In this document: in pieces, positions 1 through 64,000 of the stretch
How the letters are laid out: each line of letters starts with the position of its first letter
Position numbering within the stretch: position 1 is the first letter of the stretch
Assembly: GCA_947561715.1 (NCBI GenBank)
Contig: OX387205.1
Location: 1,493,001-1,557,000, forward strand
DNA length: 64,000 nt
Reading direction: 5' to 3'
From: Ascidia mentula
Lineage: Eukaryota; Chordata; Ascidiacea; Phlebobranchia; Ascidiidae
Translations under genes and position numbers: made by a program
The notes under the pieces: generated by a model
Databases searched by the model: none
Told to the model about the DNA's origin: nothing
The model's input: only the letters and a program-made list of their open reading frames with translations

Positions 1-666
1 TGTATATTTCACTGTGTAACTGCACTCTTTGGTGTCAAGAGTGTTTGCTGTTCATTGTGCCAACGAACCTGCTGCGGACAAAAAAAAACATTCTTCAAAT
101 AAAACCATACTGAGTGTTTATTTTGTAAAATCGCGAACCCTAAAAGAAGGAAGTTATTTAAAGTCAAAAACGACATCCGGATACTGCAGAAAAATGTGAA
201 CACAATCACAATATAAAGTTATGGCAGAACGACAAGACCAAATACAATTAAAATGCTGACAGTTTTACGCACAATCCACGGGTTACATGGGGTTATTTGC
301 TGACGATTTATTGTGGCTTAATCAGCGTAGAAACGGAAGCCATTATTTTATAAACACGTATGTCACAGTGACATAGGAAGAACTAAAGCATACGCAATTT
401 TGCAAGCAATAAAAAGTTTAAAAAGGATGCAAGAGATGTTTTTGGTAAGGTGTTCAACAAACGGCTTTAAATTATTCTTAATTAATATCATTTTTACTTG
501 CACATTTTAGCTTGGCCGCTCAAAGTTAAGTTACAACAAAAAATGGAAGATTTCTATGCGTTCAGCCGCTCGAACCAGTGTGAAGTAAAAATCATTTGAC
601 GGCCTACGACGTCCACAAGCACCAAGCTCGACAAAATGTCTGACAACACCACAGTGCATAGAAATC
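1..666. other. 3' flank of the mitoguardin gene
   Basis: Apart from candidate poly(A) hexamers I see no coding exon, RNA gene or repeat here. It probably holds the mitoguardin 3' untranslated region at its right end and intergenic DNA. Confidence 0.5.
307..312 (-). terminator. Candidate poly(A) signal of the mitoguardin gene
   Basis: Reads AATAAA on the minus strand, about 355 bases beyond the stop codon at 667. It is the first canonical hexamer I noticed downstream; another lies near 117. The cleavage site itself cannot be placed. Confidence 0.4.
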
Positions 667-3600
667 TTATCCTCTGACGTCATCGAGTGCGGGCGTGTGC
701 AAATACAAGAGAAGACTCTCGAACTTTTCTCTCGTTAATTTAAGAATATCGTCGGCCATCTGGGAGTTGGATGTGTAGCGAACACAATCGAAGTTGAAGA
801 GGTCGCGTAAAAAGCTGATCACCTCTTCCTACAAAATCAACAACACCGATGGTAATTTACAGTGGAAAAATTATGTTAGATGAAGTTTTGTAAGGTTTTC
901 ATGATATTCCGTTATTACGCTTAGTTTAAAAACGATTCCAAAATTTCACAATTGGAAAAATATTTAAAATACGTCAATGACGTCAGGGTTTCATGATATA
1001 AAACATTTCGTTGAAAAAAAGATTGCAAATTATTTGTACTTCCAATTTCGACTGTTTCCAGATTAACCAGTTGTTGTTAACCGGTGCGAAATTTCCTATT
1101 AGTGGAAAATTATAGGGTTGTAGGTGGGTAATTAGTCGGCACCGAAATATACAAAAGAATATGGAAAAAGTGCTACAGTTAAATTCTTAGTTAACAAATT
1201 TAAATACCAGTGGGAAATAAGGATACGTTTAAACTTGAAGTGGGAAATGATATAAAAAAAGTTAAGAACCACTGAGTTAAACCGAATCCGGAACTTTCCC
1301 TAAAAACCAAGGGTCGTTTATTCAATTGAACCCACCTTAAACCGCTCACAAACGTCCTTGAGACGACCTTCAGGTCCCAAAAATCCCCAAGCCAACACAG
1401 GCGATACGTGGTCACTGATATCGTACAGATGAGCGATGAAACCGTCCTGGTGCATCAGACGACTTCGTTTGGCCTTTAACACCGACCACACAGCAGCCGA
1501 TAAAGCCTGAAACGTGGGGAAACCCCGGTTTTAAAAAGTTGCACCTCAGTTTGTAAGTCCGCAATTTTTCGTCGGTGAAAAAGAAAAAAACATTTATTTT
1601 GCCTGATTTTGTTATGGCCAGAAAAGAGAATATCTTTTTGAAAACAAAATGCATGCAAAAAGCTGATGTCGTACATTGCGCAGAAATGTTTATACATCAC
1701 ATGTTTAAAAAGCGTTGTCTTCTGAAAGCGGCGAAATAATTTACGCAACCCTTAGTATCACAACAAACAAATATACAAATTCGCACCAGTTTTCATATTT
1801 TATAAACCTAGCCCAGTGGCTGAGTTACCAGTTGCACTGATCACAGCTTACAAGTCGAAACACCGTGCACCTATCTGCAGCTCTCAGTTTGTTCTTTATT
1901 CAAGTCAACATATCCTACCGATTCTTTCAAGGAGTCTGCCAACCATCTGTTCTGCATGATGGACGTTAAAGTACTTGGTGGGTTGGTGAGGTCATCAAAC
2001 GCATCCATGATCAGAAAGTCGAGGACGATATCGTAAAAAGAAAGTTGAACAACCTACAATAATGAGGTATTGTTAAATCACAATGAGCCAAACGACGTCT
2101 TTAATTGAGTTGATTGGTGGACGGATGGATAACTTTTGTGGGGTCAATATTCCCTATATTGCTTCTAACCAAATACTTCTTCAGCATTTGAGCGATTCCA
2201 ACGAACCAAAATAACCACACGGCAACATTACCATACAAGTACTTGATCTTTGTAAACCACTACAATATGGGAGGCCGTACAAATATACATAATGTGTGTA
2301 TTATATAAACATTGGTGCTAAAACAACACAAAAAAACACACTCTTATAAATAAGGACAGTGTTGGCATCCTTCGACCCCTTTGAGTCAACTCTATATTCT
2401 CACCCGTCTATCTTTCAGTTCCTCTTCGATCTTAACCCAATTTACCGGGTCGTTAACAAACTCAATCAAGCGTGCAAATGCACTCCGAAAATCGTCGATG
2501 TTGCGCTCGGCTGCGCACAATATACATTCCATCATGCAACGCCCAGATTCGATCAACCAATCACGAACCGTCGTGTCCTCCAACATGACCTGTAAAAGTA
2601 TTGCTTTTTATCCACATCGCTTTAATATTGGATGGCGACGTGGAAATCACTACTAGGAAAGAGTGAAAAACCGGTCATAAATACTTTGTTTCGGCTGATA
2701 TACGAGGACCATATGAAATATTAGTAGTGCAGATACAGTATATACATAATTTTATATACATCTACTTTATACAAAGTGTAAGTAATAGAGCCAACAATAA
2801 AATATTTGTGTTTCTTGTGCGACTTACAGTCAATCCACTTCTGACGCAGTGAAGTTTGGCGAGAAATTCATCGTCAGAAAAACAATCGAGGAGATCTGAT
2901 CTGTGGAAATTAAACAGAATGTGAGAAAACAATAACTTCTGCACAACACAAGATTGTATGAGACTTATCGTATACAGTATTAAGAAAGCAGAAAATGGTG
3001 TATATTGACGTTTTAGACAATGTTAGTTTCCAGTGCAAAAACACAGAACACCCTCAACAATATCAGCTCTCACTATTTTAAATGCAAAAAATGCTTTTTA
3101 TGATGACTCTTGGTCGAAACAGTTTGGACTGTGTGTAGCACACAGAGTATGTTTATATTGACAACAATTAATCGTCCAAATAAGGCGTTCTTCCATTGTA
3201 TTCACACAACCTACACTCACATTACATCGTGTACGTGTATGAAAAGTATGAAAGGTACCACAAAGTGGAAATCTCTGTGCTTGCCTGGTTAAAAGCTGGA
3301 CTACAACCGCCAGCTGCACTGATGAGCCCTTATAGGGCGAAACAGTGAGTACACGACTGTCCGCAGCTCTCAACGAGTATTATGACTCATTTGCAAAGAT
3401 ACGAAAGTAAAAACACACCTCATAGTTCTGCATTCGACATCCCCGCGCTCAACTGCTTCCAACGCTTTCTCGTAAACCAACAACCTTGTGTGAGCAATTT
3501 CGTCGCTTCGAGTATCCAGAAACTGCAAATGAGAGGATATTTTAACCAAATAAGAGACAATATCTTCATATCCTTCACGTAAAACGAACCTCGCGCGCTG

Positions 3601-6600
3601 ATACGTAGGATTCATTGGATTCTGAATCTTCGTCGGATAGATCGTCGAACCCGGTTAGCGTCATATCCGTATCTGAACCTATGGTAACAATAAAACAATG
3701 GGGAGGTAAGGAAATGAATGCAAATAAGTCAATAGGCAATACGTATCCACTACAAATGACCTTTCCAGCAAAGTCGATATAATTATTGCCAGAACAGCCG
3801 TATTGCAGCAATAAAACATGCCTGGCAATATCAGAAGTAATTTATTAAAAGTGTTCAAACATTCACACATATGACTGAATAACTTGCAGTCCACCATATG
3901 TTGTTAGTACAAATAACAACACTAAGTAAGAAACGTGGTATTAGCGCCAGCCCAAGAAAAATGCTCTATGCCATAAGTTACTGGTTAAGTCATTGGCGTA
4001 AGTTTAGGTCGCTATTTTATTGCTAGGCCTAAAGGTTCTGTGGCGATCGTATTCGTATCCGACTCGTCCAATGAGCGCAAGGTCGTTTATCGGTTTTATC
4101 TTTCTCAATGAACTGAAAACGAAACCCTTTTTTTAATCGAGATTGCATTTCACGAATGAAGAGTTACGTGCTGTGGTGATTAAATAATCCCACGTCACGA
4201 TTAATAGAAATGAGCTACGATGCATTGCACTATCCCACCACACGTAAACACAGTTTAGAAACATGACATAACACCTTGCGTCTACAGGCTAAGAACTAAC
4301 TGCACTGATGACCTTATTACAATTTCACCGGCTGCTGTGACCTACATACCTGTGCCACTATGTGGATACAACATGGAGTCGAATGCATCTTGAAGGTGCT
4401 GAGCATGTTCGATGATGGACTGAAGTTGTTCCTCGAACAATGCTGGGCTTCTTCCATCACCGATCTAATAAGATTTCCTTGTTGGGTGATTTTTTTTGGG
4501 ACAGAAGTAGGATTGTGGTCATACAGAAACGTTTCATCACAAACATTATAAAAATATGCCTGATTGTGTCAAACCAATGTTAAGACAATTTTGACAGCAA
4601 ATGTAACAAGGAAGGAAATAACAAAAATATTAACACTGATACCAGCATTGGAAGGCTTACATAAAAGGAAATATACCGAAACCATAAACAAGAAGAAGAC
4701 AAGTGATAGACTTAAACGGGAGATGTAAAAACAACCAACATTGAAATCATTTTGAGGGAGGGAAGTCATCAGATGTCGCGCGTTTCCTTTAATTTGAGAG
4801 ATTGATTGATGGATGAAAGATTTCTCATCAAACTTTCGATGAAAGTTGAAAGAGAGAAGGAAAAGTTGGATGAAAGAAACGTTTTAGCAGCAGAGAAAAT
4901 CATGCAAGAATGCAAATAAGGTTTAGGGAAAAAAGATCCTTGTTTCTGAAGAAAATCAATACACTTTATGCACAGAAAAATCATCAAAACAGGATTTCTA
5001 CAAAAATCTAACAAAAAAAACACCTGCAAAATGTGAAAAATTATAACTTAATGAACAAATAAAGTGGCAAGATCATAAATTTTAAACCTACACAAAAAAC
5101 ACCAAATATTGAATGTGAAATAGTTACCTTGTGTGTTTCAAGCTCATGCAGAAGTTCGTCTAAGTGACCTTCAGATTGGGAATAATAATTGTTATTTTGT
5201 CCTTTTCCTGCTTCAAATGATGTGGAAAATGAGTTGGATCTTAACATGGACGACCTGCAAACAAAATACTCAATCAAAACTTTTTACTCCAAACACCCAC
5301 TACCACATTCAATATGTTAAGTCTCAAGTCTTTTCCAACAAAATATGTACACGTAATAAATGGAAAAAACAACGGTAACATTACCTCGACAAATTTCTTT
5401 GCAGTCTCTCTTCTACACCGTTTTGTGGCCTTGATTCATCATCAGAATAAAACTTTAATGACTTTCTTTTATTCTGCGTATGTGAGTTTCTAAAGAAGGG
5501 TTTTGTATGTACAATATACAATGACGAAAGTACTTGAAATGAAGTAACTATCACTGACATACCTGGGAGTTTGAGAGTTGGAACCATTCTGGAGAATCGA
5601 TGAAGCCTCTTCCCATTTGTGAAGAGCTTTTTCAAAAGAGTCGACCCCTGGCGATAAGATTAACAAAGTAGCTTCTTTAATTTATTATTAAGAGAAAAAT
5701 CATATTCTAGAAATTAAAAAAACAAGTATATTTAGGGACATTCACATGTTTACAGTAGAGTAATAAACATAATTGTTTGTACCTTCCTGATATAGGACTT
5801 CTATTTGATAAAAACTTTCATCATCTGTGGGTAATGGTATTCTTCCATGTCTTAAAAAAATAGGTTTATGATCACTGCAGAGAATTCGAGCACATAATTT
5901 ATCTTACAGTGACTCAAAGTAAAGTAGTTTTAAAAAATGTTTGTCAGTTTTTTTTGAACAAACAAACCCCTGGTTACACACAACGATTACAAGTGTACCT
6001 TGAGTTTTTGATGCTGCTAACTGCAGACGATGATGATGTGAAACTGTTTAAAAGTGAATTGCGTCGCCGTCTTCTGGCCCTCTTGTGTTTAACACTTCTT
6101 GGGGCTGAAAATGCAAATCTTATAAACTTTCTGCAATATGGAAAGTGGATTTTAATGGTGCTTCTGTGATGAAAGACCTTTGCGATGCAGAATTATATAA
6201 TGATTGTAATTTTGATAAGCAATGTGGAGCCAATAATATGAATTGTGTATAAGCTGCAGAGACCTTTTAGGTCGAAACAGTGGCCATCTGTCTGCAGCTT
6301 ATACACGATTGTAATTTTGTTTGCATTTTGTTTTCATGCACATCCTTCGCACATGCGACAAAAAATTTCTGTGACAAAACGTCATTATCATTGTCTTTGT
6401 ATTTTCCATTTTATCAACTGGTTAAAAAAGTTGTGTATGTACCAGATTGGAAAAAATAACAAAAATTGACCATTTTGCAAAAATTTACCTATAATTCACA
6501 CAACATAAATTAGCCAATGCAATAACATCCAAAAAAAAAACGCTAGGATCGTCCGCACACACACAATAAACGATTGATCGCCGAAAAAATTCCTCCCACC

Positions 6601-7005
6601 AAACTTTTCAATCTGGTGTATGTATTACATACATGAATTAGCTGTGCTTGTTACTGGCTCTTTGGGTCTCTGTTTTAGCTTTTTTCGCTTTGCAGAAAGC
6701 AACATATGTTCCTCATCTTTTTGCCTTGAAAATTTTTTTTGTTTTCTCCTGAAGAAATATTAAGTTAACAAATTCAGTACAAAATCAAAAATGTTTGGAA
6801 TCTAGTCAAACATTTAACACTAAAAAGATCATTACAAAGCCAAACAAAAATGAAAAAGCAACACAAACCTTCTGAAATAATTTGCTGTTGATAAAACGGT
6901 CAGCAATCCTGCCAAAGATGCCGCAACGATGGCACTTCTCTTTAAAGTTAATGAAGACGGAATTGGAAAACTTTTAAAAATTTGCCATACGTCGAACCAC
7001 GGCAT
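667..7005 (-). CDS. miga: Mitoguardin (MIGA/FAM73 family), complete 15-exon gene
   Basis: Exons in transcript order: 7005-6869, 6748-6633, 6104-5999, 5850-5783, 5647-5563, 5489-5385, 5254-5128, 4464-4350, 3678-3590, 3522-3419, 2900-2828, 2589-2404, 2053-1919, 1506-1336, 828-667. All junctions keep frame and give 592 residues, close to vertebrate MIGA proteins. The start is the ATG at 7005 (MPWFDVWQ). A hydrophobic helix at about residues 13-35 followed by basic residues is the N-terminal membrane anchor. Family landmarks are FEKALHKWEEA, LLDCFSDDEFLAKLHC, FYDIVLDFLIMDAFDDL, DHVSPVLAWGFLGP and VRYTSNSQMADDILKL near the C terminus. Known family role: outer-mitochondrial-membrane protein promoting mitochondrial fusion and, through a FFAT motif, ER contact. 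Residues about 309-316 (SYVSARE, after an acidic stretch) sit where vertebrate MIGA2 has its FFAT motif. Ordinary single-copy housekeeping-type gene; no sign of decay. Confidence 0.95.
1830..1883 (+). ncRNA. Decayed hammerhead-like copy
   Basis: CTGATCA replaces CTGATGA, stem II no longer pairs well, but GTCGAAACA and the flanking GTTGCA/TGCAGC arms remain. In a mitoguardin intron, opposite strand. Confidence 0.45.
3095..3140 (+). ncRNA. Decayed hammerhead-like copy
   Basis: ATGATGA (first core base changed), a poor stem II, then GGTCGAAACAGTTTGG and ACTG pairing for stem III. Core altered, so presumably inactive. Lies about 200 bases upstream of the intact copy at 3312. Confidence 0.4.
3312..3368 (+). 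ncRNA. Type I hammerhead ribozyme motif, core intact
   Basis: Stem I AGCTGC (3312-3317) pairs with GCAGCT (3363-3368), with one A-C mismatch next to the cleavage site. Core CTGATGA is 3319-3325, stem II GCCCT/AGGGC with a three-base loop is 3326-3338, GAAA is 3339-3342, stem III CAGT/ACTG is 3343-3359, and the cleavage triplet GTC is 3359-3361. All conserved core bases of the hammerhead family are present. It lies antisense to a mitoguardin intron. Self-cleavage is inferred from the fold, not shown. Confidence 0.75.
4294..4345 (+). ncRNA. Very decayed hammerhead-like copy
   Basis: AACTGCACTGATGACC survives but GAAA and the closing arm are not recognisable. Listed only because it matches the family at the conserved 5' part. 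Confidence 0.25.
6245..6306 (+). ncRNA. Hammerhead-family copy with deleted core
   Basis: Perfect 14-bp outer arms (GTGTATAAGCTGCA at 6245-6258 and its complement at 6293-6306), stem II GACCTTTTAGGTC and GAAACAG all match the intact copy at 27240. Five bases of the core (CTGAT) are missing, so it cannot cleave as a hammerhead. Confidence 0.65.
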
Positions 7006-9136
7006 TTCATGGAAGTTCAAGGTCGATCTTTTGCAATTACAAAAACTTTAACCTTGCATCACCATCACGCGAAAAAGGGCTTTTTCTGGTGATTTCCCGT
7101 TGTGTGATTTCCATAAGAAACAAATAAATTTGTGTTTTTGTATTGCGTAATAAAATATTATGTTTCTTGCATACTAAAATATAACTTTAAAAACGAATAA
7201 TAAAGATACAAGAGAATTGTGAATTTTTTTTGCGCACCCCGCATACTAATTTGCAATCTTTTTAGCTAAGTGGTGAATTTATTGGATTTGCATTTTGATC
7301 CAAGAATGCTGTTTTAGTATTCTATGGTTTAATTGACAAAATGACTCATTATATGGTATGTTGTGATACAGCGAAAATGATTTAAATGTGGGCATACGAG
7401 TTTTGTTGCAGAAAACAGTCACGCGTAATAAGATTTCTATGATATGCTCCTGTGGGAAGTGGGACAGATGCTAAACAATGCGTGATGGCATCACATCCTA
7501 TTTGTTATGCGGTGCAATGTTTTGTTGGTGTTTGACCTGTAACAATTCATCTGTGCAGTTTTGTTGTGAAGGATTGATGGACAAAATAAATACATGGATA
7601 TATAAACAGGAAGACAGGTTTGAACACAGCCGTTGATGCAAAAGTGCTTCTGTTTTATTTTGTTACAAGCCGTTGAGGGGATTGTCTAAAGATCGATGGT
7701 AGCATTGTGACGTAACATTAATCACGCGGTGGGATGCGGACGAGCGCATCGTTCGCGTTTTCCGGTCGATCTGGCGAACATTGAATAGCTTCGAAACACG
7801 TATGCAAAGCATTGTGGCAAACAAGCAGACTTACCTGCTGGTAGTTCGTGATTCTCCAACAGCAACACTCGATGTATTTGCACAGAGAAGGGCAGCGGGT
7901 TTTGATCGCGAAAGCATGAATAATACAGGAGAGAGTTACTCAAGGGCAGACACAGGTCGGCACTTTACGTCGTTTAAGTTTCTGTGCAGTTTAATGGAGG
8001 GCATGTAGAAATGTCACGAGCCATTCCGAAATTTTACGACCCGTTTCGTTTTTACCCAACCCGGATTTTACAAATCGACGCATTGGGACCCAAATTTTCA
8101 AACGGACAAACTAAAGCACAAACGGTGTACAACGCCTACAGGCTCAGAAGTTTATGTATATATTATGTATGTTTGGAAACTACAGTTTACATTTGTGACG
8201 TCATATAGAAACCGATGACGGCTTCACGGCGAAAAATATTTTTGTGTAAAATCAACATCCACAGATCTGTCTGCTACGAACTTTTGATAAGAACACCGTT
8301 TGTGACGTCTTTGAATATTAAGTAAGGTGTTTCTGTGGAGTGAGTTATTCGAAACCACGTTAAATTATATTTGGAACAACAGCGAAATGATGTAAATTAC
8401 TGCGGTTTAATCGATCTGGTTTTAATATATACTTGGCATCTACTGTATTGATATGTCAGAGCAGGCTTGTCAACATAACGCATTTGCGCTCGCATTACAT
8501 CGAAACAGTGCATTGTGACATCAATGCAGGAAACGGTGGTTTTAATTCTGACTCCGTGTGTCAAAATCCTTTACATTCTGGTTTACATGCGTGTTGGGCG
8601 TTTTGTTTTACCTTTGATTTGTCACTGATTTTGTGGGGTTCAAGATAGTAAAATCGTCAGTTTACACTAGTTTATAAATTTTTTATCAAATTATTAAACG
8701 TGCTGTGTCAGTCTTTATATGTCAACGAACTTAATTCTCTTGATTTGGCATTCTTTTATAAAAGACTGACTTTTGTATTCAAAAATGCGCACTAGCTTTC
8801 GCGAGTACCTCTCGCTTCATCAGGTTTAAAAAAGTCTCAAAGGGAATTAAGTTGGTAATTTTTTTATGCAGCCCAGATTTCTTGTGGTAACAAATAAGCG
8901 ACTCAGTTTCTTGTTGCTTTTAACGCTTACCTGGTTCCATGACCACATCTAAAATTGAGCCGCGGCCCAACAGTCTAAACTGACCAATATTTAGAAGTTT
9001 TATAAGTGGGTTGAATTCCTTTTTGATCACTGCAGTTAAAATAAATAGACAAGTGAATAAGATCTAACCCCGGTTTAAACGCTTTGTGACGCAGATACTG
9101 ATTGTAGTTTTGTTTAATTTGTGTTTTCACGCCAGC
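7006..9136. other. Intergenic region between divergent genes
   Basis: Lies between the 5' ends of mitoguardin (minus) and the six-module membrane protein gene (plus), so it should hold both promoters. No open frame here resembles a known protein. The only structure I recognise is the dispersed repeat at 8789-8824. No convincing TATA box was found for either gene. Confidence 0.6.
8789..8824. repeat. Dispersed hairpin repeat, copy 1
   Basis: Contains AGCTTTCGCGAG, a short spacer, then CTCGCTTCATCAGG. The CGCGAG and CTCGC parts can pair. A related block occurs at 32378-32414. Nearby inverted sequences (GTCAGTCTTTATA at 8707 and its complement near 8756-8770) suggest a small mobile element, but its ends are not clear. 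Confidence 0.5.
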
Positions 9137-12100
9137 ATGTCCTTTGCGCAAGCGACGAGAACGCTTGTAGTTCTGTCACTCTGCGTTTCACTCTCATCAA
9201 CCCAAGATGTCGTCACCTCTCCTCAAGCAACTTCACCCACAATGCCTTCACCAGGTAACAACACGTAAACAACCGCGGGCTTGTTTGAACTCCACATAAC
9301 CCCGCACTTTCAGTTGTAGAAATCGAAACGACTCAAGAAGCCACGAAAGCAAATGATGACGTCACAACGCAACCAGGTTTTGAGACGACTGCGGCAGAGG
9401 TGACGTCACAGGTGCCCGCGCCGGACGATTCTTTGTGCATCAAAGCTTACGGAACCTGTTTAACAAAAGATGAAGGGGAAAAGTGCGCGGACGATCATGC
9501 AGCTGTTCCAGGGATTTGTGGAAAACCACAGTTGATTTGTTGTGTTCCAAGTAGGTGGATTTTTAATCTTAGTTGAAAGGTTTTTGTGACAATATTATTT
9601 CCGCAAAACAAAGCGACTCATGTTGTAGTAAAGGGAATGCTATGTTTGATGTATCGGTTGTATTATGTATATCAATCATACTTAATGACACAGCGTGAAC
9701 ATCGATGACATAGTGATGGGTGGTAATGTGCAAGCCAGTAATGACAAAATGTAAATCCTTCTTTACGAATTGAAATAACTGACAAATCGCAAACCAGAAT
9801 CGTCCTTTAGCACAATTTTACAAGGAGGGTTTGAAACCAACGATTAAGTAAGGTGTAGACTCACATTTGTTGCTCTCAACTTTTGGCTCTTCATACCTCA
9901 ACAGAGGACGTTACAAATAAGATTGCAAGCCAATGTAAATCGCAGCCTTTCTTTATGCCATCGGCAATAACATGACATTGTTTATCGCAAGCTCCTTCAC
10001 TTTTCGTTATGGAATTACTGGTGACCGATGTTTAATCTTCAAAAAATATTCGGCCTTTTCATAGGAATACATTTAATTAAACGCAGGTCAAAAGGAGGAA
10101 TCGACTTGGTTTCAATCAGATGGAAGTTGTACGTTAGCATACGGAGTATGTCAGATTGACAGCACGCCGTGTAACGGGGTTTACGACCAAGCACAGTGCG
10201 GAGGTCCGGATATAAGGATGTGCTGCTCGCCAAGTAAGTATTGCACACGTGGTGTGCGTAGGGCCACGCGCTGATCTATCAATTGTTGTCATTTGAAAGT
10301 TGTGAGTTAAGTTCTTGGAAATAAAGGTTTCAAACAAATTACAGCCGATTGTTGCTTAGTTTTGTTTCGACAATAAATAAGGAGATACAAAGCTATAGCT
10401 GTCATCCCTTTCTTGACACTGGTTGAGTTAGATACCAACATTTATAAGTTTGTTATCGCTAAACATTTATACTTAGAAATTTGGAAGTAAACCCCATCTC
10501 TTTCTTGGTTAAACTGCACGTTATTTGTGTACACGTGAATAACAACGAGATTATTGTCGCAGACGCAGAAGAAGTATCGTCATGGTCGGCTGGCGATGAA
10601 CCTTGCCAGCAAGCCCTAGGTGTTTGTCAACACGGATCCAACCCATGCCAGGGAACTTACCAAACTGGAACCTGCGGAGGACCGACTTTAAGAAGATGCT
10701 GTCTTCCCAGTGAGTTTCCGTGCAAACCGTTGCCACTCAACGAGCTATATTTGCATTGTGACGTCATGCAGGTGTGAGCCAGCAGCAGACATGGAGGACA
10801 TTGGACGAAGGATGTGACGAGAAGTGGGGGGTTTGCCAAGCGGATCATTCACCTTGCGATGGCGGAAGTTACGTCACGGGTTTGTGCGGCGGACCGGAAG
10901 TGAGGCAATGTTGCGCTCCATGTGAGTTTTTCATCGTGGATTAAAAAGGTTTGCGAATTTACAACGACTTCCGTACTTTTGATGCAGCTGACGTCACCGT
11001 CAGCGGCTGGTCAAGCTTGGAAGCCACCTGTATGACGTCATTCGGCGAGTGCGTACATGCGGGCATTCACTGTAACGGAACCAAGTCTTCCACAATGTGT
11101 CAGGGTCCCGCTTACCGCGTCTGCTGTGAGCTTGGTAAGATCGACTGAAGCCTTAGTTTAAGCACGCTTAACCCAGCCCGTTTTGTTCGCAGGAGAATCG
11201 GTCGTAGCTTCGTGGCAAGAATACGATGTGGAATGCAAGACATCGCGCGGTGTTTGTCAGCATACGTCATCACCGTGTGACGGTGTTTTTGATACGAGCA
11301 AAGCGTGCGGGGGACCCCCGGAAAGAAAATGCTGCGTTGCCCCGGCAACAGGTACCTGTGTAACCAGTTATGAAATAATTGATAAACCTTGGGAAAAAAA
11401 GTCTCATATTAAGCTGTAGACAGGTGGCCACTGTTTCGAACTGGAATGTCTCACCGGTGTAGCTGGTGATTGTAGCACAGAACTAGCTTTTAAACAAGCA
11501 GGCAAAGTTTCCACTTTTGCTTGCTAGTTCAGGGCTATAGTCTACAACTGCACTGATGAGACGTTTCAGGTCGAAACAGTGCGCACAACTGCCTGCATCT
11601 CAATCATTATCGCCTTTTGCTTCTGTAAGTCATATTGACCAACACTTTCACACACGGCATATACCAAGGGTTAATGATGAAACTACTTATATTGCAGCAC
11701 CTCCAAAGACGGTACCGAAAGCTGGTTCCGATAACACCTCGAAAGGTCGTTCAAGGTCGACGATCTTGTTGGTGACGAGCGGACTCTTGTTGGCCGTTTC
11801 CCTCGCTCTGTTGCTACTGTTTCTCTGGAAGAGGGTAAGACCCAATATTCCCCTTTGTTCACGCTTGCAACGACACCAAAAATTATCCAATTCTTATTCG
11901 GTTTTATTACTGTCGATTAGCAAGTGCGTGATTTCAAGAAAGCAAAATCTTATCATGCTCAACATGATTTTTTAACAACTTCACTTAGCAGCTGGGCCAC
12001 TGTTCCTACATAATACTGGTCTCTATGCTTTTACAAATTAACTTAAAAGTTACAACCCAGGTCCCTCTTAACACAGCAAGGATAAAAGTAGTAGAAGCGG

Positions 12101-12517
12101 GCGTCAATACACTAACTAATGTACCGACAGAGTGCTGGTAACGATTATGCAAAAAAACGTGACCGAGTTAAAAAGTAACGGTTCAGAATGTATTAAAAGG
12201 CGTTACGTTGGGCAAGCGTGAAAACTACAAGGTGGAAAACTTGAATGTTGAAAAGTGGGATTTAAATTTAGAAAATAAGTCGTCATTTGGGCAGCACAGA
12301 AACCAAACGTCTTTATCTTTTCTCAGGGATGTTTTTCTCGTACTTACAAACGCGTCAAGGACGACAACTGGTACATGAGAAGCCGTAAGTATTGTGACGT
12401 AACAATTTACGGGAGTGTGACGTAAGTTGTTTCATGACGCATACACTTTGTGCAGAAAACGAAACCGACGAATCGGTGAACCTGACATCATGCGACGACC
12501 GGGTCAACTACGCGTGA
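9137..12517 (+). CDS. Type I membrane protein with six tandem six-cysteine modules
   Basis: Exons 9137-9254, 9314-9550, 10087-10233, 10563-10709, 10772-10921, 10988-11134, 11193-11351, 11698-11834, 12327-12384, 12456-12517 give 453 residues. Residues 1-22 are a signal peptide, followed by a Thr/Pro-rich stretch. Six modules follow, each ending exactly at an exon border; three exons are exactly 147 bases. Consensus: C-x6-C-x6to8-C-x8to11-C-(GGP)-x3-CC, with GVCQ around the second Cys and CGGP before the terminal CC. A hydrophobic helix lies at about 390-411, then a roughly 40-residue tail with YKRVKDDNWYMRS. The module resembles the G-x-C...C-x-G...CC segments attached to some invertebrate secreted hydrolases, but I cannot name it. 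Role inferred only: cell-surface binding. Convergent with the VWA/CUB gene downstream. Confidence 0.85.
11409..11604. mobile_element. Foldback element with two inverted hammerhead-like arms
   Basis: Left arm 11409-11462 reads as a degenerate hammerhead on the minus strand; right arm 11546-11604 is a near-complete one on the plus strand, with CTGATGA, GTCGAAACAGT and ACTG but GCC instead of GTC at the cleavage site. The inner region also has inverted pieces (GAACTAGC and GCTAGTTC). Sits in an intron of the six-module membrane protein. Confidence 0.6.
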
Positions 12518-12646
12518 CGTCATCACCGCGTGACGCAACCGAATGATACGAAATGTGTTCGTGCCAGGCGCCGCGCAGTGTATATTGCAGCAATACCTTT
12601 TTTCGCCTGTACAGATTTATAAATATAAAAAATCTGGGAATCTTTG

Positions 12647-12652
12647 AATAAA
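12647..12652 (+). terminator. Candidate poly(A) signal of the six-module membrane protein
   Basis: AATAAA 130 bases after the stop codon at 12517. It lies between the two convergent stop codons, so the transcript probably ends inside or just past the last exon of the opposing gene. Confidence 0.5.
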
Positions 12653-12708
12653 ACTCCCTATTGTCACGTGACAGCCAGGTCGCAGGGTAATTCCCCGGAG
12701 TCGCGACA

Positions 12709-14205
12709 TCAGACAACGTTATTGAGTTGTGTAAAAAGTTGGTCGGAAATTGTGTTGAGTTGATCGGCCCAAGGTACAACGAACACCCGCTCGTCACTCC
12801 CCACTTGACCGTTAGCTATAATCTGGCGAATAATAATAACATATTCATGTAAACACATAGGGATAATTCCAGCTTTATCTTACCTGTAATTCCGATGTAC
12901 CGTGTTCGCTAATTCCAACAGCAAAGAATGTGAAACCCAAGGCACGAGCGAGGCTGGTCGTAGTCGGAAGGACAAAAGCGTCAGTTGCCCTGTAGGGTGT
13001 GCGTAAATAGATTAATAATGTACTGTAAGTCATCAGTTCAATATTTTTGTGCACAGGCAAAAAATATCTATTCCAACCAAATCATTTTTTCGGTCTTTAT
13101 TCAACAAGCATTTAAGTGGTGGTTTGTTGAGTAACGGCCCGAACGTTGGTCACAATAAATGTGACGTTGGTCACAATAAATAGTTTTACTGGCACAGCCG
13201 TCAATACTTTCTTAAGCTTAGCGGCGATGCCAGTGAACCAAATGATCTCGATACGATAGCTCTGATCACCAAGCTGTGCATATCCTGTCCTATCATGCGA
13301 TAGCATGAACTACTTCTACGTTAAAATAAATAGTTTTTTTTTGCCAGAGTAGCCCTGTGTGAATTACCAATATGTCTGGCAGATTCCAGAAAGAAAAGAT
13401 TTTTTTGAAAGCTCACAAATCTACAAAAAACTGCTGGTTTGGTCTGTTAGGGTTTAACTCACTTTCCATCCGTGATGACAACAATGAGTTTAGTTGTGCA
13501 AGGGTCGCTAAACTTCCCAGCATGAGGGTAATCAATGGTGATCGCCTTCTCAATGGCATGAGCCGTGTAGGTTGTGTAACCATGGTGGTTTATGGAAGTG
13601 ATCGCATTCTACAGAAAAAAAAACGTGAAATAAGGGTAATTTATTTTGATATGTTGGTTTACCAACCTACAATAAATTTAAGCATCAACAACGTGCTTTG
13701 CTAAACACAAACAACATATACCACAAATCACGTTTCATTGAACATAAGATGGAAACCGCCAAAGCTATTGCAACAGAATGGGGAAAGATTCGACCAATAA
13801 ACATCATAAAAACATATTAACACGTGAACTGTACACACAGGGCAATTATATGTACCGATAACCTTACTACATACAAACAGTTGGAACCCGGTCTAACCTG
13901 GAGTCTCCCGAGGTTCCTGTATTGTCCGATTCTAATGTGAGTTTTAAGAAAGGTCTGACTTCTCGTATTCATCGGCCTGTACCAAAAATTAAATCACAAT
14001 ACGTCCAACTACTTGAAATAAGAAATCCGCACCCACCTGTGTCTGTACCAGTGTGAAAATTGCATCACCCCAACGCGGGTCGTTTCAAGGTCAAAGCCCG
14101 CCACCAAGTGGTTGACGAATTTTAACATTTCCATGAATTCGAGGGCGGTGAACGATCCGGACCCGTCCAGTAAGAACATGATATCCTGTTCCCGTCGCCA
14201 ACAAC
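12709..14205 (-). other. C-terminal von Willebrand factor A domain
   Basis: Five exons encode residues about 1785-1988. The MIDAS metal-ion site is complete: DGSGS after IMFLL, a Thr in YTTYTAHAI, and the Asp of VVITDG. Hydrophobic strands flank these motifs as in VWA folds (VGVMQFSH, FTFFAVGI). The chain ends 38 codons into the last exon with TQLNNVV-stop. In known proteins such domains bind ligands through a divalent metal; the ligand here is unknown. Confidence 0.88.
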
Positions 14206-17200
14206 CTAAAATAACAAGTTTACCTTTAACAAGTAACAGAGGCTTGTTTGGAATATAAGTGGCAAGGAAATAAAAGCTACAACCTAAAAATCCAATATTT
14301 TAATAGGAAGGAATTTGTTGAGATTTTTTTCAAAGTTTTGCCGGAAAAAAATCTTGAAACCAAATTGCAACCAACTGTATAACGATAATATTTTCAGTGT
14401 CGGTAACAAACCCTTCCACGGTACGATTTTTGTTAAACCTGAAACATCCACTTTTTCTCAGCGCTCCTTTCTTAATTTTTATTATTATTTACTGATGTAA
14501 AAACAGTACGAACACCGAGAAGGAATTAAACCTTCTAAAATACAAATTGTCCCTGAATCAAAGTCAAGGTTTAAACATTACTATCATCATTTATTTTATT
14601 TTAAGTAGGGTCGCAATCTTAATGTTAAATTTACCATTCTCGTCGGTGGTGGCGTGGACGCTCGTGGTGGGAACCGGTGTCGTCGTCACATCTGCAACAG
14701 CACGGAATAATAAAATCTACAACAAACTCAACACTGAACAACTTACTGTGTAATGGAGGGCCGTCATCGTTACAGAGGTCTTCGTTGCAACAATCCACCA
14801 CGCACGTGGTAAAGTTCGCCCGAAACGGAAGGTTGGCGTCTTCCAATAACGTCATCAAACTGTCGCATGACGTCACCGGGCAGGCTATCGACGGAACGCA
14901 CGTCCCGTACGTCACACTCGCTGACGTCATAAAAACAGTTCCATTGTGTTTTTTTGGAAGTTTATACAATTTTGTGTGGAAAAATACAATGCAACAGCTC
15001 GACATATTGATATAACAGATGGGTGCCGGATGTGATAACCTTGAGGTGAACAACACAAGACAAGCGTGCATATTATACATTATATGTTCAGCTTATATAC
15101 TATGTTACTTTATAATGGCCTCATTTCCTTTTTGTTAAACTCGATCATTGAGCGATTTTAGTTATTAACGTATAAAAAAAAGACCTCCAAAAACTGTCTG
15201 TTACTTGAACAATGCGGTGTAGTCATAGGCGCCTAGTCCGGGGGGGCAAGGGGGGCGGCGCCCCCCCAGGTTTGTCAAAAAAAAACGAGTGGCTATTACG
15301 CGCGTCTGTCCGAACCATGTAACTCGTCGCATTTGTAACGTTCGAAGAAAAAAGACCTAAAAACAATGTGTTTCTTAATAACAAATTATGACGTCATAAC
15401 ATATCCGCCCCCCCTGGAAAAATGAAAACTAGGCGCCTATGGGTGTAGTATACCATGACTTGGTATGAAATGATTTGACACCCGTCCTGAGTTGAGTTGT
15501 CACATCTGGTTTATGTTTTTATCGGTGCCCAAGATATTTCATTTATTTATTGTTTATGTAGCAGTTTTTCTTGCGCACAATGCAAACGAATTGATTTTGT
15601 CTACTAAGCCTAAAATAAAAAAAGAAACAACATAAACTGTCTCGAAGATCCTCATATATAGACGTTTCGGTTACAACCCCAACAGATACTCGTATTACGT
15701 AATCACCTTCAAATAAATCTCCGGTCTTTTTTTCCTGGGCGTCGGCAATCGTCTTCACAGTGAGACACTGATGTTTGGGCGGACATTCCATCCTCTCCTT
15801 TACTTTTACGATGGGTCTTGCGTCAGAGAAGGCTTTCATAACCGAATAACACCTGCTGCTGTACGTGGTTTCAATCTCAACTGTGGAAGGTGGAATTTGC
15901 TTAAAGCAGTATTGCAGTGGTTTTTACTTGTAACCAAACTTGCACGATCCGTTTTTGAAAGAGCTTCCAAACTTTAAAAAAAAACTCAGAACGATTTTTG
16001 CAAAAAGATATAAAACAGAAAACTAATATAACAAACTTTAAAACAACAAAGCTTATCACTTTATAAAAAAGTATAATCTATTCAAATAACTCCAGACAAA
16101 GGAAATTACAGTACGTGGCCTTATCTAGCTCATTATGGATCTTTAAATTTGACCCGCCGGGTTTTGGTTTTTAAATAAAAGCTTACAAATGTAAACACTT
16201 TTCGTCGACTTTCCTGCTATCCTCACAAAAAAGTACAAAGTCAGGCAACTGTGGGTTTTGTGCGAAGTAATATTTTCAAACTCACCAAGTTTAAAAGTTG
16301 CCAGGAATCCCCCGGCAGTTCCACTTCCGTCACTACTGAACGTCACGTACAAAGAACCAGAACTGGACGTTATGACGTCATCAGGTGATTGTATTACGTC
16401 AGATAGAGACGCTCGCAATGGCGAAAAGGCGCTTGTTCCATCATAAACCTGAGAAATGATTTTCGAACTCGACATTGTGTTATATCGTCCCTGACCAACA
16501 GAATTACAGACAGGTTGTACACACTGTTTCTCAGGTAAGGTCTCATCAGTGCAGCTGCTTTTACACTACCAGGCACACAAATTTTAACTTTGTGGTACCT
16601 TTCGGTAAAAACCAAGCAGTCATTTGGCCGTAGTGCGCTCCACGTGGTTCGTCTATGTTGATTGGTTTTGATTGGTTTGGTACCCAACGGATCGGCGATT
16701 GGCCGAAAGGTACCACAAAGTGCCAGCTAGTCTGCGCCACAGTCACCAGATGCACTGATGACATCTTACAGATAAAAACAGTGTGTACACCTGATTTGAA
16801 TTATATTAAATAATTGTAAGTCATCTGCTCTTTCATGTAAGACTGTAATCAACTGTGGGTGCAGCTGAGTGACATAAACAACTTTCAGTATTTTGCACCT
16901 TCAAAAAGTCGCAACATTTTTCCGTGCGAAAGTCGAGAATTTCGAGTTGAACTTGTTTGTCTTCATCACGTGACACGATCAGCCAATGACATTCGGCGTT
17001 GCTAGGGTACTCAACCGGGTAACCAGGGGAACTGAATTCGAACGAGTGGGGGGTGGCGGTCCGGGTAAACCCGCATGACCCCCTGTTCAGGTCGTCGGGA
17101 GCTGGGGAAAGTTTGAAGATTGGAATAAAACAGTGTTTCCAAAACTTATTCTTAAACTTTTTTGATCACCAAGATAACAGAGAAGTTATTTGTGGACCTT

Positions 17201-20200
17201 CAATACAAACAAAACAGCCAATGCAATAGTCGAGAATTTCATGCGAGAATTATTTATTGAAGATTTACAAAAACGTCAGTTACGTTCTTAAGTTTATTTG
17301 TTAACTTTTATCTGTTTAGGGAAACCCAAAAAAACCACAGACATTTGCAAAACAACTTAGAGCACAAACTCAAGCATTCTCCAATGTAAAGATCAGAACT
17401 ATATGACTATAAATATTGTGGGAATCCGCGGCAGAAAAAGAAAAAAAAACTGACTGTTGATTTAAAATATTGAGTATTTTATGACGAGGTTGAGTGAAAT
17501 ACTTTTCCTTCTACAAAAATCCACTCAAACGCTACGAACAGCTTTTTTTTTAAAAAATTTATTTCAAAACCGCAATGTTGCTTTTACCTTTTTCTTGTGA
17601 GAACTGAGCAATAAAACCTTGATCACCGATCGAATCATCCGATATAAACCTCACTTTTAATATATTAGTGGATGACCTGTAGGTAAGTGGCGAAATGAGA
17701 CCGTAATGTGTTGTGTTGTCGATTAAACGTTCCTCTGATCCATCCAAAATCTGTAATCATAACATAATAATTTTTCCCCTATTAATATTGAAGGCAAGTA
17801 GTTCTGAAACACGTGGACGAAAGCCACCTCAACCAAATACAAACACACAAGGGGGGCATAGGTTAAATTACTCTAAAGCTTTTTTAATGCCAATAATGGA
17901 CGGATGTAGATGTTGCAAATGCATATGCACTGCCCTTGTGGTTGGAATGGCTGACTTTAAATGGAACTTTACTATCAACGTTCGTTAAATTATCTTTTTT
18001 TTTTAGTTCTGGAATTGTCCAAAACACAGTCTTACTAACAAAAAAATTATTTTCTTTTGAATCTTAATACACTGGTAACAAAGTGACACTGATTTATGGG
18101 AAAATTGTACTGTTTACGGAATCGACAAGTTACGTATACAATACTTTACGGTCATGGGATTAAACTCACCAACACCCGATCGCAGCAAGTTTCCAACTTC
18201 ATAAACGTAAAGTTCAGGACAACCACCTTCCCCTCATCCGCCGTCAGCGTCCAAGTGCAGTTCTGCAGGTTCGGGTAAATCCCCGAGTCGTTACTTGTGC
18301 GAATTTGTGACAGCATGTCGGATGCGAGCAGCGTCGAACCGCACGAGCGCTCGGTGGGCACTGAAACATGGCAATAAGTGTTCAAATTGCAAAAAAAGAA
18401 AGCAAAATATGTAACATGACGTTCATGGTTTTCGATAATCGTACATGTTTCTCACAAAACAAAGGCAATTTCAATTATTTTGATTTATTTTTTATGGTCG
18501 TCGATGTCAGTGCAGAATAATTTCGAACTTTCAATCTCACCCAATTTGTAGGAAGCGTTGAAACCTCTGTACTGATGAGTGGTGTCGGTTCGCATTTTAA
18601 CGTACAAAGCCCCGGTGGTAGATGAAAATACAGCTTGTTGCGAGTGATCCCTTCTCACATATCCAATGAGAGGAGAGGTTTGTGTACGACCGTTGCGAAT
18701 CTGTAACAAAAGCAACAACCTCAAAAGAGTTTTCTAATGAAGAATTTATGATTTTGTTGTACAATAATCACAGTATTAATCATCTTTGCATGTTCGTGCA
18801 TTTACAACATTTAAAATAAGCTCTACGTGAAAATAACCAAGGCCCAATAAAGTCAATGAGGATCCAGTTCAGTCAACAAGGCAAACTACACAACAAATAG
18901 AACAGAATCAACTTATTTTTTGGCTTTAGTCCGTCTGCAAAGCAACAATTTGCAGTAAATACAAAAATAATTTTACCACCAACCTCAAGATAATCGCTAT
19001 CTCCTTCGAAACTGAAGTCATGCAAGTTCAATTCGACTTGCTCACTCTGATTGGTCGAAACAATCAACCAATGGCATTCAGCCCTGGCCGGATATTCGAC
19101 GGGATAGTTCGGGGAGTGAAAATAGGTGGAGGAATTGCCAGCCACGCTGTTGAATCCACAAGCTCCGGGGTTAACAACGTAGTCATCTGTGTATAACGTA
19201 TCAATGTCGTAACAATTAGCGGTGAAAAGCAATTTTCATATCTTCAACGTAACTAGTTTGCAATTAACATGGTAGAAAAAACTGCCAAACTATTATAACC
19301 TCTACATGTACTGATTAAAAATAAACTATACGGTTTTGCCGTTTTTAGTTTATGTGTTTTTGTTCACGATCCATTGACGAATAATTAGTGAAGAAAATAC
19401 AAAAAATACATTTCATATAAGGCTTCAAAATAAAAGATGTTTTACTTGCCACCGTGTTCACATATTATTACATATTATTTATATGTTGCAATTATCTCGT
19501 TATCAATAAATTCTTTCGATGCGATTATCCTATGGAAACCATAGACCGAACATTTTTTTCGACATACCGAACCTTTGGAAATATGCTCTTCAGCTAATTT
19601 TGTTGTTAAATCCGTACAATAATCGTAAAAAGTACCAACCAGGAGTGGAATACAGGGTAGCTAGGAACCCACGATCGGTAACCGACTTGTCCGAATGGAA
19701 AGAAAGACGCATCGTCGACGAAGTTGATTCGAATACAGTGGAGTAACGAACAGCGTGCATATCTACCTTCGCTATCAAACGTTCGTTCGTAGCATCTCGC
19801 AACTGAATAGACAAAAACAAATTGACCAACATTATTGTTAGATTTTATCTAAAAAGACGCAAAACTGCCATCATGGTGCGTTGATAGCTCATAGGATTAC
19901 TGGCATTGCAGCCAAGCTGAATCAAAGCTGAATCACTTTTTCACACAAGTCGGGGCAAAATTTGAAAAATCAAGCTTTCTGTGAGGTTTGAACTCATGAC
20001 CCCATGGGCTAACCAGGCCCAAACGCTCTGCCGACTGAACTACGTACAAGATATGAAAATAAATTCGGGATGGGAAGAAAATAAAATCTACGATAGCCGA
20101 AATTGCCAAGGAAGGACTTTCGCAGTAGGCTTCACACTTCAGCTACAAATGGCTCTAATGCTATTTATAACACAATTTATTTCGGTAATTTCTCAGTAAG

Positions 20201-23200
20201 CATCTCAGTTTGTCAGACCAATAACGGTCCAACTTATTTTCAGATTATTAAATTTTTTATGTGTGCGAATTAAACTGGCAAGATAATCATTAACACACTT
20301 GCACCACAAACCTCAACGTAATCACAACAACTTTCCGTTTGAAAGTCGGTAAAATTCACCACGACGCGTCGTCCTTGTGACGTCACAAGAGTCCAATCGC
20401 ACGTTGTGGAAACGGAGTAGTTTTGAGGGTAGTTAGGGGATGCGAGTTGCATAGCAACAGGCGATACGAATACCGTTGAGTCACATGTGTATGCAGGTAG
20501 GTCTAAGATACAATAAAAATATCTAATTGAGTATTGCAGCAAAAACGAATCAAAATCAAGCTACAGGGTTTTAAGGAAGCCATCCTGTATCACAGAAAAA
20601 CATGCATTTAAAATGCAACAATTTGGCAAGGACAAATCTTAGTGTTTTGCAAAATGTACGCACTAGAATACGCATTTAAAGCATTCCATACCACACCGCG
20701 AATTGGAGCCATGGATGTCCATAACGTTACAAATAGACTTTTTACTATTAAACAACATTCCAACGGGTTGTGGGAATGTCAGCCTTGAGTTTTTTTTTCA
20801 TCTATTAATAAAGCCGCAATGACAAACTTTAGGGGCATCAAATTCACGTTGCATTACTTGAATTTTCCCACCTTGTAGAGTTCCAACTTGCGCCATGAAA
20901 CCTTCGCCCGCTATATTCACGTCGCTAATAAAGCGGAACTTCATCACGTGACCAGACGATACGTACAGCTGATTGGCTGGAAGACTTTCGTGCGAGAACT
21001 TGTCCAAAACCTCCTCAGTATCGCCATCATAAACCTACCACAAAATGTCACCTTTAATCCAGGTGCGATTTTAAAACACTTGCTGACTTTCGAGAACATT
21101 ACAAGATCCACTACACAGTAGAAGTAACAATAAAGCCTAAAAATATATTAATCGTTGCTTTCTTTAAAGGATTTCTATTTAAAATCAATGTATTTGTACT
21201 GCTCTAAATCTTATAGAAATATATAGCAGGGATTCTCAATTTTTTTTGATCTGCGATTCTTAATTTTTATTTGTTAAGAAAATAACAATTTGTTATGCAA
21301 ACAAAAAAAACATTTGGTGACCCCGAATTGGGTCGCAACCTATAGCTTGACCAGCCCTGACCAATAGAACAATCGCCAAAACTAAGCTTAAAATCTTTTC
21401 ATTGACCAAAGCACCCAACCATTACCTGAATGTAATCACAACAAGTTTCAAGCGAAACTGTCGTGAAATTGACGAGAATTCTCTCGCCCTCTGGCGCCAC
21501 CAGCGTCCACGTGCAGTTCGTCATACTTGCATAATAATATGGGAATCCCTGAGACGTGATGACGTCAACCGATGACGTCACGTTGACGTTTTCTTCGCAC
21601 ACGTAAGCGGGAGCTGCAACAATGACGTAACAATATAAGAATGTCATTATTTTATAAACGCTTGGACAGTTTTTTTGTAACGTAACTGCACTGGATAAGC
21701 AATAAACAAATTTAATTTAGAAAGTGCAGAAAAATAGGAATGTCTTTATTTAAAACGTACTTTTAAAAAATAAGATTTATACATGCTTAAAACAAATAAA
21801 CAAGCAACTCCGAACTTACTGGTTGGGGCTGGGGTGGTAGTTGGAGGTGGAACTAAAAATTAGAACAAGCATTTTTGGCGATACCAATTATATTTATCAA
21901 TTGCAAATCTTGTGATACAACTTCGGATTTGTAACAGAAGAATTTCAACATTTTGTTTCTCTTTCAAAAAGTGTAAATTTCAAGCAAACTTACTCGCTCC
22001 AAATATCGCCGTGAAACCGCTCTTCCTGATATTTTTATCCGAAACAAATCGCAGAAACAATTCGGTTTGTGACGTCATCAAATACGGTAGTTGTGACGTC
22101 AGATCTCCGCCAAATGAACCGAGAAGTCCAGTATCGTCGGAAATCTGAAATCACCCCAAATAAACACAGTTGTCTGATGATATTCAGCTAGATAAATAAT
22201 TTGTAGTGTTCCTTGTTCTTTTATTTTCTATAGTTTTTCATTCGGAATCACTTTTTGGGGTTTGGTTTTACTGAAAACACAAGCAACGTCACATAAGTAT
22301 ATGCTTCTATGATAAGTACCATAAAAATCCATTCGATCTACAGTTAGTACTAGTTCTGTTTTTTAAGGAGTAGTATATGCAGCAGAACGAATCAACCACA
22401 CTGGGATTCGAACCCACGATATTCTGCACATCAAATGACGTTTCCCGCAATCAAGTTTTTTTCCGCGTTCACTGTTCAATTTTTTGTTCACACCCAACAC
22501 TAAATCACAGCCAACTTACCGTCAAAATATCACAACACCTTTCCGTCTCAAACGATGTGAAGTTAATGTACATCTTCCAACCGGGTGCGGACGTAATTGT
22601 CCAGTTGCAAGAAGCGGAAGACGGGTAAAGGAGTGGCCAACCAGGGGATATGAAGTCGTGAGGCGTTTCCAAGGCGACAATCTCGTAACCACAGCCTGTA
22701 TAGAGAAACAGTCACCTAGCAGGGGGTACTTGTAAGGTTTAAACGTCTTTTCAGTGATTTATTGGTGACAATAAGGTTACAATATCGGTCGTTTGACAAG
22801 TTTTCTACACAACAGTACCTTAAAAGTCACAAATTTTCTAAATAATTAGGGGTTGCCAAGGCAACAATCCTACAACCACAAACTGTACAGAGAATTAGGA
22901 ATCTTGTGAGAATCTTTGCGGGCATTTAAACGCGCACAAACTAAAACATTCAACTGAGCGAGTTTTAATTAGTTCACGAAAATGCATGGTGTTTTGTTCG
23001 CCCTTCACAATACTATCTGACAACCTAGGTGTGTCAAGAGTTCACTTGGTTTTAATTAGTTTAATTAACAAATCCGCCACATACTTTGTCCGGCAGCTAA
23101 AGTTGGTTGGACGGCAGCAGTCGTAGTTTCAATTTCGTCCTCCGAAACTAAGAAAAAGAAGACATTATTACAGCAACCTCGGGCGGGATTCGAACCCACA

Positions 23201-26200
23201 ACTTACTGCTAACAAATGTGGCGTTGAAACCTCGACGTTGGTCGCTCGAGTCGGACCGAAATCTCACGGTAACATTATTTCCTTTGGAAATGTAAACGAC
23301 AGACGACAGTGTTCCTCTCAGGGTTTCAACTTCCTCTGTTCCCTCCAATATCTAAAAACCAGACGGAATGTTAGAGTTTCTACAAACATTTTAACTGGCA
23401 TTCATTCCAAGAGCTTTTAGCATATGATATTAGTTCACCTATGATATTGTGTAAGAGATTTACATGTTCATTTTCCAAGAGCTTTTGCCTCATAAACAAA
23501 TCAGTTCTTTTTTAGCCCTATTGGTCAAAAAAGACTCTTAAAGCTGTTATTTAAGCCCCACCAATGTTTTCAAACAGGTTTAGTATAAGCAGCCAAAGCT
23601 AAGATGCTTGACATATTAAACAGACATTTCAATTACAACTATGTTCATCATTAGTGCTATACTTGATGACTGAAACTGACTGCACCAGTTGTGCTTACCA
23701 ACAGGCATATTGGCTAACCTCTAAGATTTTATAAGTGTCCATGTCAAAAACAAAAACAGCACGTGATATCAGCACACCTTTGAGATGATGCAAAGGATTG
23801 ACATTTATCGGACAGTATTTTGATAAAGTGTAGGTATTTAACTTCACAAGCTTACACGACTTTCATATGTACCTGTACAGTGTCACAACATGGCTCTGTG
23901 TGAAACTGTGAGAATGTTAACTTGACCAGGAAGTTGGGATCGAATGAAATAAAATTCCATTCGCAGAAGGCATTGGCGCTGTATGGTTCAGGATAGTTTG
24001 GGGATGAAAATTGTTGGATTATTCCATTCACTGTCGCCGTGAAACCACAATCAGCTGAAAAAATAAGTAAAAAAATTACAGCAAAATAGTTTTTTTTCAG
24101 AATTTGTCAAAAACTGGAATTCTACAACCTATAGGTAAATTTAAAGTAAAAGAATAAAAATAGCATAATTAATGAAATAATATTAGATGAAAAATCAAAT
24201 AACAATTGAAAATGCAAAAATCAATTAGAATTTATTTAAAAAAGTCATCCAATAATCTTGTTGCAGGAATATGTATATTTAACTCACTTGATTCTGCAAC
24301 AGGAGATGTTGTTGCTACTGGTGTGGTAGGTGGGGGACCTAGCAAAAATATTCATTAATAATCTACAAATGAGTGGCTTGAAAAAAGTTTATCATAGATC
24401 CTTTATGATAATTTTAGGAACACAAGTCACGGATTTTCTCATAATTCTGAGTATAAAAAGACTGGCCCATATTGTTATTAACATTGTCATGTCTAAAAAA
24501 CCTTAAAAAGCATTAACATAGTTTTACATATTCCGTTCTCAATGTCATTTTAAAGGCATCAAATAGATAGACAATGTTAATAGCAATATGGGCCAGTCTT
24601 TTTATACTCAGCTTTATGACAATATTACTGAATTTTGCAATTATTGACACTTTCCAAACTGATGTCACAAAATAGATCAAAAATGAGTATGCAAGGCAAG
24701 CTTTAATAGTAATAACCAATGCTGACCTTCATAAAATACTGCTCGAAAACCCTGATATGCTTGTGATCGATCTGAATGAAAATATATTCTCAGACTTTGG
24801 TTTGTTGAAACAAACAGAGTGGGGTCAGTGAACGGGCCAGAAAGTTTGTCTAAAACCCTCCCTTCACTCAAAATCTGCAAGAAGGATAATCGTTATCATA
24901 CACAGTGTAATTATTTTCATAAAAGTAACGCATAACAGCAATGCAATAAATAACGCTAAAGACAAATTATAATACAATTTAAGCTTAACAAACAAAATCA
25001 AACATAACACAACAGAAAGTAACACAGAAACCAGCTCAAAGAAATGTGGAAAAATAGCAATACAACAAAACAAGATTAACGTCAAGTAAAATTCCAACCA
25101 ACCTCAACATAATCACAACATGTTTCTGTTCTTCCATCAACAATACTAAAAAACACTTGAAATCCAATGGTTGGAGCCACGATCGTCCAATAACAGTCAA
25201 GATTCATGCTGTAAACCCCATCATGCCATCCAGGAGACGTAAGGTTTTGAGGGCTGCGACTAGCTGTTATCTCATAACCACAATCAGCTGTAAGTATTTT
25301 AAATACTGCATTACAACCTTGGCTTTGTAGCTATGGTTTGAAACATGCAGTTGTTATGCTTTATGGCAATCTTAGCTTGTGCAAGATAAATTAGGAAAAA
25401 TATGTTTAAAAGGTAGTTCATAGCCACTATCAACTATTCAATAATAAAGTCGAGTTTATAAGTCTTAAAAGTAATTTTCACAATTTTTTTTCAATTTTGG
25501 GCAGTAAATTAGTTTGGGGAAGAGAAAACTACAGAAAAGCTGCTTCACAAATTTAAACATGCAAAGAGTTTTGGAGGTGTTTAACTGCATATGAGCAAAA
25601 AGTATTTTCCCCCAAAAAAACTCTCAAAATCAGCAGGGTATCAAATTTCAACAGTGACCACTCGATAGCAGTTGCAACCTGATATCTCAAAGTAAATAAA
25701 TAAATTGGGCAATTATATGAATCATCAGTGGCAAAAGTGCAAAATGCATAACGTGACTCATTTTTTTGTTAAAACATCAATTGAAAATCACAGCAATTTC
25801 GCTTCTTTTGACATAAGTTTTATGAGCAATACTAGTTCACAGAAATTAGCCAGCAGTCAGTTTGAGACAAAACTCCAGCAATACTTTCCACCATAGTTAA
25901 GTTTTGACAACTGTAAAGTAACTACACATTTATTTATTGAATTTAGTTTGCAAATATACGTACATGGGACTGTTAATTCCTTTACATCGTCAACTGGGGC
26001 TGTAGAAGAGGAAACAATTTTTATATAAATCCAGAAGAACATTGACTAAAAAATGTCACTTACAGGAGGAAAATACGCCTCTGAAACCCTTGCGTTCGAC
26101 AGATTTATCAGAGAGAAACCTTATTCGAAAACCTCTGTGGTCTACAGAGGTAAATTGGATTTCATCAACTTTTCCTCTTAACTTATCAACTTGACGATTC

Positions 26201-29200
26201 CCCTCAAAGATCTACAAATATAACAAAATAATTACTTTAAAAATTTACTTTTTATAGTTTTTTTTAAAGACAACTGTTTTTTGCCCTTGAAAAAAATAAA
26301 AAAATTTTTGATTAAAAGTATAATCAAATAAAAGCATTGTTGAGAATATTTTTTATTTTTTCTGCTATAAAAAATGCATAAAGGTCATAGATTTACCTCA
26401 AGATAATCACAACATGGTTCTGACTGCAGTTCCCCGATGGTAAATTGCACAACATTTCCAGGGAGCGTTGATATTTTCCACTCACAAACAATCGATGAAG
26501 GATAGTTTTCAGGATAGTTTGGTGAATTTAAGTCATAAACTCGGCCATCTGGAATTACGAACTCAAACCCACATGCATGCTCTGTGTACAAAAGAAGCAT
26601 TAAAATTCACGCAAAATACAAAACACTCACAAATAAAATACACCATTTAACCCACTTACTCTATTGCAAAAATTCCTCAATATTTTATACCATTCACCAC
26701 AATTCAACAGCCTTGTTTAATTACCATACAGAGCTCTAAGCACAGACAACTTACCAACAGCATCAAAAGAGGCTTCAAATCCTTTTACAGTATTCAAAGT
26801 GTCAATATGAAAAAACAAGGTCAGGAAACTTTGGTCGGAGAACACAACTTGAGGAGACGGTTCATTTCCATTAAACTCTTTTATGATCGAGGACTGAGAA
26901 TGTGATTGACTCCGCGAGTTATAGACCTACAAGCATTTTCAAACTTTACTGGTAAAGTTGTTGGTGACTTAGGATGACAAACAAAAAAGTAGCAATGAAT
27001 AAAAGAACGTTTAAATTTATCTTCAACATTTAAACCTACCAACAATGAAGAAACATCTGTAATGTAGAACACCAGAAACATAAATAAAAAAAAATACTTA
27101 CAAGGGAAAGATATTAAAACAAATGGATGTTGCACACAACAAAACTATTAAAACAAAATAAGTTTTTTTTTTGATAAGCAAAATGAGCGAAAGTCTTTGC
27201 TTGGGCGTTTGGTCAGCAAAGTCGTCTGATTGTCACGCCAGCTGCACTGATGAGACCTTTTAGGTCGAAACAGTGGCCATCTGTCTGCAGCTTATACACA
27301 ATTAATTTTCTTTAATCAAGTAAAACTTACAATTATGGAATCACAACAAGGATCCAGAGTGAATGAAGTGAAGGTGATCCTGACGTGGTATGATGTTGGT
27401 GCTGTGATTGTCCACCAACAGTTGGAACTAACCGACAAGCCAATTTCTCGAGAAATGATCATTGGAGTGGACCGACCAATGTGTGCATTCAACTGTGACT
27501 CACTGCATGATGTTATGGGGCGAACTAAAAGAAATTATTATCACTTTTTAACTCAGCAAAACTTATTATGATAATAGACTCCAGAACATGGTAACATCTG
27601 GGTTTAACCCAATCACACACCAAGGTCAAAAAATTGCCACAATGACCTACTGGATGAATAAATGTCTACAATGTCTTAAGGGGTTTCTTCTTGAGCTTTA
27701 TTGCAAATAACTGTTGATAATGTCAATAAAATCAATAAAAATAACATTCAAAAAATGAACAAAAATCCAACAAACAAATTGACACATGTCAGAAACCTGG
27801 CTGTCATTTCTCAATATTATACCTGTTGTCGTTGCTATAGAAGGCCCCACAGTGGACGTCGTTGTTCTTTGAGTTGTTGTAACAATTCGACGAGCAGCTT
27901 CATATGCAAGAAAATATTCAGTAACCATAGTTACAAATTACCCCAAGTTAAATGAAGAATGTACTGATCTTCTGGCATAAACGTACTGTATTTTTACAAT
28001 GCAATATGCCTGGCAGCAACAGGAATTTTGAAGTAGTTGTTATTACCTTGTCGAAAATTGATTCGAAAACCAGTTCCTGGATTAGAAGAGTTGGTCAATA
28101 GAATTATTCTCGCTTCATCGTTAATTGTAAACCTCCGTGAAAATGCATTTCCACTGAGCAGTGCTAACCTTGTTCCACCATCTTGTATCTGTTGTAATCA
28201 AGAATTTTGTTGAGAAATTTTGCAAAAAACCTGCTCTTTTGCAAATTTTAAATTGTATACTTTATTTTCAAATAATGTTTCTATTTTCAAAACATAGAAG
28301 ATGGAAGCAAATGAGCCATAAGGATCAGTGAACTGCAAAAATTATCAACAGTAAATTAAATTAGGTCTTTATTAAGTTGAATATGATGGTTGTACAAATT
28401 ATAAGAAAAATTTTAAAAAGACAAAATTTACAAGAAGTGTTTCTGGTCAATTTTAAACTTGTTAATCAACCTAACATTGTTTTGGTTTGTGGATTTTTGT
28501 ATGTTTATACCTCTAAGAAGTCGCAACATCGTGGTGTTCTTAATCTTTCCAGTGTTACATCAATTGAAAGGAATTGAATGCTACGAGTTATTGTCCAAAC
28601 ACATCGGATGCCTTGGGGATATCTTCCAGGCCAGTTTGGTGAAGTAAGTGTTTGGATACGTTGAGTAGCCACCAAACTTTCACCACACACAGCTAAATGA
28701 TATTACACTATTAATGTGACTAGTTCCATACATGTGGCAGACACCAGCGGCACCAATTTATTAAGATAGGTATTAGGTTGTATGAAATTCGCTTGTGAAG
28801 GCAAAATCGAGTTTTCAAATATTTTTATTTAACTAAGTACAGCTTTTATGTAGAGTTTAAATGCAAGATTTTTTTACCGTAAATTGAAAGAGGGTCTGCT
28901 GTTGCACTTCCTGGCACTGAAAAAGCACATAAAAAGCTTGAGAAACTAGCAGAAGTAATGCAATGCTTACGCATAGCAAGGCGGGATCGCCCCACTGCGC
29001 AGGCCCTTTATATTTGGCGATCACAGCACTAATATTCTGATCATAAGGTTCACAGGCTTCGCAGCCAAGGCATTGCAGCCAAGCTGCGAAGCCTGTGAAT
29101 CTTGAGAAACTAGAATATGTTATAATAAAAACTTACAAACACTTGATTTACTTTCGGATTAACCTAGTTTGTGACAACATTGATATGTTGTAAAAAAACA

Positions 29201-32200
29201 ACAAATTACCACTTCTGTAAACCATCCTGAAGCCAGCTCTGTTCACAGAAACATCCGAGTCAAATGTGATTCTGAGAGGAGAGTTTGGAGAAGAAATAAA
29301 TCTTTCAACATTCAACAATCTTCCACTTAAACGCGAAAGTTTTTCATTTCCCTCAAACACCTGCATGAAATTACAACATGAAAGTTTTGTGGATGGAAAT
29401 TTTTTGAATAATTGAATTTCCGGTCATGGCTGTCAGTGATTTGGTATCAGATTTGTTTGAAATTCTTTTTTTTTTAAATCCGATATCTTGACAGCAAAAA
29501 AAACTCTGTTTTCACAAATATAACAGGTGTTGTCACTTATTAAAATATTCGTAATCTATGATCAAAAACGTTGTTGCCATGTAATTACATTATGTAAGTC
29601 AAGTCTTTTGGCAGTAAGAAGATTGCTAACAGGCATTGCCAGTATTAAATATTCAAATGTAAGTTACACAATGTTATGAGCAAAAATAGTTGCTCTCCGC
29701 TATTTAACAAGGATTGCTAATTGAGGAGATTAAATGTGTATAAGCTGCAGACAGATGGCCCCTGTTTGGACCTAAAAGGTCTCATCAGTGCAGGAGATTT
29801 GAAAAGATTAAATACTTGTCATTTTCGGCTGCATTGGTAATTTTAAAACCGAACAGGAATTTAAATCCAATACTGCATTGGAATATACCAAAAGCCTCCA
29901 TAGGGATATATACCTCTATAATATCGCAGCATGTTTGGGTGTCAATTAAGCCTATACTTAATTGAACTCTTTCTCCATTTTGGGGAATAATCAACCAATC
30001 ACATTCAAGATTGCTTCTGTATAGCCCAGGATAGCCAGGCGGATTGATAAGTTTGGCTTCCGCTGCGGCAAGCACATCTCTCTGACATTCACCATCTGCA
30101 AAAAAATAATAAAACTTTTCATTTAAACAATTCAGTATGATTGGTGGCAAGAACTGTAAGTGTCTGAACATAAAATGGCTTCAGTACCTGTCATACAACT
30201 TGGGAAGCTTAATCATTGTCAAAATGTGAAACCAGTACGCCCAAGTAAAATGTACAACTATCTCTCACACAATTGCAGGTGTAAAATATTGTGCAGTTAC
30301 AAGATTGTTTGCCTTGTTGTATGTTGATTAAAAAAATACATAATATTATGTTTTCCTCACCCTGTCTCCTTGGTGGAGTGGTTGTTGCAATGGTTGTGGT
30401 CAACGCAGCCTCATCTTGTTGGGGTAAAGTTGAAGCACTTGCTTCCTCTACAAACAATGTGTGTTACAAATAAACCCATTTAATATCAAAAAAGGCACAT
30501 TTGAAGTCAATATTTTAAAACTTTCAGACTGGAGTCAGCTGGTAACAATAAAAAATATGGTTACAGCAAGAAGGTACGTTTGATATTTATTTTTCGGGTG
30601 ACAATATTTACAATAGTACGGATCCAGCGGGGGCCATTGCCCATCATAGAACATGCCATACAATATAAAAAGGCGGCAGTAGCAGACACAGGGGTTGTCT
30701 GAAAATCGAATTTTGTTCATCACTCGCGTGCTGTTGTTTGGCACATCGATTTTATTGTGTCACAATGAGTTCAGAGTTCAGATTGGACAGTTATTCTGTG
30801 TAACAACTCGCATGGCGTTTACAATTTTATGGGTTTAAAGGTCACCTTGAGCAGTGTAAGTAATGGAGAAACCGGCAAAGTTTAGAGATGAATCCGATTT
30901 AAAATTGAGAGCAACGAAGCTGTTGTCAGAGGAGAATTGAGTCGGACGAACAGTTCCCGCTAACGTTCGAATCAGAAGATTTGCATTGTTGGTTGTGGTT
31001 GATGAATCGTAAACCTATAGGAAAAATAAGCAGCCTGTTGTAAATCACAAGAAAGCGTTCATTGTTTGAAATTCCGATACGCAAAAGATACAAGTTTACG
31101 TATTTTTTTAGTTATTTTTTTGCAGGAGTTTTTAATGACGAAACGCCAAATTTTTTTTTGGATAACTCCTTTGTTTCAGACTGTTTTAATAATATTACCA
31201 TGAAACCTAACCAGCAATGTGTTTGCGGATTTCACTTTTTTACAACGCAAAAAAGTTTTTTTTAGAACGCAAAACAAATATAAGAAGAACAAAATAATAA
31301 TTATCACCTTAAGCTTGTCGCAACAAAATTCCGTTTTGAAGCTCACAATATTGATGAGAAGTTTATGATGACTTGGAGCTTTTATAATCCACCAGCAGTT
31401 AACGCTTGGTTCGTACGGCGAGGGAAAATTCGGAGATGATATTGTTTGGGTCACTGTCGGTAACGCAGTAAGATCCAGGGAACCACATTCTGAAAGAAAT
31501 TACTGTTTAACGCTCACTTTCCCACAAGAAATTGATGACGCAAATTATTTTGGGGAGTAGGGGGCATTTAATGGCAAAACTGTCAGAAAATTAAAAAAAA
31601 AAAACAAGCAAATGCCCTCCCCCGAACGATTGAACTAATTGTAGCATCGCTGTTTTTTCGCAAAATTGTCATTTTTGTTCCTCTATTTCAGAGATATTGC
31701 TGTTGCATAGCCTAAAGCCCCTTTAGCGTAAGTGAATTTGTTGATAATGGGGTGTGGAATTGTTCAGTAAACAAAAGAATTTCGGTAAAAGCTTAATTCC
31801 GTTGTGCCCAGTCGGCAAAAAATGCAAGTAAAAAATAGGTCGCAAAAAAAATAGGCCGAGTCATAATTTTGTTTCGAAAAAAAAATAAAGGTAAAAAAAC
31901 AACCACAATCTGTGCGGCGAAAAGGTCACAGACAACACTTGGAGCCAAAACACACTTGCAAACTTGAGTTTGACATTTTGCGCTACTTTATCAAGTTTAA
32001 TCAACACTGGGCCTTTGCGTGCAGCTGCGTGACTTTAAACATAACATTTTTAAATCGTTGCCACAACAGGGGCTTCTTTCATGAGCCTGATGATAAATGT
32101 TAACTTATCGAAGGTCGGATAAAAACACGAATTTATTTTACCTGAATCTTGGGCCGACACAAAAGTGAGGAGAAAGAACGAGTTGACGAGAAGGATTTGA

Positions 32201-32229
32201 AATAGTTTAGTCGGTTGGCGCAGATGCAT
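12709..32229 (-). CDS. Secreted modular protein: signal peptide, 13 CUB, one LU, VWA
   Basis: Forty-two exons, in frame throughout, 1988 residues: 32229-32142, 31489-31308, 31014-30846, 30447-30361, 30095-29914, 29360-29210, 28910-28878, 28692-28511, 28188-28047, 27897-27823, 27524-27331, 26926-26755, 26581-26397, 26211-26064, 25999-25964, 25287-25103, 24874-24727, 24338-24288, 24054-23873, 23351-23207, 23147-23085, 22695-22520, 22144-21994, 21852-21820, 21613-21426, 21034-20872, 20502-20312, 19802-19640, 19186-18984, 18700-18541, 18360-18170, 17750-17588, 17101-16899, 16448-16286, 15880-15707, 14920-14747, 14691-14635, 14205-14037, 13976-13898, 13608-13463, 12989-12884, 12822-12709. The start ATG opens a clear signal peptide ending LTFVSAQ. 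Thirteen two-exon CUB domains (typical SPNYP...C-x-W...CCD...SDxS...GF) fill residues 30-1649. No transmembrane helix was seen, so it should be secreted. Some junctions may be off by one alternative site. Confidence 0.85.
14747..15880 (-). other. LU (Ly6/uPAR-type) domain of the CUB/VWA gene
   Basis: Two exons (15880-15707, 14920-14747) encode residues about 1650-1765. The first half has RCYSVMKAF, CPPKHQC; the second has TCVPSIAC, then CVVDCCNEDLCND, the C-terminal CC-x4-CN signature of Ly6/uPAR three-finger domains. Ten cysteines, as expected for the fold. It is the only LU unit in this gene and the same two-exon split is used in the two plus-strand genes, which ties the three genes together. 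A 218-bp MITE lies in its intron. Confidence 0.8.
15224..15441. mobile_element. 218-bp MITE with 14-bp terminal inverted repeats and 8-bp TSD
   Basis: Ends are CATAGGCGCCTAGT and its exact complement. The flanks are identical: GGTGTAGT at 15216-15223 and at 15442-15449, an 8-bp target-site duplication. The inside has G/C homopolymer-like runs and no open frame, so it is non-autonomous. Eight-base duplications suit hAT- or P-type transposases. It lies in the LU intron of the CUB/VWA gene. Confidence 0.88.
16515..16797. mobile_element. Foldback element with hammerhead-like arms and inner palindrome
   Basis: A minus-strand copy (16515-16566, core CTGATGA kept, stem II broken) and a plus-strand copy (16745-16797, GAAA changed to AAAA) flank a palindrome whose arms ACTTTGTGGTACCTTTCGG (about 16578-16596) and its exact complement (about 16703-16721) are 19 bases long. 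The right inner arm also occurs at 3252-3269, about 40 bases before the intact ribozyme there. Located in an intron of the CUB/VWA gene. Confidence 0.6.
19862..20045 (-). mobile_element. tRNA-derived SINE-like repeat
   Basis: On the minus strand, TAGTTCAGTCGGCAGAGC (20042-20025) resembles a pol III A box and GGTCATGAGTTCAAACCTC (20001-19983) a B box, spaced as in tRNA genes. A longer non-tRNA tail follows toward 19862. It ends near an 18-mer also found at 29069. Arms do not close as a good tRNA. Sense strand of the CUB/VWA intron. Confidence 0.6.
21227..21359. mobile_element. hAT-like non-autonomous element remnant
   Basis: Begins CAGGGATTCTCAA and ends so that the complement reads CAGGGCTGGTCAAGC, with GGTGACCCC and GGGTCGCAACC near the right end. 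This is the layout of hAT-type short elements (CAGGG...CAA ends). Target duplication not resolved. Confidence 0.45.
22385..22425 (-). repeat. tRNA 3'-half-like fragment
   Basis: Contains GTGGGTTCGAATCCCAG on the minus strand, a textbook B box with T arm, without a matching A box. Probably a SINE fragment in an intron. Confidence 0.5.
23172..23205 (-). repeat. tRNA-like B-box fragment abutting a splice donor
   Basis: Minus strand reads GTAAGTTGTGGGTTCGAAT starting at the donor of exon 23351-23207. The B box begins within a few bases of the donor, so the fragment forms the first part of the intron. Confidence 0.5.
24447..24611. repeat. Foldback sequence with 42-base arms
   Basis: Arms 24447-24488 and 24570-24611 are inverted copies that match at 41 of 42 positions, separated by 81 bases. 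In an intron of the CUB/VWA gene, where the transcript would form a long hairpin. Confidence 0.9.
27240..27292 (+). ncRNA. Type I hammerhead ribozyme motif, core and stems perfect
   Basis: Stem I AGCTGCA (27240-27246) pairs fully with TGCAGCT (27286-27292). Core CTGATGA 27247-27253; stem II GACCT/AGGTC with loop TTT 27254-27266; GAAA 27267-27270; stem III CAG/CTG with loop TGGCCAT 27271-27283; GTC at 27283-27285 with cleavage expected after 27285. It lies in an intron of the CUB/VWA gene on the opposite strand, just beyond the donor of exon 27331-27524. Best copy in the window. Confidence 0.82.
29049..29099. repeat. Perfect 16-bp hairpin with shared 18-mer loop
   Basis: TTCACAGGCTTCGCAG (29049-29064) and its exact complement (29084-29099) flank a 19-base loop. 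GGCATTGCAGCCAAGCTG (29069-29086) is also found at 19902-19919, so the two sites share an element. In an intron of the CUB/VWA gene. Confidence 0.8.
29742..29794 (-). ncRNA. Hammerhead-family copy with one core change
   Basis: On the minus strand CTGATGA, stem II GACCTTTTAGGTC, stem III CAG/CTG and GTC are all present, but GAAA is CAAA. The outer TGCAGCTTATACAC matches the copies at 6245 and 27240. Sense orientation within an intron of the CUB/VWA gene. Confidence 0.65.
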
Positions 32230-32268
32230 AGCGCAAAACACAGTGCAACAATACCTATTTGTTAAGAT

Positions 32269-32277
32269 CTATTTATA
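32269..32277 (-). promoter_or_regulatory. Probable TATA box of the CUB/LU/VWA gene
   Basis: Reads TATAAATAG on the minus strand, 40 bases upstream of the ATG at 32229. Usual spacing would put the transcription start about ten to fifteen bases before the ATG, giving a very short 5' leader. No initiator was tested. Confidence 0.5.
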
Positions 32278-32279
32278 TG

Positions 32280-35200
32280 CAAAAAGATTTAGTTTCGATT
32301 GGAATTAGTGACACAAATCATTTTAGTAATTGTTGGTGCACTTTTTTGGACAAACCGACTGTTTGAAAACTTTATTTGCACGAGCTTTCGCGAGCTTAAA
32401 CTCGTTCCATCGGGTGCTGCAAATGAAATTACTAAAGTTACAATTACTAAAGCCAGTCTTTCATAACAGTGCACAAGCAATTACTAAAGTTATAGACCTG
32501 AGACTGACACGGCGCATTAAAGAAATTGGATTATAACACAAATAATGTGCAGGTCTTCCACTGATAATTTAAAGTAAACGACAACATTTCATCATATTCT
32601 TATACCACAGCATTACTGATACTGACACAAACATAAGGTACAATGTGAAATTCGAAGAATGTTAACTAATATTGTAAGTTTGGAGGAAAGACACAATTCC
32701 CGATAAACTCTGTGCCAGACAAGCCAATCAAACAAAACGTAACAATTCTGACAAAACAAACATCCCGTAATACAAACGTTTGCATAAACCTTTTTCTTTT
32801 GGAAACATACAGACACAGATCCAAAAGCAATCGAATTATCATTCACTATGTCTACAGTGCAAGGATCCACGACATCGCCCGACCTCCACAAAAGCTGCTT
32901 TGCAAAATATCCTTCTCCCTAAAACCCTTAAAAAATGTATCTGTCGGAGTACATCATGCCTCAAATCTTATCTCCGCTCGCTAATGAATCATGCCCCATC
33001 TCACAAGATCTCTGTATTGTTCCGCGTTACATAATCAAGGATACGGAACAGAAAAATCGCCGTCCCTTGCACTCCATGACAGTTGTAGGAGCTCGTTCTA
33101 TTCTTAGAGCGCACATAGTGTTACGGCCTGGAAGACCAAACATAGTTTTGTTTCTGTAAAGCAGCGCTGCCCTTGGGCCCACTGGCACGAGCCTAATCTC
33201 GAGAAATTGCGGCCCTTGGTGGACAAAGAAGACCGATCGTACAGATAAGACAAATATTTCGCGCACGACGATTGATCCACTCAGAAGTTGTTTATGCAGG
33301 AAAGCCACAAAAACGCATATACTGCAGACGCATATATTGCAACTAAACGATATTTCTCAGAGTAGGAATTCGTAAATTACAGCCCAATGTATATTTTGCC
33401 AGTCTCAAAATACTCAGCAAAATCGCTAGAAATTCCAAGTAGCTGATACGACTAGTCACAAAACACACACTAACGTAGCAGTCATTCAAGTTACTGAGCT
33501 GTTGATTTAGTTTTATAAATTTTTTGATTTAATTTAAGATCAAGTTGCCACAGAGCACTGTACTCTATCCGCTTCCACTGTTGCACTTAAACATTAACCG
33601 TCACAACGTTCCAAGCTATACGCAGTAAGTTACCACGCCAAATGTATATTGCAATGAAGAAATAACATGGAATTGTTTTAATCGGATTATGAGCGGTCGC
33701 AAACGTGATATGCTGCCGGGAGTATCCGCCGTGTCTGTCGTGTTGCAAAACGATGGAAACGCAGATAAGAGATTGCATTGATATTGTGGCCGTTCGTTGC
33801 GCGCACACCCTTAGGCAAGGATGAGTCAAGCCCAAGTGCGCTGCTTTTATTGCCTGCCTGTCTTGGAAAAACCGCAAGTAACTTTCCTAGGCAGTCGAGC
33901 GTGCAGTGGATCACACTAAACCGGTTGAACGAGTCGGGAAAATTGATGGAATTGAAGTCTTCGCTAAACGGTATTGATTATCGGGTTGAAAGGTCAATTG
34001 GTCGCCGATGTAACCACAAACAATTGTCAAACGACCGCTAACTTGACCTCAATGACGGCCAAGAAATAATGTTCCACCAAAAAAATCTGAATCAAACTAC
34101 GTCACGTGACAACAACAAAATAGCGCTAAAAACAGCGCCACGTAGCGCCAAATTTGTGACAAGCGACGCGCTTCTTAAACGTTCGATATACTCTTACATC
34201 ATACCATTATTGATATTGGCTGAAGCTTCTATGCCACAACGTAGAAAAGCATGTCCGCCCTTAACAAGTGCTGAAACTAAGCCGGTATTCCGGTAAGAAT
34301 TCAACGCCCATGGTTTTCCCTAAATGCTTATGAGAAACTAAAATTATTCACTTATTTAAGAAAAATTGTCTAGTATACGAAAATGCAATGTTTCCATGTT
34401 CCTGTAAAATCAATAGCCCGGTAAGATTTTTTTTACGTTTAACCCTACATAACTTCAGTATTTTGGATTACATTTTTGATAAATCCACTGCAAATTGCAG
34501 ATACGTTTTCTGCATTCTAAGTCGGTTATCCGGAACGGGGTTTTCCGGTTTGGATTACGAGGTTTTACAACAATTTTTGGATCGAACTTCACAGCAGCGA
34601 AGTAACGTGAAGGCCGTATAAGGCAGGTCTTTAATGCGGGTATATTTTGATCTTATCACATGGAAGCAGAGATCTAAGTTACACCGAGGGCGACAGTTAT
34701 GTGGTATTTGAAAGAACATCGTTCATTTCGTAGACGTCGTTTATAAAAGGAAACACTTGTGTTTTGTGGTTTAACCGAAATATTTTTAATATATTATTTC
34801 ATAATGTTGTTTTTGTTAAACACAAAGCCAGTATACACGTTTAGTTACAGAACAAACCATTATCTTGTACATTTATAAATGGTTTTTATACAATTTTCAA
34901 ACGCCTCGGTCATTCTGATAATGTTAAGTTGGCATGTTCAAATGACAAAAGATATGTTAAGGCCATGTTTAAGTGATAAAAGATATTGCTTTCCGACACG
35001 TCTTAATTTAAGGCCATAGAAAGGCTTTTATGGCGTTGTCGTAATTTTTTAAAAGTACTCAAAGGTCAATTGAGTGCAGCGTGTCTGGGGTTTGACAAAG
35101 ACACATAAGTTAATAACGGTTAGGGCTGTAAGTGGCTAGATCCCTTTTTAAAAGCGCATAGCAGGCCTTTACTTTTAGTGTTACGCGTATAAGTAGGCGA

Positions 35201-35831
35201 CGGAGAAGATATTGCTGGCATTGGCTGGTTTGCTATTTTGCCCTCGCTTGCACATCTGTTGAAAATCGTAAACAAAATACCGCTTGAAGGGCTTGCACTA
35301 ATGCGTAACTTGCCTATGGTAAACCTTCCCTTGCGAGTAGTTGAAAGCGAGCAAACGTGCAGCGCTAGAGGCAACGACGTGCAACCAGGACAAAGTTTGT
35401 GACAAACCCGAAGTTTCGAGCAGGATTATGTATTTTTTGATAATAGTAGAACTACGTTCGATGTTACTGTTGCTGCCAGGCATAATGCATTTTAATTAAT
35501 CTGTTCTTGTGGCACAAATATACGTACACTTTGATTCACCGAAATTCGCCTGCTATTCAGCTAGGCTACCCAAGTTTGTTTATGTGCTGCAACATTAGCT
35601 CGAGGAAGCCCATAATTAAACAGAAGGAAAACGACGGTGAATAAATTATACGTTTAATTGTGCCAGAAGAACAAATTTAAAAACTACCTTCTGTTCAGCG
35701 GTTAGCAATTTTCTCGCTAAGCAAAAATCATTTTGCAGCAATCATGCACGTGACCTTATATCACAATAAACATTAAAACGTAGGCTTAAAAAGCAGGAAA
35801 CTGTAGCGTTCGTTTTTGGGGTAACTGGAAT
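32280..35831. other. Intergenic region between divergent LU/CUB genes
   Basis: About 3.6 kb separates the starts of the minus-strand CUB/LU/VWA gene and the plus-strand LU3-CUB gene. The short open frames here do not resemble any protein I know and lack exon-like splice contexts. A copy of the hairpin repeat is at 32378-32414, beside three TTACTAAAGTTA-like repeats (about 32428-32490). The rest may hold shared regulatory DNA. Confidence 0.5.
32378..32414. repeat. Dispersed hairpin repeat, copy 2
   Basis: GCACGAGCTTTCGCGAGC, spacer, CTCGTTCCATCGGG. Same layout as 8789-8824, with a few substitutions and a shorter spacer. Confidence 0.5.
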
Positions 35832-38800
35832 ATGTTTCAACAGCAACGACTGTGGTGCATTCTGACGTCAGCTATTTTCTTCACAGTTACGTCACAAGGT
35901 ATTTATCTGTGAAGTTCAATGGTTGCTTTGGTGAATCTTTTTTTGATTTTCAGGCAAATGGCTTAACATTTTGCATGTTTCTTAATTCGATTGTACACAG
36001 TTTCTTGTTTATTCAAAACTCAGACTTTGTGTAATTTAGAAAAAACTTAACAGCAGCCGTGGTTGTAGAGTTCATTTTTTATTCGTAATCAAGTTGTTAC
36101 TTTCCAGCCCTGCGGTGCTACGACAGATTGGCGATAGAAGCGGGCGGATTCGTTGTAGCGAATTCAAGCGAAGAAAGGACTTGTCCGCATAACAATAAGT
36201 GCTTCCTCATCATAACCGACATTCTCACACCGCTGGCCAAAACGTGGGGTAATTCGAACCGTGAATTGTTATTAGGAAGGTCTGTAATGTTACCAGGCAT
36301 TCCGCACAGGTGTCAAAGGGTCGTTAGCCGCGGGAAACTGCATCGCTTCGGTTGCATGCGAAGAGTTGAAATGTGAAACCCTCGTTACCACGGGCGTAAT
36401 TTTCACTTTACAACAAGAAGTCAGTTTCGAAAATTGCAAGGTGACATGCTGCGATTCCGACTATTGCAACGGCGCTGAAATTTATGCCAGTGACGTCACA
36501 ACGACGCCTGATCCACTTGGAGTGACGTCATCATCGCCTGCAGCCAACATAGACAAACCGAATGTGGCAACAGGTAATGACGACAAATGGATTTTGAACA
36601 ATAAACTGTGGAGGGACGTAAATACTGTGCGCAACACCAGCAATATTATAGATATGTTTTATTGAACTGGTGTTGGTATCACTTAATTGCCTAAATGTAT
36701 TAAATAAATAAAACAAGGCTACGTTTTTGCAATATGTTCCACCTTTTTTTTGGATTTATGAGTAACTTGTTAATAGTATTATTCATTCATTGTCCAACTT
36801 AATGCTTAAAATAAGAGTAATACAAAGTTAGATTACAAATACTCAAGTTTATCATCACACCACTAAATATCAGAGTCGCGTCAACGCATTAGCGAAATAA
36901 CGTTTGTCTCATATTATTTTTTGAAATATCCAGGTTTAAAATGCTACAACACGGTGATGTTCGAATCTATGGGAACTCTCATTGAAAACACGAGAGAGGA
37001 ACAAGATTGTCCGGGTCCACAGAGTTGTTTCTATCTCACATCTGATACTGTGATGTCGGTGGAGGGACTCGGCAGTAAGTGTGAATGATTTGAGATTGTT
37101 GTTAAGGTTGGCGAATTTGAAGAACATATTTTCTTTGGATTCTACTAAAAAATCAAAACTGTCGATGCCACTGCCACCTGGTTTAAACTTATTACTGCAC
37201 ATAGAAACAATTGTTATCTTTGTGAGGCCCTCATTAAATGTGCCACAAACAGTGTGCACCGAAGCGTGCAGTATATCATTTTCCACGCTGTGTCCGCACT
37301 CGATAAAGACACATCGCATCGGGGTCACCAGTTAAAGCGGTTTCAGTTTTATTTCCATCGCTTCAAAAAGTATCTGTTAAAGCTAACCACGCTAAAATAT
37401 CGGAGAACACGCGCGAAAAAGGCACACTGCACGCTTCGGTGCACTCTGAGGCAAATTGAATGTCGTCACAGCTGTTTGTTAAACAAAAATTGGTATCATT
37501 GTTTTCACCATATTTTTTTAAAATTTCAATTTTGTAACTGATGTGTTGCAGACGTAAGCGGGAGCATTGTAATGGGAAACTGCTTTCCCACTGCATCGTG
37601 TTCACAACTTGACTGCGAATCCCTCCAGCAATCCGGAGCAATGTTCAACCTACCCGATGACGTCACCTTTTCTAACTGTCGGATCTCGTGTTGTTACGAG
37701 AATCTCTGCAACCATTTACCACGTGATGCAAATGTTGTGACTGAACTTCCAACTACAATTTCCCCGCCCATTCCAAGTGGCGGGACGACAGGTTAGCACT
37801 TAGGCAATTAAACTTGCATTGCAATGAGTTTTAAACGTATATTACCACACACATATCCACTTATCGTCTACTAAGTTTAGCAAACAGAAAAGTGTACGTC
37901 CCTTATGACATCAACGACATTTGCTCATTTTTCAATCGGTAACACCTTTAAAGACACATTCAAATTCACTCAACTCCAATAGCAAGACTACAAATTGTAC
38001 AGGAAATGATCACACGATACTGTCATGTTTCCGTTGCAGGTTTAAGATGTTACAACTCGATGTTGATCGAATCCATGGGATCGGTTAGACTCGATACGAG
38101 AGAGGAGGAAGTTTGTCCGGGTCTATACAGTTGCTTTTTTCTAACATCCGATACAGTTACCAAGGTTGAAGGTTTTGGAGGTATACTTTTTATTTTAAAC
38201 ATATTCCAGTACATTATTGAACCAATACGACCGTTTTTGTTCAAGATTGCGTTAGGAATAAAAGGCTCAAGCACTCCAAAATCTAATATTAAATTCAACT
38301 TGTAGCGCATTTGATTTATACAATAGAAGTCCGAGGCAAGACATCAATGGGCAACTGCTTTCCATCTGTCGCGTGCAATCAAATGGACTGTGACAGCCTT
38401 CAAGGGTTTTTGCAAGACAGCGAAAATCAGGTTACCTTTGAAAATTGCCAAGTGACTTGCTGCAACTCTGACCTTTGCAACAATGGAACCACTGATATCG
38501 TTGCCATGGATCCAATCGACGATACGTCAGCAAATAATGGTAACTTAACGCTATTGTAAGAGAGTTCTGTTGCAATCTCTAATACACGGTCCCCATTTCT
38601 GCACTTTGCTGGTTTTCTTGCATACTTTGTGAGCTTAGTTCAATTTCTATAACTTGTTCTGCGATACGGGTCAGTCTCTTTGTCCTCAGAATTAAGGTCC
38701 TTTCACAATTAATTTTTTTCATAATGCACTCAATTTATGTTCATTTCTGTACGAAAAACGACACAAAATAATCACCTGACCAACTCATTTTTTTACAACA

Positions 38801-39300
38801 CCGGAATTCACCTCCAAACAAAATTTCAGTATGTGGCGCCCCCGTGCGATCAGCTCAAGCCGGTGTGATGCAAGTTCTATCTTCACCCGGTTGGCCTGGC
38901 ACCTATGACGACAACATCACCTGCCAGTGGACGGTAAAGGCCCCACCAGGTCACGTGATTCACTTCGTTGTCGAAGCTTTCCGAACCGAAACGTGCTGTG
39001 ACGAACTTCGGGTAAGTTCGGAATTTATCGGATTTTATTTCAAGAATTCGGTAAATTTCGGCTGCTTGCAGTTTTACAACACGACGGGTTCGCTTATCGA
39101 TACCTTCCGAGGATGGAAGTCTCGCGGAACCACTATGACGTCACAAGAGAGTACAATTCGGCTTTTATTCAACTCAGATGAGACGTTCAGTTACGATGGA
39201 TTTTCTTTTAACTTCACAGCAGTTGCAAGTAGGTTGAAAATTCCCCCCAACAAATTTGGTATTTTTGACTGTGGTTTATTCCTATACAGTTGAGAAGTGA
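35832..39300 (+). CDS. Secreted LU x3 - CUB protein
   Basis: Exons 35832-35898, 36108-36248, 36310-36573, 36934-37074, 37552-37791, 38040-38180, 38327-38539, 38830-39011, 39072-39228 and a short last exon 39290-39300 give 518 residues. The ATG opens a signal peptide (FQQQRLWCILTSAIFF). Three LU domains follow (residues about 23-402), each split between a CYN-x-M-x-ESMG...CP-x3-SCF half and a GNC-x-P...CC-x4-CN half. One CUB domain (about 403-515) ends the protein. No membrane helix was seen. The last exon, ending in TGA, rests only on a good acceptor (pyrimidine-rich, CAG) and a following AATAAA. Reading through the previous donor also stops within about 65 bases, so the end is near 39.3 kb either way. 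Closest relative in the window: the next gene downstream. Confidence 0.8.
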
Positions 39301-42300
39301 TGGCTTCGTTACTCCTGCGAAGGAAATTCTCAACAAGCCAAAGGAGTGAATCGTCGCTTACTTGGAATTTGTACACATGTTTTTCGCCATTGACTGCTGA
39401 TATCAGTTGTGTTTGTTTTCTGTTTATTAAAAACAAGTCTGAAGTTACTCCTTGAATGCTTTGACTAAAATCAGATCGCCAGCACTTCCAGCGTAATAAT
39501 AATTGGCATGGAGGCAACTATTGCTGGTATAACTTGCGCAATAGCATAACGGTTAAGCCAAAAAATCATGATTTAGTTACTCTGTTGGATTTCCGCCAAG
39601 AAATAAATAACACCAACCACACCCAACAAAACCGGTCTTTGTATAAGTAATGGTAATTACGCCGCCCGTTGATAACTGCGACCTCCGCCCTTTGGCCGTC
39701 AACCTGTCACAACAAATCAACTTTGGAATGATCCGCAACAGACGCAATGTACGTCAAACTGAGTAGAGCCCTAAAACAGCAAGCAGCCTATAAAACAAGT
39801 CATTAAGAGGACATAATGAACTTGTGCCCAACCACAAACATGAATTTCTACAGCCAATCACATCCTCTTAGACAGTAAGTGGATAATAGCCCGTATATTT
39901 CATGTAACAATGGAAATTTTTAGACACAAGACGTTTGGACTGCTTCAAATTTCGGCACAATATTGCGTAAAGTAAAACTAACAGGGTTCAGAAACAATAA
40001 GGCAAAGATCTTTGTCAAGTTTTCTGATATATCTGCTACTGACAGCGGAAGTTGTGTATTAACGCAACTACAACAACACACATGTTTATATGTCATTGTA
40101 TCTTCATGGGTTGAACTTTGAACAACAGTAATAAGGATACTTAGTGGACTGTGGCAGTTCCCCAGGGAAATGTTTAGTCGCTTTGGCAAACTGAGTAATT
40201 TCGATGTTAGGCTGGCAATTGAACAAAGCAACACAACAAGTTGCAAAGCCCGTGCCGTTTTCTCTTGAGATTTATAAATGTCTTACAATTCATCGCCTTC
40301 AATTCATTCATCTGCAATCCACCAACACGTTTCAAAATTACGCAACTTTCATGGCTTCCGTTCCGGGTAATCAAAAGATCTTTTTGGCACAAGCTCCAAA
40401 TACCGAATTGTGACGCAACAACAAAAACAGAATGCGGTGATTGTCGGCACTTGTGACAAAGGGCGGTTGTCATTATTGTGCAAGCGGCGGACCTTTGATC
40501 AAAAAAACACTTAGTTCAAAAATAGGTGAAGGGTGTACAAGATTTGATAAAAGTTTAAACAGCCATTATTGTATGCGAGTGTCAAAACGAATAAAACGCC
40601 GAAGTAACTGCGTAGCTGGTTAATGCATATGAACTTGAGACTAACGTGGCGATTTACGATTTAAGAGGAACCATATACTGTACGTGTACGTGTTATAACA
40701 ATATAATAGCCCGGCTTAATAACGCTGAATCAATTATTGTGTTGCACTCGTGTGCCATAACTTGTCGCAAACTACTGTTAAGACGAACGTTCTAAACGCG
40801 CCAACGTACATAATCAACACTAACAAACACTTCATGTTGTTTACAAGCGCACGAGGATAAAGGAGATGCAGAAATCCTGCGGGCAAATTGAACTCTGTCA
40901 TCGGCAGACCTTGCACCCCAGTTTGGTTGCAGGTTATCAGTTTGCAGCTGCAATTACATGCAGTGATTGCAGTTAAACGCTACCCTGGGAAGGGTATAGG
41001 CGTGGGACAGTCGCTGGTTGTAAATATGGCAACAGCTTTTTAAATCATTCATTGACTTGAGCAAGTTGTAAAACCAGGGAGTCAGTAGTGAAGTGATGGT
41101 TATGTTGAGGTATATGAGAGCGTTTGATGGCAACAAAGTGAGCAGCAATGTTGTGCGAAAAGTATAAACACTTGGAAGTCCTTAATCAGCAAGCAGTCAA
41201 GGAAGTGTTATTAATTGCACGTTTTGCAACGACAAAGTTTGCGTATGAAACAGCGGAAGAGTATATTGCTTTTACCCATTTCCTCGAAACAGCAACGTAG
41301 AAGTAAAGTGACACTGCAACTTTATGAAATAATTAATTTTCGAATCAAGAAAATAAAATAGGAGACGATAAAGCAAGTGCGTCACAATATTTTTTCCGAA
41401 CTACTTAAACCAGATACGGAACAAACTTCGTTTTTTACAGCTTGTAATGGGAGTCTGTTCAGTTTGGCTGCGGCCTAATTTATGGGGAATGCCGTGAGAT
41501 GAGAAAAAAACAGAAGAATTGTTGTAAACAGCCTTCCTTTGACGATACCACAGTCGGGCAATACGTTAAGGCGAAACAAAACGCTAAGACTAGTCTGTAA
41601 CTATATTACCACTTCTAAGACATCATAACCTTTGCAAATTTGGTTGACTTGTTTCGCCGAATGTTGAATGGAGTTTACAAGTGTGACGTCAGTAAAAAAA
41701 GCTTACGGAACACTGCTTTCGAATATCAGGTTTAATACTGTAACGCATTGAAACATCGCCAAAATATTGCGGTTACACAGGACTGTGGTATTTGATTGTT
41801 GGCAAGTGTTCTTATTTGTAAGCTGACAAGGAGCGTGCAAAGCGATCGAAACTTCAGTTTATGGTATGATACCCGGCGAACTGGCAAGGAGTTTAAAAAC
41901 GTGAGACGGCCGAGCAATTACATCACATCACATGTTTGTGAGTGCCGGCTCCGAGCGCCAATGGCATATAAGTTCGTAGCGGAAAGTTTGGTTCTGCGGG
42001 TTGCGTGCGTAGAATGTGTGGGCGGCAATCGGCAAAATTTCCACCAGAACACGTTTGTCTCTCACGTGATATAACGCACTGTTGCTGTTTTTTTGGTAAT
42101 AATAAAAAACAAAGAGATGGTGTGACGCAACAGTTCAAGCTGACATTTTTGTCCAAAAAAACGCCGACTTAGGGAATTGCCTTTTTCGATGACAGAATTG
42201 CGACATACTGTCCTCCCAACTTTGCGTCATTTCCACGTTTCAACCGCCAGACTTGCCTTGGCGAAAAAACAGTTATTCTCTCATTTTTATCGCGTTTTTC

Positions 42301-42951
42301 GAAGTCTTTTTCTAACAACTTTAAGGGGGCAACAATGGTGAAAAGCAGTGGATTCTGGTGGGCCGAAAAGCTTGCTGAAAAATACGTTTAAACACCAAAA
42401 ACGTAGACGAGCTAACGAGATAGGGCACCACGTGAAGGAAAGGGTTATTTATTGTACTGTTTCAGCTTGCAAGTACGAATTCAGGAGATTTAAATGCCAA
42501 GGTTTTATCTAAAAGCCGAAGAAATTCTACGCGCAATGCGTAGTTTGTAGATCCAACAAAATTACAGCAGATAAGCGCATTCTCCTCTCAATGCTAATGG
42601 TTAAATTTCCACGGGGCTTTTTTCACTTCATGGGCTTGCTTTGGGCGGTTTTGGTAAAAAAATTTATATAAACTCATGGCAACTTGATGCACATCCCATT
42701 TTACTCAGAGGGTCGAAATCACAGAAATGTGTTTAGGATTGGATAGAAGCACAAACAGTTTAACTATAGCCTGACGTATAGTCTCATAGCATAAAAAGTA
42801 TTGCAAAGGCAATTTTTTTATATCAATTATTTCGGTTTGTAATTTATTTTGCCAATATCATTGATATCGTACCAATAACCAGCAATTTCAATTAAGCTTA
42901 ACGGATTTTTGTTTATTTAGCATTTTTACTCAAGTAGAAACAGTGGACAAA
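39301..42951. other. Intergenic region between tandem LU/CUB genes
   Basis: About 3.6 kb with no CUB, LU or other recognisable exon on either strand and no repeat I could match elsewhere in the window. It should include the 3' end of the upstream gene and the promoter of the downstream one. No TATA box is evident before 42952. Confidence 0.5.
39602..39607 (+). terminator. Candidate poly(A) signal of the LU3-CUB gene
   Basis: AATAAA about 300 bases after the proposed stop at 39300. It supports the view that this gene ends before the signal peptide exon at 42952. Confidence 0.4.
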
Positions 42952-45900
42952 ATGAAACTGAGGGGCATATTCTGCCTCCTAATGTGGACGACTGTTCTAT
43001 TTTCGTCGACTCAAGGTTCGTGTTTATGAGAATACAAAATAGCGAAAGCCATAAGTTTATTTCACAAAATTTCATTTCAAAATATATAAAAATTATTAAC
43101 TACGCAGTGTATGGCAAAAATTAACATAATAAAAAGTTATGTAAAACCATATAAAATAAGATGGAAAAGGCATAAATTAAATGCTTGCTGAATAAAAAGT
43201 GCTTCAGAAAGAGCTCATATAAATTTTGCTCTGTAGAAACTGATGGACCTAAAGCAAACCCATTGTACTATGACACATTATAGTATAAGTTCTTATAACA
43301 GGGATTCGCGGTGCAATGTGGTTTGCCTTTTTTAAATTGTTGTTACTTCGGTTTTCAAGGAAAGGAACTTAATTCCGATTGACATATCATACTGCGATGC
43401 TGGCCTTTTAGCTGTTGCAGTAACAAACACGAGGTTTCGTTTAAAGATTTCGTGACAGAAATACTTCGGCGAGCTCGTCTGTAAAAAGGTCAATAATTTC
43501 AGTGTCCATTGACAATTTGTTAGCGACCAATACGTCACCTTACAATAACAAAAACGGCTGGCACATATTACAGGAAAACAGGGACATGTTTTATTTATTT
43601 AAGATGTTTCGGCCGTTTATTAGGTTTGAAACCACTTCCATTTGCACTGATAATGGCCTTTGTGTTTAAAACGTCTGCATGATTGCATAATGTTCGTCGC
43701 TTTGGCGTTTTCTTTTGAGTTAATAAGCTCCAAGTAACTAGACGTAATGCTCCAACATGCAAATATAACATGCATCACTGACCAAACACTTATTACTCAC
43801 AAAGGGTTGAAGTGTTACAACACAATGAAAGTGGAGGCACTCGGAATATCGGTCGTCAACACAAAGGAAGAGACTGACTGCCCGGGACCAATGAGCTGTT
43901 TTTACGTCACCGCCGACACCGAGACGAACATCGGATCACAAAGTAGGTGTTATTGTGTGTACTGTACATCAGGGTTGTCCAACACTCGCCCTGTGACAGT
44001 TCTGAGTGGCCAGTACGTTCATTTCCAGAGTAAAGTAGACCAACTGTGTATATTTATATAAACTTGTATTCCGTGAAATTTAACATCAAAAACGTCGAAA
44101 AAACCTCATTTTACGATGTGACGACTTTGCATACTTTTGCACCATCATGTGGTAAAAAAAAGAACATAAATTAAACATAAAAGCTCATTAGCCAAAAAGG
44201 TTGGACGCCCCTACGTGAGAATGGAAGGGCTTCACATTTTGGTGAAGACATAAACAAAAAGTTAAACTTTATTTTGTAAGTTTTTGCGATCTTAAGTCAA
44301 GGATCTTGCGATATTTACTTTCTTGTCCTCTACCTTCCACAATGTTTAGGCGGTAAAACTGATGTAACATAAGACTTGGGTGGGAGAAAACAAACAGATT
44401 CATAAATAAGACTTGGCCAATAAAGTCGGGAAAACCCCAATATGTGTCCTAGGGTTGCCGTCCTCTGGTGGGCAAAACAGGATATCGATGGATTTCAGTA
44501 ACGAACTGGTAGAAATTGGCTTGTGGCGACGAGTGCAGCGGAAACAAAAGGGACATATAGAAACACCACGTATAAGAAACCCTTTTAGGCAACCAAATTA
44601 TGATATTTAACTCCAATGATTTGGTTGCAACCCAGTTAACCTTAGTCCGGAAAACTATACAAGCGGCTATTGCAAGAACAAGCAAGACAAAACAAAACGA
44701 CCAAAATCAAACCATTTGTGGAGTAAAATAATCCAAATTCTTGCAGCACAAAACCACACCAAACTATTTCAGCATTTTAAACTCGCACCGCCCATATCTC
44801 GGATCATTGCGGGAGAACTTGCGGTTCTTAAACTTTTCGCGTGCGACGCACTTTGACAAATTCATCGCCATTGCGACGCACAATTGTCAATCTTTCAGCA
44901 CGATTTGTTCCAATTTCCTGTTCGTTTATTGATAATAAGTAATGCAATTCAACCCAATAAAACAGCACATCAGGCGTCGCAACGCACATTATCAGAACTA
45001 CTGGTGTAATAAACGTTTAATTCCAGGTAAATATTATCAAAAACGAACCAAAAAGCACCGTGGTGGCTACATATTAACCAAAATTTTGTGTGGCACTTAC
45101 GAATGTTGTACATTTTTTCGGGCAAGATCGTCTACAACAGTCACAAAATGCTGCACTGATGATGGTGGCCATCTCTGTCTACAGCTTACGTACGTTTAAT
45201 AACGATGATATCCACCTTCTTTCAGATTCGAAAGGTTCGATGGTCGTGGGCAACTGCGCGCCAACTGAGTCTTGCGCAACTCTCAGCTGTGACCAGTTCA
45301 AATCCTCGGGCTCCTTGGGTAGCATCAGTCAGTTTATCACGATCAAAAACTGTCACTTCAGTTGTTGCAACACATCGCTCTGCAACGATGACCCAGCAGA
45401 ACCTATCAATGAGATTACGGTCTCCGCCACGACCACTGAAGCACCCGCGGCCACACGAGCAGCAACAGTAGCTACCGAGACAATGACTGCTGCTGGCAGG
45501 TTAATGGTAACAACTGCAGAAGCACTGAAGGCTGAATTTACAACAGGTCCGCACTCATTTTATTTCTACTGTTTCAAATATTTGGAGTTATAGTTTCTAA
45601 ATAACTGGTTCAGTGACATCTGTCAAAAACACTTCTCCTTTTGTTGCATTTTTAGACTCGCAATGGGAAGGATCGGCCACGGAGGGTAAGTTATTATCTA
45701 ACAAACGCGCGTGTTAACTTGAATGTGACGTCATACATTACATTGTAGCACAAACATCCCGATGCGGAGAAACGAACAGAACAGCGGTGGTGGACTTCGT
45801 TGCCTTGCTCAAATCGCCGGGTTGGCCTGGCAACTACGACAACAACGAGAGATGCGATTGGTTGATAGTGGCTCCACCGGGTCACGTGATCGAGTTCGTC

Positions 45901-48900
45901 GTCGAATCGTTCAACACGGAGAGATGTTGCGACGTGCTTCGCGTGAGTGTTTATTGCGTCACAAGTCTTATTTAGCCCAACAGTTTTCATGAGATTCTTT
46001 TGTGTGAAAGTCTGGTGAATAATCGGTTACCTCCACAAAGCCAACTTTTCCATGTTGTCTTCATATCTGTGTCAAGGTTATCACATTCACAAACCCCGTA
46101 AACGGCCTTTTGATGTGGTCATAACATCCAACGCATCGCTATAAACACTCTATTTGCAGCTAACAACTTATATATAGCAAGATTTGTGTAGGGATATCCC
46201 TGCCATATGACCCAAAAGTACAAGAGACTTGCTGCATAAGATACTACTCGGTAACAAGCATGTGAAGAAAACCTAAAGACAAATAAAGGGGGGAATATTG
46301 CTGTACATTCATTGATTTATCCTCATAGAATGCATGCAAGAAGAAATATTTCGATGAAAACTTTATGTGCTCAGGCAGTGAACGTTGGCAACACGAAACG
46401 TCGCTGATTGCGTTTAATAGTTGCAGCATTCTTGTGCAACTGCAAGAAGGGCCATTTGAAACACCGGCACGCTACAGCACAAAGAACTTTGAACCAATTG
46501 CTTCCGTCCCTTACAATATTCGACCACTTGGCTCGAACCGAAAGGGGAATTTGCTCATTAAATTCCCGAACCCGACAAGTTTGCACCTGTCCTGACCGCC
46601 CTATATTCATTTGCAGGCACTTCTGGGGTAACTTCCACATCGTACAATTTTAGAAAAGTGGAAATGCCCGAACATTGTAACGTTAATGATTACTTGTTTA
46701 TATTAACCACCATCAACTTTGCATGTGCAGGTGTATGACGAAGGCGAATCCGACCCCATACAAACTGTAGCTGGAACGGCCCCTCGTGGGGCGTCTCTGA
46801 CAAGTAGAACCAACAGAGTCCGTGGGGTTTTCACTTCCGACGCCACTTTCACAAACTCGGGATTCTTGATCACATACACGACTTTCTTAGGTGAGATAAC
46901 ACGTGACAATGGGCAGCCTCCCATAGTATTTATATCGCCGACGATCTTGCGACATTTAATGACGTCATGAACCTGTTACGCTGTTTTAAAGAACAATGTA
47001 ATTGCGACACAAAATACGTCACTAAAATGTGACGTATATGTTGAGTACGTCATCACAGCATAATCACCAGTTCTTTAGCGTTTACATCTACGTGTTGTGT
47101 GTTCATTCACGTACACTTTCTACATGTAGTCACAACTAGACACACTCGTACGATTTGATCCTGGGATTTATTTCTTGAATACTCCGGCTTTTTTTAGTTT
47201 TCAATAAACGCCACAACCTCTTTGCAAACAATCGAACAAGTTATTACTAATTTTATCCTGATCAAGTAAATCGTGGAATCAATAGAATTCTATCTGTAGC
47301 CAAGCAGAGCGTAAAACCTGTGTCGACATTCAAAGCATTTTTCCGGTAATATAACCATGAATTTTGTCTTTATAGGAGAAACCCAGCCATCAGGAACAAC
47401 AGGTTTGTCTACCTTATGTGCCTGAGACATGTTTTAGTAAAAGCTGCACGGGGCCCAGTATCCTGTGTGCTTGACTACACTGCCTTCGTTTGTGGTGTTT
47501 TACCGAGTTCCGTGATTTTAAAACTACAGTCCACCACCGACCCACTTATTTATAAACACCGAGTATTTTGCGTCTTGTTACTTCAGCAAACCATACATCG
47601 ATAAAAACCCTTTGTAATCCGATTTAACAAACTAATACATACCTAACTTTTATTATAGGAACGCCAGAAAATATCCAAACAGCAACAGCAGGAGGTATGT
47701 CAAGCAACTATTGTTTCAGTAACAAAACATTCTGTTGCTGTCGTTTTGAACGCGGTTAATTCGAAATTTTAGCAGCTATTGACAAAACCATTGACGTTTT
47801 CCCCCTAAAAACTACGTACGAATTAAATTGACACCGCGTTTCATAAGAAGTAACTCGAATTAAGTTGTGGACGTGATTCGGTCGCATCGAGCTGGGTCGA
47901 ACGCAAGGGTCGACAGAAAAGTTATTAGAATCAAAAACCGTGCATATTGAAACGGACAAATTCGACAATACTTTTTCATGGTTACCTTTTAGTCTGCGTA
48001 TATTTTATCTTTCAATAAATGTGGACTTTAGCACAACTTTCACAAAACAAAACATGCCTATATGCCACACACTAATAACATGTGAACATAAACCGTACAT
48101 CTTGCTTTATTACAAACTAAAAATTTTTCTATTCACTTGATGTATTTTTTCTATAAATAATGCCCCCGACAGAGGCGACCACTACAAGTACAATGGGTAT
48201 ATCACCAAAGTATTTATTGATCAAACCCCTGTACAATGATTTATATTAACATCTAATTAAAAAGTTAACTATGAAATCAAAATATGGACATAATCTGTGA
48301 CTGGTTAGAATAAAAAACAAACATGGATTTGTTCCATTTTGCAAAAAAATCTCAAGCTATTTTAATTTTAGCTAAAAGAGTTTTCAATTCAGAAACATTT
48401 TTTATAAAAACCAACCAAAGTTGACATCTATATTAGTATTACACATAACAACAACTAAAATCATTGAAAACAATCTTAGATTCTTGTGGCGGCCAACTCT
48501 CTGCCATTCCTGATGTTAAAGGTGTTCTTACCTCCCCTAATTATCCAATGAGGTACCCCTCCTTAGCTGGATGTGTGTGGGTCATCACTGCTCCCGCAGG
48601 CATGAAAGTGTCGATCAGTTATGTTCACTTTGCCACCGAAGCGTGTTGCGACAAAGTTTATGTGAGTTTCCTGCAAAAATTTGGAAATTAACTAACATTC
48701 AGATGAAAGTTTGCATTACCGAACTAAGTTGTTTTTCTTACAAGGCCGTTTGATATTTCTATTTCACCTACTTCTTATTCTAAAAGAGTCTAACATTAAA
48801 TGCAAACGTAAAAACTACTTTTTTGTATAGTTTTTGTATAATAAAAGTACAGTGGAGCTATAAACAATACAATGGTTAACTAATAATAAGCCATTATAAC

Positions 48901-51900
48901 ACAGTTTAATTTGTAAAAGCATTCCATTATATTATATCTGTGATTAAAGAATGAAAAAAACTATTTTAAATACTAATATTTTTCAAAAAGTGATTTGTAC
49001 ATTTATACAGTTTTTTGATTCATTGGACACAAAGGCAGGTCCACTAGCAACCCACAGTGGAACAACAGTACCCTTGCCATACATAAGCCCATCGGAAACA
49101 CTAGTTGTACAATTTAATAGTGATTCCTCATTGGAATTAGCTGGATTTGATATGAGATATACAGCTGTTGGTAAGGCACAGAAAACAAATTGCACAGCAT
49201 TGAAGAAATGGTTTTAAAATCTGTGGTGTAAAATTCAGTAACGAGACTACGTGAATGAATGGAAAATTATTAATTTCAAATCATGCAATAAATCCAACCG
49301 CTTCGAAACATTCCATTTGAACCAAAAGTTTCACAAACAAGTTCATTCATTTTTTTTATGTAATGAAATCATCATTGTAACTTAGAACACTTTGTTTCAG
49401 AATCAACTCCCAACATCACAACAGAAGGTACAGTTTGTCAATTTTGCATCCAAACAAACAAAATATTTACAAAAGTTGTGTTTGTTCACAGCAACTCTAT
49501 GTAACGACACCAGTATTGTAGTGACACCTGGAAGAGATGTTGCAATAAAATCAATAAACTACCCCAACAACTATGAAAGTGGCATGAATTGTTGGCTGGT
49601 AGCTTCCACAATGGCTGGCATGCATTTGAAAATTGAATTTACCTTTTTTTCAACAGAGAGATGTTGTGATGCACTCAGTGTAAGTTAATTCACAAAAGTA
49701 CAAAAAGTAATTTCCTTTTTTTCAAGCAGTAAGTTAAACTAAAGTTTATTGAAACAATAGTTTTGCCCACTAATTAATAGGGTTTCAATAGGGTCAGGTT
49801 ATACACTTTGGTTGCAATAAAGTAGTTTTTGAACTTACATCCATGGCTACAATATTTCCAGCCGCAAGTTTTTAGTAACAATTAAACTCCAAAACAGATT
49901 TTTGACTCTGACATACCTAACCCCACCAAGTCTCCACTGCATCAAATTAAAGGAAGTGTTGATGAAACAAACAGGGTGGTTTATTCACCAAGAAACTACC
50001 TTGCTCTACAGTTTCAATCAGACAGTAGTGTCAACTACAGAGGTTTCGGTGCAATTTTATCAGCAGGTTACAAATCAACCCCTGTTATAGTTAACACAAA
50101 ACAATTATACTTGTAACAAGAAGTTTGCTTTTTTTAGTTTCTGTCGACGAGGTTCCAAATAATGTCACAAATATGCATCAAAACCGCACCGAAATTATAG
50201 GAGTGGCCGAACCACAAACAGAACAACCTGGTAAATAAAATAAATCCAAGTAACAAGTAGAATGTAGGAGCTTAACACATTTCGTAAAATGATATTTTTA
50301 GGAAATTTTAATTGCATTACTTTTCGGAGGACGATAGTTCCTGGGGCTGTACGTTATTATGAAAATATCAATTTGGGATGCCAAGCCAGATCATGCGTTT
50401 TTATGCAAGCAGATGCAGTTATTGATGGTATGTGCAACAAGAGTGGTTTGTTCATGTAAAAAAATCATTACATTTTTAGTAACAAACACTTTGTACAATA
50501 ACAGGTCAAAACGGTCAAGTTGAAATAGGAGGCTGTATTCCAAGTGATCAGTGCCACAACTTTACTTGTGAGTTCGCTTCTCAACAAGTGTTGTCAGGTG
50601 ACATTGGAGTCCCGGTTACCAACTGCAATATCACCTGTTGCAATGAAAATTTGTGCAATGACCCATCACTACCCAGTCCTTCTGTCATGTCACCCACCAC
50701 AGCAGGTTTATCACCAAGCAACACCACTTCCTCAAGTGGATGTGGTGGAGAGTTTGACGTTGACGTGGGGTTAGATCAAACAGTCAGAAGTCCCAACTAC
50801 CCAGGGGAATACCCATCAAACTCCAATTGCCAATGGGTGATAAGAGCTCCACCTGGATATAAAATACAACTCAAATTTGAGGACTTCTACACAGAGAACT
50901 GCTGTGACAAATTAAAGGTTAGAAAGTAATGTGTTTCAGTAATTAAAATGTACTTAAATAATTGTGTGTTTAGTTATTCAACTCCACTGGCGGCAGCATC
51001 GACGAGTTTGCAGGAGTAAGCCATCAATCCAGTATATACAGTGAAGAAAATTATTTGAGGCTTGTTTTCACATCCGATGGTTCAGTTGTGAACCGTGGAT
51101 TCCGACTAACTGCATCTGCTCAGTGTAAGATATGAAACCATGCAATAAACAAGTTCGTTAGAAAGCAACATGTTTGCTTTTAATATAAGCATGCTGTAAT
51201 AAGAGAAGTTTCATGGCCGACAGAGCCACAAGTTGAACACATGCCTGAGTACCTAGATAACCAACAGGAACATGTATAACAAACACGCTCCATTATATTC
51301 TTGCCTCCATTTCCAACCTCTCCTTCTTAACAGATGTTTTTAGGTCTTTTGGTGTCTATCTGTGCTTTTGTCCTTGCATTAATTTCAAAAAGATTGATGT
51401 CATTGCTTAGGGCAAACCTAGCTTTATTTATTCATTTAAATTGTTTTCAGTGACACCAGTGCTTGAAACACCTCCACCTGACGTAATTGTGAATGAAACA
51501 AGAGTCGTTACAGGTGAAATGCCAGCAGCTTCCGTTAACCACACAGCAAAACTAAATAAATATATTCCAAGGTGAAGGGCTGCAATGCTGGAACATACAA
51601 AAGGTTGAAGCCATGGGTAGGCAGGTTGTCAATCTAAGAGGATCCCTTGACTGTTTTGTCGGCAGCTGCATGTTGCTTACTGCCAATGCAAGCATGACAA
51701 TAGGATCTACTGGTAAGCTCCTTGGTGTCTTCCCAAGAAATTATGATATCCCCAAGCAAATCTTAGAGGTTGACTATTTGAGTCAAAAATAATTGTAAAC
51801 CGGCCCAAAATAATGGCAAAGGTTTGGTATCAAAATGACACAAAATAATTGGTTATTTATTATTTTGTTACGCAGAAGTTGGTGCATCAGTAACAATGGG

Positions 51901-54900
51901 AATGTGTGCTCCCACATCAGCATGTCAACAGGGTGGTTGTTCTGCATTTACAACAGCACTTGGTACAGCCACCACTTTTGGATTAAACATAAACAATTGC
52001 ACTGTTACTTGCTGTAACACAAGTTTTTGCAATGATATCAGTGGGGAAAGCACATCACCATATACGACAACACCAGTGGAAGCAACTACAGGTAAAAGTG
52101 CAGTAAATGTACACAGAAGTACCTCCTACATACATAATCCTATATACAAAAACACAACATCTTGTTTGCAGACTCTGGTGTTTCTGGGACTCCAAATCCT
52201 GCTGCAACTTACAGTGGTAATATTTATTTACTACCAAAATCCAATGGTACTTCTAAAATAAAATATTTAATCAAATTACTTTGTTTTAGTTTGCCAGGAA
52301 ATGGACTTAAATGTATTGCCTGGAAACACAATCACACTGAATTCTCCAAATTATCCCTTTAACTATCCAACAAGTCTTAACTGTTGGACTGTCCTCCGGA
52401 CATTACCAGGATATGTTCTTCAGCTTGATTTTAAAAATTTTGTTACGGAAACCTGTTGCGACGTACTGTATGTAAGTATTGTTCAATAGTTCAATAATGT
52501 CAATTTTCTCTGATGGAAAGTATGACCATGTTTTTACATAAAATGTGTTTTAGATGTACGATTCGGACCAAAAAAGAGTAAATGCACGAGCAGTCATTGA
52601 TGAAATAAAAGGTGATTATTCAACAAATGGAATATCAAATAAATTTTCAAGAAGCAACCGACTTGCTTTGAGATTTAGAAGTGATAGTTCCATAACACGG
52701 TCAGGATTTTCAATTGTTGTATCAGCTGGTAAGAATATTTTCCATGTACAAACACACTGCTCCTGTTTGTATCACAATTAACTTTTTGTCTATCTTTTAA
52801 GTTCAAGTCAATGAAACCAGGGCAGTAAACGCAACTGATTCTTACCCTGACCAACAAACCTCAACTCCAGGTAAGGTTCTTCACTATAAAGCACTCCTTT
52901 ATGCAATTGGTGCAAATATTGTATTAAATCAGTTCCAGATTTGTAATAAAGCTCATGAATGGAATGTTGTATTATTAAAAACCTTTGCAAGTCAATATTT
53001 CCAAACTTTTATGTTGCTGAAAAACAAAATTACCCATAGTTTTTACCTTGGCCCTAATTTTCGTTACTTCTAAACAGCTAATTCTATACAAGTATAAAGT
53101 TATTGCTGACATTACACAAATGCATACCACAGGTTCAATTGTTTTATTAAATTACAATTTTTGACATGTTTTGCTGATGACAGTCCATTGAACATTTTAC
53201 AAAAATAATACTGTTTGGGTTAAATTTATTGCACACCATTTCATCAAACAATTATTAGTTTTAATCACACAATGTGAAAAGTTGTGTCCTTATGTTAAAA
53301 ACTGTGATTAGACCTGATATGCCTACACTTCATTACAGTTAATTTTTAAATACTGATTGAATAGTTATTATCGAAAAACTAATAACTTTAATAAAAGTGA
53401 AATTTGTTGAACAGGTGCTGGTGGTTTGCCTTGTAGGACAATGCAAATAGTGACGGCATTGGGCAGAGAAGTTGTTAACCAACGCGGATCTGATTGTTTT
53501 GGAGAAAGGTGTTTATTACTTACTGCCAATGCAACCATGTCAATAGGAATAGTTGGGGGTAATTGAAAGAAACATCTATAAGTTCACATCACCACTTGTA
53601 CAAAAACCACTCAAACAACATTCATATTTTTAGATGTTTCTTCTACTATTAAGATAGGAATGTGTGCCCCCGCAACACTATGCCAACAAGATAGTTGTTC
53701 TGCATTGACATCTACCCTTGGAGCAGCCACCACTACCTTGGGATTAACTATTAACAATTGCAACATAACTTGCTGTGACACATACTTATGTAATGACCTC
53801 ACAGGGGAAAGCACACCACAATCTGCTACATCTCCAGTGGAAGTAACTACAGGTAAAAATGCAGTAAATGTACACAGAAGTACCTCCTACATACATAATC
53901 CTATATACAAAAACACAACATCTTGTTTGCAGACTCAGGTGTTTCTGGGACTCAAAATCCTGCTGCAACTTACAGTGGTATTATTTATTTACTACCAAAA
54001 TCCAATGGTACTTCTAAAATAAAATATTTAATCAAATTATTATGTTTAAGTTTGCCAGGAAATGGACTTAAATGTATTGCCTGGCAACACAATCACACTG
54101 AATTCTCCAAATTATCCCTTTAACTATCCAACAAGTCTTAACTGTTGGACTGTCCTCCGGACATTACCAGGATATGTTCTTCAGCTTGATTTTGAAAATT
54201 TTGTTACGGAAACCTGTTGTGATGTACTCTATGTAAGTATTGTTCAATAGTTCAATAATGTCAATTTTCTCTGATGGAAAGTATGACCATGTTTTTACAT
54301 AAAATGTGTTTTAGATGTACGATTCGGACCAAAAAAGAGTAAATGCACGAGCAGTTATTGATGAAATAAAAGGTGATTATTCAACAAATGGAATATCAAA
54401 TAAATTTTCAAGAAGCAACCAACTTGCTTTGAGATTTAGAAGTGATAGTTCCATAACACGGTCAGGATTTTCAATTGTTGTATCAGCTGGTAAGAATATT
54501 TTCCATGTTGCAAACACACTGTTCCTGTTTGTATCACAATTAACTTTTTGTCTATTTTTCAAGTTCAAGTCAATGAAACCAGGGCAGTAAACGCAACTGA
54601 TTCTTACCCTGACCAACAAACCTCAACTCCAGGTAAGTTTCTTCACTAGAAACCATTCCTTCGTGCAATTAGTGTAAGTATTGTATTAAAACAGTTCCAG
54701 ATTGTTTAAAGGGCTCACGAGTAAAATCTTGCACATTATTATTAAAAACCTTTGAACATCAATATTTTCAAACTTTTTGTTGCTGAAAATAGAAGTTGCC
54801 CAATGTTTTTATCTTGGTCCGAATTTTTGTTAATTCTAAACAGTTAATTCTGCATGGATAATAAGTTATTGTTGACATTACACGAATGCATAGCACAGGT

Positions 54901-57900
54901 GCAATTGTTTTTCAAAATCACTATTTTTGACATATTTTGCTGATGACAGTCCATTGAACATTTTACAAAAAAATTACTGATTAGGTTTAATTTATTGCAC
55001 ACCATTTTATCAAACATTTCTTAGTTTCAATTTTGCAATGTAAAAAGCTCAAGTCAAATTTTTTCAGTGACCTTATGTTAAAAACTGTGATTGGACCTGA
55101 TATGCCTACACTTCATTACAGTTAACTTTTAAATACTGATTGAATAGTTATTATCGAAAAACTAATTACTTTAATAAAAGTTAAATTTGTTGAACAGGTG
55201 CTGGTGGTTTGCCTTGTAGGACAATGCAAATAGTGACGGCATTGGGCAGAGAAGTTGTTAACCAACGCGGACTTGATTGTTTTGGAGAAAGGTGTTTATT
55301 ACTTACTGCCAATGCAACCATGTCAACAGGAATAGTTGGGGGTAATTGAAAGAAACATCTATAAGTTCACATCACCACTTGTACAAAAACCACTCAAACA
55401 ACATTCATATTTTTAGATGTTTCTTCTACTATTAAGATAGGAATGTGTGCCCCCGCAACACTATGCCAACAAGATAGTTGTTCTGCATTGACATCTACCC
55501 TTGGAGCAGCCACCACTACCTTGGGATTAACTATTAACAATTGCAACATAACTTGCTGTGACACATACTTATGTAATGACCTCACAGGGGAAAGCACACC
55601 ACAATCTGCTACATCTCCAGTGGAAGTAACTACAGGTAAAAATGCAGTAAATGTACACAGAAGTACCTCCTACATACATAATCCTATATACAAAAACACA
55701 ACATCTTGTTTGCAGACTCAGGTGTTTCTGGGACTCAAAATCCTGCTGCAACTTACAGTGGTATTATTTATTTACTACCAAAATCCAATGGTACTTCTAA
55801 AATAAAATATTTAATCAAATTATTATGTTTAAGTTTGCCAGGAAATGGACTTAAATGTATTGCCTGGCAACACAATCACACTGAATTCTCCAAATTATCC
55901 CTTTAACTATCCAACAAGTCTTAACTGTTGGACTGTCCTCCGGACATTACCAGGATATGTTCTTCAGCTTGATTTTGAAAATTTTGTTACGGAAACCTGT
56001 TGTGATGTACTCTATGTAAGTATTGTTCAATAGTTCAATAATGTCAATTTTTTTTGATGGAAAGTATGACCATGTTTTTACATAAAATGTGTTTTAGATG
56101 TACGATTCGGACCAAAAAAGAGTAAATGCACGAGCAGTTATTGATGAAATAAAAGGTGATTATTCAACAAATGGAATATCAAATAAATTTTCAAGAAGCA
56201 ACCAACTTGCTTTGAGATTTAGAAGTGATAGTTCCATAACACGGTCAGGATTTTCAATTGTTGTATCAGCTGGTAAGAATATTTTCCATGTTGCAAACAC
56301 ACTGTTCCTGTTTGTATCACAATTAACTTTTTGTCTATTTTTCAAGTTCAAGTCAATGAAACCAGGGCAGTAAACGCAACTGATTCTTACCCTGACCAAC
56401 AAACCTCAACTCCAGGTAAGTTTCTTCACTAGAAACCATTCCTTCGTGCAATTAGTGTAAGTATTGTATTAAAACAGTTCCAGATTGTTTAAAGGGCTCA
56501 CGAGTAAAATCTTGCACATTATTATTAAAAACCTTTGAACATCAATATTTTCAAACTTTTTGTTGCTGAAAATAGAAGTTGCCCAATGTTTTTATCTTGG
56601 TCCGAATTTTTGTTAATTCTAAACAGTTAATTCTGCATGGATAATAAGTTATTGTTGACATTACACGAATGCATAGCACAGGTGCAATTGTTTTTCAAAA
56701 TCACTATTTTTGACATATTTTGCTGATGACAGTCCATTGAACATTTTACAAAAAAATTACTGATTAGGTTTAATTTATTGCACACCATTTTATCAAACAT
56801 TTCTTAGTTTCAATTTTGCAATGTAAAAAGCTCAAGTCAAATTTTTTCAGTGACCTTATGTTAAAAACTGTGATTGGACCTGATATGCCTACACTTCATT
56901 ACAGTTAACTTTTAAATACTGATTGAATAGTTATTATCGAAAAACTAATTACTTTAATAAAAGTTAAATTTGTTGAACAGGTGCTGGTGGTTTGCCTTGT
57001 AGGACAATGCAAATAGTGACGGCATTGGGCAGAGAAGTTGTTAACCAACGCGGACTTGATTGTTTTGGAGAAAGGTGTTTATTACTTACTGCCAATGCAA
57101 CCATGTCAACAGGAATAGTTGGGGGTAATTGAAAGAAACATCTATAAGTTCACATCACCACTTGTACAAAAACCACTCAAACAACATTCATATTTTTAGA
57201 TGTTTCTTCTACTATTAAGATAGGAATGTGTGCCCCCGCAACACTATGCCAACAAGATAGTTGTTCTGCATTGACATCCACCCTTGGAGCAGCCACAACT
57301 ACCTTGGGATTAACCATTAACAATTGCAACATAACTTGCTGTGACACATACTTATGTAATGACCTTACAGGGGAAAGCACCCCACAATATGTAACATCAC
57401 CAGTGGAAACAACAACAGGCAAGATTTTTTTGGAAATTATGAATACTTTAACGTGAATATTGGACTTTCATTTCTCAATTCTGTGCAGATTCAGGTATTA
57501 TCGGAACAACACAAACTGGAACACAATACGAAAGTATGACGATAAAGTAGTCCTAAAAGAAAACACTTTCAATTTCTTTTTTTTAATAGTGTGTGATAAT
57601 GTGGACATAACAATCGCTCCTGGAAATCTAGTCACAATTAAGTCGGACAACTTTCCAAGTCTCTACTCAGCAAACACAGATTGTTGGATCACCATCACAA
57701 CAACTCCTGGTTACAATCTTAGATTTGACTTCCAGTATTTCCGTACTGAAGCTAAGTACGATGATTTTTATGTGAGTATGTTAGTCTTAATCAAAATAAC
57801 TTTTGCCAAAGGACAGTTAAAATTGTTGGTTGCTTCCAGATGTACGATTCCAGTGTCAAAAGAGATAATGACCAAAAACTTATTGAAAAACTTAACGGAC

Positions 57901-60900
57901 TATTAGTATCTGATGGTCAACCAGTTCTGACGAAGTATTCAAGAAACAACACAGTATCTGTTAGATTTAAAAGTGATAGCTCAGTCCAGCTAAAAGGGTT
58001 CGAAGTTGTAGTGTCAGCAGGTGGGTACTTTTGCGACATTTAAACTATAGCAATATCAGTAACCTACCTTTATCTTTTGAAAACCAGGCCAATATGAAAT
58101 AATTACCCCTTCGATGACTACAGTGCAACCGGGATCAATATCAGGTATTTTCCATTTTTTAGATTGGGATTATTCGTTTTTAGAATGTTCTTTTGTAAAA
58201 TGTAATGATTATTAGTTGTTTTATTTGATGTTTGTGCAACATTCCTAACAATTGTTTGATTCTAGTTTGCCAAACGGAGGAGGTGACCATTTCTCCTGGG
58301 ACACCAGTCACTGTCAAGTCACCAAACTATCCAAACAGTTATTCCAGCAGTAATGTTTGCTGGTCAGTGTTCAGAACAGCACCAGGATATATTTTAGAGC
58401 TGCAGTTTGATTATTTCCACACAGAATCATGTTGTGACGTACTTTACGTAAGTATAATCCAAAAACATTACAACAGTATTAACTTTGTAAAAGGTATATA
58501 ACTGGGGCACGGAATTCGACTACTTTTACTTTAGGTAAATACATGATGTTATTAAATTCAATTATTATATCAAAAGTGTTCTTATAACAGTAATTCGTTA
58601 CTAATACATGTTAAAATATTTAATTTGAATCTTGACTTGGACTTCAACTTTCATTTGTTCACAATTAGTTGGAAGTTATTTCATGTTAAGTCCCAAATTG
58701 GACAAAACACAATCACACTAAATCTACATTTCTCAATTATCAATGGATGAAAAAAATATTTATTACATTCCACTGCATTACAAATTAAAATTACACTCAA
58801 GTTTGCTTCGAAATACTGTTGGATTGGCAGTTAATGTAAACAGTGTACTTTGTAAAATTTAGGCAAGAGCTGACTTATTGTATTAAACATCTACCAATAA
58901 TTTTTCCAAGTTGTATGATTCTGGTGAAAGAAGAATAAATCCACGGAAGGTAATAGATGAGATAAAAGGTCCACAAGTAACAACAAATTCAACAGCCCTC
59001 TACAAATATTCAAGAAGTAACCAACTTGCAGTCAGATTCAGAAGTGACAGTTCAGTGGTATATCAAGGTTTCATCTTCAGAGTTTCAGCAGGTAAATATG
59101 TATTTTGACTTTAACTGACAATGATATTAAAGTATCAGACGAGGAACTAAAATTCATCTAATTAGTTGTAAAAAGTCAATCAAGAAAGCTGTGTTCAATT
59201 ACTTGGATGTACAAATAAGTGACTATAGCGTTAATTAGAGTTTAAACGAACAAAGCAAACCAGTACAATGCCAAAATAAAGTTTTGCTCTTGTTAAAGTG
59301 AGAGCAAATCAATCTGAATCAACGAGTTTTCCAACACAACAACCACCATTTGTATCAGGTATAACCTAGCAATGTTGCTACTGTTATAAATGTTACCTTT
59401 ATATTCAAAAACTGAAATGTGTTAAAGTCCATATGATACGTTTCTCCATTCAAACAATATAATAATTGAACAAAGTGTAAATATTTTATTTGTAATATGT
59501 TGGGTGTGCCAGACCTTCCAAAGATTGAATAAAATGTTAGTTAATGGATCAATATCATTAATTTGGAGAAGTAAACAACCCCAGATTTAAAGCAAGCTTT
59601 ATAAGTTGAAGACAAGTTGGGTTAATTAGTTTAACTTGGTTTTAGTTGCTGAAACCACAGTGGAGGATTCAACACAAACAACTGGTAAGACTTCTATTTG
59701 AATAAGTGATACTGATGATGTGTAAGTAGGCTAAATACATATATACTGTTTTAAGTGACCTTATAAGACAACAAAAAAATGGTTATGTACAAAAGCTGTT
59801 AAAAAAACTTATTACCAAACCTTTGTCAGCCGTAGAACTAGAATGGAGTCTAACAATAGAAACTTAAACTGGTAAGATTAATCATCTACAAACGTTTCTT
59901 TTGCTTGGGAAGTTTTGAACAATTAAAACGAAACGTTTTAACAACTTCAAATACGATTACAGGTAGTCAAAGCGGCCTAAGGTGCTGGTCAATACAAAGA
60001 GTTGAATCAATGGGAAGAGTGATTGTAAACCAACGAATGTCTACCAACTGTTTTGATGGCAGTTGTCTGCTGCTCAGTGCTAAAGCAACCATGTCAATTG
60101 GACTTCCTGAAGGTGAATTAAGTCCTCTATGCCAAGGTTACCATAATACTTTTTAGGATACAATCTCTGGCACAATTATGTCAGGTCACCTTGACCAATG
60201 TTTAGGTCCAAACACATCACTTAATTGTGGAGAATATGCTTTGCTAATCTACAAGATGTATACTGAAGTGGGGAATTAACAGATGTTTTTCAAAAACGTT
60301 GCGAGCCTTGGTTTATTTTGTAATTTTGTAGAATTAAAGCACCTTTTTCCATTTTTTTTCCTAGTGCAGATTTAAACACCCTAAATCATGAACATGTTGG
60401 CAAGAAATCGTGACATATGGCAACCATACCACATGAAAACATGTTTCTTTAATATTTGTAATATCTTGGGGGTTTAAAATGCAGATGTTCCTGCCTCATT
60501 CATCATGGGGGCATGCATACCAACATCATCGTGTCAGGAATCAACTTGCTCCACATTTGTTTCTGCTCTTGGTATTCCTGGAACCTTGGGACTTAACTTG
60601 GACAATTGCACTGCCACTTGTTGCAACACGTCACTGTGCAACGATGTCACTGGTGGGGGAACCACTTCGCCAGAGGAAGTAGCTACAGGTAATTTTCATA
60701 GATAATTTTGCAGGTGTATCATTTTGATTTAGAATATAGCATATTGTAGCAGGTACCCTTTTTTTAAAGGGGGGGTATATTTTTTTGATTGGTATACATT
60801 TAACAAACTCTTTTTTGAGAAATAATGTTCGTTTGGATTTTATTTTATAAGTTTGGTGAATTTTTTAATTTAAATTGTGCATCAATTTGAAAAATTTCAT

Positions 60901-63885
60901 AAATATATGGTCCTGAATATAGTATTACTTGTTTTGCATTGTGAAGTACAAGCTAGTCTGGCTCCAGAAACCACCACCGCTAAAACTGCACCATCAGATC
61001 CAATTTCAGGTACATAAAAAACATATATTTAATAAAATAATATTTCGCAACTCATATCAACAGTAAATGTAAAAACTGGCTATTGAAGGTTTTTAACAAA
61101 TGACTCTTATTAATAAGCTTCTATAATTTTTTATTCAGTTTGCAGCAGAAGTGAGCTTGGGCTTGTGCCAAATAATGTGGTCACAATAACTTCACCCAAT
61201 TACCCACAAAGCTATGGAAATAATCGGAACTGTCAGTTGCTGCTCACGGCACCGTATGGTTACAAGATTCAACTCAACTTCATTGTCTTTGAAACAGAAT
61301 CTTGTTGCGATCAACTGAGAGTAAGCAATCATCTTTATTCTTCACTTAGGCCACAATTCATTTCCAGCAACCTGTATATTTTAGCTCTTAGATGGAAGAA
61401 TTGTATCCAGCAGGGCAGATGTGATTGCAGACATGAGAGGAACTTTAACTCCACGCATAGAATTTTCGAAACAACGTTTCATCGTTTTGGATTTCAGAAG
61501 TGACAGTAGTTTAAGTTACCAGGGATTTACAGTATTTGCTACAGCAGGTACATCATTTATATGCATGTGTCCTTTAATGTAACACCAATTGACCAAGACA
61601 TATTTGTTGGACTATGGTAGATAGTTTGGAATTAGGTTTATTGTGATACAAAACACCACATTTCATTTTTTGTTTGTTGGTCAAAAAACTAAAGCCATTG
61701 CTTTTTTTCAATTCCATAAACAGGAATATGAAATTAAACCTTAATCATGTACAAACAGAACAACACAAAATTATAATTGATATGTCACATCTGTTGCATA
61801 AAATTTACCATGGATAGTTACTAATCCAGGAAGCAATAAATTGATTGTCTCATTGCAGTTGCTGACACAGGAACCACATTTTCACCGGACGGTATGTTAA
61901 AAGTGTTGTGCTTTGAATTTTAGTAGCTGTCTGTCTGACATTTTTACCCATTGTTATGAATACTGTCAAACCCTAAATAATACATTTTCCTATTAAATGT
62001 TATTATTTCCTCAAACGTAAACAACTTTTCTCAAGTATTTTTCGTTATATGTGCAGTCTTTATGCAGCAGGGAAGTGTTACATTAGGGTGTTTAATTTTG
62101 CTACTTCCAGAGTGACAACAAATTTAGTTATAAGATTAAAAAAAAGTTCACTCCAAACACTAGACATGTTTACCAGATGTTATTTCTGACTTTTTAATCA
62201 GAATATAACATTACAATGATATTGTACTCTCCAAGATTTATAACTTTCCTTTAAAAAAATTACACATATTTTTTACTTCAATCATGTGCATTTCATGTTA
62301 AATGTATTGTTCTGAATACAATCTTAATTTTGTATTTTTTGCATTGCAAAGTACAACCAAGTCATGTACCAGAAACGACAGCTGCTGACGTCACAACTGC
62401 ACAGTCAGATCCAATTTCAGGTACAATATAAAAAAACCATCAATAAAATGTTGTTTCCAAACATAAACACAGTAAGTACAACTGGGGATAACATATTTTT
62501 TAAATATGACTTGTGTTAATATTACGCGTCAGTAACATTTTTATATTTTTTGTTCAGTTTGTAGCGGAGGAGAACTTATGCTTTTTCCAAACTATGTCCG
62601 TACTATAACTTCACCCAATTACCCACAAACCTATGGGAATAATCTTAACTGTCAGTTAGTGCTCATGGCTCCGTTCGGTTACAAGATTCAACTCAACATC
62701 ACCGACTTTTACACTGAATATTGTTGTGATAAGCTTAAAGTAAGCATTTCCAACATGCATTTGAACCATACTTTACTTGCAGAATAATCAGTTATTCTTT
62801 TTAGCTTTATAATAACCGGAGGGCATCCAGCGTGGGAGTTCCCATTGCAGAACTGAAAGGGAGTATTGGAACGCCCCGCATAGTGTTGTCGAAAGAATTC
62901 TATATCCTGTTGGACTTCAAAAGTGACAGTGGCTTAAGTTACAAAGGATTTACTGCTTTTGCTACAGCAGGTATAGTAATTTCTTCAGGTCAATTAGTGT
63001 GGTATTAATTAAACTAAAACATTTTTGTGCAACTATGCAGAATATAAAGTGAGCTGTAGACAGAGCCACTGTTTCAATCTAATACATTTCATCATTGCAG
63101 CTAGGTGATTGGTAATAATTTTCTGGCTAAATAGACAGAAAAAGACTTTGATATGGCAGTAACTATACAGTCACCAACATCCTCTATTTTGCTGGCAAGA
63201 TCGTCGTAAGTCACCAAGCCATGTGGAATGTACATATTAGGTCGAAACAGTGGCCACTGTTTCAAGCTCACTGTGAACATTATTGGCTCATTTGCTTATA
63301 TATGTAGATAGATAAATTTGCATGTAATGATCACAAGTTTTGCATTAAAGTTTATTGCAATTGATTCTTGACGATCGAGTTGATGATTTCAGTATTGTTT
63401 TTTATGCATTTTTGCATAAATGTAGATAGTTGTATTCCACATCTGTTGGACTGACTGTACCATAAGTAGGTTAAAAATGATCTACTAACAAAATATAATA
63501 TCTCATTTCAGTCCCCGACATAGGAACCACAGATTCAACAGATGGTAGGTTAACATATTGCACTTGTAAAAGTAGATGTCTATAAAAATTTTTAACAATT
63601 TCTATTTTTAGTTGCCACACAAACAGAAAGATTGACCACAACCCCAGGTAAATTTTTATGAAATGCATTTATCTGGTAGCCACTAATGAAACTATATTTT
63701 TAGATGTTTGTGGATTTAACACTGATGCTTCAATATATCCCTTACCCTTGCGAACCCAGGGATATCCAACATCTTATAGGAATAACCTGAGGTGTGAGTG
63801 GACACTCCGTGCACCACCACGTGGGTATCAAGTGAAGTTGACAATATATAGCGGGGATTCTGAAAGTTGTTGCGATCGTATACAG
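42952..63885 (+). CDS. Very large secreted LU/CUB mosaic protein, 3' end outside window
   Basis: Fifty-nine exons in one frame, 2605 residues so far: 42952-43015, 43805-43942, 45226-45546, 45656-45685, 45749-45942, 46731-46890, 47376-47402, 47659-47694, 48173-48196, 48480-48661, 49011-49170, 49401-49427, 49492-49679, 49898-50066, 50138-50230, 50302-50427, 50505-50917, 50974-51124, 51451-51513, 51572-51712, 51876-52091, 52172-52216, 52290-52471, 52554-52728, 52802-52870, 53415-53558, 53634-53852, 53933-53977, 54051-54232, 54315-54489, 54564-54632, 55198-55341, 55417-55635, 55716-55760, 55834-56015, 56098-56272, 56347-56415, 56981-57124, 57200-57418, 57489-57533, 57590-57771, 57840-58020, 58088-58144, 58266-58447, 58911-59091, 59299-59358, 59646-59684, 59963-60112, 60485-60688, 60947-61009, 61139-61320, 61385-61547, 61859-61891, 62352-62420, 62558-62739, 62805-62970, 63512-63544, 63612-63647, 63704-63885. 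Signal peptide MKLRGIFCLLMWTTVLFSST. Module order: LU, CUB, CUB, CUB, LU, CUB, LU, CUB, LU, CUB, LU, CUB, LU, CUB, CUB, LU, CUB, CUB, CUB (cut by the window end). Short linkers rich in Thr/Ser/Pro may be alternatively spliced. Confidence 0.83.
43970..44213. mobile_element. hAT-like non-autonomous element
   Basis: Left end CAGGGTTGTCCAAC; the complement of the right end is TAGGGGCGTCCAAC. Starts 27 bases after the donor of exon 43805-43942 of the LU/CUB gene. No clear target duplication. Confidence 0.5.
45146..45190 (+). ncRNA. Hammerhead-family copy lacking stem II
   Basis: TGCTGCACTGATGA is followed directly by GGTGGCCATCTCTGTCTACAGC; stem II and GAAA are deleted. It lies 36 bases before exon 45226-45546 of the LU/CUB gene and shares the upstream GGCAAGATCGTC with the element at 63.2 kb. 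Confidence 0.55.
50302..51124 (+). other. LU-CUB unit with fused LU/CUB exon
   Basis: Exons 50302-50427, 50505-50917 and 50974-51124. Elsewhere in this gene the second LU exon and first CUB exon are separate, with linker exons between. Here one 413-base exon carries the end of LU (CNITCCNENLCND), a Thr/Ser-rich linker and the start of CUB (GCGGEFDVD...). This is either an ancestral fused state or loss of one intron. Confidence 0.8.
53415..57270 (+). repeat. Recent 1783-bp tandem duplication of an LU-linker-CUB-linker unit
   Basis: Exons, introns and even minus-strand shadow frames recur at an offset of exactly 1783 bases (53415 to 55198 to 56981; 54051 to 55834; 54315 to 56098). Read side by side, the copies from about 53.55 kb to about 57.27 kb are nearly identical, including introns; I noticed only a two-base change in the intron near 54252 versus 56035. 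An older, more divergent copy lies at 51572-52870 (offset about 1761 bases for its CUB part). Each unit carries one whole LU domain, a 45-base linker exon, one CUB domain and a 69-base linker exon. Confidence 0.9.
57590..58020 (+). other. Divergent CUB module lacking the usual CC pair
   Basis: First exon 57590-57771 keeps the opening Cys (MCDNVDI) and the Cys before Trp (DCWITI), but the usual E-x-CCD-x-x-Y is EAKYDDFY. Second exon 57840-58020 is normal (SDSS...GF). Both vicinal cysteines are lost together. Confidence 0.85.
63050..63276. mobile_element. Foldback element with inverted hammerhead-like arms
   Basis: Minus-strand copy 63050-63112 (ATGATGA core, GAAACAGTGG, GTC) and plus-strand copy about 63205-63276 (GGTCGAAACAGTGGCCACTG). 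Outer ends AGTGAGCT and AGCTCACT are complementary. It is in an intron of the LU/CUB gene. Confidence 0.55.
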
Positions 63886-64000
63886 GTAGTGTATAAAATT
63901 GCAATTTTTATTTGCTAAAAGAGTAATATCATTGTCATTTGACAATTGCTAACTGTCACAAATCCAGCTACGTTTAGCTTTGTTCATTGTTCAACACTAA

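What the first reader, a model, noticed from the sequence alone, without database searches (positions are those of the whole stretch)
27240..27292. Intact type I hammerhead ribozyme in an intron
The sequence satisfies every conserved position of the hammerhead core (CTGATGA, GAAA, GTC) and all three helices, with a fully paired stem I. The motif was read directly; that such motifs self-cleave is established for the family. It is antisense to the host CUB/VWA gene, so it would act only in a plus-strand transcript, such as one from its own element.
Basis: partly seen in the sequence, partly recalled or inferred. Interest (0 to 1): 0.8.

Follow-up and report, generated by a model that had tools for sequence, protein, structure and literature searches.

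The report
Hammerhead retrozyme with Penelope-type insertion footprint
The 53-base self-cutting RNA motif is one of over a thousand near-identical copies of a tiny non-coding mobile element in a tunicate (sea-squirt group) genome, and the way the examined copies sit in the DNA suggests they were pasted in by the enzyme of another family of jumping genes (Penelope-like elements), a step that had been proposed and that we did not find shown.

Summary
The motif is real and exactly where stated (27240-27292, +): full core, stems of 7, 5 and 4 bp, predicted cut after C27285; 0 hits in 100 shuffles of the window. It misses Rfam's gathering score. It is not a solitary intronic ribozyme. The host's mitochondrial code marks a tunicate. 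Its genome holds 551 exact and 1,313 near-exact (up to 3 mismatches) copies of the 45-nt core, 0 in the reversed control, in 284-285-nt non-coding tandem units: a metazoan retrozyme. Of 62 insertions parsed, 42 are a minus arm followed by a plus arm, 0 the reverse. Outer ends fall at two sites downstream of the ribozyme, A (about u16-18) and B (about u41-50). All 34 palindromes with both ends classed have one A and one B end; 8 were not classed. A resident Penelope-like element shows the same in 4 of 4. That supports mobilisation by a Penelope-type reverse transcriptase priming on both target strands. The window copy is a truncated insertion with one ribozyme. Cleavage, circular RNA and the enzyme itself are untested.

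The parts
27240..27292 (+). type I hammerhead ribozyme: stem I 27240-27246/27286-27292, core CTGATGA 27247-27253, stem II 27254-27258/27262-27266, GAA 27267-27269, stem III 27270-27273/27281-27284, predicted cut after C27285
   Evidence: family of copies
27189..27303 (+). plus arm of the retrozyme insertion, unit positions about u190 to u18 (outer end at site A)
   Evidence: BLAST match 27191-27312, u190..u27, 93%; end placed at u18 by reading the sequence; the automatic parse left this end unclassed
27172..27188 (-). short minus arm, about u46 to u30 reversed (outer end at site B), about 14 of 17 positions by eye; below the automatic threshold
   Evidence: sequence read; inference
27304..27316 (.). 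possible degraded target duplication with about 27160-27171 (about 9 of 12 by eye); not accepted by the automatic test
   Evidence: one search found no convincing duplication for this copy
6213..6310 (.). second retrozyme insertion: minus arm 6213-6260 (outer end B), plus arm 6259-6310 (outer end A), 13-nt target duplication GATTGTAATTTTG; ribozyme incomplete
29729..29793 (-). single-arm retrozyme copy, outer end classed A, no convincing duplication
3308..3368 (+). diverged hammerhead relative; stem II GCCC/GGGC shows a two-sided change against GACC/GGTC
11410..11600 (.). diverged palindromic pair of hammerhead relatives (minus 11410-11468, plus 11545-11600)
16505..16557 (-). diverged hammerhead relative (another weak one on the plus strand at 16746-16783)
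1827..1882 (+). diverged, decayed hammerhead relative (77%)
63052..63289 (.). diverged palindromic pair (minus 63052-63107, plus 63237-63289)
8685..8833 (-). fragment of a Penelope-like element (78.5% to the 2,870-bp PLE unit, u72-214) with a hammerhead-like motif

Best explanation
The motif is the hammerhead of a small non-coding retroelement (metazoan retrozyme, 284-285-nt unit) of a tunicate. Inferred cycle: multimeric transcripts are cut by their hammerheads; monomers are ligated to circles (or uncut multimers serve directly); a Penelope-type reverse transcriptase/GIY-YIG endonuclease makes a staggered break at an AT-rich site and primes cDNA from the 3' ends of BOTH target strands, starting at two internal RNA sites just downstream of the hammerhead, A (about u16-18) on one strand and B (about u41-50) on the other. 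Each arm runs a variable distance, sometimes more than one lap; the two arms are joined, often at short microhomology, leaving a palindrome with both 3' ends outward between target duplications mostly of 12-15 nt. Shown here: copy number, unit, palindromes, A/B ends, duplications, excess of shared variants between the two arms, same anatomy of a resident PLE. Inferred: RNA cleavage, circle, identity of the enzyme. The window copy is a short, old insertion with one intact ribozyme and no predicted function for the host gene.
For: Tandem units: of 14 same-strand neighbours within 2.5 kb among the first 100 listed exact copies, 13 are spaced 284-286 nt or 570 nt. 42 of 62 parsed insertions have a minus arm then a plus arm, 0 of 62 the reverse; 34 of 34 palindromes with both ends classed are A/B (20 B left, 14 A left), 2^-34 under independent even choice. 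Exact shared flanks of at least 9 nt in 41 of 63 rows against 0.75% of 2,000 mismatched pairings; 34 clean duplications (up to 1 mismatch, microhomology included) are 10-17 nt, 27 of them 12-15, AT 81.7% against 62.5% in flanks. 40 distinct inner junctions in 41 palindromes and only 1 of 41 with matching inner coordinates, so they were made separately and not by hairpin self-priming. Over 38 palindromes (32 with overlapping arms, 3,105 positions) the two arms of one insertion differ by 1.2% against 2.7% (sd 0.4) between insertions, and share 49% of variants against 10%. A resident PLE (RT + GIY-YIG) has 4 of 4 examined palindromes A/B with 12-15-nt duplications; among 121 GIY-YIG hits (150 of 382 candidates scored) the 17 opposite-strand neighbours within 10 kb are all minus-then-plus. 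Published PLE enzyme: cuts and extends both strands, prefers AT-rich sites, starts at two adjacent internal sites that bound the optional 30-40-bp tail (PMC11167929).
Against: No PLE was found that shares the retrozyme's A/B sequence; the resident PLE's A/B region differs in sequence, and its hairpin is no better than shuffles. The retrozyme A/B hairpin is significant in one stretch (letters of L030, z -3.5, 0 of 200), not in a 59-nt L010 stretch that lacks part of the stem (z -0.4), and its window ranks 98 of 284 in the unit. As a circle the unit folds only mildly better than shuffles (z -1.9 and -1.5). 8 of 42 palindromes were not classed at both ends; L082, L087 and L021/L022 have an outer end inside the ribozyme (about u263-273). 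One plus-then-minus pair exists among 100 listed exact copies, beside 10 minus-plus. The shared variants are few (19 in all, 7 from L038 alone; several insertions share none), and gene conversion between arms could make them. In PMC11167929 hammerhead mutants of a PLE still insert in vitro and unprocessed RNA is called the dominant substrate, which speaks against a need for cleavage or circles. Insertions were chosen by similarity to two queries (62 parsed of 1,313 near-exact cores), the first of which contains the ribozyme. No RNA data.
Confidence: 0.8

Rival explanations
1. Retrozyme mobilised by a LINE, the palindromes being twin-priming products.
For: Twin priming also gives inverted 5' parts, and LINE target duplications can be of this length (both recalled, from no call).
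Against: Twin priming as I recall it leaves one outer end at the RNA's 3' end; here both outer ends lie at the two start sites, one A and one B, in 34 of 34 classed palindromes. No poly(A) or simple-repeat 3' end is seen in the copies printed. The same A/B pattern is seen in the resident PLE. LINEs of this genome were not examined.
Confidence: 0.08
2. The unit is not a separate element but a derivative of a PLE's own pseudo-LTR (solo pLTR) spread by that PLE.
For: PLE pLTRs carry minimal hammerheads and tails (passages of PMC7761336 and PMC3846280). A related but diverged hammerhead lies about 455 nt beyond the ORF of another PLE copy (L060/L061).
Against: Of 20 GIY-YIG loci compared with the unit, only L059 (a 70% copy upstream of the PLE) and L041/L048 (the hammerhead only) matched beyond noise. 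The L060 hammerhead lies in a stretch of about 260 bp that recurs 3.1 kb away with no PLE coding seen there, so it looks like another repeat.
Confidence: 0.1
3. A palindromic DNA (foldback or MITE-like) transposon that happens to contain a hammerhead.
For: Inverted arms, target duplications, high copy number.
Against: Arms differ in length and inner coordinates (40 distinct junctions of 41), there are tandem laps inside arms and 20 single-arm copies of 62; a cut-and-paste element would keep one structure.
Confidence: 0.03
4. The palindromes arise by self-priming on an antisense template, as suggested for PLEs in PMC3846280.
For: The same head-to-head arrangement was described there, with palindromes at the joint.
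Against: Self-priming predicts equal inner coordinates of the arms at the joint; only 1 of 41 is within 3 nt. It does not explain A on one side and B on the other.
Confidence: 0.05
5. The window ribozyme has been taken over to cut an antisense RNA of the CUB gene.
For: Intact motif in an intron.
Against: 551 exact copies of the core lie in the genome and nothing marks this one; no RNA data were available.
Confidence: 0.02

Closest known systems
Metazoan (non-LTR) retrozymes, PMC7229834
   Same: Type I hammerhead in low-GC non-coding tandem repeats (here 284-285 nt; GC 46% in the L016 unit), many copies, target duplications longer than 4 bp.
   Different: Stem I fully paired without the usual loop; insertions mostly palindromic with two alternating outer ends. 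Parts 1-4 of 6 of the text were read; a term search of the main text finds 0 of 'inverted', 'tunicate', 'ascidian', 'Ciona', 'urochordat'. Its supplement was not looked at.
Penelope-like elements (PLE), PMC3846280 and PMC11167929
   Same: Head-to-head inverted copies, a tail of 31 or 30-40 bp at one of the two inverted ends, target duplications, two internal RT start sites, both target strands cut and extended.
   Different: The retrozyme codes for no protein (longest stop-free stretch 70 aa in three units) and shares no clear sequence with the PLE family of L063/L064.
Minimal hammerheads of PLEs and Terminons (PMC7761336 passages)
   Same: Type I hammerhead without room for the archetypal loop-loop contacts.
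   Different: Keeps a 4-bp helix III and a fully paired 7-bp helix I; the passages describe variants lacking helix III or the loop contacts.
Plant LTR retrozymes (PMC4918200, search listing only; features as summarised in PMC7229834)
   Same: Non-autonomous, with hammerheads, spread through RNA circles.
   Different: Type III hammerheads, circles of 600-800 nt, LTRs.

Membership tests
Type I hammerhead ribozyme | Conserved core CUGANGA ... GAAA ... UH | tested here: met
Type I hammerhead ribozyme | Three helices with helix I open-ended | tested here: met
   7, 5 and 4 bp; by energy alone the hammerhead fold is second, -16.0 against -17.4 kcal/mol
Type I hammerhead ribozyme | Rfam covariance model at gathering score | tested here: not met
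   0 hits; best 24.1 of 48.5 bits, to the type III model. A curated threshold, not a chemical property of the class
Type I hammerhead ribozyme | Covariation in the stems of diverged relatives | tested here: inconclusive
   11 sequences: 84.2% of cells paired against 14-39% when slid; covariation score reached by 4 of 500 shuffles, but paired cells by 47 and pairs with two-sided changes (3, all in stem II) by 70 of 500
Type I hammerhead ribozyme | Loop 1-loop 2 tertiary contact of canonical members | tested here: not met
   stem I has no internal loop; minimal members described in PMC7761336 also lack it
Type I hammerhead ribozyme | Self-cleavage | not testable with these tools
   needs an in vitro assay
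Metazoan retrozyme | Type I hammerheads in tandem repeats of about 150-450 bp | tested here: met
   284-285 nt
Metazoan retrozyme | GC below 50%, no coding region | tested here: met
   GC 46.1%, longest stop-free stretch 70 aa in three units of L016
Metazoan retrozyme | No LTR, primer-binding site or polypurine tract | not tested
   no tool run for these
Metazoan retrozyme | Target duplications longer than 4 bp | tested here: met
Metazoan retrozyme | Expressed as linear and circular RNA | not testable with these tools
   no RNA data
Penelope-like element (as a member) | ORF with RT and GIY-YIG domains | tested here: not met
   unit is non-coding; the resident PLE has both
PLE-type insertion footprint | Head-to-head inverted copies with outward 3' ends | tested here: met
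   42 of 62, 0 reversed; 10 minus-plus and 1 plus-minus neighbours among 100 listed exact copies; PLE hits 17 minus-plus, 0 plus-minus
PLE-type insertion footprint | Two alternative 3' ends some 30-40 nt apart, tail on one of the inverted ends | tested here: met
   retrozyme about 29 nt apart, 34 of 34 classed A/B, 8 unclassed; PLE about 40 nt apart, 4 of 4
PLE-type insertion footprint | Shared RNA start-site sequence or hairpin with a resident PLE | tested here: not met
   no sequence match to the L063/L064 family and PLE hairpin no better than shuffles; other PLE families were not examined for their ends

The most novel reading that the evidence does not exclude
In PLE-type insertion the two internal start sites are not alternatives but partners: in each two-arm event one protomer of an RT dimer starts at A on one target strand and the other at B on the opposite strand, both copying the same (often circular) RNA, and retrozymes travel by this route. 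That would explain the optional tail and the head-to-head copies of PLEs and show which kind of enzyme moves animal retrozymes.
Probability: 0.5. Interest if true: 0.78.

Novelty: new variant of a known kind. Interest (0 to 1): 0.62.

Why it matters
How animal retrozymes get back into DNA is open: PMC7229834 and PMC7761336 name PLEs as likely candidates on co-occurrence and shared hammerheads. The footprint here (palindromes whose two ends alternate between two start sites, as in a PLE of the same genome) is sequence evidence of the insertion step itself and gives a precise, cheap test in other animals. It also offers a simple account of two oddities of PLEs, the tail at one end and head-to-head copies. 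I found no report of this for retrozymes in the searches, which cover open-access papers only; supplements were not looked at.

Tried and rejected
Rfam as sole judge: no hit at threshold, outweighed by copy number. Tandem Repeats Finder lists no array of this unit in the window (one unrelated row); the window copies I parsed are short. A loose regular-expression scan counts one place several times (33 matches; shuffles mean 11.5, largest 32), so a stricter descriptor was used. PLE hammerheads: my strict regular expression found none in the 20 GIY-YIG loci; the PLE motif (CTGACGAA...) has an extra base before stem II and was not modelled. A shared A/B hairpin in PLE and retrozyme looked attractive but is not supported for the PLE, so it is not claimed. 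Arms that end near u17-21 after one lap (L093, L076, L077, L087, L094, L002) suggest a shared circular template, but the numbers are small. The L060/L061 hammerheads as PLE parts: doubtful. Clustering of inner ends at about u230-255 is expected from the query, which contains the ribozyme.

Rows dropped: before, 12 locus ids that repeat another row's place were skipped, as were pieces under 60 nt in all (among them the window copy at 3310) and the window pieces at 1827 and 16537; one search also dropped L071 (same insertion as L067). L018/L019, L028/L029, L021/L022 and L002/L003 look like segmental duplicates and remain among the 62, but none is among the 34 A/B palindromes. Searches dropped one of each such pair; one search also dropped the diverged window pairs. 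In one search overlapping BLAST pieces of L067 count some copies twice, so the within-arm difference of 0.5% is somewhat too low.

Full report
OBSERVATION. The 53 bases at 27240-27292 (+) read as a complete type I hammerhead: stem I 7 bp, CUGAUGA, stem II 5 bp, GAA, stem III 4 bp, C27285 at the cut. A strict descriptor finds only this place in 64 kb on both strands and nothing in 100 Markov shuffles. Rfam gives no match at gathering score and only 24.1 bits to the type III model. By energy alone a different pairing is better by 1.4 kcal/mol. Minus-strand stretches on both sides match the CUB domain, the two nearest just below Pfam's cut-off, so the motif lies antisense in an intron; no VWA domain was seen in the 18 window stretches scanned.

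HOST. The window lies in a 195.8-Mb genome of 79 contigs. COX1 on contig C79 has AGA/AGG aligned with glycine in 13 of 16 places, ATA with methionine in 10 of 17 and TGA with tryptophan in 5 of 5. AGR = Gly is the ascidian mitochondrial code (table 13; established knowledge), so the host is a tunicate. The species was not identified.

FAMILY. The 45-nt core occurs 551 times exactly and 1,313 times with up to 3 mismatches, 0 in the reversed control. It sits in non-coding units of 284-285 nt (GC 46% in the L016 unit), in dimers, trimers and longer arrays. Copies within an arm differ by about 0.5% (29 pairs; somewhat understated, see Tried and rejected). This matches metazoan retrozymes as described in PMC7229834 (parts 1-4 of 6 read).

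INSERTION ANATOMY. With u1 the base after the cut, 62 insertions were parsed. 42 consist of a minus arm followed by a plus arm; none is the other way round. Among the first 100 exact places, 10 neighbours within 2.5 kb are minus-plus and 1 is plus-minus. In the 34 palindromes with both ends classed, raw BLAST outer ends fall in two zones: A, u13-32 with 24 of 34 at u18 or less, and B, u40-58 with 17 of 34 at u44-50; the larger values shrink when the target duplication is taken off. All 34 have one A and one B end (20 with B left, 14 with A left). Eight palindromes were not classed at both ends: L010 would be a 35th by eye; L082, L087 and L021/L022 end inside the ribozyme, L014 looks nested, and the diverged window pairs at 11410 and 63052 cannot be placed on this unit. 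Single-arm copies end at A or B (8 A, 10 B, 2 unclassed of 20). Exact shared flanks of 9 nt or more occur in 41 of 63 rows against 0.75% of mismatched pairings. The 34 clean duplications (up to 1 mismatch, microhomology included) are 10-17 nt, 27 of them 12-15, and 82% AT.

WHAT MADE THE PALINDROMES. Inner junctions differ (40 distinct of 41) and their two coordinates match in only 1 of 41, which argues against copying of a fixed palindrome and against hairpin self-priming. At 23 of 39 joints the arms overlap by 1-5 nt, at 3 they abut, at 12 there is filler of 2-24 nt and at 1 an overlap of 11, as in end-joining with microhomology. The two arms of an insertion resemble each other more than arms of different insertions (1.2% against 2.7%) and share 49% of variants against 10% (38 palindromes, 32 with overlap), so they seem to copy the same RNA or source; the shared variants are 19, 7 of them from L038, and gene conversion is a caveat. 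By the lengths, 85 of 87 classed arms run across the cleavage joint (all but the B arms of L010 and L033), so these templates were circular or uncut there; the query favours such arms. Arms reach up to about 1,680 nt (L067).

COMPARISON WITH PLEs. The genome has many GIY-YIG hits: 121 listed (150 of 382 candidates scored), with 17 opposite-strand neighbours within 10 kb all minus-plus and 0 plus-minus. One family with a 2,870-bp unit (RVT_1 and GIY-YIG) forms an array of two minus and about 2.6 plus units with a 159-nt unmatched joint. Its four palindromes examined end at u173-177 on one side and u213-217 on the other, with duplications of 12-15 nt, two of them with one mismatch. Ends of other PLE families were not examined. 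[quoted passage not shown] PMC11167929 (parts 1-2 of 4 and passages) shows a PLE protein that cuts and extends both strands, prefers AT-rich sites, starts at two adjacent internal sites that bound the tail, and is predicted to be a dimer; it saw no difference of start site between strands, and its hammerhead mutants still insert. The retrozyme footprint is the same kind. The partner use of A and B on opposite strands is my inference from the 34 + 4 cases; an assay that pools molecules would not show it.

WINDOW COPY. By eye it is a palindrome too: a 17-nt minus arm (27172-27188, outer end B) and a plus arm (27189-27303, outer end A) with a degraded duplication; the automatic parse saw only the plus arm and left its end unclassed. 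With one ribozyme it cannot release a monomer. A better-kept copy at 6213-6310 has both arms, A/B ends and a 13-nt duplication but an incomplete ribozyme.

LIMITS. No RNA evidence. No PLE with a matching A/B sequence was found, so the enzyme is inferred from likeness of footprint. The hairpin over A/B is supported for one retrozyme stretch (z -3.5), not for a shorter one, and not for the PLE.

Noticed in passing
51896-57422: Sequence of about 1.76-1.78 kb repeated roughly three times in tandem at 91-95% identity.
   Followed up: no
24421-24637: Inverted repeat (68-nt arms, 85%) that Rfam scores weakly as MIR5048 (E 0.0017, 32 of 160 bits); perhaps a short palindromic repeat, not a microRNA.
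   Followed up: no
8685-8833: Penelope-like element fragment with a hammerhead-like motif that has one extra base before stem II.
   Followed up: partly
L063 and L064 (G000:C67:6133000-6150000): PLE array of minus, minus, plus, plus, plus copies, 99.98-100% identical over 5.7 and 7.4 kb, suggesting more than one lap of a circular or multimeric PLE RNA, or an assembly effect.
   Followed up: partly
18873-31499: Row of minus-strand stretches matching CUB; at 38772-39293 a plus-strand CUB and at 37542-37796 a weak activin-receptor-like match below cut-off.
   Followed up: partly
L060 and L061: Near-duplicate loci with a palindromic PLE of another family and diverged hammerheads about 3.1 kb apart in another repeat.
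   Followed up: partly
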